Assembly: GCF_000003815.2 (NCBI RefSeq) | Contig: NC_049982.1 | Location: 33,516,308-33,580,307 of the forward strand | Reading direction: 5' to 3' | DNA: 64,000 nt | DNA from: Branchiostoma floridae | Taxonomy: Eukaryota > Chordata > Leptocardii > Amphioxiformes > Branchiostomatidae | In this document: piece by piece, positions 1 through 64,000 of the stretch | Layout of the letters: the number at the start of each line of letters is the position of its first letter | Position numbering within the stretch: position 1 is the first letter of the stretch | Made by a program: the position numbers and the translations under genes | Notes under the pieces: model-generated | What the model was told of the DNA's origin: nothing | Seen by the model: only the letters and a program-made list of their open reading frames with translations | Databases searched by the model: none

Positions 1-1850
1 TGCAGTGTGTCAACTTCTGCTGATGAAGGCTGGTACTCAGAGTTAAGTTAATACAGAGGAGAGTTAATTTTCACTTTACCAAGTTACTACAGTCAAACTT
101 GGTCATTCACTCAACTAAATCTTTGTAGAGAAATGAACCATTGTTTTGAGTTTTTGCCCATTCACAAGTTAGACAATTGGTTTGATTCTTGACCAGGACC
201 GTACCTGAATTTTCTGTACCAGTACCCATCCCTCCTGACAACTGGGAATGTTGAAGTCCCACTTTTGGCTACAATATTCCAAGCCATCAACCAGAACTAA
301 TGTTGTGGTACATCTCTTGCAAAACATCATAAGGGCTATGGCAAAAATTTGCTTCATGTCAAATGTCTGAAGACTGGCAACAGCATTTTGAACATTTCAA
401 TGAAAAGGAGCCATATAGTGAGATAAGTTCTAAAGGGGTGGCCTGTAATTTGCTAAATCAATATATTACAAATCCAGTCATTACTTCAGTTAATGGAATC
501 TTTTCCTGTTTATACTTAGTAAATTATTGGGAACTCCTGCAAGTAAGAAAAGCATGATATCAAAAAGATAGACACTTTCATGTTGTATATGCAGTTATTG
601 TACCTTTTCTTTATTGTTCAAACCTATGTACATGACATCTTTAAAAAAAACATACTGGTAGGTTACATAAAACAATTGTAAAATGTTATGATTGCATTAC
701 AGCCAGAACAGAATAGTAAGTCCTAGAAACTCAGATGTCAGAACAGTAAGTCATGAATTACGACACAGATCAAGATATACAATTCCCAGTCCATTTCAGG
801 AATTGGGAGGGACCCCATATATTTCCTTTGTTCTCAAAAACTTTAAATGCAAACTAGAGGAAGGAGATCTTGAATCTGGCTATGTACTTTACATTATCTG
901 TGTGCATAAAGATACACTTGATACACTTAGAGATTTCACATTAGCATTACTTGGTCTTGAAACCAACAAACTAAATTGGTGCAAGGTGTATCTCAAAAGC
1001 ATGTGTGCACTCAGAAAGATCTGTTGGTAACTATCAGTACGAGAATAAGACTGTCACAGTAGATTAGAGTTTATAGTCATTTCTACCAAATTTTTACAGT
1101 CAAACTTATAAAGGCAGTTAGCATTTTCAACATGAAAAGGAAATTCTAAAACAACAGATGGAGTCAGAAGTTTTCATAGACAATCAGTTTCAGGCCTCGA
1201 CCTAATTTTCTGGACATGGATCTGAACAGTGGACCTGTACTTGAATTTTCTGTACCTGTACCCAACCCTTGTGAAGGTCATCAATTCTATTTCCCCAAAA
1301 CTATGTACACTGCTTAAAGTGGGTGATAGGCCATCAAGTTTTTGTCAAAATCGCTCAGTTGCTTTCATTATATACACTCAACACACACTGTATACACACA
1401 CACTGCACAGTATACTCAGTCCACTGAATCAATTAATAAACAGGCACTGAACTTGGTCCGTTGAATCTACTAAACATACTACATGTATTAAAATCTACTG
1501 AATATACTAAACATGCACTGTGTACTCCGTCTGCTGTGTCGTTCTTGTCATGGGGATAACTCACGCATAGGCAGACAGGAATAGAACAGTTTCGCAGTTT
1601 GTAATACTGATTTCAACTTGATGCCTACCGCCTATACTCAGATGTGTCAGAATAAAACACACTAGAATCAAACAGCAACAATTATCTAAAAATCTATTTG
1701 ACTACATCTAATAAACACTTGAAAATGGCTGTAGTCATTTGGTTTATCTTTTCATTGTACAATCATTTTCTCACAATTTTAAAGAAATCTAGCTTGCATG
1801 GTTAGTGAAGAGTTAATTCCAAGTGTTTAAAAAGACAATAAAAAGGGTAG
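1..1850. other. Gene-poor flank with an interspersed repeat
   Basis: No protein-coding exon could be supported here; the open frames are short and unlike known families. The part at about 1040-1265 belongs to an interspersed repeat seen again near 20.9, 21.5 and 28.3 kb. It shares a core meaning 'stretch of TAGAG, then TTTCTACCAA, then a pyrimidine-poor spacer, then GACCTGTAC..TGAATTTTCTGTACC'. A partial copy of its second half lies at about 130-235. This stretch is the 3' flank of NCAPH, so part of it may be NCAPH 3'UTR; I could not pick a poly(A) signal with confidence. Confidence 0.4.
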
Positions 1851-4800
1851 TCAGACTCCCTGAGCGACTGTCAGCTCTGACAAGTCATCATTTCCATCAA
1901 TCATCAGACACTGAAAAATAAAATGAAATGTGTCAGTTTTACATCAACAGACCCACAAGTCAACAAAAGTCTTAAGGGAATGAAACAGGGAATCTGAGGA
2001 CTAAGAAAGTTGCACAGATTCCTGACTAAGGAAATTATATAATGGCTGTCCTGGGTACCATCCGGGTAGCGGTTCACTCCTATGTTTGCTTCCGCTATCC
2101 GTCTGGAGACCTGCACATTCAAACCGTTTGGTGCTAACGTCAGTTGATGAGCGAATTAAGGAATGGGTTCTAAAGCACTCAGGCCTTCCGCAAGCGGACG
2201 GAGGGCTTGTCCAGTGTTGGAATGCTTGTTATAACGAGCTTTTGAACCATTCCTTACTTCACTCATCTGTAGGGACCAATCAGCACCTGCGTCCAAAATT
2301 TGGACGATTCCAGACGTTATCGCGGTCAAGGTTCCCAGACGGAACAGCAGAGAAGCAATGTATATAGCGTATAATGAATGTCAGAGCTAGAAGCGACTGT
2401 ATATAGACTACATGTATAATGAACGCCAGAGAGAACTACTTTCCAGACGGTACCAAGGCTATATAATGGCAGGATATGTAAAACAAATTATTAAAATGCT
2501 ATTTCATGAAACTGAACAGATCCTTGTCATTGAGTGACGAATGTACAGATCATTATCTATAGGAAAGCAAAAATATTAGAATTTTCTCAATTGGGTTTCT
2601 CTTTCAATGCTACTTAATTCTTTGCTGCATACATACATTTTGCTGTTTACTTTCTGGCCAGTAATCTATATTTCACCATGCAGGAGTTACCACATGCTGG
2701 TAAACAAGGCTGCTGTTTCAGGCAGTTAAAATGTTATGTGAGCTCAACAGACCATGCTGGTCATACTCATACTCTTTGTTGTCAGGTCAGGTGATCACCT
2801 GTGGCAAGCGATCACCTTTCCAGGTTTGACTGGCACACATATCCCAATTGGCAACTCTTTTACATCAGAAATGGAGAAGGTAACCATAACTAATCAACTC
2901 AGTGTTGCCTTTAAAAGTCTCTAATTCAAGGGCTTTTAAGTTTTAGGATTGAAATGATGCAAGTCTAAACTGACAAGAGTTTGTCAATTTGAAAGATTCT
3001 GCTGGAAAAGGGATAAGAATATTCAAGCTCAAAACCCCTGGAGTGAACAACCAAACCCAATGTCAAACAAGGACTGCTTACCTTTTCATTGGCCAGATGC
3101 AGTAGACAAACAAATGCAATTGGCACAGACAAATTTTTGGCTGTTTGGCCTGACACCATAGTGGGGAGCTCCTGCATAAGTTCAGTGAAGGTTTGTTCTC
3201 CAGATACGGCCTCTTCTCTCTCATTGTCTTCAGGGTCATGTATTGGCTCCTGCAAGTATGTATACTTAGTTGTTACAACACTGTCCTGCATGATGAAACT
3301 TTGGTCTTAATTTCTAAATTTTAAAGAATGTCAAGAAATTGTCATTTTTTTCTAATCTTCTTCAAATTATTTCATCGTTAAAGAATGTATATTATGATGA
3401 AATTAAGCAAAAAGCCAACACTACATTATCAAACAGAATGGAAATAACATGACATTCCTATCGGATAGGACGTTAAATGGAGGTCCCGTGTTCGGGGAGA
3501 GCAACACCCCAAGCACGTTAAAGAACCCGCCACATGTGCGAACATTCACCCGAGCAGATCAAACCATTCCGGCCAAAATAGGGGTAGGGAATCTCCCGAG
3601 CAGCCCTCGTAACCCCTGCTTCGCCTATTGGGTCAGTTAGTCCAGCAATAGTGAGCAATTGGGCTGGTCTCAATCATGATGTTTCTGACCTAGGGCGAAG
3701 AGTTGCTGTTACAGTTCCAATCATGTAACCCGTAACCTTGAGTGGCCTTCAGGCCTTGTTACGTGGTGACCATCGAGTAAAAAAAAAAAATCATGATGGT
3801 TTCCTTTTGAATTAAAGTCCCTTAGAAAATATTTTAAGGAAAAATTAATGAATAAAGTATTGACAAGATCAATATGCGCCACCATTCTGGTATAGTTTAA
3901 AAATCCTGACTTTTAAAGGCAAGAAGATAGAACATGTACCTTAGGTTTGTCTGGTGCGTGTGGTTTAATAAGCCAGTTCCACATGGTACCCTTTAGTTTT
4001 CTCACATCAATGCGCTTGGCCTGTCGAGCATAGTCTATCCCGATCTTGGATACCTAGGGAGGTAAAAAATGCATTGTATATACAATTTATGTACATGATG
4101 ATATACAATTTATGCCACAAACATGTACATCTTACTTTTATTCACAAAAACACATATTTCTAATCTTAGTTACACAGTTATACATATACTGTAGATGCAG
4201 AAATGTTCGCGGTAATTTTCTGTTTTTTTCATGGCAGTAAGAGACTACAGTGCATGCTGCTACCGCAAACTTAAAAGCACCTAACAATATCCGGGGCTCG
4301 AAATACCACCTGCATATGCAGGCTAGAGCATGTAAAATTGGAGCCGTGCAGGTATTTCTGGTGTCTACCTGCACCTAACCTGCACTGGGCCATGTACTGG
4401 GTATTATACATAAATCACCTATGATGTAGCGTATGTGGATTGTTATTAGCTGCATTGACTGTCAGTGTTACCACTATAATGTATAAAAGAAAAAATAGGA
4501 ATGGTTCCTGAACAATTTCAGTATGATAAATATTTCCTAAATTCAGAGTGGTACAGGTAATTTTCAATGTTACCTGCGCCATTGCAGGTATGCAGAAAAA
4601 AGTATTTCAAGCCCTGAATATCCAAAGTCATGTATCAAAATACTGTCCACATAAACACAATTAGACTCATATACCCATAAACATATCTTTCTTTGCAAAA
4701 GTTACTGTGAGAGATAAGCTGAAACAATCTGAAAGGTTGAGAAATGGCCAACAACCTTGCGAGGTGCCTGCACCAGGCCGTCTACTCCTGTCTGAGACTC

Positions 4801-7800
4801 CAGCATGCTGGCATTGCAGGACACATTACCATGGATGGTGGTGTCGTGACTGAAGTTGAAGTGTGAAGATGCCTGGCTGAAATCTTGGAATCCTGCACTC
4901 TCATTATCACTGTCATCTCCCTGGTAGAAACAAGGACAACATGTAAGACTTGGATTACTTCTTACAAAATGGCCTATCTCACTGAGCAGAGGTACTCTTG
5001 AGGTACGCTGGAGTTTGTTCAAGGAAGCACCTTTGCACTATTTTAGCCGATTTGCACTCACACTGACGTGAGGCACTTTGTCTTTCTAAATGAACAGGTT
5101 ATTGGCAATCGCAGCGACAGTTGTCAACTTATCAAAAATTAAAGTAAAATTATTCAAATGCATCAAAATGAGACTTGCAAAATATAAAAGGATATTCACT
5201 TTTGATAAACAACATAGGTAATATATCATGTGTCCAACCTTAATACTGTTACAATAAAACGACGGAGGTACTTTTCAGGTACGTTGGAGTTTGTTAACTG
5301 TACATTGTTAACCAATGCAAAATGATTCACTGCTGATTTGTCCTACCAGTTCATTCTCGGTGAAGTTGCAGCAGGCAGTTTGTAGAGAAAATGACAGTTG
5401 GGATTTATGCAAAATAACCTGGAAAAACATCATCAATTTGAATCTTTCCAGTTCAAGGTCTGTTCAAATTGGTGGAGCTCAGGACTGGTGGTCCTTATGC
5501 ATTAATGGTCACATGCACTAGTCCAGGTTGGACTGAAAACAAGCCTGCTCCCTACCTCCACCCCTGGACAATAATTGGCACAGTCATTGGGGTTGTTGTA
5601 GTCATAGTTTTCTATCCCATCATCCATCTGGCTGTCCTCTTCCACTTGTCTCTTCACCTGTTGATGGACACATGCCACAAACATAAGAGAAATGACTAAA
5701 ACTAAGAATCAATTGTGACAACCGTGAATCCAATCAGGAAGACACAATCACACTCCTCTGGAGCAAAGAATCTGCCAATTTTGTAGTATGATTTTTTGTA
5801 CAGTAGAAGACAAAGCACATTTCACATTAGCTTGTCCTTTGTATGATAGTGATAAAAGCATTCTTTTTTGGCTATGAGTTAAATAAATTTCCCCACTCCA
5901 GATGAATATAGTAAAGAGAAATTTACATTTCTGACAGCTTCCTACAAATGAGGCTCGGACCAAAATACAATTTGCACCAAAAACACACCATTTCCTACGC
6001 TTTTCAGTCATGTAACGTTTAATGTCATTTCGCAGTAAATAATGAGAAATGTAAACTCAAACATAGACCCTCGGAAGCCTTTCGTCACTTTTTTGTCACG
6101 CGCTACCAAAGAGAACAGGGGAGTGCACCGTTAACTGATCGCCAAGGGAGCCCAAACACAAAAGGAACACAGAAGAACTCCAACTCCTTTATACAGAAAA
6201 TGGCAGATTAGTTTTACTGCCTTTCATCAAACTGACATACAACATGTATCACAGACTGGCTATGCCTTACCAAACCCTCCAAGCTTTCTAGCAAAACTCC
6301 CCTGCCAATTATTCTCCCTATCATAGCCAGTGTAGTCAGTCTGGTAGAGACTAGCGTGATGCCCAGTGACAGGGAGAATGTAGAAATAGAAGAAAGCACT
6401 CACCATGACACTAGCCTTCCCAAACAGCCTGAAGAGAGCATCTGCCCTGTAGCTCAGCTCTGGTGGAAGAGTCTTGCTGTCCTTGTTGTATTTATCCAGT
6501 GTCTTTTTGGTGAGGGTGGTGGCTACTTTGGTCTCGATGAACTGTTTCTCAAATTCTACCTCCCCAATGCCTTGGTACACTAACACGAAGGGTTCCTTCT
6601 TTTGTCTAGCTTTCTTATCTCCACCTTGTTTACATGCATCTGAGGAAAAAACAAATATTGAGTAATTTCTAATAATACTTTCATTGCCACAGGAGGACAT
6701 TCTATTTCTTTTTTGGTGCACAGAAAAAATGATGGGTGCACCACATATGATACAGTAGATTGTCAGCACAATGAGGAGAGGGAAGAGGAGAAGGAAGAAG
6801 GGTCCAGAGCCAGTGTCAGTAACTTTATGTCAGCAGGCAGTGCCAACCTAAGAGAATGGACCAGTTTGAGTCTAGCAGAAGCCATGAGACCACAGAAGAC
6901 AGAGTTAGATGGAGGAGGGTAGTGCAGCGAATAGTCATGGTGCCCCAACCAACCATTAGGGGGTCAAGGGATAGGTGAGGTGAGTGCTAACACCGTTGAA
7001 GCTTTAAATATTGCGATGAACCCGAATTGAACAGCCAACTTCAAAATTTTAAACAAGTACTCAAATACAATTGGTTCATTATTTGTTGTGATACTTGAGT
7101 CACATGAATATGCTTTATTGTAGTGTACGATAGTTTTCCTATATGTAAAACATCATTTATAATAATATTACCTTTGGATCTGGGTTTCAACTTCCAATGT
7201 TCTGGTCCAGTCCACATGGACAGGAGTTTGGAATCAAAGTAGGAGTACTCGCTGGGTTCCAGTGCCAACACCAGGCTACCTACTGTGCCATCCAGTATAG
7301 GAGGTTGACTGGAAGGAAAAACATATCATGCAACACAATTTTCATTGAAAGAATAGCTAATTTTTTACATGATGGGCAAACTACTCTGGCACAGTTCTCT
7401 AGTTTAAGGGAGAAGGTTTACATTGTAGGTCAGGTCTTAGCAACCTGGACCTCTGGACCTCCAAACATGTTGCCAACTGTCACTCCATTTTTGTCTAAAA
7501 TAATCTGAGAACCAGCAAATAAGATTAGTATCAACTAGAGTTCGACGAACACATCTCTTCGCCAAATAATCATGCCTTTATTAAGAGTTTAACGTCTTAT
7601 CATGTATTTACTAAATAGTACCTACCCCAATAGCAAATGACTGCATGAACGTGTGTTCCTCACAAACCCACAAATGCCCCCCCCCCCAAAAAAAAACACA
7701 TAACCTTCTCGTCGAACTGGTGACAATGAAATGATGTACAATGTTGTGACTTTCCAGCGCAACTTTCATAGTGTTTTGTTAACATCAGATTCTACCAGAC

Positions 7801-10800
7801 TCCAGCCTGGCCGGATAGTATTGATTTTAGGGGGCCTTGGACTGTGGCCAAAGATGACCTAGGCCTGCATGGTAGCATCCCTGGTCAATCAGAATTTCAT
7901 GCTTGTCAAGACCGGCTGTCTTGACCTACTTTTTCTCTATTTTTAGACATCTATGGGCTGATTCAAGTTCTTTCGGTGGACTCCGTCACAAGTATATTTT
8001 TAACCTATATAGAAGTTTCCCTAAGTAATTATATCAAATAGATAGTGATTTATATAATTTGCATCTCATTATGTTCATTATCACCCAAACTAACTACATA
8101 CCAAAAACAAAGACTATCCAACAATCTGCTCTGGAGTTATCCTTCTTAAAAGTTACGAACTATAAGACCCACTGCAGTTCCAAACAAGCTACTAGGGGGC
8201 CCAAAATTACACCATTCACTCCTAGTCCCAACAGCTATCCACCACTAAAAAATTATGAACCTGGCACTTCTGGAAAATTTAGGCTCAAGCTTTGACGCTC
8301 ACTTGCAGTACCAAAACAAGTCGCCAGGAGGCCCATTATCGAACTTGACCTTCCTTTCTGTGTCCCCTACCTATCAACAAAATATCATTAGCATTCATCA
8401 AAAGCATCTTGAGTTATCTTGCATACAGACAAACGCACTTACATACAAAGCCAGCTACAGCACCGTAGGTAAAAGCTAGCTAAACCATTCTCGCACATGA
8501 CAATCCTTTACACAACCGCTACACACCTACCAAATATCGTAGAAATCGCCCAGCTGCATTTTGACTTATGCTTCCCGAAACAAACCTCGAAAAAATACAA
8601 AGCTCGCTGCTGTACCGTAGGAAAACGCCAGGTAAACCATTTTCAAACTAGGCATGCCTTTAGACAACCGCTACACACCTACAAAAAATCAAAAAGTTCC
8701 ATCCACAATTTCTCGACTTATATGCTGTTGACCTACATACAGACCCAAGTCGGCAAAAACATACTCATCGCCATTGGCGAAGAGAATAAACTGATTGCCC
8801 ATCCTACTAGTGACAAATCCCAAGCAGCAGGAATAACCATGTCTGCGTCAATCTCTTCACAAGAGGTGCTCGGAAAAGCACAACACTACTTCCTTTGAAG
8901 TAAATCGAGGTGATTCTACAGTTCTACCTTGTATTGGCATCCTGCAGCATCCTTGCTGATTTTCCATCCACAAACATGGATTGTTCCTCTATGGTCCCAT
9001 CTCCACCATCTATTTCTCTATCAGAACCATCAGCAGCATCATCAAACCCTCCTATGTCATAGTCTGGTCCATCCTCTTCTATGGGCTGAGTTTCTGCATT
9101 CAGGTCAAAGGCATGTTCCCCTTTCCCTTGTTTAGACACGACTTCTCCAAAGAAGTCCTGAAAAACAACCATGTCGTTATGTCTAGTCTATATATGTCAG
9201 GGCGTTACTTGATGACAACGCTCCTTGATGACAAGTTTTTCGTTTCATTCATGTATTGTTCCATCATGTTGTACATCAGGGCACTCCAGCCATCATTACT
9301 ACCGGGTATAATAAGAAACAGAGATGTGGTTGGACACTTTCTTTATCGTATATATTTTCGGAATAAATGAGGTATGCTAAGCACACTGAGAAGGCAAATT
9401 CCTCATAAGATAGCAAAGAATACAACAGGGCTCGAAATTCATTTGGAGATTATGGGGATTGGGTGCACCAAAAAAAATTTGGGTGCACCTCTTAAATTTA
9501 AGTAGAATGTCAGAAAAACCTAATGACAAAACTTAGTTACAAATTGCTATCAAATTCTTAAACAAGTACCATAATGCATGAGTCATTTTATTATCTTAGA
9601 TGTCAAGAATATGATGTATACTGGTATATTTTGATATCTTTACATACATAAACCCATGAAAATACTTGGGTGACTTGGGTGCACCTGTGCACCCACAGAA
9701 AATAATTGGGTGCACAGCTCCAATTTTGGGTGCACCTGGGTGCACATGCACCCAGTATTTCGAGCCCTGATACAAGAACAAGAAGAGATTTCTTAGCGCA
9801 CCTGAAATTAGTTTTGTAACCTTACCCAAAACTTTTGCATTGTATTCAGCCATAGGATTAATTCAATTAGAGGGTACTTGGGGAGTTAAGTACCAGACTG
9901 AATGCTTTTGAGGCACGTGGAGCAACTGGGTACTTTATCGTATAATATGAAGTAGTATATGCAGTTATAACTTTCTAAAATTAATATCTATCGGAAAATA
10001 ACACTCCCGTGTGGAGTGCAATGCCCCTTTAAGTATCCCATGTCAATAAGATCGCGTATCGATAAGAAAAAGTGTCTGTGTAACTTTCATGACTTTACAA
10101 CTTCTAAAAAAAGAACTTTATTGATAGGATTGGTCATTATGATTCACATCGTTGTGGTCGTTGAAAATTTGTGTGTGAAAATTTGATCTGTGTACACCTG
10201 ACTGAACAATAAACCAGTCTAATGCTACATGTACTACTCACAGTCTACCTTGTGTTACACTGTGATGGGGAAATCTTAAAAACACACCTTGTCAAAGTTA
10301 ACTATGGCAATCCAGTAGTTACAGGTAAGAAGAAGAAATGAAATAAAAAGAAATGGAATTTGCATGTACAGAATAGTTATGAGTAATGAATAAAGTTTGA
10401 ATTTGCACAAGTCACAGAGTTGCAAACTTCACTTGTTTTCATGCACATGTCTCAGACATGTCTCAGACATGTGCATGAAAACAAGTGAAGTCCATGATGC
10501 TTTTCATGGCATTTAGAAACAGACATTTAAACAGCAGTGTTAATTGTTCAAATGCAAGACTACAGCTGTACAACAGATCAAGACTAAAGCTTACCTGATC
10601 TTTTTCCATGAACTTGAAGTCAGCAAAAGGTAGACAGACCTGTGTTGTACTGATCCTCTCTAAGAGATTGTGTTGGCCTTTTAAGAATTCTTCTGAAAGT
10701 GGCATATAGAAATACCATGGTTTGTTCTTGGTTTCTCTTCAAGTATGAAAGAAGGTATTACAGAATATTGCCAGAGGTTATTGCCCAGACAGATTGGAAG

Positions 10801-11028
10801 AGGACATCGGACCTGACAGGAAAAAGTAGAATATGGCCACATGGACATAACCAAAGATCTTGTTACTGTGCCACAACCAGTACATTCCACAACCAGAAAT
10901 TAACTATAACTTTATAAGCAGTATAAAAAGAAAATACAGTACTCCAATGATAACAATCACCACCTGAAAATAGCTGTTAGAACTAGTAGCCATCAAAATG
11001 AGGGCATCCAAAAATCAGGGACTATATA

Positions 11029-11079
<51 letters not shown>

Positions 11080-14000
11080 GGTTTATTAACAAAGTAATAA
11101 TCAGTTCTTGACGTTGAACCAAAGAATACCACCATGACATGTTTCTATGCAATGAGTCCAGTGAGTGCCAATCATTCATATTTAACATTACACACCATTA
11201 ACAGACATTATCATTTCAATACTGTTCGGCGAATGAAATTCAAGACCCACCAGAAAAATCCACCTGCTCCATGTTCCTGCTGATCTCAACCTTGTCCCCA
11301 AAGGTTGCCATGGCAACAGCATTGGAGTCAAACAGCAGCTCCATGCTGTCGTCACGGCAACTGAGGTGGTTGAGCAGCAGACCCCTGGTCCCTCCTTCAT
11401 CAAAGGTAGCAGACATCTTCTTGAATAAAGGGTCCACCTGGAAGGGTGGGATGTATACATATTTGCAATCAGGCCATGTTGGTTTGATTACATCATTGAT
11501 GACAGTCTCTAGGAACCTCAAAACTGATGCGAGCATGTGGATGAAAAAAGTTTGGAAAAAACGAAGCTGTCTTCATTGAGCATGAGATGTAAGTGATCAC
11601 AAGGTTGAAGAAATATACCGAAGTTTATTTTTCGTTGACTTGGGGAAACTCTTGCTACTTTGCCCTGATGGGGCTATTTGGGGGTAGCTTGATGTAGAGT
11701 TTGCCAATGTACAATATTTAGTTACTAAATATTGTAGCCACTTTTCGATACTTTTTTTTTTGCTTTTTAAAATCTAAAATAGCATGGTCAATACCTTTAT
11801 TTCATTTTTGTAAAGGGCCGAAAATCGATTCACACATATGATCTATAATGCCATCAACATGGCCCTATGTCTGAAGTAAATAAGACAATGCCAAATCAAT
11901 TTTTTGGTTCTTATATTTGGCTGCTTTATTTTCTGATTTGAAAAAAAAGGCACATGTACTATTCAGGACAATCCCCAAATGGTCAAACTGATGCTTACCT
12001 TTTCCCAGTGCATTAAAACTTGAGTTGAAAGTTGAAATGTGAACCATCCTGGGTAAATAGGCATTTTGACCTTCAATTGTTTCTCATTAATTAATTAACA
12101 ATGGAGTTATACACTCATTTTCATTGAAATGTAAAATAAAAGCCATTTTTGGTTTGAAAAATAAATCAGCTCAATTTTGAGCCAAAACTACTGAAAATTC
12201 CTCTTTTCTAACCATAGCCAAAAAAAGGCAACTTTTTTTACCCGTTAGTTATCCCAGGACAGATAACAAACATTACCGGTAGCCTTTGATACAACAGTAC
12301 ACTTTACCTTTTTTTCTTTAAATGATTTACAGTATTGGCTACATCATTCAGGCCAACCAAATTTTATTTGTTGCTTCTCGGACCAGCAGGTCGAAAAAAA
12401 TAAAAATAATTTTTTTTCAAAAGGGAATGCTGGCTAGTGAGTACCTAGTACTAAATCAAGTCTGGCATTACATTCAATTTGCCCAGACTTACCTCAAATT
12501 CCAGGTCAAAATTGTTGACATTGATATTCTTCAAGTTGTTTTCCACTGTTGAGGACATTCCTGACTAGGAACAACAATAACATATTGAATCAACCTAGCA
12601 TCCAGTAGCCTTAGGAGAAAAATGCAGCATTCTTTAATTGATCTACAAAATTTACAAATTACAAAGGCAACATTTACATTACTCTATCTCCTTCCACATG
12701 CAAAAATGGACTGTTCTAAAATCACCCTTGCACAAGTATGAAACATGCCAAAAACATCTGTCCAAAAGTGAACTATTGCAAAGTCATCATAGTCCAAAAT
12801 GGACCTTTCCCAATTTGAACCCTTGGGCAAGAACTTAACAACAGACACCCCATGCATAATTGACCAATCAAAAGCACTTCAACTCAAAATATAGACTTTT
12901 TCATCATCACCCCAGTACCAAGTTCAACTTTTCAAAGCATTCCCCAAGCAATAATGGACTCTCCCACCAGCACCTCCATGTAAAATTGGCAATTCCTAAA
13001 TTGCTATGGCCAATGCTCAGTCAAAATTCATTTCTGAAATATATTAATTAGTAATACCTTCTTTGGTTTCTTCCCTTTAATCTCACCATCTTCTGCAGGT
13101 ACGTCTCCTTCAAAAAGTAAGATTGTTGTAGAAAGTTGACAAACTGTAAATGGACATCTGGCATACATATATACATGTCAGATGCAAAAATTAGTTTTTT
13201 AAATGCATATGTATATTACCCATTAATCATACTCATCATTCAACAAACAGTACAGTGTGTATCCAATATGAAAGTAAATTTGAAAGACTCAGGGCTTGTT
13301 GTAGACTTTTTTTCCCACTACAGTATACAAACACCTGCAACACTACAACTAAGTACAAGTTGTCACAAATTTTACCTGTCATTCAGAAACAAATAGTAGC
13401 AAATAGAGTTTGTGTTTATAGTAATTTCCAGCAAGTTTCTACTGTAAAAAAACAAAAGTGAAATGTACAGAGACAGCCTTGTTTCCATGAAGTATATTTA
13501 TAGGGCCTAGGTTAGAAATTGTGTTTCCTGTTTTAGTCCTCAATAAAAGGTAGGTAGGTAGGGATTATTACCTTCATGAATATGTGGAGGCTATATTTTC
13601 AATAGCAATTGTGTGTCGGCGAACAAGATAACAACGGCTAGGTTTGGTTTTGTAGTTGGTGTGCTGGTGGAGCGTGAGAAACCTTGGAAATGATAAAATT
13701 TTGGGCCACCTAGCAACTTTCCATGGCACTGCAGCCAGACTTCATGTGTTGATATCTTGCGTTCTTAAAGACTTGCAGAAATACAATTGAATACAATTTA
13801 TTTTTTAACGATCTAGAGGATCATTTCCTCGCTATTAGATTGAAATATTTTTCATGTGATAATTCGGTCGGGAAGTAATGTTAAAACGTCTTCAAAAAGT
13901 GCGACTTGGGGCATCCGAGGGCGAATTCAAATGATATGCATGACGTCATTTTAGAGAGTCGCGTTCTTCTAGTAGCTCAACCCCCGTCCGCTGTAATGGC

Positions 14001-17000
14001 GTCTTGTACTACAGGTCGTGTTAGTACAAAGTCCAGTAGAAGTTATTGTGTCGCAGGAGGCCCACATGGCGTTAGCTGTAAGAATAGTCAGTCTACCGAG
14101 GGGATATCTATGCACAGATTCCCCAAAGTTAAAAATGACAGAACTGTGGCTGACAAATTGAGAGTCTCAGCGAGCTAGAAAACAGTGTACAAAATTATGC
14201 ATCAAGTTTGTTCAGAGGCATCGGCATGGTTCCTTCCGTGACATCTACGGCTCCGCACACTTCGAGCTCCGCACACTTCGAGCCCTCGTGCTTCAACATG
14301 AACCTTGAGATTATATTGGGGAGAGCTGTGGGAGGACCAGAAGGATTATCGCAGGAAAAGTTCCAACTATTGACACCGCTGGTCTGCCGACTCCCAGTCA
14401 CGGAACGCGCGCGGAGAAGGGTGAATTCGCCACAGTTTATCACAGCTGCAGGACGTTTATCTGTCACATACTAGTAGTAATTCGCCCTGTAAATTTACCT
14501 TGTATTTCGCTTATTCTGGTCATAACTGCGGTGCCATTATTGTGAAGTACTTGTACGCTTAGACTCCGACACAAAACAGCACAAATGATTCTTGGATTTT
14601 ACATCTTTGTCGGCGTCCGGATAGATTTCATAACAAAGTGAACCGCTTATACCGAACTCGTAACAACAAACAACGCTGTCCCAAGATTTTCAAGCACGAA
14701 AATTTGCTGACCGTATTCAAAATACGTTGGAAAAATTGTCACTAGATTTTGTCATGAATATTGTAGTTCTTGGTCTCAGTAAAACCAAGTTACGAGCGAA
14801 TCTGGGATTTTTCGTCGTCAACAACAACAACTCTAAGAAAAATGGCCCCCAAAAAGATGGCGGCCGTGCGCTAAAATCCTGAGACTTTTCGAATTTTCTT
14901 TCACGGAAACACCAGTCTGTATGTTTTTCCTCGAATCACTAGGAGCTTACGAAATCTGTCTGTTGTGTAGTGTCTTTAGCGGTGGACATGTTGTTAATAG
15001 GTGAGTTAAAATAGTTTGGTTTTGTATAAAAACTTCTAGCGTAACCTGAGCATGTAAACAAAGGAAAATATATCTGGGTTGCGGGACCACAAGCATGTAC
15101 GTACTCGTTACTATGTCATCGATAACTCGTTTTTTTTGCTCGTGTAGCTACAAACTTGGCACTTTTGTCGCTAGATTTTGTCATGAATATTGTAGCATTG
15201 ATATGTAGTACTGATATGGTCCCCGTAAAACCTAGTTACGAGTGAATCTTGGATTTTTCGTCATCAACAACAAAGAAAAATTCCTCACAAAAAAATGGCG
15301 GCCCCGTGCCATGCGCTATTATTTAACCACACTTTTCGAATTTTCTATCACGGAAACACCAGTCTGTGTGTTTTCCTCTAATCACTGGGAGCTTACGAAA
15401 TCTGTCTGTTGTGCAGACAAATATGAGACAGAAAGAACAGTCACTCTCAAAATGTTTCACGGACTCGTCACAATCTGGAGGCGTTTAGCTATCGGCCGTG
15501 CTCACGACTAGAAATAGTCAGTCTACGACGTACTATCTATCCGATAAAAGCTTACAGGTTTGTAAACAAACACATACTTTGAGTGGGAATGTATTTTGAG
15601 TCGCATTTCTTGTGGCAATGAGGTTGCTTCTCATTTTAAATCATGGCGAACTGTACGTAGTTAGTTGCTCAGCTGTTGTATATTTGTACGCGACCGAAGC
15701 TTTAGTCCCGGTTTCGCTAGCAGGCACAAGCGGAGACCGCAAAGAGGCACAAACTTCTGCGCTTCCGCTAGAAAACATCTTCAAATTAATGTACAGCATG
15801 GCCTCCTTACTGAGGATAATGTAAGCTCATGCTATCATTTGTGTATAGAAGAAGCGATGGCTGTTAATCCCCGCTTATTCCACACGCTACAATAATGAAC
15901 TTTCTCCCCGCTTGCGTTACGCACGCTTGGTACGTGCATCAACTTCAAGTGCCTCTAAGATATATTTTAGTGGCATGAATACGAACGAAATTCCCTTCAA
16001 GTGAAGTGAAGTATGTGTTCTTTAGTCGTGCCGAGTTTCGTCAATGAATTATGTTTCCTTTATAAGATGCGGGTCTATCAAATGTACATTATTCCCCTAG
16101 TCAACCATACCAGCTAGTAGGGACTAACTAAAATGACGTCACGGCGTGTTCCTAATTAGTTCCAGCAAAGAGCTCAAAGTACACATTTTTATGTCGCTGT
16201 TTGAGGGACTTCCGGACGGACAATTGATTTGAAACTTGCATTGACTTTTTCAGAAAAGATCAAATTTTTACATTATTGGTAGAAAATGCTACAGACGATT
16301 TCATTTCAGTTACACTTTAACAAGCTATGGTCACCACTTTGAAATGTTAGAAAGCTCTGGGAAAGAAGTGACATGAGATTTGGCCCCCTAGCAGCTAGCT
16401 TTAGAATAGCAGGGGCATTTATGTCAAAAAAGAGGATAACTCCAGAAAGGAATTGTCTTGATTCATTTGCATAATTGATGAGAATATTTTATCATGGTCT
16501 TGACATTCTTGTGGCACTGTTAGCCTTTGATGTCAAGACAAAGTGGGACAAGTTTGAGCCCGCTAACATTCAACTGAGTCATGATCGTGAATGAATGACC
16601 GATTTACATCATTTTAGGCATGCTGGTCACTTAGGCAAAGATGTTCATAATGATATACATAATATGCAATGAGGACTTCATTTGCATAATTAATGACGAA
16701 ACTGTGCAATTTGATTGTTTTCCATAACTTGATTTCAATTAATGTAGCACATGTATTCTACTAATAAGTGGATCATTAACAGATACCCAAATATGCAAAT
16801 GAGGAACTGATTTGCATAATACCAAATGGCAAAACAGTTTGCGTGCCACTGTGTGACTTGCATCAGAGATAGGACAACTGACGAAACGTTACTTTTCCAT
16901 CTAAGATTGTTAGGATAATTTGTAAGGGATAAAGAATTTTTCCACGATGAAAAGGAGAGGAAAGGGTGCCATTTAGAAGCACATTTTATGACATAAGAAA

Positions 17001-20000
17001 ACTAAATTTTAGCTATTCAAACTTAGCCAATCACAAACTTCGTTAGCTGTAAAATTGTAACACCCTGTGAAAAATAATCTGATAGACGTACTTCAGGGCG
17101 ACAATGCCCTTGTACTACCTTTTGTTTTGTACTGAAGGACACGCCGACAGTCATACCAGCGATATAAGATCCAAGTTGTCTACTACATAAAAACTAGATA
17201 TCTTTTTTTCTGTAAAATAAGACTGCTCTTACTTTTTTCCCTCCAGCCATCCACACAAATACAAAAAGAGACGATGATGATAAAACCACTTTACCTACCT
17301 GCTTCTTTGTTGGCACATTCAGTGTGTCCAAGACCACCAAGCATCTTAAAGGCATCAGCATGGACAGCATCCACGCGGTAGGCATAGATTTTGGCACTGG
17401 CATCCAGGGTGCAACTTGCCACCTATGTGACAACGAATATTGTGTGTATTGTTTGACAAAGAAAGCTTAATAGCACCAAGAGAAACATTTTGATTGAACA
17501 ATGGCAGGACCTTACCTGGAAATTAGTGACCTCATTCCTGTTCTTAGTCTTCAGCAGCTGAGACATATAGTCAATCAGGTGTAGCCCAAATGCATTCTTC
17601 ACATTGATTTTCTGAAACACACATAAAAATATCAGATCTGGTAAGACAAGTAATCCAAAGTCAAATGACCTTAGAGACAATCATAAGTTCCCATATACAT
17701 TCAGCACAAAAATTTGGAACTAAGTTTAACTTAAATGTAAATTTAATCAATTGTATTTCTGTTATTACTCTTATATGTATCACCAAAAGAGGCTGATACA
17801 TGTATGTCCGTATGTATGTGATACATGTATGTCCGTATGTATGTAGGACTCGAGTCGCTGTGTGGTTACTGACTGTCGGGTCACTGGCTGCCAAGAACTT
17901 TAAACTGCTGCAAATATTTTCTCCTTAACGCAAAAATATTTCCCAGCAGCAACCCTAAATTCAATCATAATGATTAGACATTGGACAATTTCTTATCTAT
18001 TATGTCAGAACAAGTATGCCGAATCATAATGCAGGCTTTGATGGCATCTCTATATGGTGCCGACATCACCAAATCCTGCCACGACCTCTCCCAATATCGC
18101 TTTCTTTTGCTCTTTAATAACAATTTCATGCAATGCACATTGTTAGTATTGCACCTGTGAAGATGGAAGGATGTCTACCACTTGCAGTTATCGGCTTATT
18201 TGTATCGTGCATGCCCATGTAATACGCATTTTCAATGTTTATCAAATTTCTTAGCAGTCAACCAGCTTTGGTGACTTTTGGTTGTGCAGATGAGAAAGTC
18301 ACTAACAATGGGGTGAACGGGAGCTGGTTTGATACTTCAGGATTTCATGCAATTGACCTACGTGAGCGGTTATACGATGTGCAATCAACCCAGGTTTCTA
18401 CTTTACTGTAAAACTGTTATTTATTTAACCTTTTTTTACAAAATGTAGAAAAAGATCATAATTTGAACATAGGTATGGTACTCATGCAGGGATACCTACA
18501 TTTTCTGCAGACAACTTAATACAAGAAGTGTAGTGATCTGCAAGTTGTACATTTGTCAGTCCACCCTGTGTTGTTCCCAGGGAATTTCTCCTGCAAAACA
18601 AAGAAGAGTTTTATTCTTATGTTTCATATCAATACCATATTTTCTCAATTTAAGTATGTATTTCAAACTCCCAATGTGGTTGCAAAGCTGTGTATACTTT
18701 TTACTTCAGGTTACTGCCTGGACAAAATGGGAAGAGGACCCCAAATCAACTAGGAACCCATTTTTGAAGATGGGTACTTGTGGCTTGGAACAGCATCAAA
18801 AGATCCACAAAATAAATTCTGATGCAAGAGGATAATACTAGACTAGTGTACTAGTAGTACCTTTGCGTCAACATTTGTTTCATGGATAACATGATACTTT
18901 TATAACAGAATACAATTGTTGATGTGTCATCAGTAAAAGCCATGAAATGTGCTTTATGTCACCTGAATGACTTTCTGTGGGTACAACTCTCCAATTTCCA
19001 AACTGAGGTTGACTTAGCCAAAGATTTGACCAAAAATAGCAAGGATATTCTAGGATCTGAAATTTTTTATAGATAAAGCTGATCTATAGACTATGCGAGT
19101 TGATACCTATTTAAATAGGCCCAAAACAGCAGCTCCGAGACAGCTGGTACAAACTACCACCAAATTAAATCCCCGCGAACTTAACTGCATGTTAATAAAC
19201 ATTATGCCGTTCAAACGTGCATGAAAATGAACCATCATTTGAACAACTCAGACTGAGTAGCTCAGGAACAGCTACAAGTCCGGACCTGTACCTAAATTCC
19301 TGTACTTGCATCTGTACCTTAAATTTGTTCAAGCACACAGCTCTATCTGTAATAGGGACTAAGCAGTAAAAGACATACCTGTCCATGGGTGAGATGGGAC
19401 TTCCGATCCCCCCTCGGGTGAGCTCGATGACTCTATCTGTAATAGGGACTAAGCAGTAAAAGACATACCTGTCCATGGGGGAGATGGGACTTCCAATCCC
19501 CCCTCGGGTGAGCTCGATGACTCTATCTGTAATAGGGACTAAGCAGTAAAAGACATACCTGTCCATGGGTGAGATGGGACTTCCGATCCCCCCTCGGGTG
19601 AGCTCGATGACTCTATCTGTAATAGGGACTAAGCAGTAAAAGACATACCTGTCCATGGGGGAGATGGGACTTCCGATCCCCCCTCGGGTGAGCTCGATGA
19701 CTCTATCTGTAATAGGGACTAAGCAGTAAAAGACATACCTGTCCATGGGGGAGATGGGACTTCCGATCCCCCCTCGGGTGAGCTCGATGACTCTATCTGT
19801 AATAGGGACTAAGCAGTAAAAGACATACCTGTCCATGGGTGAGATGGGACTTCCGATCCCCCCTCGGGTGAGCTCGATGACTCTATCTGTAATAGGGACT
19901 AAGCAGTAAAAGACATACCTGTCCATGGGGGAGATGGGACTTCCGATCCCCCCTCGGGTGAGCTCGATGACTCTATCTGTAATAGGGACTAAGCAGTAAA

Positions 20001-20166
20001 AGACATACCTGTCCATGGGTGAGATGGGACTTCCGATCCCCCCTCGGGTGAGCTCGATGACACGGGAGCGCCTCCTCTCCCTCTTCTCTGCAGCATCATC
20101 ATTCTCAGCCACGTGTGTCATCACTCTGGGGGACTGAGGAGTGACAGACAACAGAGTAGGAGTCAT
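1851..20166 (-). CDS. NCAPH: Condensin complex subunit 2 (kleisin NCAPH / Barren), 16 coding exons
   Basis: Kleisin subunit of condensin I, which bridges the SMC2 and SMC4 heads and compacts mitotic chromosomes. Coding exons, 5' to 3' on the minus strand: 20166-20009 (or longer, see repeat), 18590-18500, 17611-17516, 17422-17299, 13107-13058, 12564-12493, 11437-11251, 10659-10595, 9157-8928, 7275-7172, 6639-6404, 5657-5556, 4920-4756, 4053-3940, 3249-3082, 1910-1851. All junctions are GT-AG and phases agree; total 673 residues against about 740 in human. Diagnostic blocks: RRRSRV near the N-terminus, [20 protein letters not shown] (SMC2-binding region), [54 protein letters not shown], and C-terminal [17 protein letters not shown] (SMC4-binding winged helix). 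Start is the ATG at 20166; an upstream noncoding exon is likely. The least certain boundary is the acceptor at 7275. Confidence 0.95.
2035..2472. repeat. Possible short inverted-repeat element flanked by an 11-bp direct repeat
   Basis: The 11-mer TATATAATGGC occurs just before and just after this roughly 410-bp block. Just inside are imperfect inverted ends, CCTGGGTACCATCCGG on the left and, on the opposite strand at the right, CCTTGGTACCGTCTGG. This looks like a short nonautonomous transposon in the 3'-most NCAPH intron. The duplication is longer than most DNA-transposon families make, so chance or a different mechanism is possible. Confidence 0.35.
3445..3792 (+). mobile_element. SINE-like element with A-rich tail
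   Basis: The block begins with CTATCGGATAGGACGTTAAA, continues with GGAGGTCCCGTGTTCGGGGA and GCACGTTAAAGAACCCGCCA, and ends in GACCATCGAG followed by a run of A. The same central block occurs in the opposite orientation near 44.3 and 46.4 kb, so it is an interspersed family. The A tail and the widely conserved centre fit a SINE; I think of the Nin-DC type SINEs but cannot confirm this. It lies in an NCAPH intron. Confidence 0.6.
4292..4616. mobile_element. Short inverted-repeat element, 6-bp target duplication (copy 1)
   Basis: Ends are CGGGGCTCGAAATAC and, inverted, CAGGGCTTGAAATAC. The flanking hexamer AATATC is present on both sides (4286-4291 and 4617-4622). The interior has repeated ACCTGCA-type words. 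It lies in an NCAPH intron. A relative with the same ends and a different 6-bp duplication is at 9426-9769, and a one-sided fragment starts near 37,233. Confidence 0.65.
8060..8880. repeat. Diverged low-copy repeat block
   Basis: This intronic stretch shows several diverged copies of a C/A-rich unit (compare ACAACCGCTACACACCTACC near 8512 and ACAACCGCTACACACCTACA near 8657, and GTACCGTAGGAAAACGCCAG against CACCGTAGGTAAAAGCTAGC). The unit resembles other stretches in this window such as 41.5-41.7 kb. I see no coding signal in it. Confidence 0.35.
9426..9769. mobile_element. Short inverted-repeat element, 6-bp target duplication (copy 2)
   Basis: Ends are CAGGGCTCGAAAT and its inverse ATTTCGAGCCCTG, flanked by the direct repeat ATACAA (9420-9425 and 9770-9775). 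The interior contains several GGGTGCACC words near both ends, typical of subterminal transposase-binding repeats. No coding capacity, so it is nonautonomous. Confidence 0.7.
10426..10491. repeat. 66-bp near-perfect palindrome
   Basis: The two 33-base halves are reverse complements with one mismatched pair and no spacer; the arms start ACTTCACTTGTTTTCATGCA. The centre contains three repeated ACATGTCT-like words. It sits in an NCAPH intron about 100 bases downstream (in gene direction) of the exon ending at 10595. Confidence 0.85.
11031..11079. repeat. (AC)n followed by (AT)n microsatellite
   Basis: A run of AC dinucleotides passes directly into an AT run. Simple-sequence repeat in an NCAPH intron. 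Confidence 0.95.
13882..14482 (+). pseudogene. Broken THAP zinc-finger exon inside an NCAPH intron
   Basis: Reading + from the ATG at 13996 gives [12 protein letters not shown], then GISMHRFPK, the first half of a THAP DNA-binding domain (Cys pair, then HxFP). The second half is in a different frame from about 14162: [18 protein letters not shown] followed by SAHFEPSCF, which is the THAP C-x2-H/HF motif with the usual Cys changed (GSAHF). Two lesions separate the halves: a frame change near 14160, and an exact 16-bp tandem duplication at about 14253-14284 (unit CTCCGCACACTTCGAG). The sequence is CpG-rich and lies antisense to NCAPH. It is best read as a decayed THAP gene or transposon exon; an assembly error in the duplication is possible. 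Confidence 0.6.
14725..15420. repeat. Direct duplication (about 435 bp apart) containing ATGGCGGC motifs
   Basis: Two diverged copies, about 14725-14975 and 15165-15418, share AGATTTTGTCATGAATATTG, then AATGGCGGCC, then TTCACGGAAACACCAGTCTG-like words and GAGCTTACGAAATCTGTCTG. The first copy carries AAGATGGCGGC, the known YY1 recognition motif; the second carries AAAATGGCGGC. The GC-rich setting next to a THAP exon suggests a former or active promoter, but I see no clear exon after it. Confidence 0.55.
15500..17290. other. NCAPH intron, no exon seen
   Basis: Intronic sequence between NCAPH exons at 17299 and 13107. The block at about 16.45-16.83 kb has several TTTGCATAAT words (octamer-like) that look like an old interspersed repeat. 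Nothing coding could be supported on either strand. Confidence 0.4.
19341..20060 (-). repeat. NCAPH: Eight 90-bp tandem copies spanning the NCAPH exon 1 donor
   Basis: Copies start at 20060, 19970, 19880, 19790, 19700, 19610, 19520 and 19430 on the minus strand. Each has a 52-base part, exonic in NCAPH, ending GGACAG, then GTATGT and 32 further bases to the next copy. The whole 720 bp is open in the NCAPH frame because 90 is a multiple of three, adding a 30-residue block per copy ([18 protein letters not shown] then [12 protein letters not shown]). Every copy therefore carries the same donor in the same phase. The only differences between copies that I found are silent: TCA/TCC for Ser and, once, ATT for Ile. 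Just beyond the last copy are words of the interspersed repeat family (GGACCTGTACCTAAATTCCT). Confidence 0.95.
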
Positions 20167-20904
20167 GACCAAGAAATCCTGAACGGTGCACACACCAGTT
20201 CTTCTGCAACAGGGGTCCAACGTAGTGCTAAAAAATTGTGACGAAGGGTCTCGAGGGTCAGGGTTTGAGTTCAAATATATGTATCTGATAATCTGCTGCG
20301 ACATGGCACTAAATACTGGCATGGCTGAAAAGCGTAAGAAGCGATGTGTTTCGAGTGAAAATTGGTTTTGGGCCTATATCTATGACTTGTGAGGTGAAAA
20401 TGCTTTTAATTGCTTTGAACACTTTGCTTGTCCAAAAGAAATTAGACTAAGCAAGGATGCTTTTCCAGTTGTTCGAGCTGTATGTCAGAACCATGTCCAC
20501 ACCAATGAAATACACTTCCACTGAACAACAGTCAGAATGTGTTTTGCAGTATGGGAGTTATACTGCTGATTGTGACATTTATGCAGAAAGAGTGACGTTG
20601 GGCAAGCGGTTTTCATTTCCTACCACAGACCATGTTGATTTGATTATGTGGATGACATCCTCTGGGAACTCCAAAACTGATGCAAGCGAGCGAATAAAAA
20701 AATGTTTGGCCAAAAAAAAAGTTGCCTTCAGTATGAAATCTGAGTGGACAGGACTGAAAACACATAGTATGGTATACCAACAGTTATGTGTAGGGACCAG
20801 TACATTATACGGGTCAAAAAGTTCCTTTTCTTTTTGGACCAATCCGATAAAAACAGATCTGAAAAAATCATGTCGAAGGCATTTGGGGTCTTACCGAGCC
20901 AAGA

Positions 20905-21965
20905 AGACAACAAGAGCGAAGTCGAGTAGACTTAAAATAGTCATTTGTACCAAGTTTCTAAAGTCAAAGGTACAGAGACAGTTAGCCTTCATTACATGGA
21001 GATGGGATTTTAAAATGCCAGTGGGAGTCGGATAATCCACCAAACCAACTCTACATAACAGATACCTTTGTAGCAAAATTGACCAATTACCATTGCTTTC
21101 AGTATTGCTAATTCTCAAGTTTCCACAGACAATCAGGCCCAGGTTCAGGTCCGGACCTGGAAATGATCCTGAGTCGACCTGAACGGGACCTATACCTGAA
21201 TTTTCTGTAGTGGTAGGCAGTGGTACCTACAGTACCCCTACCAACAATAGATTTTTTTCTTTCTTTTTCTCAAAACTTATTCTTTGACTTAAGATTCTGA
21301 TACTTGCATATATATGCTCATTTTACAGCTGCTTTGCACAATTTAATGCGTGCCAGCCCACTGTGGTCAAAAACTTTTTTGTGTGGAAACGGCTGAAAAT
21401 TGATGCAAGCGCAGATGTCATCCATCCACATAATCAAATCAACATGGCCTTAATGATCTGAGAAAATTAACAAGAACTAAGTAGAGTAGAGTATATAGTC
21501 ATTTCTACCAAGTAGATAATAAATTGTACAGAGACAGTTAGCCTTGTTTTCATGAAGATAAGACTTTAAAATTTAAAATACCAGTGGGAGTCGGATACTC
21601 CATCAAACATACTGTTTCGAGTATCCAGGCCAGGGCCAGGTTTGACTCAGAACGAGGACCTGATCCTCTTGACCCCAACTGGACCTGTACCTACTAGTAA
21701 GGGTCCAGTAAAGAAAATTCTGATACAGGTACGGTCTAGGTCCAGAGGATCAGGTCCAGGTCCGATCCGGACCTGATTCAGTATGTGAAAACTTGTGAAT
21801 GGGCGATACTCAAAACAATGGTCCATTTCTCACCAAAGAAATCTGTTTTGTGGAGTAGGTCGATTCCCACTGGCAGTTTGAAATCCTACAAGTCTAACTG
21901 CCTCTGTAGGATTGACTAAAAAACTTGGTAGAAAAAACTACTAGACTCTACCCTACTTTGTTCAT
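20905..21965. repeat. Interspersed repeat copies, including a foldback
   Basis: One copy runs + at about 20905-21235. A second at about 21475-21780 is followed by a reversed copy to about 21965, so that TAGAGTAGAGTATATAGTCA on the left faces a diverged inverse on the right, forming a foldback of about 490 bp. Relatives are at 1040-1265 and 28245-28520. No coding capacity. The region 20,400-22,440 otherwise holds no gene I can support. Confidence 0.55.
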
Positions 21966-22448
21966 TTATTTTCTTCGATAGCCCCCAAACGTGTGAATGC
22001 CTGATCATATAATCTGTCCATTTTCCAATAGGTCCAACATCCGGTCTCCGAATTTTTTCAGGTCTGGTTTTTCCGGACTGGTCGGTTTTGTACCGGTACA
22101 CTGTACTGCGTACACCCACCTGTACCTGAATTTTCTGTACCGGTACCCACCGCTGCAGCTTTGTAGTATGAGTGTACATGTTGGAAAAATGATACCTGGC
22201 TGTTAATCACCACTCGCTGGCGTCTGGTACTTGGAGAGATGAAGTCAGGAGTGGAAAGGTTGGGGGTACTGCGGGAAGTCAGCCCAGGAGTAGAGGTGGG
22301 AGTTGGAGTATGTACTCCACGACTGTCCATCCTCCTGTGTTAATAGCTTAGAACACCACAAAGTCCATCAGATAGAGGAAATAAGGTATGGGGTTGCAGT
22401 TTTGTGCACAGGAGAAATTTTGCGCGGGTTAAAATTAAGTTCATAAAA

Positions 22449-22903
22449 CAGGGGTGCCTAAGCATTTGCACGAACCCTATGAGATTTGAACAAACATTAT
22501 GAGATACGTACAAATAACTATAGTCTATATATATGCAAAAATGCACAAACCTTGTGAAAATTACACGAATCACTATACGAAAACGTACAAACCTTATGTG
22601 ATTTGCACGAATCACTTATTCACTATGTGACACACATGAACCTTTATATGCAATTTGCACGAACCTTGTGTGGATGACGTAATGTCACGTGACCCGGTTT
22701 CGAAAAAAGGTTTGTGCAAATCGCATAAGCTTTGTGCGTGTCACATAGTGATTCGTGTGAATCACATAAAGTGCGTACGTTTTCGAATAGTGATTCGTTT
22801 GATTTTCATAAGGTTTGTGCGTTTTTGCACAGTGACTCGTGCGTTTTTGCATAGGGATTCGTGCGTATCACATAGGGTTCTTGCAAATGCTTAAGCAACC
22901 CTG
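22449..22903. mobile_element. 455-bp foldback element built of short repeated words
   Basis: Ends are CAGGGGTGCCTAAGCATTTG and, inverted, CAGGGTTGCTTAAGCATTTG, flanked by the 5-base direct repeat TAAAA (22444-22448 and 22904-22908). Both arms consist of degenerate words such as TTGCACGAACCTTATGTGAT, and they meet near 22,680. The whole element can fold into one long hairpin. It is nonautonomous. Confidence 0.7.
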
Positions 22904-23159
22904 TAAAATATGTAAGAAAACATGTAAGTTACAATGACTTAAATAAGAAAAATGTGGCCCCATGTACAATGTATGATTTTTTATCTGTTTGCTGAAATTT
23001 TAGGTTTGAATTTCTGGTCCCTGGGAATAGATAAGCTGGCTCGCAAGGGATTTGAAAACTTTTTTTAGGGAGTTTTAAGGTTAAAAGTCTAAATAAGATG
23101 AAAAAAAAAAATGAAATGCACAAAATGAAATTAAGTACTCTAATACTGCGAAAGGGTCC

Positions 23160-23500
23160 ATGCCAACTGAGCGCTCGCTTAAGACTAGGTTTCTGGAGCA
23201 CAGGAGACCAAGCTCGGTCCTGTCGGAGGTGTCACACTTGCAGCACATTAACATAGAATCACCGGCACATTTCATTACTCTGGACAAAGCTCAAATATTG
23301 GACACCGAACCGGATTACTTCATGAGGGGGGTGAAGGAGGCCATCTACAGAAAGAGGACACCAGCCGACACTTAACAGAGATGGAGGCCGATATCGCCTG
23401 CCAGGCATCTACGATTCTTTACTTGAGTCACATGTCCCTAGGTCACGTGCTCAGAATAATCGAACCTGTTACTGTTTTTATTTTATGTTTTACAGAAATA
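23160..23500 (+). pseudogene. GIY-YIG endonuclease fragment of a Penelope-like retroelement
   Basis: The frame from 23160 gives RSLKTRFLEHRRPSS, then EVSHLQHIN and EPDYFMRGVKEAIY. After a one-base frame change near 23350 the other frame continues as LNRDGGRYRLPGIYDSLL. This order (R-x-EH, R-G-x-x-EAIY, LNRDGG-Y-LP) is typical of the C-terminal GIY-YIG nuclease region attached to Penelope-like reverse transcriptases. No reverse transcriptase precedes it. It is a frameshifted relic. Confidence 0.65.
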
Positions 23501-24146
23501 ACAACAATGGATAATGTGACACATGTCATGCAAAACTTTACAAGTTATTGCAAAATGCATGCAATATCATGAATATGATCTTGACTGAGTTATAGTGGAA
23601 TACCCTGCCTGGCAAGGTGAGCCCCCATAGTTGAGCCTTTCTGTGCCAGGCAGGAGGCCACAATCTCTCGTTGGCCGGGTTCATGTCCTAGGGCGGTGTC
23701 AACTGTAGGGCCGGCCGCTCGAGCGCAATTTTAGTCAGGCTAGCAGGATGCCTGCCCGCCCGCCCTCAACACCGGGACCTCAACAAATCGGCAATGCCAC
23801 TCCCTGTCCCTTGCTTGTCAGCAGACCAGTGGTAATTGCATGTGAATGAATCAACTTTGCTAGTGTGTCCTCGCTAGAAATGTACTAGTACTAGTACTAT
23901 GATGTAGCACAGATACAAGCAACCCCAACCCCTATGAGTATGAGGTACTAGTACTAGTAAGTGTGCCCATGCCTTGCATGATGGGCACACTATTTGGGGG
24001 TAGAAATTGCTAGCTATAGGCAGCTGCCAAGTGCCCAAATAGTATTGTACCTTGTTGCAATTCAAATCTTTAGTCAAAACATTATAGGGGTCACCTGCAA
24101 AGAAATGGTCATGATTTGAATTTTGGCAGACATAAATTTTCTAATA

Positions 24147-26294
24147 GATCGTTTTCACAATGACGTCACAGTCGCGTTCGAACGTTCGAACGGCCATGTT
24201 GGATGATAAGCGGCTCGATCTCCATACGGCTGTGTGTTGCACGTGGTGGACCCGTTCGTGGAAAGAAGCCTTTTTTATTCAGAAACGGACTGGATGTTTG
24301 CCGTGCTAACTGCGAGTTCCATAAACACAGGATACGGCCTACTCGCCGTTTCTATTCAACAACATTACCTACAGTCCGTCCTCTTTTCAATAACTTGATT
24401 AAACCACTCTCCTACCAGCCCACCAACAGTAGCCCTGCCGCGGAGTTTATGCATGCTTTTTTAAAAAATTTTTGGGAGAAAGTTGGTTTCTGGTACAGGG
24501 TATGTCATGGACGTATACCATGTTACACGAAAATGTCAGCAAGCTTGTTCTATTTCTTCTTCATAAAACACGGCACATCGCGTCCTGAGCTGTGAGTGAT
24601 ATTTTAAATTTTTTCACCAGTACTGCCCCCGATGTTCTGTCGATAATCAAGCGAGGATTAAAAATTGTTAGGCTTGTTCACGAGGAACGAAATTCGAACC
24701 TTTTTACTCACGATTGTGTAGCTGGTAGAACAAAACAAAAATTTCTTCAGCCGCAAACTTTACCTAAGGCAAGACAAAACATCAATGCGGAACTTACACG
24801 TGTTAACGGGCACAATACACCCCTCACGCGCATCTCAATCGTTGTGTCAGTTTTACGCTCAGCATGGCCCAGTACGCTTACCTAAAAGTATGAGGTGAGG
24901 TGTGTATTGTGCATACGACTGGTATGATCATATGAAGAAAAATGTCAATACGAACCTCATATGGACTTGATATATACGCTCGTGTGACTGCGCCTGAAGG
25001 ATGCGGTCACACATGCGTATACATTCAAGTCCGTATGAGGTTCGTATGAAATTCTTAGCCCCCACCATGCTCCACAGGTTGCTGGGAAAATAAAATTGGA
25101 CAAATATATACAGATAACATGCCAGAGGAGTTAGCTAGGTCGCAGGCCATACTCCCTTTGGCCAACTAACTTCTCTAGCATGTTATCTGAGTGTCTATAT
25201 TTGTTTAATTTCTGCTTTTTCCAAGTGATATATAGGGACCTCATACGAACTTTGATAAAGATTCTTTATAAAGACACGGCAAAAGTACAGAGACTTTCGT
25301 AAGGTCTACATGTATAACAGATATACGCACGTGTGACGGCACCCTTTCACAAAACTTTGACAGCCCCTTCCGTATCTCGCTTGATTTAAGTACTGATTCG
25401 ACAAAGTGTGGCGTGTCTTCCAGCGAGCTTTGCGCTTGTGACGAGGGAAGTTTCTACAAGTCGACGTCTGGTCGAGTTCTGTCACCTCCATGCCGCGACG
25501 GGCACTAAACGCAATTTGGCATCTGACTAAACATGTGCTAAGCATTCTCAGAGTTTGAACTTTCAGTATTAAGTGCAACGTTACAGTCTGTCGCAATAAC
25601 GTCAGCGCTAGCAGCCCTGATTCGTATGTTTAACGTTAGTTGATCAACTGAATTGTAATTTTGTAAACAGACCTTTCTAATACACATGTTGACAAAGCCA
25701 AAATACGGAAAAAAGACGCGCGCACGAACTTTTTTAATACCACTTTCCCGCTGGCCCCCACTATCCTCTTGCCTCACGGAGTTAGGGTCGGGGAAGTGCT
25801 AAATTTTGCCCCTTGTTAGGCAAGTGGACAGTGAGTGCCAGCTCGTGCGCGTGCGGTGGGGATTGGTAGCTAGTCCTCTGCACGCCGCCTGTCAGTGAAA
25901 GGACATCACCAAGGGTAGCGTGCCAGGTACAGTGAATGATCGCGGTTTTTGCGAAGTCGCTTCACCTCGAACTCTAAACCACCGTGAACACTCCATTTCC
26001 CGCTACCGCAAAGGTAAATCCTCGCGATCGGCACCAGCATTAGATCGTTGAGAAAAGTGCCATTTTTAAAAGTATATAGATCAAGACGTATTATTGCAAC
26101 TTTGTCCTGATATCTAACCTTGGCTACATCACTTAATGATTCACAGAATGGAGACAAAACAGCACACTTGAACCCGCAAGTAACTTTGCTGGTGCTCTAG
26201 CTGGTGCCGTTCTGTGTTCTAGTCATCCAGGTTATCATCCAACATGGCGCCCACGCGTGATCGAACGGTTTTCGAACGTTCTGTGAAAATGATC
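24147..26294. mobile_element. 2.1-kb inverted-repeat DNA element rich in internal hairpins
   Basis: The left end GATCGTTTTCACA and right end TGTGAAAATGATC are inverse matches, flanked by TA on both sides (24145-24146, 26295-26296). Similarity extends inward to CCATGTTGGATGATAA on both arms. Inside are further nested hairpins, e.g. 24953-25050 (CGAACCTCATATGGACTTGA pairing with its inverse) and about 25100-25205 (ACAGATAACATGCCAGAG pairing). The open frames in it resemble nothing I know, so it is probably nonautonomous. The TA duplication points to a Tc1/mariner-type or similar family, but that is not established. Confidence 0.6.
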
Positions 26295-26728
26295 TATACA
26301 AGATGGAAGTGCATCTACAGTACAAGTTAGTTAGCTTAGGCACAAACGTAGAGGGGCGGTTGTTTAGTTTCTGATCTGTAAAGCTAAAACTGTTAGTGTT
26401 ACAGTAACTGTAAATGAATGAACTCAAGACCAGATCATCCTGTCATGTTTAACTATATCAAAGCACTGGACAAACCACACAAACCAAGTATGACTGTTTG
26501 CTGACCGAAGAGAAATAAGGAGTTCAAGAGGAGCGGTTTCAACTGGAGCAAGACTCCTGCCTAACCGAAGAACTCTGCTCTACTCTACTCAGTCAGATAA
26601 ACACTGTACTGGTAGTGGGAGAAAATAATTTCTACTAAATTTCTAGTACAGGCGTACTGACGTAGATGAATAACCGGGTGGGTGCAAGAGTGAAGATCGG
26701 GAGTCTACGGCCCGAAATAGCCTGGTAT

Positions 26729-26835
26729 CCAGCCGTAATATAGCTTCCGAGTCTCTTCTCTCCTCTCGGGCGGATCAGGGCCAGAGGTAACCGCCAGAGA
26801 GGAGAGAAGAGACTCGGAAGCTATATTACGGCTGG
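26729..26835. repeat. Perfect 39-bp inverted repeat (hairpin)
   Basis: The left arm 26729-26767 starts CCAGCCGTAATATAGCTTCC; the right arm 26797-26835 is its exact reverse complement. A further GGCGG/CCGCC pair lies just inside, leaving a loop of about 20 bases. No related copy elsewhere in the window. Confidence 0.9.
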
Positions 26836-27149
26836 ACGAGACGGTGGTATTCATGAAATGCTTTATATTTTGATTATGATCATACCCCGCAAGTTATTTG
26901 AGTTTCTGCAACTTATGATCACCCTTCGTAGCCAACCTTCAAACACTGTAACGTCCCCAGCACCCCCCACCACTAAACCCGCTGGCTGCCAAAAATAAAC
27001 AATAAAAAATGTACCTTCGACTTTTCAGATAATACAACTTCCTTTGTGTCTCCTTGCCCCTAAATCCTCAGATACAGTAACTGTTGTATATATGAAGAAA
27101 TATGTTGTTGTTGTTGTTGTCAGCGGAAGAAAGTTGAATTCTGCGGGCC

Positions 27150-27385
27150 GTTATCAAACCTGCGCGCGCACGTCAGGGCGCATGCGTAATGTGGGCAACA
27201 ATGCATTGCGCCGGAACCCGGAAGTGTAGCGGCAAAATCGAATAGTTTAGCAGAAAAGTTTGTTTTTAACCTCCTTGGTTTAAGTCTTGAAGTGAAGCGG
27301 TTAGAGAGACAACAACAACAAGTCTTTAGTTTATAGAGTTCGTCCTGAGGATACACAAGGATACCTGAATGTAAGTTCATCTGTG
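27150..27385. promoter_or_regulatory. CpG-rich promoter-like patch with NRF1 and ETS motifs
   Basis: GCGCATGCGT at 27178-27187 is the NRF1 palindrome and CCGGAAGTG at 27218-27226 is an ETS/GABP site; the surrounding 100 bases are CpG-rich. On the + strand a possible untranslated exon ends at a good donor, CTGAAT then GTAAGT, near 27370. On the minus strand GCGCAG then GTTTGA near 27160 could serve NCAPH, whose first coding exon lies 7 kb downstream and lacks an obvious promoter. Which gene it drives is unknown; it may be bidirectional. Confidence 0.4.
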
Positions 27386-28004
27386 ACGGTAGTCAACATA
27401 ATTTTCTTACCTTGAATCTTTACCTTGAACCACAGCCAGTCGATACCCTTGCGGGTAAATATTATAAGGCTGTCCTAGTTGTGGTGGTAGTAGCATCTGA
27501 TCAGTATGTGAAGTGGTACTCGAATAGGTCTGGATGCAGTCCTACATTTTGGCCGTCGCTCGGTCTAAGATTTGGTGGTCCAGGTGTCAGGCTCTCTTTG
27601 ACAATAATTTCGTATCTCACATTGAGCTGGTGTCTCTAATCAAGGGGGCTCTTAATAGGTTTAAACTCAAGATGGAGTTTGTTCGACTTGGTTCTGAAAG
27701 TTTCTTGGCTGAGTGGTGCCAATCTGTTAGATGGGCAAGTGTGCGGACGGGAGTTTTGGTTCTACGTTTTTAGAGTCCTTGTCGTAGTAGTCTTTGTTTG
27801 GTGCTACAATCTGTCTTTGCTATTGGTGGATTGTCTGTTAGATGTTCAGTGTGTGTGGTCAGTCCTTCACTATAGCTCTTTTCACGGATACCGGGTGACC
27901 CTTGACCCAGGACGCCGCGCGGTGCATTATGGTCGCCCTGGGGGACAACTGCTTTCGCGCGAAACTTGAAAATTTCCTTCAGTCATAGCGCAAATCGGAC
28001 GACA

Positions 28005-30815
28005 ATGGGGAAATCGGACCGATGTGTGGTTTTTGGGTGTAACAACGACAGACGCTATCCAGACAGGTATTTATTAGCTTAAATATTCAATATTCCAGTC
28101 ATCGGTACCGGTACAAAACATTTTTTTCCCGTTGGACAGGTTACGAAAAACCCGGAAGTGGGCCGGTCGATCGGATTTTGGACCGATGAGAAAATTAACA
28201 GATATCGGCAGGGGTTTACATGTTTTGGCGTTTTACCGGTTCAAGAAAAAACAAGAGCGAAGTAGAGTAGAGCTTATATTAATTTCTACCAAGTTTCTAC
28301 AGTCAAACTTACGGAGACAGTTAGCATAATTTGTTTACATATGCCGGAAGACAGGATACGCCAACGAAAGTCGGATATTCCACCAAAACACTGTGAAACA
28401 GTCCTTTATAGCGAAATAGATCATTGTTTTGAGTATCACTTATTTACGAGTTTTCACAGATAATAAGGTCCTGGTTCAGGTCTATACCTGTAATGAATCT
28501 TCTGTACCAATATCGATTTTTCTCATTAGAATGTACAATATTCTTTACTGGGCAATCACTATTTTTGATAGCTGTCTTCTGTTTTTTCAACACATGTAAT
28601 GCAGCAGAACATTAGGGTTCCTAAAACTAACCCTGCTACCTGTATCATGTATTTTGAAAGAAATAAAGCATCATGATTAAGAAATAAAAATGTTTTTGAA
28701 CTGTTTCTTTCTTTGTTCATTTATTGCCCACGATTATGTTGATAATTATGACAGTTTTTATCTAATGTATGAAATAGCATCTTCAGTTCAGTTCAGTTCA
28801 GATCAGATCATCCTCAAGGAGGTGACACTGGTGTCTCCACTCGTTTCATCATAACAATATATAAAGATTATTAAGATAAAATAAATATTTCCTTTGTAGA
28901 ATGGTTGTGAAGGAACACGTGAGCCTTCTACAATTCTTCAAGTGCCCAACAGAGCACAGGAAGACATGGGCCCGCCTTCTTCACAGAGAAGGCCTTGAAA
29001 TGCTCTCGGAAAACCAGAAAGTGTGCAGTAACCACTTTGTGATTGGGAGGCCATCAGTGCAGTACCCACACCCAGCCCTCTACTTGCGCGGATATCATAG
29101 CACACCAACCCAAAACCTCTCAGTCATGGACTCCATGAGGGGGCCAATCACTGAGTCTGACGACACCTACATGCACACCAGAAGAGGTATTATTTTAGCA
29201 TAAAGTGCAAGTAGAAAAAATAAATTGTTGAAAGTACTAAAAAAGACCATGATGAGCAAAGAAATAAATTGGGTGACAATGATGTTTGTTTGTTTGTGTT
29301 TGTTTATTTGCATATAATGTAAATGCTAATATGATTCATGCATCTAGATAGTGTTTCAATGCAATGATTTGAGATTTGTAGTGACAACAGATTCCTGTCT
29401 ACATCCCTGAAGTAATTCTAGTTTGATTTTTAAAAATTTCGATTTCAACTGATCTCTTGTTGATGATTATATCATTCTCGTTTTGAGATATTTTCATTCC
29501 TATTCAAGGATCAGTGAAACGCAAGCTGCCAATGGAGAGAGTACAAAAACAAAAAAAAGGCACAAGACAAGATGATCCTGAACCCTACAATGACTTGGGC
29601 CGACGTGATAACACTGAAAATATTTCAGAACATGCTAGCACTGAATCTGAACAGAGTTGTTGTTACAGTAATGATCATTCCTATGCTGCGTCTAAGGAAG
29701 AGGCACAATCTCCAGTTCCTGATTCCTGTGAGTGTGTCAAGACTTGCAAATTATGCAAGCGAGCCTATAAGGACCTGCAACACAGAAATCAGGAACTCGA
29801 GACTGAAGTGAAGGAACTAAAAGAGGAACTAAAAACTGTCAAGGAAAGTGCAAAAAACTCTAAGCAAGTCAGATATGACATTGAACAAATAAAGGACTCA
29901 GATACCAAAATGTCACTGCACACAGGTCTAACATATGCAATCTTCATGTGGGTATTCAACATAGTTGCATCCAAGTTACCAAACCTACAATATCACAAGG
30001 GTTCATCCTCTGCCACACCCAAGAGTTATCAGACGACAAACAAACAAAAACCAGGCCCAAAGCGTTTTTTGACTCCTCAAAATGAACTGTTAATGGTTCT
30101 CATGAAGTTGAGACAAAACTTTGTAGAAGACTTCCTGGCCCATCTTTTCTGCTGTAGTACTACTTTAGTTTCACAAATTTTGTCAACTTGGTTACCCTTG
30201 CTAGCTCTAGAATTGTCTCCATTAATCTACTGGCCCACACAGCATGAACTCAAGCTTTACTATCCGGATTGCTTCAAAAAGTACAAAAATGTCAGAGCAA
30301 TTATAGATTGCACGGAAATTGAGGTTCAAAGGCCATCACTTGCCAAAGCAAATGGACAGATTTTTTCAAACTACAAAAATAGGCCAACCTTAAAAGTATT
30401 CATAGCCTGTACACCTGCTGGTACAGTGTCCTTTGTGTCCAAAAGTGCAGGCGGAAAGATGAGTGACAAGGAAATTGTTTCCAGGTCGAATTTAGTTGAG
30501 GGTTTTGATTTTGGTGACACCCTCCTTGCTGACAGGGGTTTCAATATACAAGACTTACTGCTGGATAAGGGGGTTACTTTAGTTATACCTCCCTTTCTAA
30601 AGAAGAAGAACCAGTTTGCAGAATCAGAGAACAGAAGAACCAAGAGTGTAGCTAATGCTAGGATACATATAGAGAGAGTTATTGGTAGGATCAAACATTT
30701 CAAGGTCATGAAGGGGCCAATTCCCCTCAATATGAGAGATCTATTTGATAATGTAGTTATTGTAGTCTGTGCACTAACAAACTTACAACCAAAGATTGTT
30801 CCCCTGAAATGCTAA
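28005..30815 (+). CDS. ISL2EU transposase: THAP domain + coiled coil + DDE_Tnp_4
   Basis: Three exons in consistent phase: 28005-28066, 28900-29186, 29509-30815; about 551 residues. Exon 1 gives the first THAP cysteines (CVVFGC); exon 2 gives the rest (TW at about residue 52, VCSNHF as C-x2-H), with FF in place of the usual FP. C-x4-C and C-x2-H are 50 residues apart, inside the THAP range. Exon 3 has a Glu/Lys-rich coiled coil, a helix-turn-helix region (LLMVLMKLRQNF..LAHLF) and the DDE_Tnp_4 nuclease core. Likely catalytic residues are Asp in AIIDCTEIEV, Asp in LLADRGFN, and Glu in HIERVIGRIK. It should cut and join the element's ends in the nucleus. The start ATG at 28005 follows the left inverted repeat by 56 bases, so promoter and 5'UTR overlap the terminal region. 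No lesion seen. Confidence 0.88.
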
Positions 30816-30850
30816 TGTACCTGTAGAAAATATTTGAACGAAACATTGTA

Positions 30851-31109
30851 GAGTCGATTCCGAGTCACCTTGAGGGTTTTGAAATAATATTTGTAGTGAG
30901 TTTGAACTATTCTAAGTAAACAGAAATAATGTATTTGATGTTAGAAATGTTTCTAACATGTATGAACACTATAGAAAATATTTAGAACATCAAACAGAAG
31001 TTATAAATAGTTCTAAACAGTTACTTATCACAATTAGAATATTATTAAGATTTCCAAAATGTTGGAACAAAAGGCAAGAAATACCCTCTTAGTAATGTGG
31101 AATTGACTC
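30851..31109. mobile_element. Short TA-flanked inverted-repeat element between the two transposon genes
   Basis: Ends are GAGTCGATTCC and, inverted, GAGTCAATTCC, flanked by TA (30849-30850, 31110-31111). A relative with the same ends and interior words (AAAATGTTGGAACAAAAGGC-like, TAATGTGGAATT) lies at 57349-57671, so this is an interspersed family nested within the larger transposon. It occupies nearly all the space between the stop codons of the transposase and nuclease genes. Confidence 0.7.
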
Positions 31110-31135
31110 TATATGCTTCATTTGAATGAAATATT

Positions 31136-33705
31136 CTATATCCTCTCAGGAGATGCTGATAAAAAAGGGTATTCAGCACACAGTACTGTGCCACAAGCAT
31201 CTGCCCTCAGCTTCTTATGATGTCGCCGATTCAGCTTGACAAACTTGTCTACAGCAGATTTTTCATTGTACTGTCCCCAGTATATTGCTGGTGCATATGG
31301 ACGAGGACCATAATCCATAACTTTCTTCAGGAATGATGTGTTTTGTTCACTTACCGTTTCATCTGAACGAACCTTCCTTACTGCTTCGTACAAATTACTG
31401 GCAGTTATTCTCCCTTGTCTATATTTGAACCAACTATCTGATTGTGTCTGGTCTTTGGTGGTCTCTCTGATGATGTTAACTACTTCTTCTGATACAGGTG
31501 TTGTTGCTAGTTGGAACAGTTCTTGAGTACTGCTAGCCTCCTGTGCAATTTCTGGTAAAGTTTTTGGAAGATCTGGCATACAAATATATTCTGCATTGGT
31601 AACAACCTCTTCATTAACAACATGTTCAACATCGGGCATCTCAGACTCATTGCTGCCAAACTGTACATAAGCCAATATCCCTGCACTACCATTTGTTGCC
31701 ACCCTGAGTCCCTCTAACTCCAGGTCCTGGAGAGTCTTGTCCTGTCTGTCCTCAACTGCCCTGGGATCATTGTTGTATCTTGTACGTTTTGTGTGGTTGC
31801 TGTCTTCTTCCAGTCCACAATCACCTGAACCATAAGTAATTTTCCATCAGCAAAAACTAAAAGAAGATTAGAGTTTACCAGAGAAATGTTCTGAAGTAAG
31901 ACTGTTGTTGCAGCCATAACTATTTGGTGTTTTTATCACCACTGCAACAAGTCATTCTATTCATTACATATATATGTACTGTGATAACAATAACTACTGT
32001 GTAGTAAGGATCAGCCATAATGCATCATAAAACAATACTAGTACAGGTTTTATACAATAGAATTATAGTAATTCATACAATACTTTATGTAACATTTCAA
32101 TTTCCACAGGTTATAAAAGCAGTATTAGCTTTAAACTGTACCTTTGACTTTTCGGATGGTTATGTCCTTTACGAAGTCTGGCTTATGTGGCTTCTTCGAT
32201 GGTGCATGCCAGGCTTGGACTTTCTCAGTCACTGCTTTGTTATCACCTCTGGCAACTGTTTCAATAACAGTGTGACACAGCGCTGCAATGTGCTTGCAGG
32301 TCCCTTGAATACTAAAATTGAAAACAATCACAAATAGATTAGTCGAACCTGGTCATTGTACTGTGCTACTTAACTGAAGTAAGACTATTGTAAGACAACA
32401 AAAGGACTGATCAATGATAAACTTGTCAAGGTTTAGATTTCTAATAACACAATGCGGAAAAAAAAGTAGTATTACATACCCTCCAGGACAGGAACAGTAG
32501 CCATCAACAATGATGTTTCTTCTCTTGTGTACAATTATCCATGTGTCGTATGGAGGCAGTGAGACACTTGTCTCCCTGACAGCTTTGCAGCGGATGAAAC
32601 AGTACGGGCTGTCCACGTGTACTCCATGGACTTGCAGATTGCACACGTGCCCAGAGAGGTGCAGACTTTTTCCGTCTCGCAGCGCCTCCTTTCCCGCTGT
32701 TTTGATGTTCATATCCTTGTTTTCTAAAATTGATATAGTGAGATACAGATATCAACACATAGCTGGTACTTAAATTCTGTCCTTCCCTACAGATGTACTT
32801 TTCACATAAACTGCATGCCTGCGGTGCATTGAAAAATAATTAACCCTGTAAATGGCATTTTCAGCAGCCAGCAGTACGACAGAGCAGATGCTAGACTATG
32901 TATACTACAGTGTATGTCTACACTTCTGCAACCTTTTAAAACCACCGTGAACACTCCACTTTCCCACTAGCAAGAAATTAAATCCCCACTATTATATGCA
33001 CCTTGCTGGATTACACAAAACGTTTGTCAAGCACACCAACAATTACAAAATTAACATCATCATGCAATTGAAAAGCCTATGGTGCATTTACAACCTGTCA
33101 ATATTAAAGATAAATAGTAATATCTTGTGGACACTTACCCAAATTATTAAGAACTCAACATATATGCATGAACTGCAGATGCTGAAAAATATATGGACAA
33201 AATGAACAGTCAGAACTTTGATGAACAGTTAGCACATGTAACACATTATTATAGTTAGTAGTACTAGGTCAAACCAAGTCAAACCAAACAACTATGTAAC
33301 AGGAATGTACTGAGAAAAAAAACAACAACAATAGATTGTGACGATTTTCTGCGTGACTCACTTCGCTCAAAGTAGTTTTCAACTCCAACTTGAAGTAGAT
33401 CTGGAAGACCTGAGCCGTCAGACTCCCACCCTGCTGCCAAAGACGAAGAAGAAGGATTTGGTAACCTTATAAGGCCCATCCAAGATCAGTTTTTGCTCGA
33501 TGTATCGGGTGTGGCCGGGGTCACTGATTCCCGATCCCTTTGGTAGAGACAAAAGCTGCGCCTTCTTGCATAGACGAATAAGTTCATGTTTGTTTTTGTC
33601 ACTTGATGGGACTTCTCGGTTCGACAGAAATAATTTTAACTCCTGTATATTCCACTTATCGAACTCAAGGTCGCCGTCGCACGTGTTGCTGCCCGACGCC
33701 GCCAT
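31136..33705 (-). pseudogene. SAP-SWIM-YqaJ nuclease gene of the transposon, C-terminally truncated
   Basis: Five exons, minus strand: 33705-33525, 33433-33362, 32723-32480, 32311-32142, 31824-31136; 451 residues, all phases consistent. The first junction (91-bp intron) is the least certain. Exon 1 holds a SAP DNA-binding motif (WNIQELKLFLSNREV, HELIRLCKKA). Exons 3-4 build a SWIM zinc finger, CSCPGG spliced to TCKHIAAL (C-x-C, C-x-H). The last exon starts a YqaJ exonuclease domain (WFKYRQGRITASNL, IYWGQYNEKSA). It stops at LSASPERI, where family members normally have SPDG followed by an E-x-K motif, so the metal-binding core is incomplete. The start ATG at 33705 lies just inside the right inverted repeat; an in-frame ATG within the repeat is less likely. 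It may be inactive as a nuclease but still bind DNA. Confidence 0.75.
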
Positions 33706-34493
33706 CTTCTCTCTGCTCTGGGTGATATTCTTGTCCCCCAGGGCGACCATAATGCACCGCGCGGCGTCCTGGGTCAAGGGTCACCCGGTATCCGTGAAAA
33801 GAGCTATGGTGTTCTCCTTCTACTCTCTAGTCCTCTTTATAATTTCCAGTTTGCTTTGATGTGTCGTTTCTTGGCAGAAGGGTGGGCGGGTGCAAGTCTG
33901 CCTCGGGTGGAATGGCACATCCTTTTTCTTTGTTTCCATTCATGAGTTGTTTCTTCTTATATTATGATGGTTTTCAGTTTGGTCTCTGTCTGTATTACTA
34001 AAACTGTTTGTATACCCAAAATAACAAAGGTCTGGATGCAGTCCCCATTCTAACATTTAGGCGGCATGCACGCCCTAACCCGGGAGCCTCAGCTACCCCC
34101 CCCCCCCTACTTTGCCCCTCACGGGGTCATTTGGGGGTAACACCACGTAGATGTAGATTTTAATATGTTACAATTTTGTGCACGGATATATGGATACCAA
34201 CTATTAAAGTTTATGTTAAGTAGTAAGACAAATTCAAGATGAAGACAATATTGAATGCCAATGGGAAATAAAGGTAAAGTAAAGCTAGCTATTAAGACAA
34301 GGTTGATGCAAGGTTGTAGCTCCTGATGTTTGTCTGAGATACAGCAATTGCAAGGAGCTTAAAAAGTAATGTTTGTCTCCTACATAACCGAAGATCTCTA
34401 CTCTACTCTACTCTACTCTTGTTTCCTTTTCCCTTGTTTCCTATATAATTTGGACATCCAAAATTGTCTTCAGCTCTTTTGCATTCATAGTTA

Positions 34494-36045
34494 GGGACTG
34501 TACGATATTTATCAGGGGGGAGGGCTGGTGCGTTAGGGGGGGAGGGAGGGCCAGGTTAATTTTTTTTGAGGTGGGGGGAGGGCCATGTTAATTTTTTTTT
34601 AGATAGGGGGGAGGGCCATGTTAATTTTTTTGAAAGAATTGTTTATACTCTTTTTGTTTTGATATCTTGACATGGCCCTAAAACTGATAAAATAAGCCTT
34701 CTGAATAGCCTAAAATGCAAGAGCTTCCAGGGGGCTTTGCCCCCCTAGGCCCCCCAAAGTGGCGCTGCCCTGGACCAGTGTTCCCGCCAGGCATACGTCA
34801 TTCCGTCTACAGACTTTTTTTTTTGGAAAGACGCACTCGGCTCGGCTGAGTTTCCCAAGATATTTAAGTTACAAAAGCGGTGCACAGTAAATATGTGAAG
34901 AATCCAAAACTATACACTTTATTTTTTATTCAAAACATTTCCTTTGTTTCAAAAAGACAAAATTTGCGGCAGAAAAAGGGGCCGCAATATTGTTGTCTAG
35001 GGTCGATCGAGTCGGCTGTGCACTGGCATTGGCGTCCGTAGCACATGGCGCGGCACGCCCCCCTCCCCAGACGGACTGTTGATCGCAGCGCCCAGCACGT
35101 CTTTTCTGGCTACTCCTTCAAGACTACACCGGTACTGATCACTGCCAAAGATGCAGCAGATCACCCTCCTTCGTATAATGTATAACGTTCTTGGTCTACT
35201 CTACTCTATGTAAAAAGAAATCCAGCGGTGAGCCAAAGATTTCACGCCGAAAACGGGGTTACCTGAGGTCGCACGAAACAAACGCACGCTCCTGGAAAAT
35301 GACGTCGCGGCCTTGTAAAACCCGACCGATTCGATAAATGATAAATTTGAGTAAAATCATCGGGCAAAATAGAAAAAAAAAACACAAGGTGTGATGGCGC
35401 CGTTTATTCTATCCTCTGGAAAAACTAGTATGACTTAAGCATTTGATGCGGGAGGGCGCAACATCGATCGCACGAGGTAGGCGGAAAAAAATTGGCAGGA
35501 TTTTTCCATGGGCTGACGAACTCACTGGCTAGAGCCCTGTTTGGAAGCATCAAAACCCCAAAATTTTCACATAGACATGACTGGACAAATAATACCCGGG
35601 CCAGATCACGGACTGCTGATTCCCCGAGCTTTGGGGAGAGGGCGGACGTCGATTACTGAAAAACGGGAGTAAAAAAGGGAACCGGCATCCAATCTCAAGG
35701 GCATAATTTTCCTCTCAAGTTGCAGGAAATTCTGTTTTAGAGGGTTTGAAAATCCAAAATTTCCCAGGGGAGCATGCCCCCGGACCCCTGCCCCGACGCT
35801 GTGAAAAAATCCTGGCGAGAACACTGGCGCCCTTGTGCCCTGACGTCTATATTAAGATTATTTTATCGGTTGTTTTTCTACCTGTTTAAAGATGCCTGTC
35901 GGGGGAGGGTCATGTTGATTTTTTTTAGGTGGAGGGGGAGGGTCACGTTAAATTTTTTTGAGATGGGGGGGAGGGCCATCAAAAAATTTTTTGATCCAAC
36001 TTCCAATGCACCAGCCCCCCCCCCTGATAAATATCGTACGGTCCC
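34494..36045. mobile_element. 1.55-kb inverted-repeat element with TTA target duplication
   Basis: The left end GGGACTGTACGATATTTATC and right end GATAAATATCGTACGGTCCC are near-perfect inverses, flanked by TTA (34491-34493 and 36046-36048). The 3-bp TTA duplication fits PIF/Harbinger. Both subterminal regions carry tandem G-rich units (GGGGGGAGGGCCATGTTAAT). A second inverted pair, CCAGTGTTCCCGCCAGG near 34777 and its inverse near 35810, suggests a nested element. No long open frame, so nonautonomous. Confidence 0.65.
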
Positions 36046-36809
36046 TTAGGGTATAAAAGACCAGCTTAACCCAGATCACTGTAGTATCACTGATGAAAGA
36101 TAGTGGATGCATCTGAAACTAATCTCCAAGCAGATCTTGTGTAGCATAAGACAGTTTCATAAGCTGGGGAAGGAGTTTTATGGCTGACAGAGGAGTACTT
36201 AGTTAAGGTATCTCGGTTGGCTAAATTGGCATTTTGACCTTCCACTATTTTCTTATTAATAAATTAAGAAAGAATGGAGCCGTAACGAATGTTGATAGAT
36301 GGGCATTAGAGAATTCTAAATCTGATTTTTTGGGGGCCAAATTGATGACGTCATCATTTTTATTGCCTCTGATATAATTTTTTTCTATGACAAAATGCAG
36401 CACTTTGGTACATACCACTGTAATGAAACTTCGTTTTTCGTTGCATAATGATGAAAGCTACAAACGTAGTGTTGCGCAAATTGATATCTACTAATGATCT
36501 GTAGTAATTAGAAAATGTTTGTTTTCATCTAATCAAAAAAAATTAATTCTTAATATATATAATAACTACAGATCGTTAGTACTCGTTCCCAGAGCATTGT
36601 GTAACACGGACAGCAAGGTATACGTAATACAAGGGAATGATCCCACAGTGCCCTGGACTCAAGATTGTCTTACCATCGATGGCATTAAAGATGAACATTG
36701 GCCATCAAGTTGGAACATCTTGGCCATCTTACACAGCCAACCACAGGCCTGTCACAGGTGGAGATTTTAAATCACATGACCCACGAGGCCCTATAGGGCC
36801 TAACTAGTT

Positions 36810-36930
36810 TTTTCTTGGCGGGAACATCCTCACTCAAGATGGAGGTCCTGGAGCAGCGCATCATCCCCATCATCGGCACTCGATTTGGTGATATACAACA
36901 ATTTCGCCCCAAAACTAAAAATTGATGCCG
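36810..36930 (+). promoter_or_regulatory. E2F-like site next to a possible first exon
   Basis: TTGGCGGGAA at 36815-36824 matches the E2F consensus. Fifteen bases on, an ATG at 36839 opens a short frame, MEVLEQRIIPIIGTRFGDIQ, with a possible weak donor (TTTG then GTGATA) at about 36885. Replication and recombination genes are commonly under E2F control, and SFR1 lies 2 kb downstream on this strand, so this could be its first exon. I do not recognise the peptide. Confidence 0.25.
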
Positions 36931-37067
36931 CTGTCTCTGACTATTGATTCCTCACATGTCTTAAGAGATATCATTGCTGGCGACGGAAGTGGATCATATG
37001 CTAATAGGCCTGCAGCATATTTCTTTCTGTGAGAGTCCAGGAAGGCATTTTTTCCGTAAACATACCT

Positions 37068-37150
37068 GTACGCTAGGGGAGTCGGCCGGCCAGAAAAAAC
37101 ATTATCCTCACCACAATGTTTTTTCTGGCCGGCAGACTCCCTTAGCGTAC
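37068..37150. repeat. 36-bp inverted repeat with 11-base loop
   Basis: Arms 37068-37103 and 37115-37150 pair with two mismatches (start GTACGCTAGGGGAGTCGGCC). The stem includes GGCCGGCCAG and a run of A/T. Confidence 0.85.
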
Positions 37151-37984
37151 TATTGACTCTATTTGTCCAATTTCTACAATTTAGACCACCGATCCACATA
37201 GCCTGGTAGAGGCTAAGTAATGGAAACACAGGGCTCGAAATACCACATGCATATTCACGTTTGTGCATGTAAAATTGGTGAATCCTGCGCCGCGGGTGTC
37301 CCGCAATACTCTGAACGCATGTCTGAAGACAACTGTTGCCAACAACAATAGACAACAAGAATTAAGATGCACAAAGAACTGTTGTCAGTCTAAAGTGGGC
37401 CGGTTGTACAGAACAGCTGTCCGGTAAAGGAATCCCTAAACAGATTTTAGACACTGGCTTTATTAGCACATTGCATTGGTCAGTGCCAGTGTAATAAAAC
37501 ATGTACATAACTTTGTCTTGGTAGTGATAATAGGCTATCAGTAATACTAGAGATTCATTTCCTTTCCTGTTTGTCGTTATTTGTCTGTCTTGGACTGTCC
37601 ATATCTTGGGCATAATTTATATTGTTGCAACTGATGCTGCGGAGACCATAACTATGGCACTGAGTATTTGTTACCTACGGTCACTTGTTGTTGTTTTTTA
37701 CCCAGGGTCTTTTTCCTTCTTATGTTGTATCTATTCTTCTTATTGTTACTGTTCTGTCCTATTTTAACCTCCAAACATGCAGGTACTGCTGTTTTCAAGT
37801 CACGAGATAATATTATAAACTCGGCACGAAAAGTTTGGAATATTAATTTCGTTGATAATGTTTCTGTTGTTTCTGCATCAATTTCAATGTATCATGTATC
37901 AATACAAAGCTTGTGTGATTTCTTTTCCAATGGTATCAAACTCATTATCAATGTTAACTCATGGAACAAGCACTATGCCTACTA

Positions 37985-38690
37985 GTATTTACGTGACTGA
38001 GTGGGTCACCAAAAAGAATTGCCCAAATTTCCCTGCTGCTGTTCAACACTGTACTAGTATTGCCCTGTTGGTATATGGCCGCGGGTGCCAATGATTCATT
38101 CAATCCCTTTTTCACGTAACTTTTGGTATACGGAACTTCTAAGTTTAGCACATTTGAGTAGAGTATTTTATGATTGTAAATATAATTCATGGCACAAGCA
38201 CCAGACCTGCTTACGTACTGGGGGTCACAAAAATAAAGTGCCAAAATTACCTTACTAAAGTCAAACACTCTGTTCAGCTCATTTTCTTCCGTCAGTATTG
38301 ACTTGTGAATGCAGGCAGGTTGAATGAACAGGACATGTTAATCAAAAAGGTTGAACCAAGAGGTGTTCAATCGAGTGCTAGCCATAAGCCATAGAAAGGC
38401 TATTCCATCCCAATACTGTACTCTAACATTGCATCCTGGAGGTAGTGCGGTTCTCCAAGTCGCCTCCATGCTTTGATTCGGCCATCCAACTGCCGAAAAG
38501 GCAGGTATACTCTACTCAAATGTGCTAAAGCCAACATGTACAAAACTTAATGTTCTGTATACCAAACGTGGTGCGAAAAAAGGATTGATTGAATCATTGA
38601 CACGCACAAATACAGGACGGTGCAGTATTGAAAATTTGGGCATTTTTTGGTGACCAACTCATGTAAGCAGGCCTGATGCTCGTTTCATGA
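37985..38690. repeat. Foldback region with arms of about 185 bp
   Basis: The left arm, about 37990-38172 (words GTCACCAAAAAGAATTGCCC, TGATTCATTCAATCCC, TTTGGTATACGGAAC, AGCACATTTGAGTAGAGTAT), matches the inverse of about 38494-38680. Part of the left arm is repeated directly at about 38190-38260. The stretch 36.05-38.87 kb otherwise shows no supported exon apart from the E2F-adjacent candidate. Confidence 0.6.
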
Positions 38691-38896
38691 GTTTACAATC
38701 ATAGTAACTTTGATCCCATAGGACTCGGAATTACACAGGCTTTTAAATGTTATATAATACATATACATTAAAATTGATGCAGAAACATTAGAAATATGAT
38801 CAACCAAATTTAACATTCCAAACTTTTTGTGCCAAGTTTTAGAACATAAACTGAATATTATTCTTTTTAGAATCTACAGAAAGATGCTGCTAAAAG

Positions 38897-40260
38897 GCTG
38901 GAACTGAGTGCAGGATACACAGACACGACAATAATTGCAAGCAGAGTCAAGTCCTAGCAACAATAATGCAAAAGATGCAACCACAGAAAGTGGAAGGCGA
39001 TTCCATCAAGTATTCTACAGCTACAACAATTGATCCTTGTGCATATCACAAAACTATGAACAAAGCAGGGACACAAGACACACAGACTTGTATGAGGAAA
39101 CAAGAAATTGGTGATTTGTTGGCTGAGAAGCAGAAGTTGCAAGATGTAATCGACCAGAACGAGGAAAAGTTACGACGGCTAAACCTGATAAAACATCACA
39201 AGGTACTACATGTGTGTCCTCCTTTTTAAGCTAGAATAAATTATGTTAAGTGTTCATCTACAAGCCCAGTCTTTGATAAAAGTGAACATTTCTCAGACAC
39301 AATAAAAAAGACACATTGAATACATCTTTTGTATTTTAGACCACACCAATTTTATTTGTTGTTTCTCAGATTTAGAAAAAAATCAGGTCGGTCGGTCAGT
39401 CAAAAAAAAATAAATAAATAGATATTTTTGAAAAAGTCAGGGGTAGGAGAGATCGGACAGGAAAACCTAAACTATTAACATTTAGGGGGTCCCTGGTAGT
39501 AAAGTCCAACGTTTGAAGAAAAATGATAAACGTACCGTCCAAAATAGGCACATATAGCTACTGGAATTTGAGGCCGATAGTTAATTTGAGAAAGAAGCGG
39601 CAGTGAAATTTTGTCCACATGAGGTGTGGCCATCAACTTGAAAAGTTTTTCTTTTATCAAATTGGAAAAAAAATTGGTCGGGAAATCCAAGAAATAACAA
39701 ATACGGTAAAATTGGTGTAGCCATGTGTTGAACACATGGGTGTCTAAATTGTGCATACCTTGGAAATTGCTTCAAACTCATTGCTTATCTTATCTGGCAG
39801 TATTAGGAAGAACTTCTAGGAATTGTCCAAATTCAATGACGACTAACTTGTGATACTGGATGAGAAATTTTGATTACTGACATCACATAATTCAATCAAT
39901 ATATAGGTGAGTAGATGTCAGCACGATTCAAGTTTCAAACAGTGAGACCGCTCTAAATTATGACAGACTTATGTAAAACAGGTGAAAACTTTACTTTGAA
40001 GTATATTTCTCATAGTATAGCAAGCTTTTCTATTTTTAGTGTAGCTTTCCTTTAAACAATTTTGCATCTCTCCTCAGGCAGACTTGTCCAAACTGCAACA
40101 GCTGATAGTCAAGTGGCAACAGGTGAGCCAACAGGTGCTGCTACAGCTGCAGGAGAGAGCACCTGCAGACCAAAGGCCCACCCTTGGCCAACTGATGGAC
40201 CACATGGGGATAGATGAGAACATATTACAACTGGACAGGGAACAGGACTGCTTCAACTAG
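38897..40260 (+). CDS. SFR1: Swi5-dependent recombination repair protein 1 (SFR1/Mei5), last two exons
   Basis: Partner of SWI5 that stimulates RAD51 strand exchange. The penultimate exon ends at 39202 (CACAAG then GTACTA) and encodes a coiled coil, EIGDLLAEKQKLQDVIDQNE then KLRRLNLIKHHK. The last exon, 40078-40260, follows a strong acceptor (CTCTCCTCAG) in phase 0 and encodes ADLSKLQQLIVKWQQVSQQV then LGQLMDHMGIDENILQLDRE and a TAG stop. This matches the conserved C-terminus of SFR1 (coiled coil, K-W-x5-Q, LxQLIDHxGxDDxxLxYxxxxxxF). The exon's 5' boundary is unclear. The best-looking acceptor (TTCTTTTTAG, exon from 38871) would put an in-frame stop at 38891 in this frame, so I give 38897 as the earliest open start. 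The N-terminal exons are not found; that part of the family is poorly conserved. Confidence 0.75.
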
Positions 40261-41164
40261 TGAGGAATGGGACAGATGGATTTATCACCAGTTCTTTGGA
40301 GGGTGTTTATACATTAAAGGCCACAACATTTCATTTCTATCAGATTTTGGCAGGGTTTTACAGGATTGTTTGACTACCGAATTACTTTATTAGGCATTTT
40401 CTATGCAATGATAGGACTTTTATACATTAGTAATCTGATTGGAGAAGATTGTCAACAAATATGATTTATGCATAAGAGGCCCTTATTTGCATGTTTTCAG
40501 AAACTTCTATATGCGTTAACAAACAAGGATAGAATTTTTCTATCTGTGACATATATCAATAGGTGAATCTTTTGGCTAGCCTTTTATGCCACAATGTGAA
40601 ATCTCACATTAGTGAATTAGTGACAGGACATCCCCATCCACAGTGACAGGATGCCGCCCAGAGCCCATTTCGTTGTTGGAAACCCCGTCCCTGCCCTGCA
40701 TACAAACGTCCAACCCATCCGGGATGCTTTTAATTTCACTGAGGTTGTTCAGCAGACATGCAAAGAAGTTTCTTTTCAGCATAATCTGCAATGTATATGA
40801 ATTACATAGATGTTAAACATATCAAAGTGTTATCTGTTTTCAGGAAGCTATTGTACTTAGTACATGTTGTGTGTACTATTTTTACTACTTAGTTTCTATT
40901 ATACTACTATTTACTAGTATTGCATTTTGGCAGGGTATTTGGTGAGCAACCTATACCTTTGCCAAGGAATATCATCAGTAACAATGTAAAGCACATAATG
41001 TTACAGACAAGTTGATGGTTGGCCAAATAATTCAATATGTTATATTGCAAAAGCAGCACAACATACAAATGTGCACTTGAGTTTCTATAAAAATTATCTA
41101 CATGAGATACACACAACTCTTACACTCCATGTAGTAGTATTTTAGCAGCAGTGTCCATTATTAG

Positions 41165-41405
41165 ATTATACTGCTGCTGGGTTCCCTGACACGGGTAGGC
41201 TTCCATGTTCAGCGGGTTCATGGATGCAGCAGTCAAACACCTTGCCACGGGTTTTGAAGGGCAGGTACCTGGAGGTAAGGATGGGCAGGAGCTTCTTAAA
41301 TTTACCCCAGGCGACACAGGATCTGGTGGTGATTGCAAGCTCACATCCACCACCAGCACAGAGCATGTCCCCAAGGTAACAGAAGCTGGAGAGCACAAGA
41401 ACTAT
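41165..41405 (-). pseudogene. Non-LTR reverse transcriptase C-terminal fragment
   Basis: The minus-strand frame gives SFCYLGDMLCAGGGCELAIT, then AWGKFKKLLPILTSRYLPFK and TRGKVFDCCI. This is the familiar 3' region after the catalytic palm of LINE-type reverse transcriptases (F-x-YLGD-x-L, R-x2-x-A-x-x-K-F, LTS-x-x-x-x-x-K-x-RGKVY). No YADD catalytic motif is present, so it is a relic about 80 residues long. Confidence 0.7.
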
Positions 41406-43731
41406 CTAACACCTCTTAGATTGTCGCAATCCATTCTAAGGTTCTTTACACAAGTTTACTTAAAGTTTAAACCATGAAACTAAAACACCTTCTGAAGGTG
41501 GTCAAGCACCAGGAGGCCAAAAGGCATAGAAAAGATCAGGATCACAACACCTTACCACGTTACAAATATCATTGCAACCCTTCCACAGGGTCCTAAGTTA
41601 TTTGCTGCGCACACAAATATACACAAAACAACCAACCCTGCAGATCAACAACAAAATTCACACCAAATAAGCATCCACTATACATTTATGTACACCTAAC
41701 CACACATAAAAATCAACACCATAGCAAGTCCAGGTGCAAAGATATATCACAAAATATGCTGCTGCAGTACCAAGGTCAACCAACAGGGGGCATAACATCG
41801 ACCTGCACCATCACCATGCCCACACCTACCGAAAACCTTTCAGCCGTTTGAGACATACCCCACTTAACCTCCAGGGTGAAAACAGTATGGCAACAATATG
41901 GTATGGCATCTTCATGGAGGTAAAAAATGTGAATGTCAACAAAGTACAAACACAAGAATCATATGGTAAGTAAATTGACTTCTTCTCTCTTCTTTGTGAT
42001 CCTAAAAACGTAGGAACAAATATCTTCGGCAGCTGGACATTACCCAAAGAAGAAAAAGAAAGGTTTGCCTTAATTCATAGAGAATTAATAATTTGTTTGG
42101 CGACCTCATATCTCCATGAAATATTTAGAGCTTTTGCAAATTTTATGCAATTGACTTGTACATTTATGCATGGTGTTGTTCATCATTGACTAACGTACAC
42201 ATGTCACAAGAATAAAGTTCCCATCATTAACCGTTTTTTCTACTTCATTTATTGAAGTCTAGTTATTGAAAACACTAAAATTATACAATTTCGTAATTAA
42301 TGATGCAAATTTATTGGTCATTTACATAACATGTATATCATTGTGACCTGCATGCCTAGTAATGGAAATCTGTCGTTCATTTCTGCAGTGATCCTCCTTT
42401 GATTGTCTTGACAAAAAGGGGAAAGGCGGCAAATGTTTATTTATGCTTGTAAACATATTTACTAAGTCTCTTCTACATCATAAAAGGGTAAAACAGTGAA
42501 AAAACTTTTGAATAAATACCATTGGTAATGTATTACACCCGATAATTTCGCTTAAGAGCGGTTTCAGCGCATTTGCGCGTCACATGAGCTTTGCAATTAA
42601 AAATTGGAGAAAGGCGACAAATGGTAATTTTTGTTTGCAAACATCTTTATTAAGTATATTCTACCTTATAAAAGTGTAAAGCAGTGAAAAAAACTTTTGA
42701 ATAAATGCCATTGGTAATGTATTAGAGCCGATAATTTCGCTCAAAACGGTTTCAGCGCATTTGCGCGTCACATGAACTTTGCAATTAAAAATTGGAGAAA
42801 GGCGGCAAATGGTAATTTTTGTTTGCAAACATCTTTATTAAGTATATTCTACCTTATAAAAGTGTAAAGCAGTGAAAAAAACTTTTGAATAAATGCCATT
42901 GGTAATGTATTAGAGCCGATAATTTCGCTCAAAACATAAGGTTAAGAGCCATTTCAGTGCACTTGCGCGTCACATGAACTTTGCAATTAAAAATCGGGGA
43001 AAGGCGGCAAATTATTATTTTTGCTTGCAAACATCTTTATTAAGTCTATTCGGCATTTTAAATGTGTAAAACAGTAAAAAAAACGCTTTTGAAAAATGCC
43101 ATTGGTCAAAATGATCAAAACATAAGGTTAAGAGCCTTTTCAGCGTATTTGCGCGACACATGAGCTTTGCAATTAGAAATCGGAGAAATGCGGTAAATTA
43201 TCATTTTTGCTTGTGAACATCTTTATCAAGCCTATTCTGCATTATAAATGTGTAAAACAGTGAAAAAAACGCTTTTCAAAAATGCCATTCGTAATATATC
43301 ACACCCGATAACTTCGCTCAAAATATAAGGTTGAGAGCCATTTCAGCGCACTTGCGCGTCACATGAACTTTGCAATTAAAAATCGGGGAAAGACGGCAAA
43401 TTATCATTTTTTGCTTGTAAACATATTCTACCTTTTAAATGTGCAAAATAGTGAAAAAAAAACCTATTAAAAAGAATGCAATTAACCCGATAATTTCGGT
43501 CAAAACAAGATTAAGAGCCATTTCAGCGCACTTGCGCGACACATGAGCTTTGCAATTAAAAATCAGATAAAGGCGGCAAATTGTTATTTTTGTTTGCAAA
43601 CATCTTTATTTAGGCTATTGTACCTTCAAAGGTGTAAAAACAGTGAGAAAAAACACTTTTGAAAAATGCCATTCATAATGTATTAGACCCGATAATTTCG
43701 CTGAAAACGCATGATTTAGACCCTTTGAGCG

Positions 43732-44694
43732 GGGTTTATGAAAAAGGCTGGACTGTCTACCTGGGCTGGCTATCACGTCAGGCTACTTGGACCTACGACA
43801 GCCCATTGGGACAAAAGCTGTTTAGCAGTAGGGGTTGTCTGTGCTCAATGAAGAAGCTATGTGTGAAGCTATTGTGAGAGGTTCTGAGTTCAAATCAGTT
43901 GATATGCCACCGATCTTGTGCCCTTGCTGGGAAGGGCTATTAACACGACTTATCGAGCTGATTGGATTAGTCTTAAGACTGGTGGCTTACGTGGCTAGTT
44001 GGTCAAAGGCGTCCAGGAGCCGTTCTTTAGTGGCTGTCGGGGTCCAGGCTTTTGTGCCATGCATTAGGATCGACAATTGAATTGTGAGGAGCTTAAAATA
44101 AGCGTTGCTAAAGTGCAAGGGTCTAGAAACTGCTGCCATTCGCTGCTAACTCAGGTGACCTCAATACGACAGCAATTACCCCAGGTGTGGCCATAGGACT
44201 TAAGGTTTTAAACCACTTACATTGGGAAGGAAGGACCCCTAGTCTTTTCCGTAAGTGTGGTGGGTTCTTTGCCCTATCTGAGGGAGGGCCCTTACCGAAG
44301 CTAGGTACTCTTTTCTCTACCCTAGTGAAGGTAGGAAAGTCGTGTTATTCTACTGTTAAGAGCTCTTCCCAGGCGCACAAGATCGGTGATTCAAACCCAG
44401 AACCTCTGGGTTATGTAAGATACACAGCACCTTCACACACAGCTGCTTCACACACAGCCCCTTCACACACAGCTCCTTCAAACACAGCTGCTTCACAAAC
44501 AGCTCATTCACACACTGCCACTTCACACAGCTCATTCACATTATAACACACAGATCCTTCAGACACAGCTTCTTCGCTGAGAACAAACAACCCCTACTGC
44601 TAAAGCAGCTTTTGTCCCAATGGGCTTTCGTAGGTCCAAGTAGCCTGACGTGATAGCCAGCCCAGGTAGACAGCCCAGCCTTTTCCGTAAACCC
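43732..44694. mobile_element. Mutator-like nonautonomous element with long inverted ends and 9-bp duplication
   Basis: Inverted ends of about 138 bp (left GGGTTTATGAAAAAGGCTGG; right inverse GGGTTTACGGAAAAGGCTGG) are flanked by CTTTGAGCG on both sides (43723-43731, 44695-44703). Nine-base duplications and long ends are characteristic of Mutator-like elements. A satellite unit near 45715 (CCTTTTGGGCGCTCTTGCGC) shows the uninterrupted target. The interior holds a SINE fragment (about 44235-44410) and a (TTCACACACAGCTCC)n minisatellite at about 44430-44540. No transposase. Confidence 0.8.
44235..44410 (-). mobile_element. SINE fragment inside the Mutator-like element
   Basis: Words GTGTGGTGGGTTCTT, AGCTAGGTACTC and GCACAAGATCGGTGAT parallel the copy at 46300-46612 in the same orientation. 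Both ends appear lost. Confidence 0.6.
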
Positions 44695-46299
44695 CTTTGA
44701 GCGCTCTTGCGCCAGATATAAACTTTTGAGTCAAAAACGGGGAAAGGCGGCAAGTCTTTATTCATGCTTGCAAACATATTTACTAAGTCTATTTTACATT
44801 ATAAAAGTGTAAAACAGTGAAAAAAACTTTTGAATAAATGCCATTGATAATGTATTATACCCGATAATTTCGCTCAAAACATAAGGTTAAGAGCTCCTTT
44901 CCAGCGCATTTGCGCGTTACATGAACTTTACAATTAAAAAGTCGGGGAAAGGCGGCAAATGGTTATTTTTGTTTGTTTACATCTTTATTAAGTATATTCT
45001 ACCTTATAAAAGTGTAAAAAAGTGAAAAAAAAATTTTGAAAAAATGCCATTGGTAATGTATTAATATTAGAGCCGTTAATTTCGCTCAAAACATAAGGTG
45101 AAGAGCCATTTCAGTGCACTTGCGCGTCACATGAACTTTGCAATTAAAAATCGGGGAAAGGCGACAAATTATTATTTTTGCTTGTAAACATCTTTATTAA
45201 GCCTATTCTGCATTATAAATGTGGAAAACAGTGAAAAAACGCTTTTGAAAATGCCATTGGTAATGTATTACACCCGATAACTTCGCTGAAGAGCGGTTTC
45301 AGCGCATTTAAGCACATAAGGCTGAGAGCCATTTCAGTGCACTTGCGCGTCATATGAACTTTGCAATCAAAAATTGGGGAAAGTGGGCAAATTATTATTT
45401 TTACTTGTGAACTTCTATATTAACTCTATTCTGCCTTATAAATGTGTAAAAAGGTGAGAAAAAACACTATTGAAAAATGCCATTGGTCAAAATGCTCAAA
45501 ACATAAGGTTAAGAGCCTTTTCAGCGCATTTGCGCGACACATGAGCTTTGCAATTAAAAATCAGATAAAGGCGGCAAATGGTTATTTTTGCTTGTGAACA
45601 TCTTTATCAACTCTATTCTACCTTATAAAAGTGTAAAACTGTGAGAAAAACCCTTTTGATAAAATGCCATTCATAATGTATTAGACCCGATAATTTCGCT
45701 GAAAACGCATGATTGAGGCCTTTTGGGCGCTCTTGCGCCAGATATAAACTTTGGAGATAAAAAAAGGGAAAGGCGGCAAATGTTTATTTATGCTTGCAAA
45801 CATATTTACTTAGTCTCTTCTACGTTATAAATGTGTAAAACAGTGAACAAACACTTTGAAAAAAATGCCATTGGTAATGTATTACACCCGGAAATTTCGC
45901 TCAAAACATAAGGTTAAGAGCGTTTTCAGCGCATTTGCGTGACACATGAGCTTTGTAATTAAAAATCGGGGAAAGACGGCAAATGGTTATTTTTGCTTGA
46001 AATCATATTTTGCTTGTGAACATCTTTATCAATTCTATTCTACCATATAAAGGTGTAAAACAGCGGAAAAACACTTTTGAGTAAATGCCATTGGTAATGT
46101 ATTACACCCAATATTTTTCCTCAAAACGTAAGATTTTGAGCCTTTTTATATGAACTTTGCAATCCGGGGAAAGGCGGTACTTGTGGTCGCCTTGTGCATA
46201 GTTTTCAACGTTAAACATAACTTACTACATCAAATTTTATCCTATGCTTTGGTTTGTTTCGATACAGATCTCCATAGGTGACTATAATGTAACTATTCT

Positions 46300-46612
46300 T
46301 CCTGGAGTCCGGGTGATTTGTAGAGCTAGAGAATCACCAACTCTACACGGAAAGATCTGCACCACCGCACAGCGCACGTGTGGTGGGTTCTTCAACGTGC
46401 ATGGGGTGTGGCTCTCCCCAAACACGGGACCTACATTCAACGTTCTATCCGAGGGACAGCCCAAGCCAAAGCTAGGTACTCATTTTCACCTGAGAAAAGT
46501 GTGGAAAGCTGTGTTAAGTGCCTTTCCCAAGGGCACAAGATCGGTGACACGCCAGGAATCGAACTTGAGACCTCTCGGTCCCGAGCTGCCACGCGAACTC
46601 GCTCTAAAGGTT
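46300..46612 (-). mobile_element. tRNA-derived SINE copy
   Basis: On the minus strand the 5' part reads GTGGCAGCTCGGGACC then GTTCGATTCCTGGCG, resembling the A and B boxes of a pol III promoter of tRNA type. The shared centre GGTCCCGTGTTTGGGGAGAG and GCACGTTGAAGAACCCACCA also occurs in the copy at 3445-3792. The order of pol III head and conserved centre supports a SINE. Confidence 0.65.
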
Positions 46613-46699
46613 TGGGGCTGTATATTGGATGCAGATTCAAAGCAACTGAGCCAATTTTGTGCTTCATACTTTATTATTGCATGCAACACTCACACATAG

Positions 46700-48524
46700 A
46701 TAATGATACTGCATACATTCTGTATTATACTACTCGAGGTGCAACAGTTACAAACCCTTCATGTATATCATTAGCATCATTCTTTTCAGGTGTACATGTA
46801 TGTCAAATTTAATGAAAACATACCTAGTTAAAACAGACACTAAATGTATTAAGCTAGTACAAGTGTTAAGCTCTTGTGCATAAATAGACCATACAAAATA
46901 TTGGCCAAATTTATCCTTACCTTAAATGATTGGTACATGTTCATGTACTAAGATCAGGAACACTAAGTCTTGTATCTAGTGTCATTGAAAATGGCTGCCT
47001 GAATATAGGTGCTCAGGCCAGGGACTGGCCCCTTGGCCTTGCCCCTCTCCATCAGGACTCTCTATTAAAGTTGCACAGTCCTTTGGACTTGTTTCTGCAG
47101 ACTTAAGACTCATTCCAGTGTCTTTTGTAAGCACTTTAATACATATTCCTCATACATTTATCTTTCAGCCCTTCTATGTAATATCAATTATCTTAGTAAA
47201 CATACGCTCTTCAAAAAATAACCTTTTGGCTAGGGAAAAAAAGACAATCTAAAAACTATTACAGATACAAGCTAACAGATTTTGTACAAACAACTACAAC
47301 AGAGGTGCTACACATAGTAATTAGTAACCAGCTTCTGCTGCACCATGTGGCTGTGAAGCTGGTTTGTTGTGCCGAACGGAAGTTATACCTACATTTAAAC
47401 AGATACATTGTGTACTTGTGCTTGTACAAAATGAATGTATATTTGTATAATTACAATATATGCATTTCTGTTTTACACTGCTAAACTGTATTTGCAGGAT
47501 CACTCCATTGGACATCTTCAAGAATTAAGACCAAGAGAATCCTTACCTATACTACTAAAAGCTAGTTTTTCAGGCCCGTGAATGGAAACATGTGTTTTGC
47601 TATGCCTAAGCTTAGGAAATGTACAGGAAACTGAAACATTGAGAAAAAGTTCAAAGACAAAGAGACCGCAACACTGAGCGGATTACTCTTGGCAATTTGT
47701 GGATCACTTTTGGCTGAGACTCCCTACAAATGTACCTACATGTTCCATCCCTAATTATTTTCTAGACAGTAACCAGATCACACATTTCATGCTTGGCCAA
47801 AGGACCATTTAGCACGTTTGGTTACGCGGTTAAGCATCAGGGATAAGTTAAAATGGAAAAACATGGCAGTCCAATGGACTAAAATGTGTTAATTACACAA
47901 AAGCACATATGTATCAATTACACAAAAGAGCATAGCCATCTCATCATCAAAAATCATGCATTTAAAACCGTTTATCTTTGAAAGTTGTTTGTCCTCTGTG
48001 AAACATTCTTACATCATAGAAACAAAAGTATCATGTGGTTACAACAACAGTAAGTTACATGTACATTACATGTAGGACGCCCTGAGATATCAGGAGAGGA
48101 TCCTGAGTTAGATGAAGGCTTTCCATCCCTGTCAGAAACAGATGTCACATTGCAAGTCTTCTTTACATCTTTTTTACACATTCTACACTAACAATACAAG
48201 TCTATTTGACAGTTCATACATGATTATACAATGTTTCAATGTTGTGATGGTTGAGGTAATGCTATAAAAAAAGCTTTTACATCCATACAATGGGCCTAAA
48301 TGGACTTTAACATGTTCTGCTTTATCTGTGTTTCAAACCATGATCAATTCAAGAAATATCGGGATTAAAAGTGGTTGCTATTCAATCCAATCAATTCTAT
48401 GTTCTTTTTGCATTTGTGGGAGAGAAGATTATTCTTGTACACTGTACATCATCTGTTGCTATCATAATGTTAAATTATCTAAAAAGGAAAATTATGTAAC
48501 TACAGCTTCAAAGTGTCTGTACCT
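46700..48524. other. Probable 3'UTR and downstream region of the large minus-strand exon
   Basis: AT-rich sequence without long open frames or clear repeats directly after the stop codon at 48525. The 3'UTR of the large exon must lie here; its end was not identified. Confidence 0.35.
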
Positions 48525-51500
48525 TTAACAAGGCTCATCTTTCTTCCATGATACTCTCAGATCAAGAGGCCCTACAAACCTCTCTTCATCAAGCAATTCA
48601 TTTTTCTCACAGGGGGATGAAAACACATCCTCACATTCTGAAAACACTTTCCCATTTTGAACCAATGCATTCACTTCTGGGTATGTCACTTGGTCTTTTA
48701 CACCTGGATATTCCTTTGGGATCTTTTCCCCATGTGTGGGAGTGTCCCACTGTGAAAGAACGGTTTGTTCTGTGGAAGAGATGAGTGGGGATGAAGTAGA
48801 CCTTCCTAACTGTGGAACATGGTAAGATAAATCTTCTGGAACATCTGAATCAACAGCTTTACTGCTAGTGGAAGTAACTGGTGGAAAGTCAGAGCTGCTA
48901 TTGACATAACGTCTGGGTGAACCCCTGTCTTTGTTGGACTTTTGTATCTTTTCTTTTGTGGCAAGCTTATTCTTGGCTTTTGTTTTGGAAACCAAGTTGA
49001 ATGGCTTGTCCAACTGACTAGCTGATACAGATACTTCATTGGCATTCTTTGCCACTTGAAGCTGCTTCCTGTGCTTGGCTGGTGAGTCTACTTTTTCAGT
49101 TTGGTGCTTTTCATTAGACTTTGTGATTTTTACCCTTTTGTTGAACCGTTTAAAGTGCTCAGCTTCGACCAAGGCACAGCATGGACAAATGGAGAATCCC
49201 AACAACCGCTTCTTCTGTATTCTTACTGATGACCTCGAAGCTTGTGCAGTGTTTGATGGACACTCATCCCTGTGATCTGATTTCTCAATGGCCTGGACTG
49301 GATCAACTTTATGTTTCTTGTTGGATGCCTTTTCAGGCTTGGCTTTGCCTAGATCATGGCCTGTTGAGGTAAATGATGGCAAAATGCTACATTTCTTCAA
49401 CGTTTTCTTTCCCTGGGATATTTTCACATTTTCAGGAGACACTGTTAAATTACCCCTTTCTCTGCACAAGCCATCGCTAGAGCTGGCTGAGACAGTAGTA
49501 GAGGATGTGTGTGAGCTATTTTCTATTCTACCCTTAGCACCTTGTTGGGCATTTAAATTACTGTTATCTTTTGCCCCTGAAAGGGACACTGCATTTGAAC
49601 TGAGTTTTGGCTTTGGTCCCTTTGTCTTTGAGTCACTGCTTGGATGGTGGCACCACAGGATGGAAGGATTGCTTTGTACAACAAACAGCTTCTTGGCAGC
49701 TTTGCATTTCCTTCTTCCCACGTCTTCATATGGAATGATTCTGTTCTTTGCTGGGGTCATGGTGGCAAATTTCCGAAGAGTCTTTCTGAGTCTGTCTGCC
49801 TGCCTGTCTATTTTGGTTTTTGGAGTCTTCTGTTGTTTTGTTGCTCTTAGTGTGGTACTTGGGTTCATAATAGGTTTGCTGGGTGAGATTGGCACAGCTT
49901 CAGCAAGATCCTTGGTCATTGAAACTTCTTCAAATCCTTTCTTTTTTGTCTTGGAACATTTGGTGCTGTTATGTTGAGTATGTATGTACTTTTCACACTG
50001 GGGTGATGGAGTCACCTGAGTTAAGGCCACTTGCTCCCGGCTCTGACATAGCCTAGTTTTGCTACTACCCACTCCTACTAATCTCATGACGGTGTCATAC
50101 GTTACTGGCTGAGTAAAAAGACTCTGTATAAGACTTCCATCTCCGGATCCCGTCCCTGGCTTCTCTGATGTCTTCACCCAACCATTGCTGATGATTGCAT
50201 CTTTGTACTGGAGTGTCAGACTTGTGTTCAGGGACATGCAGTTGTATCTTAGATCTGTCTTTGGACACCGGGTCACTTTTCTCTTCACCAGAATGTCACA
50301 TGTGGATGCTGCTGCTTCCATGTCTGTTGTATCAATTTCTGTTTTGCTGTTCTCTTCTTGGTTAGAACTTAAAGCAATAGCTGTATCAAGCTCTCTGTCA
50401 GAGGTCACCTCATTTGGATGGCTGCTCTTTACCAAGTTGGGTTGATTGTTATTTGCTGTTTCAAGGCTGCCATGATCTAACTTCATAGCTTGATCTACAC
50501 AGATAGATCCACTTTTCAGTTCAGCTGACACGGTCTCCATAACATGTTTTGCATGTTTTTTGGTGTAAATGGTATTGTTAAGGGACTCAGAGAGAACATA
50601 GTTTCTTGGCCTTCCTTGATGTACATTTGCCATGAATTCAGCATCGGATGACAATGGAGAATGTTTTCTGGGTCTTTTCCTTGCTTTTGGCATTTCCTGA
50701 GAATTGTTTGATTGTGCTACCATTCTGCAGGGCAAGCTCCTCAACTTCCTTTCATCATCTTCAACCTCAATCTTACAAGAAGTGTATTGTGTTCTTGTCT
50801 CTACTTGCACATTATTGCATGTATGTGACATCCTACCAGAGATCCCTTCACTTACAAGGTGTTTGCTATATTCAGAGTTAGATTTGGAATCATTCAGAAC
50901 TACAGGTTTCTCTGCTATTTCAATTGAAAGAGATTTTGTTTCCATATCCTCTGTTTCTGCATCTTTGTCAAATGCAGAATTATTCTGGCAATCTATTAGT
51001 TTTTTAAGACTAGGTGATGCCCTTGTCATGGTGACAGTATTTTCAGCTTGCTGTTTCCTCTCTTCCTCTCGCAGTCTTGCAACTCTCTCAGGCAGAACTC
51101 TCAGCTGTCGCTTCTCATAAACTTCGACAACACTCTTGGTCATTGGCTGATCAAGCTCCCGTTTCACAACTGGCATGTCTATTCTTGTCATGTTCACCTC
51201 AGATTCATTTGGGCATGAATGCTGAATTCCTGAGACACCAGCACTGGCAGTGGGTGGAGATCTAGGATGCAGCACAATGGAACGTTGTTCTACTTGCATT
51301 GGTTCCTCTGCACCTTTGCAATCATACTGCCTATCTGTCCCATCCTGCAAGATCAGCTTTGTATGTTTGATAGGGGTAGGTTTATTACCATCATCTTTGT
51401 TACTGTCAGTGGGGCAATTTGGACCTATTCTCAAGTCCCTGGTAGGGCAATGTTTCTGCGATATCTTGCAATCTGTTGTTTTTTGCAAAGTTACCAGCAA

Positions 51501-54135
51501 ATGCTTTCTGCTTTTTTTGCTCAAGCAGGGCATACTCTTGGTACTCTCTCTGAGGCGTTTGTGTCTTGATGGTAGTAGCCGGAGTCTCCTGATAGCAGCT
51601 GGCATAAAGCTCTCTGGCTTCTGGTACTTCTTCAGGACGACTGTGTGGAAAGCTTTTAGCACTTTGGTACGAGCTCTCCTGTGTGGCAATGTGCGTATCC
51701 CTAGCTTCATTACATTTTTTCCTTCGTCATCTTTTTCTTCAACCTGACTGTTCCCCCTCGTTTGTTTCCTCACAAACTTTGGTGGTGCAGACAATGAAGC
51801 AAGAGCTGCAGTTTTCTTCGTTGAAAGCACATGGTTTTCCACTTTACAGCCTGTATCAAGTGAAGCAGTTACAAAGGTGCAAGTGCATGGGAGATCTGTA
51901 CTTTGTGCTGTCTTGCAGGAGCACACAGTGGACACAGTCCATTTCACATCAAACCAATTGTCATCTTCATTGCCATCAATGGATGTACATCTTTGCTTTA
52001 CATCAGGACAAGTAGAATTGATAACTGGAACTGGCTTTGCTTTGTCTCTTGTTTTTGGCTGCATTGACTGATGACTGCCTTTGTGTTTACACTGCCTTCG
52101 TGGTGTGCTTTGAAATTTATCATCATTGACTTTGGCTAGTCTCACAGGTAGGGGTCTTAGAGCCTTGCATGTGGCAACGTTACCATCTTTCTTGCCAGGA
52201 AGAACATGGTCAGTTTTTAACTGGGCCTGTCTCACTACCCTCTTAGCAGAGGGGCGTAACTTTTTCAAAACTTCAATGTCCCCTACACCAGAAGGTACTG
52301 ATTCTTTTTTGGGGATGAGAACCCTTACCATTTTCCCTGACTTTCCTTTCACCCACATCCACTTCCTAGGTCTTCCTGTACGTCTGCATGGGAGCCTGTC
52401 TGCCACCTTTTTTTTATGAACCCCATGTTGAGGAATTTGTCTGCTACTGAGCTTCCTTAATCGGACATGACATGGTAATATCCTAGCCTTTTGAAGCTGA
52501 AGATCACTTTCTGAAGCTTCCTGTGTTGATGACCTGTTGAGAAGATAGTGACCCATACCTACATGCCTGGTTTCATCCTTACATTTATTCTCAAACTTTG
52601 CAAAACCTGTCAGAGGCCTGTGTGGAAGGCAGTGAAGGTGTCTACGTTTAGGGGCATGTTGAGGACAATGTTCAGTAGTCAAACATTTCCTAGAGAAAGC
52701 CTGTTTTCTTGTGTTTTCTGAGCTACCTGCAGTTTTAATGTCTGTATAGATACCACACAAATTTTCCTGATTGTTAGTTGGTAGACCTTTGCACAAGCTG
52801 TTGGACAGAGTCTTAGTAATACTAGGATGTGGTACATTATCATCATGAACATGGTCAATCTTGCTAATACCAGAGCAGCTGCCTTCTGGTGGGCAGTAGT
52901 AGTCTGAAGAATTCTCCTTACTGTTCACTGAAGCCTGACTACTTTTACTGCTGACAAATGACTTAAGACCAGCATCCCTGCCCATACTGTCAATTTCTGC
53001 CTTGTTGACATCTTTGTCTCCAAAAATGTTACCTTGGGATTCCTTTCTTAAGGCTGGGCAGAAAGCAGTTGCCCAATACATGGTGGGCATCGGAGACAGT
53101 ATAGGAGGGGGTGGGTCATCACTATCATTATTGTCCTCATCCTGTTCTAAAGAATAAACTGATGAGTGGTCCCTCTCAGTGACAGGGCTTAGGCTTGGAG
53201 GAGATATGCTATAGCAGCTTAATGTGTCACTGTCCTGCTTGTTCCTTGTTTTGTCTGATGGCAAAGGGCCAGATGCTGCATCAGATGACAGGCCAATGGG
53301 TTTAAACAGATATGAAGGATAGACATCAACACAATCTTTGTCTACATGAAAGTTCACATCACTATCATTAATCATTCTACCCATGTTGCCTATTTCATCA
53401 TTTATGGCACCAACTTTACAAGCCTCTACATTGCACTCGTTCCTAATCATGTCACTCCATGGCCCACCCATAGCCATGTCAGGAAGAGAGCTCTTCGGAC
53501 ATTTCTTGAGATTGCTTGTAAGTTGGAAAATAGTTGATGCATGTTGACTAGGAGTTGCTTGCACCTTATCATCAGCTGAGGTAGGTGGGTTATGGACATT
53601 TGTGTCCTGGGCTGTGGTTGTGGGAAGCACAGCTGTCTTGTCTTGACTAACACCTTCAGTCACACTCCCTGCAACCTCATTATTACTACTGTAACAGTTC
53701 ATCTCCAAGTCTTCAAAGCTGAATAAATGTCTACCCTTTCTTCTCTTAGAGTAAATGACCCACAGGAGAAAATCTTCATCCAGGCACCTTGTATCATTGT
53801 AAGCATTGCTGTTATGGTTAGTTACTTCTATGGGTACAGTGTTGGAGTCATTTGCTCTTATAGGGCTTTGAGGTAATATGTTTCCATTAGCTGAAACATT
53901 GTTGTCAAATGATTGACATTTGCCTAAGGCTTGGTACTTGGAACTGTGACAGACTGAATGAGACTTTCCTTGTTGAGGCAGGGGATTGGTTTCACTGCAG
54001 TGTTGAGCAGAGGAAGTGGAATCGGCTGTAGTCTTCATTGTTGCAGCAGGTATACTGAAGTGTTCTGCTGTGGGACGTCCTACTTCAGCACCATCATTGA
54101 TGTGTCCATGAGATACTTTCTCCTGGGCCTCATGA
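48525..54135 (-). CDS. PALI-like giant terminal exon of an LCOR-type locus (about 1,869 residues)
   Basis: A single uninterrupted frame. The exon probably begins at 54135 after GTCTATTTCATCTTCCTGCAG-type acceptor sequence; an ATG at 54158 inside that tract is a weaker start. Residue numbers below count from 54173. Mostly disordered, Ser/Lys-rich, nuclear in character. Visible: an AT-hook-like RTGRPRKW at about 598-605; a repeated motif [LI]-R-x-L-P-x-R at about 672, 826, 864, 1024 and 1144; a VKRE sumoylation-type site at about 1003; a Cys cluster ICPCC near 1662; PEDLS at 1779; and PLDLR at 1869, the last two CtBP-binding motifs. Vertebrate LCOR and LCORL each splice to a large downstream exon to make PALI1/PALI2, PRC2 accessory proteins. 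Position, strand, acceptor phase and the PLDL motif make this the counterpart, but I cannot align it by eye. It could instead be a separate gene. Confidence 0.6.
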
Positions 54136-54199
54136 CTGCAGGAAGATGAAATAGACATTGTTGTGCTTGCCACAAAATATTACAATGTGTGGAGAGCAC

Positions 54200-57100
54200 A
54201 TCATGATCACATTTGTCAGCAGGATAGGCAAGCCAAGATGTACAGAAGTATACATGTACCTCAAAAAGGTTGTGGTCTAACTAGAAAAAAACGGCATGCC
54301 TTAAGTTCTGGGGCATAATGATATATTGATATAAAAAGCCCTATATCAGTGTGACAGTCATTCACAATGTAAATTGTGATCCTTCCTTGGCAGGTTACAC
54401 CATTTTGAATATCAGGAGGCAACTGGCAAGACAAAATGTGACACTGTACGGAAAGACAACTGTGGTTGGGGGTGTGTGGGTCATTCCTGGTAGTTTATAA
54501 TGTGCCATGAAGTCTATGAGGACAACATGTATGGAGAGAATTTCTTTGTACATTAGAGGTGGGTATCTAACTTCATATAGTGCTTATATCATCAATGGCA
54601 ATAAAAAACAAAACTTTCTGATTACAATCAGTGGTATTTCATGAACATATTAACAAAATATACAACCTTCTGATGATATTGAACATCTTACTTACAAATC
54701 ATACTTCCAGTTCTTTGTGTTCAAGTAATCAAGTTAATCTCTGCCCAGGATGTCATAGTAAACGTGACAGCCAGTATGGAACTTGATGAAGTGACTTGCA
54801 AAAAAAAGAATTTTCAGAAGCAAAAAGTGCATAATCATCATTACGAACAAACAAGTTTTCATAATTTTTGCTTTTCTGCTTCACAAAAGAACACTTTTTC
54901 CAAGTAGTGGTAATAGGTTCTGAACCAGCTGACGTGTATACTATGACATCATGGAAATTAACTTCATTACCTGGCAACAGGAAGCAAGAGCTGGAAGTAT
55001 GATTTGCAAGATAGGTATCTAATAACAACTGAAGGGTGTGTATTTTGTTCAAACGGCTATATGCTCATTGAATGGTAGCATTATAATGGCTGAATGTGAT
55101 CATGAAATGTTGGTTTTGTGACACAAGCATTTAAAACAGGGCCTGGGACCCACACACTTCTGGCTGCAACTTTTCCTCTCTCTCAATTTTCATGCAAATT
55201 AAAATGATTTGAGCTTTGGTGAACATAATCTTTTAATTCTTAACAATACCCCGGTACCTAATTCATGGTGCCCAAATGACCAACAGAGGTCAAGTGATAG
55301 GTGAAGTGATCATAAACTTGACTGTCTGTAGGTAAGAAGTCCTAATATCAAGGCAGATCCCCGGCAGCTCAGAACACTCCGTAGCCAGCTTAACTCCCTA
55401 TACTACTGGTAGATCTGCCTGGAGATTAGGAGAGTCCTTAGAGTTAAAGCCTCGTACAACAAGTTAGACTAATCTAGTTCCCTGATGAAAACCATTGCTG
55501 GACTGTTACAGTGTGGATTGTTCAAACCACAGTATGGGCTGGTATAGAAGATGCTACATGGTAGACTATAGGGCTTATTCAGTCACATCATCCTGCCCGT
55601 AGCAACTAACCTGCTGCCATGATAGATACAACTGAAATCAGTAATTTTGGGGTCTAGTTCTGAATGGCGCCCTGTGCAGCTCTTTGTACAAATTTTAATC
55701 ATTGCCCAAGCAATGCACAATTTCCCTTCAAACCGTCTAGTTTCATAATCACCACGATTTGCTTGGTGTTGGTCCAGGATAGGAATGGTAAATGGCACAC
55801 AAATGGGGTGCATAAGATAAAACAGTAAGATTTGTTTTGTATTTGTCATGTAATAACTAGCTGCAAAGGCCGGGAACAAACATACGAACAGAAATACTGT
55901 AAATGCATTTAAGTTCGTGCAGATTTGATTTCGCGGTAGCGGGAAAATGGACTCTTCGCGTTGATTTTAATTTCGCGGTAGCACCATGCACTGCAGTCTC
56001 TTACTGTTATGGAAAAATGTTCGCGGTGGTTTTAAATTCGCGGTGAAGCAGTCGCCGCAAAAACTGCGAACATTAAACCACCACAAACGTTTCTGCATTT
56101 ATAGTACCATGTGCTGCTATGTCTGTGATAATTTGAAAAGTAGATATCAAAGAGAGGATATCTCCTAGTTCTGTGATGAATTTCTATGATGTACAAAATG
56201 TTAGCTCTGTGTGAACAACCAGGTGCTGTACAGCCACGCCACAACCCATCCTTGCATACCTTCTGTCAAATAAATCCCCTCCTACACTTTGTACTTGTCC
56301 AGATACTTTGTGGTTGTAAGCTTGGTGACACGTGCTTGTATGCTTTGAACTGATTTCATTGTGTAGAATTAAGTCTAGTGCTAGTGAAGAGTTATTCAGG
56401 AAAGTAACTGTACATCCATTGAATGACTATTAAGACAGTAGAACAGTTACTGTCTCTTCACGCAGAAATCACAGCACAGGTCCGTGCGTGATATTTGGAC
56501 AATGCTACTTGGTTGAAAGTTAGGAAAAAATGTGCACTGAAACATGTGGGACCATGTTGCAAAGCTGCTGCAAAATGAGTAAATATATATTGCAATTTCT
56601 TACTATTACAAATACTTGTGTGTTTGAAAACTGTAAGAATCCCTTCTTTTTCAAGAGTCATGATCAACAGAGGGGGGGGGGTGAGTAGTGTATGGAGTAA
56701 ATAACACCCATCTAGCAGATATTCACCATTTAAAACATCAGAACTCCACAAAAGGCAAAACTAGAGCCATGAAGACCTCTCCCAAAAAGCATGTCTTTTA
56801 TTCATTTTACTGACAGTGAAGGCCAGCTTCATATCAAACCACCACAAAATACAGGGAAATACAAAAAATGTTGAACCATTTTTCAAGTCACTCAATATAC
56901 AGCTGTGTTCAGTTCTAGGGTAAAAAGAAAAGGTTTTCACTTCAGACCATTTGGAATCTACCACCCCCTGGAAAGACTATTATTGTACTTGTATATATTG
57001 ACTTTTAAAGGCTTGGTGACATTATGGTTACATGTCAACATTTCCAAAAACTTAAAACCTAAGCAACTAGTTACATTTGTAAACACAACAATCTTACAGT

Positions 57101-60100
57101 GTGTAAGCAATGGCTGGTAAAGAAAAACAACTTTGCTTTCCAAATACATTTGATCACTATGTTGCATGCAATAATTTGTACAAGTGGGTGTTGGAAAGGT
57201 ATGGAACATTTATTAGTGTGGACAGTCTGAGCAAAATCCTACACAGTCCTTGATTGTAACATCTAAAACACATGAAAACAGTGGTAGAGACCTTCATCTA
57301 GTATAAGTTAAGTCTAGGAAAGTTTAGACAGCTTAATGGGTACATGTAGAGTCAATTCCAAGTTACTGAGAGGATTTTGAAAGAATATTGGTAATAAGTT
57401 TGAACTATTCTAGGTAAAAGAATATTTCAGTCACAATACTTAATATAAAATGAAAGTTCTAACATGTTTGACCTTACCTATACACATATAGGAAACTTTT
57501 TGAAAATAAAGGTACAAACATCTTTTTATTTAGAACAATTTTCAAACATTCTAGAGTCGATTTTGAGTCACCAAAAGGGATTCTTAGATATTATTTGTAA
57601 ATTTGTTATAAAGAATTCTAAAATGTTAGAACAGAAGGCAACAAGCACCCTCTTGGTAATGTGGAATTAACTATTGATCTTGTTCACAAAATGTAAGGAA
57701 AGGGGACAACAATTTTCTACTGTGAAGTAAAAGTTGCATGACTACTTATTCTGGTCATCTGTGCTAACCAAAGTGAGAGTTGATTTGATTACTAAACTTG
57801 GCAATACATTCCAATATCAAACCCGAACATTGGGAAACTTATTAAGGGGCACTCCACTCCAGAAGCAACTGTTATTTTCGGAAAGATGGTATTTTTGGGA
57901 TACAATTGCACCCGACTTTTTGCAAAGTTACCTGAATTTGTCTTTTCGACAGTGATCCTTTTCTAAATCAAAGTATCCCCAAACTGACCCGCTTCTAATG
58001 TACTGCGCCGTTTATGATTTTGCAAGCATAGTCGACTTCTGACTTTCTCACTAACGGTAGGCGGGATAAGCTTGACAAAGCAGTCAAGTGATCACCACAC
58101 ATTTAGGGAGATACAAAACAAGTTTGAAGACTATCTCATCTTGGGATAGAGAGATTTGGGCACTTTAGTGTAATTAGTAGAAAGTAGGTCAACATAAGGG
58201 CATCGCCAAAACTGCTTGTGTGGCCGAGGCCAGGCTATCTAAAAAGGCTACATTCATACACGGACAGAAATGACTACAGAATGACCCACAAATGATAATT
58301 GCAACACGTTGTCTGGCAGTTCTGGTGACGTTTGTGCACACACAGTCCGCTTACAAAAAGTAATCCTAAAGCATCATGGTGTCAAAATTTATACCAGTAC
58401 CAACCAGTACCTGTCCCCATGGACAAAGTCAGTCCTCCCCCACCAGCGCACAATTTGAAGGGTCCTCAGGGAACTTCAAGAACTCGTTTGCTACAATGTT
58501 CAAATTGCGGTAAATTAAATTTGACCAAACAAACTTAATTCAAGCATTACCACATGTTCTTTGAGGAATTATAATAACCGCTTCTGGAGTGGATATTACC
58601 TAATCTTAGTAGTACTACATGTAATTTGTTTTATCACATTACAATTTTCTTCTTTAAAGTGTCATTATTTTCTACAGGCACTTTTTTCTATGTCCATGCA
58701 CTTGTATTGCTCAGCCTTACAACTGGTGGCAGAGCATGTTTCTTTTAAATACTGTCCACTTGATTTACCTAAAGCTTCTCAAATTTATTTTTATTTTGAT
58801 GTGCAGGTCTGAATGCACTAAACTCTATAAAGAAATGTAGATTAAGGCAAGAACTGCACAATTCAAGTAGTAGCAAGATACATGCATGTAGAATACAGCA
58901 CGGTGTATTCCATATCACCCAAGGTACCAGCCCGACTGAGGGTAGGATCACCCGAAGCCCGGAGGGGCGATCCGACCCAGGGAAGGCTGGGACCGGAGGA
59001 TGTCATCCATATAATCAAATCAACATGGCCCGAAAACAACAATGCAACCACCATTGTTTCCAGCATTCCATCATTTCTGATAAGCTTACACAGTTTACAG
59101 TTTATCACAAGACAATACTTTCTCAATGGTGAAAACTGTAACATGCACAGATATGACAATAATATAAATGAGGTACTAATGTAGATTACACTTAACAGTG
59201 AACAGTACTGTGGTATAGGCAAACACCACAATTCATATACATGTACTCTTTGCACCACACCAACACCAAAGGTTTAAGTAATTATATATTATTATTTACT
59301 TGTATCTTTAATTTAATTTTAACCAAAAAGATTTCTTCACAATACCATCTCTGATGATTCTTGAACAAAAATATAGAAAACATGACAATATCTAAATTGT
59401 AATAATAATCATTACACATCAATATCCATATTGGTGCAACAAGCAACATACATGGTATGCCCAATGCAAGACAGACCTAGATGTCTTCATTAAATCTACA
59501 GTCAATCTGTTGGCAGAAACACTTTACAATGAGCTCAACTGTCACATTTAAACGCCATGTTCCTGATACATACATTTTTTCATTGTTTGCAAGGGTGTAC
59601 AACAGTGTGCACTGGGAATGATCTAGACTGATGCAATTCCATTCCATATATTGCTGGATGCTCAGAGGTGGGTAGCTCACCAATGTGGCATGTTGGAGTC
59701 GTGATAGAGCGCTCCACAAATTTAATGGATAAGAAACAAATCCTTTCACCCTATGTGTGTTTTGTAGGTTTTGCATGATATCCTTTAAAATTTAGTGCCA
59801 CAGTCCAGTGAGATACCGTTTAAATAAGATAACTTCACGCACACATCTTACATTCTTGATATGCTTTATTTCAAGGCCTCTAATTTTTGTTTCTGTAGTA
59901 TCAAAAGTACTGGCATCTTACTGATGGCTTCTTCCCATTAAAATGTGCAAAATTCTGTTGCCAGTCTTCAAGACTTGATATGAGCCCTATCATCAGAACC
60001 ATCTTTGCTTTCTTCATTTTCTCCCACAAAGATTGCACTTCAACATTGTTATGTCAATGAAGGATAGACATTATTGTTTGATGGCTTGAAAGAAATCATA

Positions 60101-61855
60101 AACATACCCCCTAAAGAGCTGCTGTCATCTGAAAAGAAAAATCTAAAAAAAAAAACCCGCCCAAATGCAACAATTCAGTTCCAAGAATGGTTGGTTGGTT
60201 AGAGAAGCCAGCTTTTTCACTTTCACTTTTTACAATGACAGATCAACTCAAAATCGCTCATCATTGTTCTTAAGCACTGTTTTTTTTCATGTCGCAAAAT
60301 ACCGAAACATCCAATTACCATTAGTAAGACTGTTGTGACATTTAGATTGACCACATATAATACAAGAAATTGATGTTTTTATGGTATCTTACAATTTTCC
60401 TGCCTTTCTAAAGTAATAAGAAAAGAGTGTAACCCACCTTGTTGAACAGTGTTTTACTGTAATTGTTCTACATTATTTAATTGACTTAGCCGCCCAATTT
60501 GAGGCCAAAATTGCAAAAACTTAAGAAATAAGCTTAAGTGCCATGTACATGTATAAAACATCAAATTTCTCATGATAAACAAGTTGCCATTTTTTTTTAC
60601 TTTAGTAATCATACATGGAGTCATTCAATGTCCTAAAATATAAAGTAGATGTGCCTGTCCCTTTTTCAAACGTATTGCTATTTTGCACATTTCACTGAGA
60701 ATGAGCCAAATATAAGTCATGCCTTCCTGTTGTGCTACAAGAGCATCATTCTTTTAACATCTTCAAAAGGGACCTTTTAATTTGAATATTGCACAGACAC
60801 TAATGTTATCCAACATTAGTGATCTATAAATTACATACATCTTCCTAAAGAAAAAGTGGAATGTCAAGAGAGAAAAAGAAGTCCTTTTTAGAACTTGCAA
60901 CTTAGCTTTTTAAGGGCTTCACAAAGTCGTGATGCTGAATGGAATGGAGCAAGATTCTGGACCATGCTGAGTCAAGGGACATTTTGTCTGCTACCAAACA
61001 ATGCGATTCTCTGCCCTGAAATGTATTTTGCACATTCAAAAATAAGTTATCATTATACTTCCAATGAAGCAAATTAAACAAGTTTCTCAATGTTTCTCAT
61101 AAACTTTTTATATCAAAGATATTTACTTGCACTTAGTTCTTATAAACAATGACATTTTGTTTCTAATTCTTCTCTATTTTATCACCTTCTCAACTGGCTT
61201 TAAGTCTACCAAACAAATCCATGGTCATCTTATTTTTCTAGACAGCCTGTCTGTCATAACTAAACTTAAGTACTGAGAAGGATGGAAACAGAACTTGTCA
61301 CTAAAAGTTGGGTAATATGACACTTACAATGAACAACACTTTTTAAAACAAAGTCAATTTGTAGATCTCTTTTTTTGATATGACAATCTACTACATAGAA
61401 CAGTACATACAGTTTATCCCACATGACTAGATGGTTGTGCTGTTGATAAGCCTGAATCCAAATGGATATCTCGAATCATCACAAAACACAGAGATGTAAC
61501 AAAGACCAACCATGGTAGAAACCTTGATGGAGACTTTTTTACATATTGTATTTTGCCATACTGTATTACCGGGGCTATATCAGGCTATCAAAGGTTCATG
61601 ATTGTAGCAAGTTGAGAAATATCACTTGTTGCACAAGTAGAAAAAGATTTTGGCTAGAAATGAAATTTATCACACGGATCACACGACGGTTGTGTTACAA
61701 GACTTCCTGTCAGTGTATGTAAAGCTGTGCAATACTGGCGGATATTGGGCGGGAAAACTGCATGAAAAGCGAGCCTGTAAACTGTCCTAAGGCAATTATC
61801 TAGGAAACTGTTGAACAGAGGCACTCGAGCAGTAATCCAAAGTAGAACAGATTAA
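54200..61855. other. Intergenic or intronic stretch between the two LCOR-type exons
   Basis: No supported exon on either strand. Contents seen: a CpG-poor block with GCGGTAGCGGGAAAATGG and its relatives at 55.93-56.09 kb (also near 26.0 and 32.95 kb); the TA-flanked repeat at 57349-57671; and a short repeat with ATAATCAAATCAACATGG at 58,990-59,035 (also near 21.4 and 20.6 kb). The part just below 61,855 should contain the 3'UTR of the psq exon, since it follows the stop codon there. Confidence 0.45.
57349..57671. mobile_element. Second copy of the TA-flanked GAGTC inverted-repeat family
   Basis: Left end GAGTCAATTCCAAGTTAC and right end GTAATGTGGAATTAACT are diverged inverses. The interior repeats the left-end sequence once (TAGAGTCGATTTTGAGTCAC near 57551) and shares many words with 30851-31109. 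Confidence 0.6.
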
Positions 61856-63032
61856 TTACATAGATGAGGAAGCTTGCCCAGCAGGGTTAAACTCCTCCAC
61901 TATTACACAGTCATCCTCATCATGGCCACCACTGTCTTCCTTGACTTCATGATAATCATTGTTACCAGCATACTCCTGTGCAAAATACTGGCTCCTTGGC
62001 CATGCCCACTGGAAAAAAGGGGAGGGGTACGGACTTGCACCACCACCACCACCACCACTACCTCCATGCATGTAGGAAGGGTAGTAGAAGAGACGGTTCC
62101 TTTCAGCAGCTTCTTTCAACTCAGTCCTCCGCTCTTTGACCTTGTACTCAAGCGTGCTGTGTGGAATCCTGTACAGCTGCTGTGCACGACTGATGCTCAT
62201 CAGGCCCATGGTAACCATGGAAACTGCAGTTTCCAGGTCGTCTGGGGTGTAGCAGCGGTAGCGCCCTCGTTTCCTGCGTGGGGAGTTGTTGGCATCCCGT
62301 GATGAGGCCTCGCTGTGGTGAGAGTTACCTGAGTTACCAGCAGATGGTTGGGACAGGTTCCTGCCAAATAAACTGGACTCACGCGGGTGGCGGTCCATCT
62401 GGAAACCTCCCCTGGACACAATAGTGCTCCTGAGCTTTGTTTTCAGCTGCTGGGAGGTGGTTTCTGCATTCTCATTCTGCTCCACTTCAGTCCGCCCTCG
62501 CTGTGCCACCCTGGGGATCTTCAGCTGGATAGCTTTCTTGGGTACCTTGGGCACTTGTGTTTCTCTGTGGTCCCTCTTGTCCTTGTCCTGGATTTCCTGC
62601 ATTCTTGCCACCGCAAGGGACCGCAAAATGCTGGAGGTGATGGGGAGCTTGATCTCATTTGCATAGCTCTGCTTGTGCTTTCCTTTGTCTAAAACGGATT
62701 CTTTATGACTGTTCAGAGCGCGGCGCAGAATTGCCTCCCTCTCCAACACTGCCTGTGCTTTACCACTCACACTTTCTAACAATGTGCGCAGACGGTTTCC
62801 TCCCTTTAACGGCAAGCCCTCACTTCCTGTTACCTTCTCTGCCACTTGCTTTGGCGCCGACAGATTTTCACAGTTCTTCCGATTAAGGTAGTTCCGTATG
62901 GTAGATCTCGGGACACCATACACGTTGGAGGCTTTCCTTGTGCCAAGCTTGCCGGCCCGCACGTCATGGAGGGCTCGAGACAGGTCACTTGGCGAATACG
63001 TCTGCCTGGAGTGTTTGGACCTTCCTTGATGC
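61856..63032 (-). CDS. LCOR: LCOR/E93-type transcription factor, terminal exon with two psq helix-turn-helix domains
   Basis: Ligand-dependent corepressor family (Drosophila Eip93F/E93; worm MBR-1). The exon begins at 63032 after the acceptor CTTCATCTTGTTCCAG and encodes 391 residues. First psq domain at about exon residues 11-52 (RALHDVRAGKLGTRKASNVY, then GVPRSTIRNYLNRK). Second at about 256-302 (RKRGRYRCYTPDDLETAV, then YRIPHSTLEYKVKERR), nearly identical in pattern to the single vertebrate LCOR psq domain. Between them LRTLL (81-85) fits the LxxLL nuclear-receptor box. A Gly run follows the second domain. The first codon is split (one base in this exon), so at least one 5' exon lies beyond 64 kb. 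psq domains bind DNA; the protein should act in the nucleus as a hormone-linked transcription regulator. Confidence 0.88.
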
Positions 63033-63082
63033 CTGGAACAAGATGAAGGAGCTGACTTAAGGTGCTTGTTCCTTAGGGCCAA

Positions 63083-64000
63083 GTCTGGGTAACATCACAG
63101 GCACTTGTGTGTCGGTGTTTGTCTTCGCCACGTTGCTCTTTACTACGCGATTGCCATAAAAAGTCTTCTGCAGAAAATACTTTGATCTATTTACATCAAA
63201 TTATTTCTCTGTGAAAAACTCTGCTATTACAATTATCACCTGAGTTTAAAGAGGGTGGCCTATATTTGAGGGTAAGGACGGCTGTTAGGGTGGTTTTACA
63301 TGAGATTTTTTTTACAACAATTTCATTCTATGTTTGCAGTATAGACAACCAAATGCTAGGTCTTGGGAGATGGCAAATATTATTACTATGGACAGGTGGA
63401 GGTGTGGAGAGAATTACAATGAGGACAATATTCTGTTAAAAACCCTGATGCATATTTTTGTTGTAGTTTTATACCTTGTTCCTAACAAGTGAATGTGACG
63501 TTACCACAAACTTGATGCCATGTAATCTAAAATTGCAGTTGTGTCTGCAGAAACATTCCATTTAAATATTCAATGGGATGTTTCTGCAACACACACACAC
63601 ACACACACACGTTTTAATGAAGGTAAGATATTATTTAAGTAAATCAGGCCTGTTACTCCGTTAAGAATTATAGTGCGGCAGATATATCAACCCAAGATTT
63701 ATCAAACAATTTGTCAAGACAATACAGTTACTATTACACAAAATCTGATTTCAAGAGATCTCTCCACCATTTAAAAGAATAATGTGCTCAGAAACAGATA
63801 GAAATCTTCCAAGACCAGTACAGATTTCATTACGTTCCTCATCAGTAAATTTTTAATTCTTGTTACTTATCAGATTCATGATCACTACAGTATCAAGAAG
63901 TGTTATGGAGAGGTGAGGTGCAGATGCAAACTTATGCAAGGGGTCAGGAAAAGGAGAGAGGCTGAGATGGTTAGAAAACAGAGAGCATTTAGCATAAGGA
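63083..64000. other. Intron upstream of the psq exon
   Basis: AT-rich sequence with no exon I can support; it holds an (AC)n run at 63589-63610. The 5' exons of the LCOR-type gene should lie further along the plus coordinate. Confidence 0.45.

What the first reader, a model, noticed from the sequence alone, without database searches (positions are those of the whole stretch)
48525..63032. LCOR/PALI-type alternative terminal exons outside vertebrates
Two minus-strand exons each end in a stop codon. One carries the LCOR psq domains (61856-63032), the other encodes about 1,869 residues (48525-54135). Both start at strong acceptors, and both begin with a single base that completes a split codon, so the same upstream donor could feed either in frame. 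This is the arrangement by which vertebrate LCOR/LCORL loci make LCOR and the PRC2 cofactors PALI1/PALI2. PALI proteins have been described as vertebrate-specific (from memory). A cephalochordate-like locus with this layout would move their origin back.
Basis: partly seen in the sequence, partly recalled or inferred. Interest (0 to 1): 0.87.

Follow-up and report, generated by a model that had tools for sequence, protein, structure and literature searches.

The report
A PALI-like Polycomb exon in amphioxus
The amphioxus LCOR gene has two alternative last exons, and the second one carries a close match to the methyl-lysine switch by which the human PALI1 protein turns on the gene-silencing complex PRC2, so a protein described as vertebrate-only appears to be older than vertebrates.

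Summary
Observation confirmed; interpretation supported by sequence. The window is Branchiostoma floridae. Two minus-strand terminal exons, 61856-63032 (two psq domains) and 48525-54135 (1,869 codons), start at acceptors of the same phase. B. lanceolatum models join both to one N-terminal part (186 identical residues) that is LCOR/LCORL-like (44% over 80 residues, E 2e-20). The large exon is homologous to the vertebrate PALI exon: the best whole-exon profile match is 21 residues, 62% identical, exactly on PALI1 K1241-F1242, the EED-binding methyl-lysine switch; 0 of 241 decoys reach its score. Individually weak matches lie in the same order: SPPxLSPV, paired AT-hook-like motifs, a GW block, SxxQxLF. 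Two papers, seen in passages, call PALI vertebrate-only. Differences: no DUF4553 hit; no CtBP motif in the shared part (PLDLR sits at the C-terminus); most of the tail not alignable. Not shown: RNA junctions (database models only), PRC2 binding, methylation, presence in other invertebrates.

The parts
61856..63032 (-). Terminal exon A: C-terminal part of the LCOR-type isoform with two psq domains, own stop codon
   Evidence: HTH_psq, 2 stretches; PDB 2cob LCoR; B. lanceolatum P0006 residues 186-572
48525..54135 (-). Terminal exon B: PALI-like exon, 1,869 full codons, own stop codon
   Evidence: (P0001 100% over the exon)
63033..63034 (-). AG acceptor of exon A
54136..54137 (-). AG acceptor of exon B
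49740..49802 (-). Block QADRLRKTLRKFATMTPAKNR, aligned with PALI1 QAERLKKHLKKFPGATPAKNN; the K codon 49770-49772 corresponds to human PALI1 K1241 and the next F to F1242
50178..50222 (-). Block SLTLQYKDAIISNGW, aligned with PALI1 LIANFNAQYMKVQKGW (within the PIR)
   Evidence: 11 of 1,001 decoys reach its score
50109..50135 (-). SLIQSLFTQ, aligned with PALI SPVQMLFMT; weak (P 0.71), supported by order only
53181..53210 (-). SISPPSLSPV, aligned with PALI2 SPSPPPLSPV (lamprey SPSPPTLSPV)
   Evidence: P 0.026 with the PALI2-type profile
50601..50678 (-). Paired AT-hook-like motifs KRPRKH...GRPRN (GRPRK twice in B. lanceolatum; degenerate in B. floridae and in P0004/P0005), aligned with the paired PALI2 AT hooks
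   Evidence: P 0.19
52359..52379 (-). AT-hook-like TGRPRKW; GRPRKW present in 4 of 4 Branchiostoma proteins
48540..48569 (-). PLDLRVSWKK near the C-terminus, CtBP-like motif (assignment recalled); PLDLRVSWK in 4 of 4 Branchiostoma proteins
62876..62992 (-). First psq domain (residues 14-52 of the exon translation)
62099..62278 (-). Second psq domain, LCoR type (residues 252-311 of the exon translation)

Best explanation
This is an amphioxus LCOR/LCORL-type gene with two mutually exclusive last exons fed in the same phase by one upstream donor. The psq exon gives a two-psq LCOR/E93-type DNA-binding protein. The large exon, 7.7 kb downstream, gives a PALI-like protein: the LCOR N-terminal part plus a long tail with AT-hook-like motifs and a PRC2-interacting-type region. 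The most likely mechanism is that of vertebrate PALI1: PRC2 methylates the lysine of the LRKF motif, and the methylated lysine with its +1 phenylalanine binds the EED cage and activates PRC2 allosterically. Shown here: the exons, their phases, the shared N-terminal part in database models, and homology of the large exon to the PALI exon centred on K1241-F1242. Inferred: splicing from one donor in vivo, PRC2 binding, methylation, activation. If right, PALI existed in the last common ancestor of cephalochordates and vertebrates, before PALI1 and PALI2 separated (inference; no tree was made).
For: One N-terminal part for both isoforms in B. lanceolatum, identical over 186 residues; P0004 and P0007 have 2 differences before the split. 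That part matches vertebrate LCOR/LCORL: 40-44% over 74-80 residues in 10 of 10 proteins chosen, E 2e-20 to 2e-17. hhalign of the large exon (4 Branchiostoma proteins, 3 kept by its filter) against 88 representatives of 112 vertebrate long isoforms: top match 21 columns, 62% identity, P 2.2e-4 over the full exon and 6.9e-5 on the core; score 49.7 against a maximum of 33.4 in 241 decoys. The matched K falls on residue 1241 in the 1,557-aa human numbering for 3 of 3 mammal proteins checked, corrected only for N-terminal length. hmmsearch with the vertebrate core: by best-domain score the 4 amphioxus exons hold the top 4 of 4,008 sequences, 4,004 of them decoys. PALI2-type profile (28 proteins): top match again the KF block, 0 of 141 decoys reach it; second SPPxLSPV, third the paired AT hooks, these three in order. 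A MAFFT alignment of 13 sequences makes that K and F and the W of GW invariant. The KF and GW blocks are about 90% identical across P0001, P0003 and P0004 against an exon mean of 53%.
Against: Pfam DUF4553 does not hit the window exon, P0001 or P0004. A whole-exon HMM of mixed PALI1/PALI2 listed five decoys and no amphioxus exon. phmmer with the window exon against the large database listed only Branchiostoma. In one search the default whole-sequence E-value of P0001 was 91; only its best domain stood out. Outside the 21-residue block each other block is weak (P 0.21, 0.36, 0.71), and 7 of the 12 matches listed there are not collinear, nor is the fourth. Vertebrate features missing: CtBP motif in the shared part, and the ARKS and LxxLL of PALI1 (also lacking in dog PALI2). 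In the reciprocal search 20 of 112 vertebrate exons exceed every decoy; the other 92, lamprey and dog PALI2 among them, do not. No RNA or biochemical data were available.
Confidence: 0.86

Rival explanations
1. The large exon is an unrelated, lineage-specific tail of the amphioxus LCOR gene, and its LRKF motif is a chance or convergent EED mimic, as proposed for JARID2 and PALI1.
For: Most of the 1,869 residues show no detectable similarity to PALI; DUF4553 does not hit; PMC8319299 proposes that EED mimicry by K plus an aromatic residue arose separately in JARID2 and PALI1.
Against: The similarity runs over 21 residues (QADRLRKxLRKFxxxTPAKN), well beyond K-F; it is in the alternative large last exon of the same gene; 0 of 241 and 0 of 141 decoys reach it; weaker blocks are collinear.
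Confidence: 0.08
2. The large exon is an independent gene with its own promoter, starting at the in-frame ATG at 54158 upstream of the supposed acceptor.
For: The frame is open 15 codons past the acceptor and holds an ATG with A at -3.
Against: P0001 and P0003 join the exon at 54135 to the LCOR-type N-terminal part, and P0004 and P0005, the latter separately named, do so at the corresponding residue. The acceptor is good and its phase matches exon A.
Confidence: 0.04
3. Exons A and B are spliced together into one psq + PALI protein, as in the older model C3ZTM8 (P0002). This does not exclude the main reading; both kinds of transcript could exist.
For: P0002 joins the psq exon from an internal site to internal pieces of the large exon; one frog record, P0151, carries both DUF4553 and psq.
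Against: Models of the large isoform (P0001, P0003, P0004) and of the psq isoform (P0006, P0007) each hold one exon only. P0002 leaves out 54134-53148 and 53030-51852 of the open frame. No separate B. floridae psq-only model was listed; 90% clustering may hide it.
Confidence: 0.05

Closest known systems
PALI1 (LCOR long isoform, C10orf12) of vertebrates
   Same: LCOR-type N-terminal part; very large exon as alternative to the psq exon; K1241-F1242 block 65% identical over 20 residues with the PALI1-type profile; GW and SPxQxLF blocks in the same order
   Different: CtBP-type motif not in the shared part but at the C-terminus; no LxxLL, no ARKS; most of the tail not alignable; no DUF4553 hit
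PALI2 (LCORL long isoform) of vertebrates
   Same: KF block, SPPxLSPV and paired AT-hook-like motifs in the same order
   Different: AT-hook pair degenerate in B. floridae and in P0004/P0005 (GRPRK twice only in B. lanceolatum); otherwise not alignable
E93 / Mblk-1 / LCOR psq proteins (exon A)
   Same: Two psq domains, second one LCoR-like; the Mblk-1 family is described as found broadly in animals (PMC5343783, abstract and passages)
   Different: Nothing unusual was seen; an ordinary family member
JARID2 (K116-F117, EED-binding)
   Same: Works alike: methyl-lysine plus +1 Phe binding EED, per PMC8319299
   Different: Different gene; PMC8319299 states no common ancestor with PALI1; not a member

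Membership tests
PALI (PRC2-associated LCOR/LCORL isoforms) | Product of the LCOR/LCORL gene, sharing its N-terminal part | tested here: met
   40-44% over 74-80 residues, E 2e-20 to 2e-17 in 10 of 10 chosen; 186 identical residues between the two B. lanceolatum isoforms
PALI (PRC2-associated LCOR/LCORL isoforms) | Exceptionally large exon used instead of the psq terminal exon | tested here: met
   from DNA and database models; no RNA reads seen
PALI (PRC2-associated LCOR/LCORL isoforms) | EED-binding methyl-lysine with +1 aromatic (K1241-F1242) in its conserved context | tested here: met
   sequence only; 4 of 4 Branchiostoma proteins; KF in 88 of 112 vertebrate long isoforms
PALI (PRC2-associated LCOR/LCORL isoforms) | Other conserved PIR sequence (GW, SPxQxLF blocks) | tested here: inconclusive
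   GW block reached by 11 of 1,001 decoys; SPxQxLF collinear but weak
PALI (PRC2-associated LCOR/LCORL isoforms) | Recognition by Pfam PF15090 DUF4553 (shown for 113 of the 120 proteins listed; an annotation threshold, not a biochemical definition) | tested here: not met
   no hit up to E 1 (window exon) and E 10 (P0001, P0004); lamprey 54 bits, gibbon 672 bits
PALI (PRC2-associated LCOR/LCORL isoforms) | CtBP binding motifs (feature of PALI1 and PALI2 per PMC8864842; in the shared N-terminal part in the vertebrates looked at) | tested here: not met
   none in the shared part; PLDLR at the C-terminus of the large exon in 4 of 4. Treated as a lineage difference, so the claim here is homology of the exon, not full PALI identity
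PALI (PRC2-associated LCOR/LCORL isoforms) | Binding to and activation of PRC2 | not testable with these tools
   needs biochemistry
E93/Mblk-1/LCOR psq family (exon A) | psq (RHF2-type) DNA-binding domain | tested here: met

The most novel reading that the evidence does not exclude
The methyl-lysine/EED switch of PALI, and with it accessory-subunit allostery in PRC2.1, was already in place in the common ancestor of cephalochordates and vertebrates. PALI would then not be a vertebrate invention that copied JARID2; vertebrates inherited it, and later frog and salamander PALI2 lost the motif.
Probability: 0.65. Interest if true: 0.82.

Novelty: new member of a known kind. Interest (0 to 1): 0.74.

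Why it matters
Two papers, seen here in passages, state that PALI proteins occur only in vertebrates, and one builds on this to propose that PALI1 arose in vertebrates by convergence on JARID2. An amphioxus PALI-type exon with the same EED-binding block would place the origin before the vertebrate genome duplications. It would also give a version from before the LCOR/LCORL duplication in which to ask what the LCOR/PALI splice choice was for. The claim is directly testable with a short methylated peptide and with amphioxus RNA.

Tried and rejected
Pfam, PDB and phmmer searches with the large exon found no vertebrate PALI. BLASTP of the 4 amphioxus exons against the 112 vertebrate exons gave E 0.001 at best, with the best hits at or across the KF block; reversed amphioxus exons gave 1.3 at best. 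A whole-exon HMM of mixed PALI1/PALI2 sequences failed: five decoys and no amphioxus exon were listed; focused profiles and profile-profile comparison were used instead. A first PALI2-only hhalign run gave matches at the ragged C-terminal end, 0% identical where shown; these were dropped and the run repeated with trimmed C-termini and decoys (28 of 31 proteins, 3 without a motif match left out). A conserved Gly at the splice junction was considered as further evidence. It holds in amphioxus and, by eye, in a lamprey pair from two genera (P0036, P0064), but not in a frog LCORL pair (P0013 against P0077), so it is not used. A search of PDB with the 65-residue KF segment found only weak, unrelated matches, best E 0.065. 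AlphaFold of the 215-residue core gave low confidence (mean pLDDT 51.7, pTM 0.16). Its only two helices, 10-31 and 159-174, overlap the GW and KF blocks; no fold search was made. Synteny with NCAPG was looked for in 10 other ORFs only and not found, a weak test.

Full report
What is there. The window is Branchiostoma floridae: its large exon is 100% identical to part of a B. floridae NCBI protein, LOC118413288 isoform X1 (P0001, 2,054 aa), with relatives in B. lanceolatum (P0003, 66%), a B. floridae x belcheri record (P0004, 60%) and B. belcheri (P0005, 60% over 91%). On the minus strand a frame of 1,884 codons ends at 48525 and one of 412 codons ends at 61856. Both exons start after a good acceptor (14 of 17 pyrimidines; 1.8% of 1,976 YAG sites scored on that strand are as good) with one base that completes a split codon.

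One gene, two ends. The psq exon belongs to B. lanceolatum 'ligand-dependent nuclear receptor corepressor-like protein isoform X2' (P0006) and the large exon to P0003, 'uncharacterized protein', isoform X1. The two proteins are identical for 186 residues and then diverge; P0004 and B. belcheri P0007 differ at 2 positions before that point. tblastn places residue 186 of P0006 and P0003 exactly at 63031 and 54134. Both exons therefore accept the same upstream phase, with the split codon Gly in both. The shared N-terminal exons are outside the window. The first 80 or so residues are 40-44% identical to vertebrate LCOR and LCORL, E 2e-20 to 2e-17, in 10 of 10 proteins chosen. The order psq exon then large exon is also that of human LCOR (recalled, not tested).

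Is the large exon PALI? To get vertebrate PALI proteins I searched with a lamprey N-terminal part; the 120 best of 445 hits were listed. 112 were used and cut to the part after the LDLS motif, then reduced to 88 representatives. By hhalign the single best match between the whole amphioxus exon (4 proteins, 3 kept by its filter) and the whole vertebrate exon is QADRLRKTLRKFATMTPAKNR against QAERLKKHLKKFPGATPAKNN, 62% identity, P 2.2e-4 (6.9e-5 against the core alone). Of 241 decoys (1 reversed, 120 shuffled, 120 shuffled within 20 columns) none reaches the score: 49.7 against a maximum of 33.4, mean 19.4. In mammals the K in this block is residue 1241 in the 1,557-aa numbering in 3 of 3 proteins checked, corrected only for N-terminal length. 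It is followed by F1242; PMC8319299 shows that this pair binds EED and reports it fully conserved in its vertebrate sample. The amphioxus pair is K1640-F1641 of P0001, K codon 49770-49772.

Supporting blocks. In a run listing 12 sub-optimal matches, ranks 1, 2, 3, 7 and 10 are collinear: the KF block, SLTLQYKDAIISNGWV, SISPPSLSPV, SLIQSLF and a match without recognisable motif; the other 7 are not, and ranks 2, 3 and 7 have P 0.21, 0.36 and 0.71. Tested alone, the GW block is reached by 11 of 1,001 decoys. A PALI2-type profile gives, in order of score, the KF block (P 0.0011; 0 of 141 decoys reach it), SPPxLSPV (P 0.026) and the paired AT hooks (P 0.19), all in the right order; the fourth match is not collinear. 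A PALI1-type profile gives the KF block at P 4.9e-5 and GW second at P 0.37. The KF and GW blocks are about 90% identical across P0001, P0003 and P0004, in the top 3% of windows, while the exon averages 53%; SPPxLSPV and SLIQSLF (71%) do not stand out. A MAFFT alignment of 13 sequences makes the K and F and the W of GW invariant. The two blocks are also where the only two helices of a low-confidence AlphaFold model lie. hmmsearch with the vertebrate core puts the 4 amphioxus exons first among 4,008 sequences by best-domain score, 13.5-14.3 bits against 9.5 for the best decoy. The reciprocal search puts 20 vertebrate exons, each matched at the KF block, above the best of 4,020 decoys.

Results against. 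DUF4553 does not hit the window exon, P0001 or P0004; phmmer with the exon lists only Branchiostoma; the full-length mixed profile failed; the default whole-sequence E-value of P0001 was 91. In the reciprocal search 92 of 112 vertebrate exons do not exceed the best decoy; lamprey P0064 ranks 84th with a 4.1-bit match that spans its KF region, and dog PALI2 does not score. Most of the tail is not alignable. The amphioxus shared part lacks the PLDLT and VLDLS motifs of vertebrates; a PLDLR motif starts 14 residues from the C-terminus of the large exon instead. ARKS and LxxLL motifs are absent from the large isoform, as they are from dog PALI2.

How it probably works. By homology: the splice choice decides between a psq DNA-binding protein and a PRC2 cofactor that shares only the N-terminal part. 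The cofactor is methylated by PRC2 on the LRKF lysine and stimulates PRC2 through EED. Only the sequence homology is shown here; every biochemical step is inferred from PMC8319299 (passages and section 17 seen).

Novelty. PMC8864842 (passages; [quoted passage not shown] PMC8319299 proposes that PALI1 emerged in vertebrates by convergent evolution with JARID2. Conway et al. 2018, the source of the claim, is not held; its title is known from reference lists. Seven literature searches gave no paper whose listing or opened passages reports PALI outside vertebrates. Only open-licence papers are held, several lists were capped (for example 20 of 641 and 15 of 923), and most papers were seen as listings only. 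The gene models exist in databases (P0001, P0003 and P0004 as 'uncharacterized protein'), so what would be new is the recognition.

Noticed in passing
P0071, P0075-P0079, P0081, P0083, P0084, P0089, P0096, P0100, P0104, P0114, P0118, P0120, P0123, P0126, P0127, P0135, P0139, P0141, P0142, P0164: At the K1241-F1242 column (hmmalign) 88 of 112 vertebrate long isoforms have KF; the 24 without it are frog and salamander proteins, most of them named LCORL in the source, while the caecilian P0069 keeps it. Frog and salamander PALI2 seem to have lost the EED motif; a shifted position was not excluded.
   Followed up: partly
48540-48569: PLDLRVSWKK (CtBP-like, recalled) lies at the C-terminus of the large exon in 4 of 4 Branchiostoma proteins, whereas the vertebrate long isoforms looked at carry PLDLT/PLDLS and VLDLS in the shared N-terminal part; the psq isoforms P0006 and P0007 have none.
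   Followed up: partly
51654-51680 and 49152-49205: Two other strongly conserved blocks of the large exon in Branchiostoma (around RRARTKVLK and LLGFSICPCCALVEAEHF, 90-95% identical); no PALI counterpart showed up. By eye, motifs of the type R-x-LP-x-R recur along the exon.
   Followed up: no
6263-6829: Minus-strand ORF with a weak Cnd2 (condensin subunit 2) match, E 2e-5, below Pfam's cut-off.
   Followed up: no
29487-30812 (+) and 31139-31846 (-): DDE_Tnp_4 transposase ORF (E 4e-41) and a neighbouring ORF with viral alkaline exonuclease / YqaJ matches, probably mobile elements.
   Followed up: no
19341-20061; 42421-45671: Tandem arrays: a 90-base unit in 8 copies at 98% match, and units of about 186-209 bases.
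   Followed up: no
P0002 (C3ZTM8): Older B. floridae model splices the psq exon into internal pieces of the large exon, probably a prediction error.
   Followed up: partly
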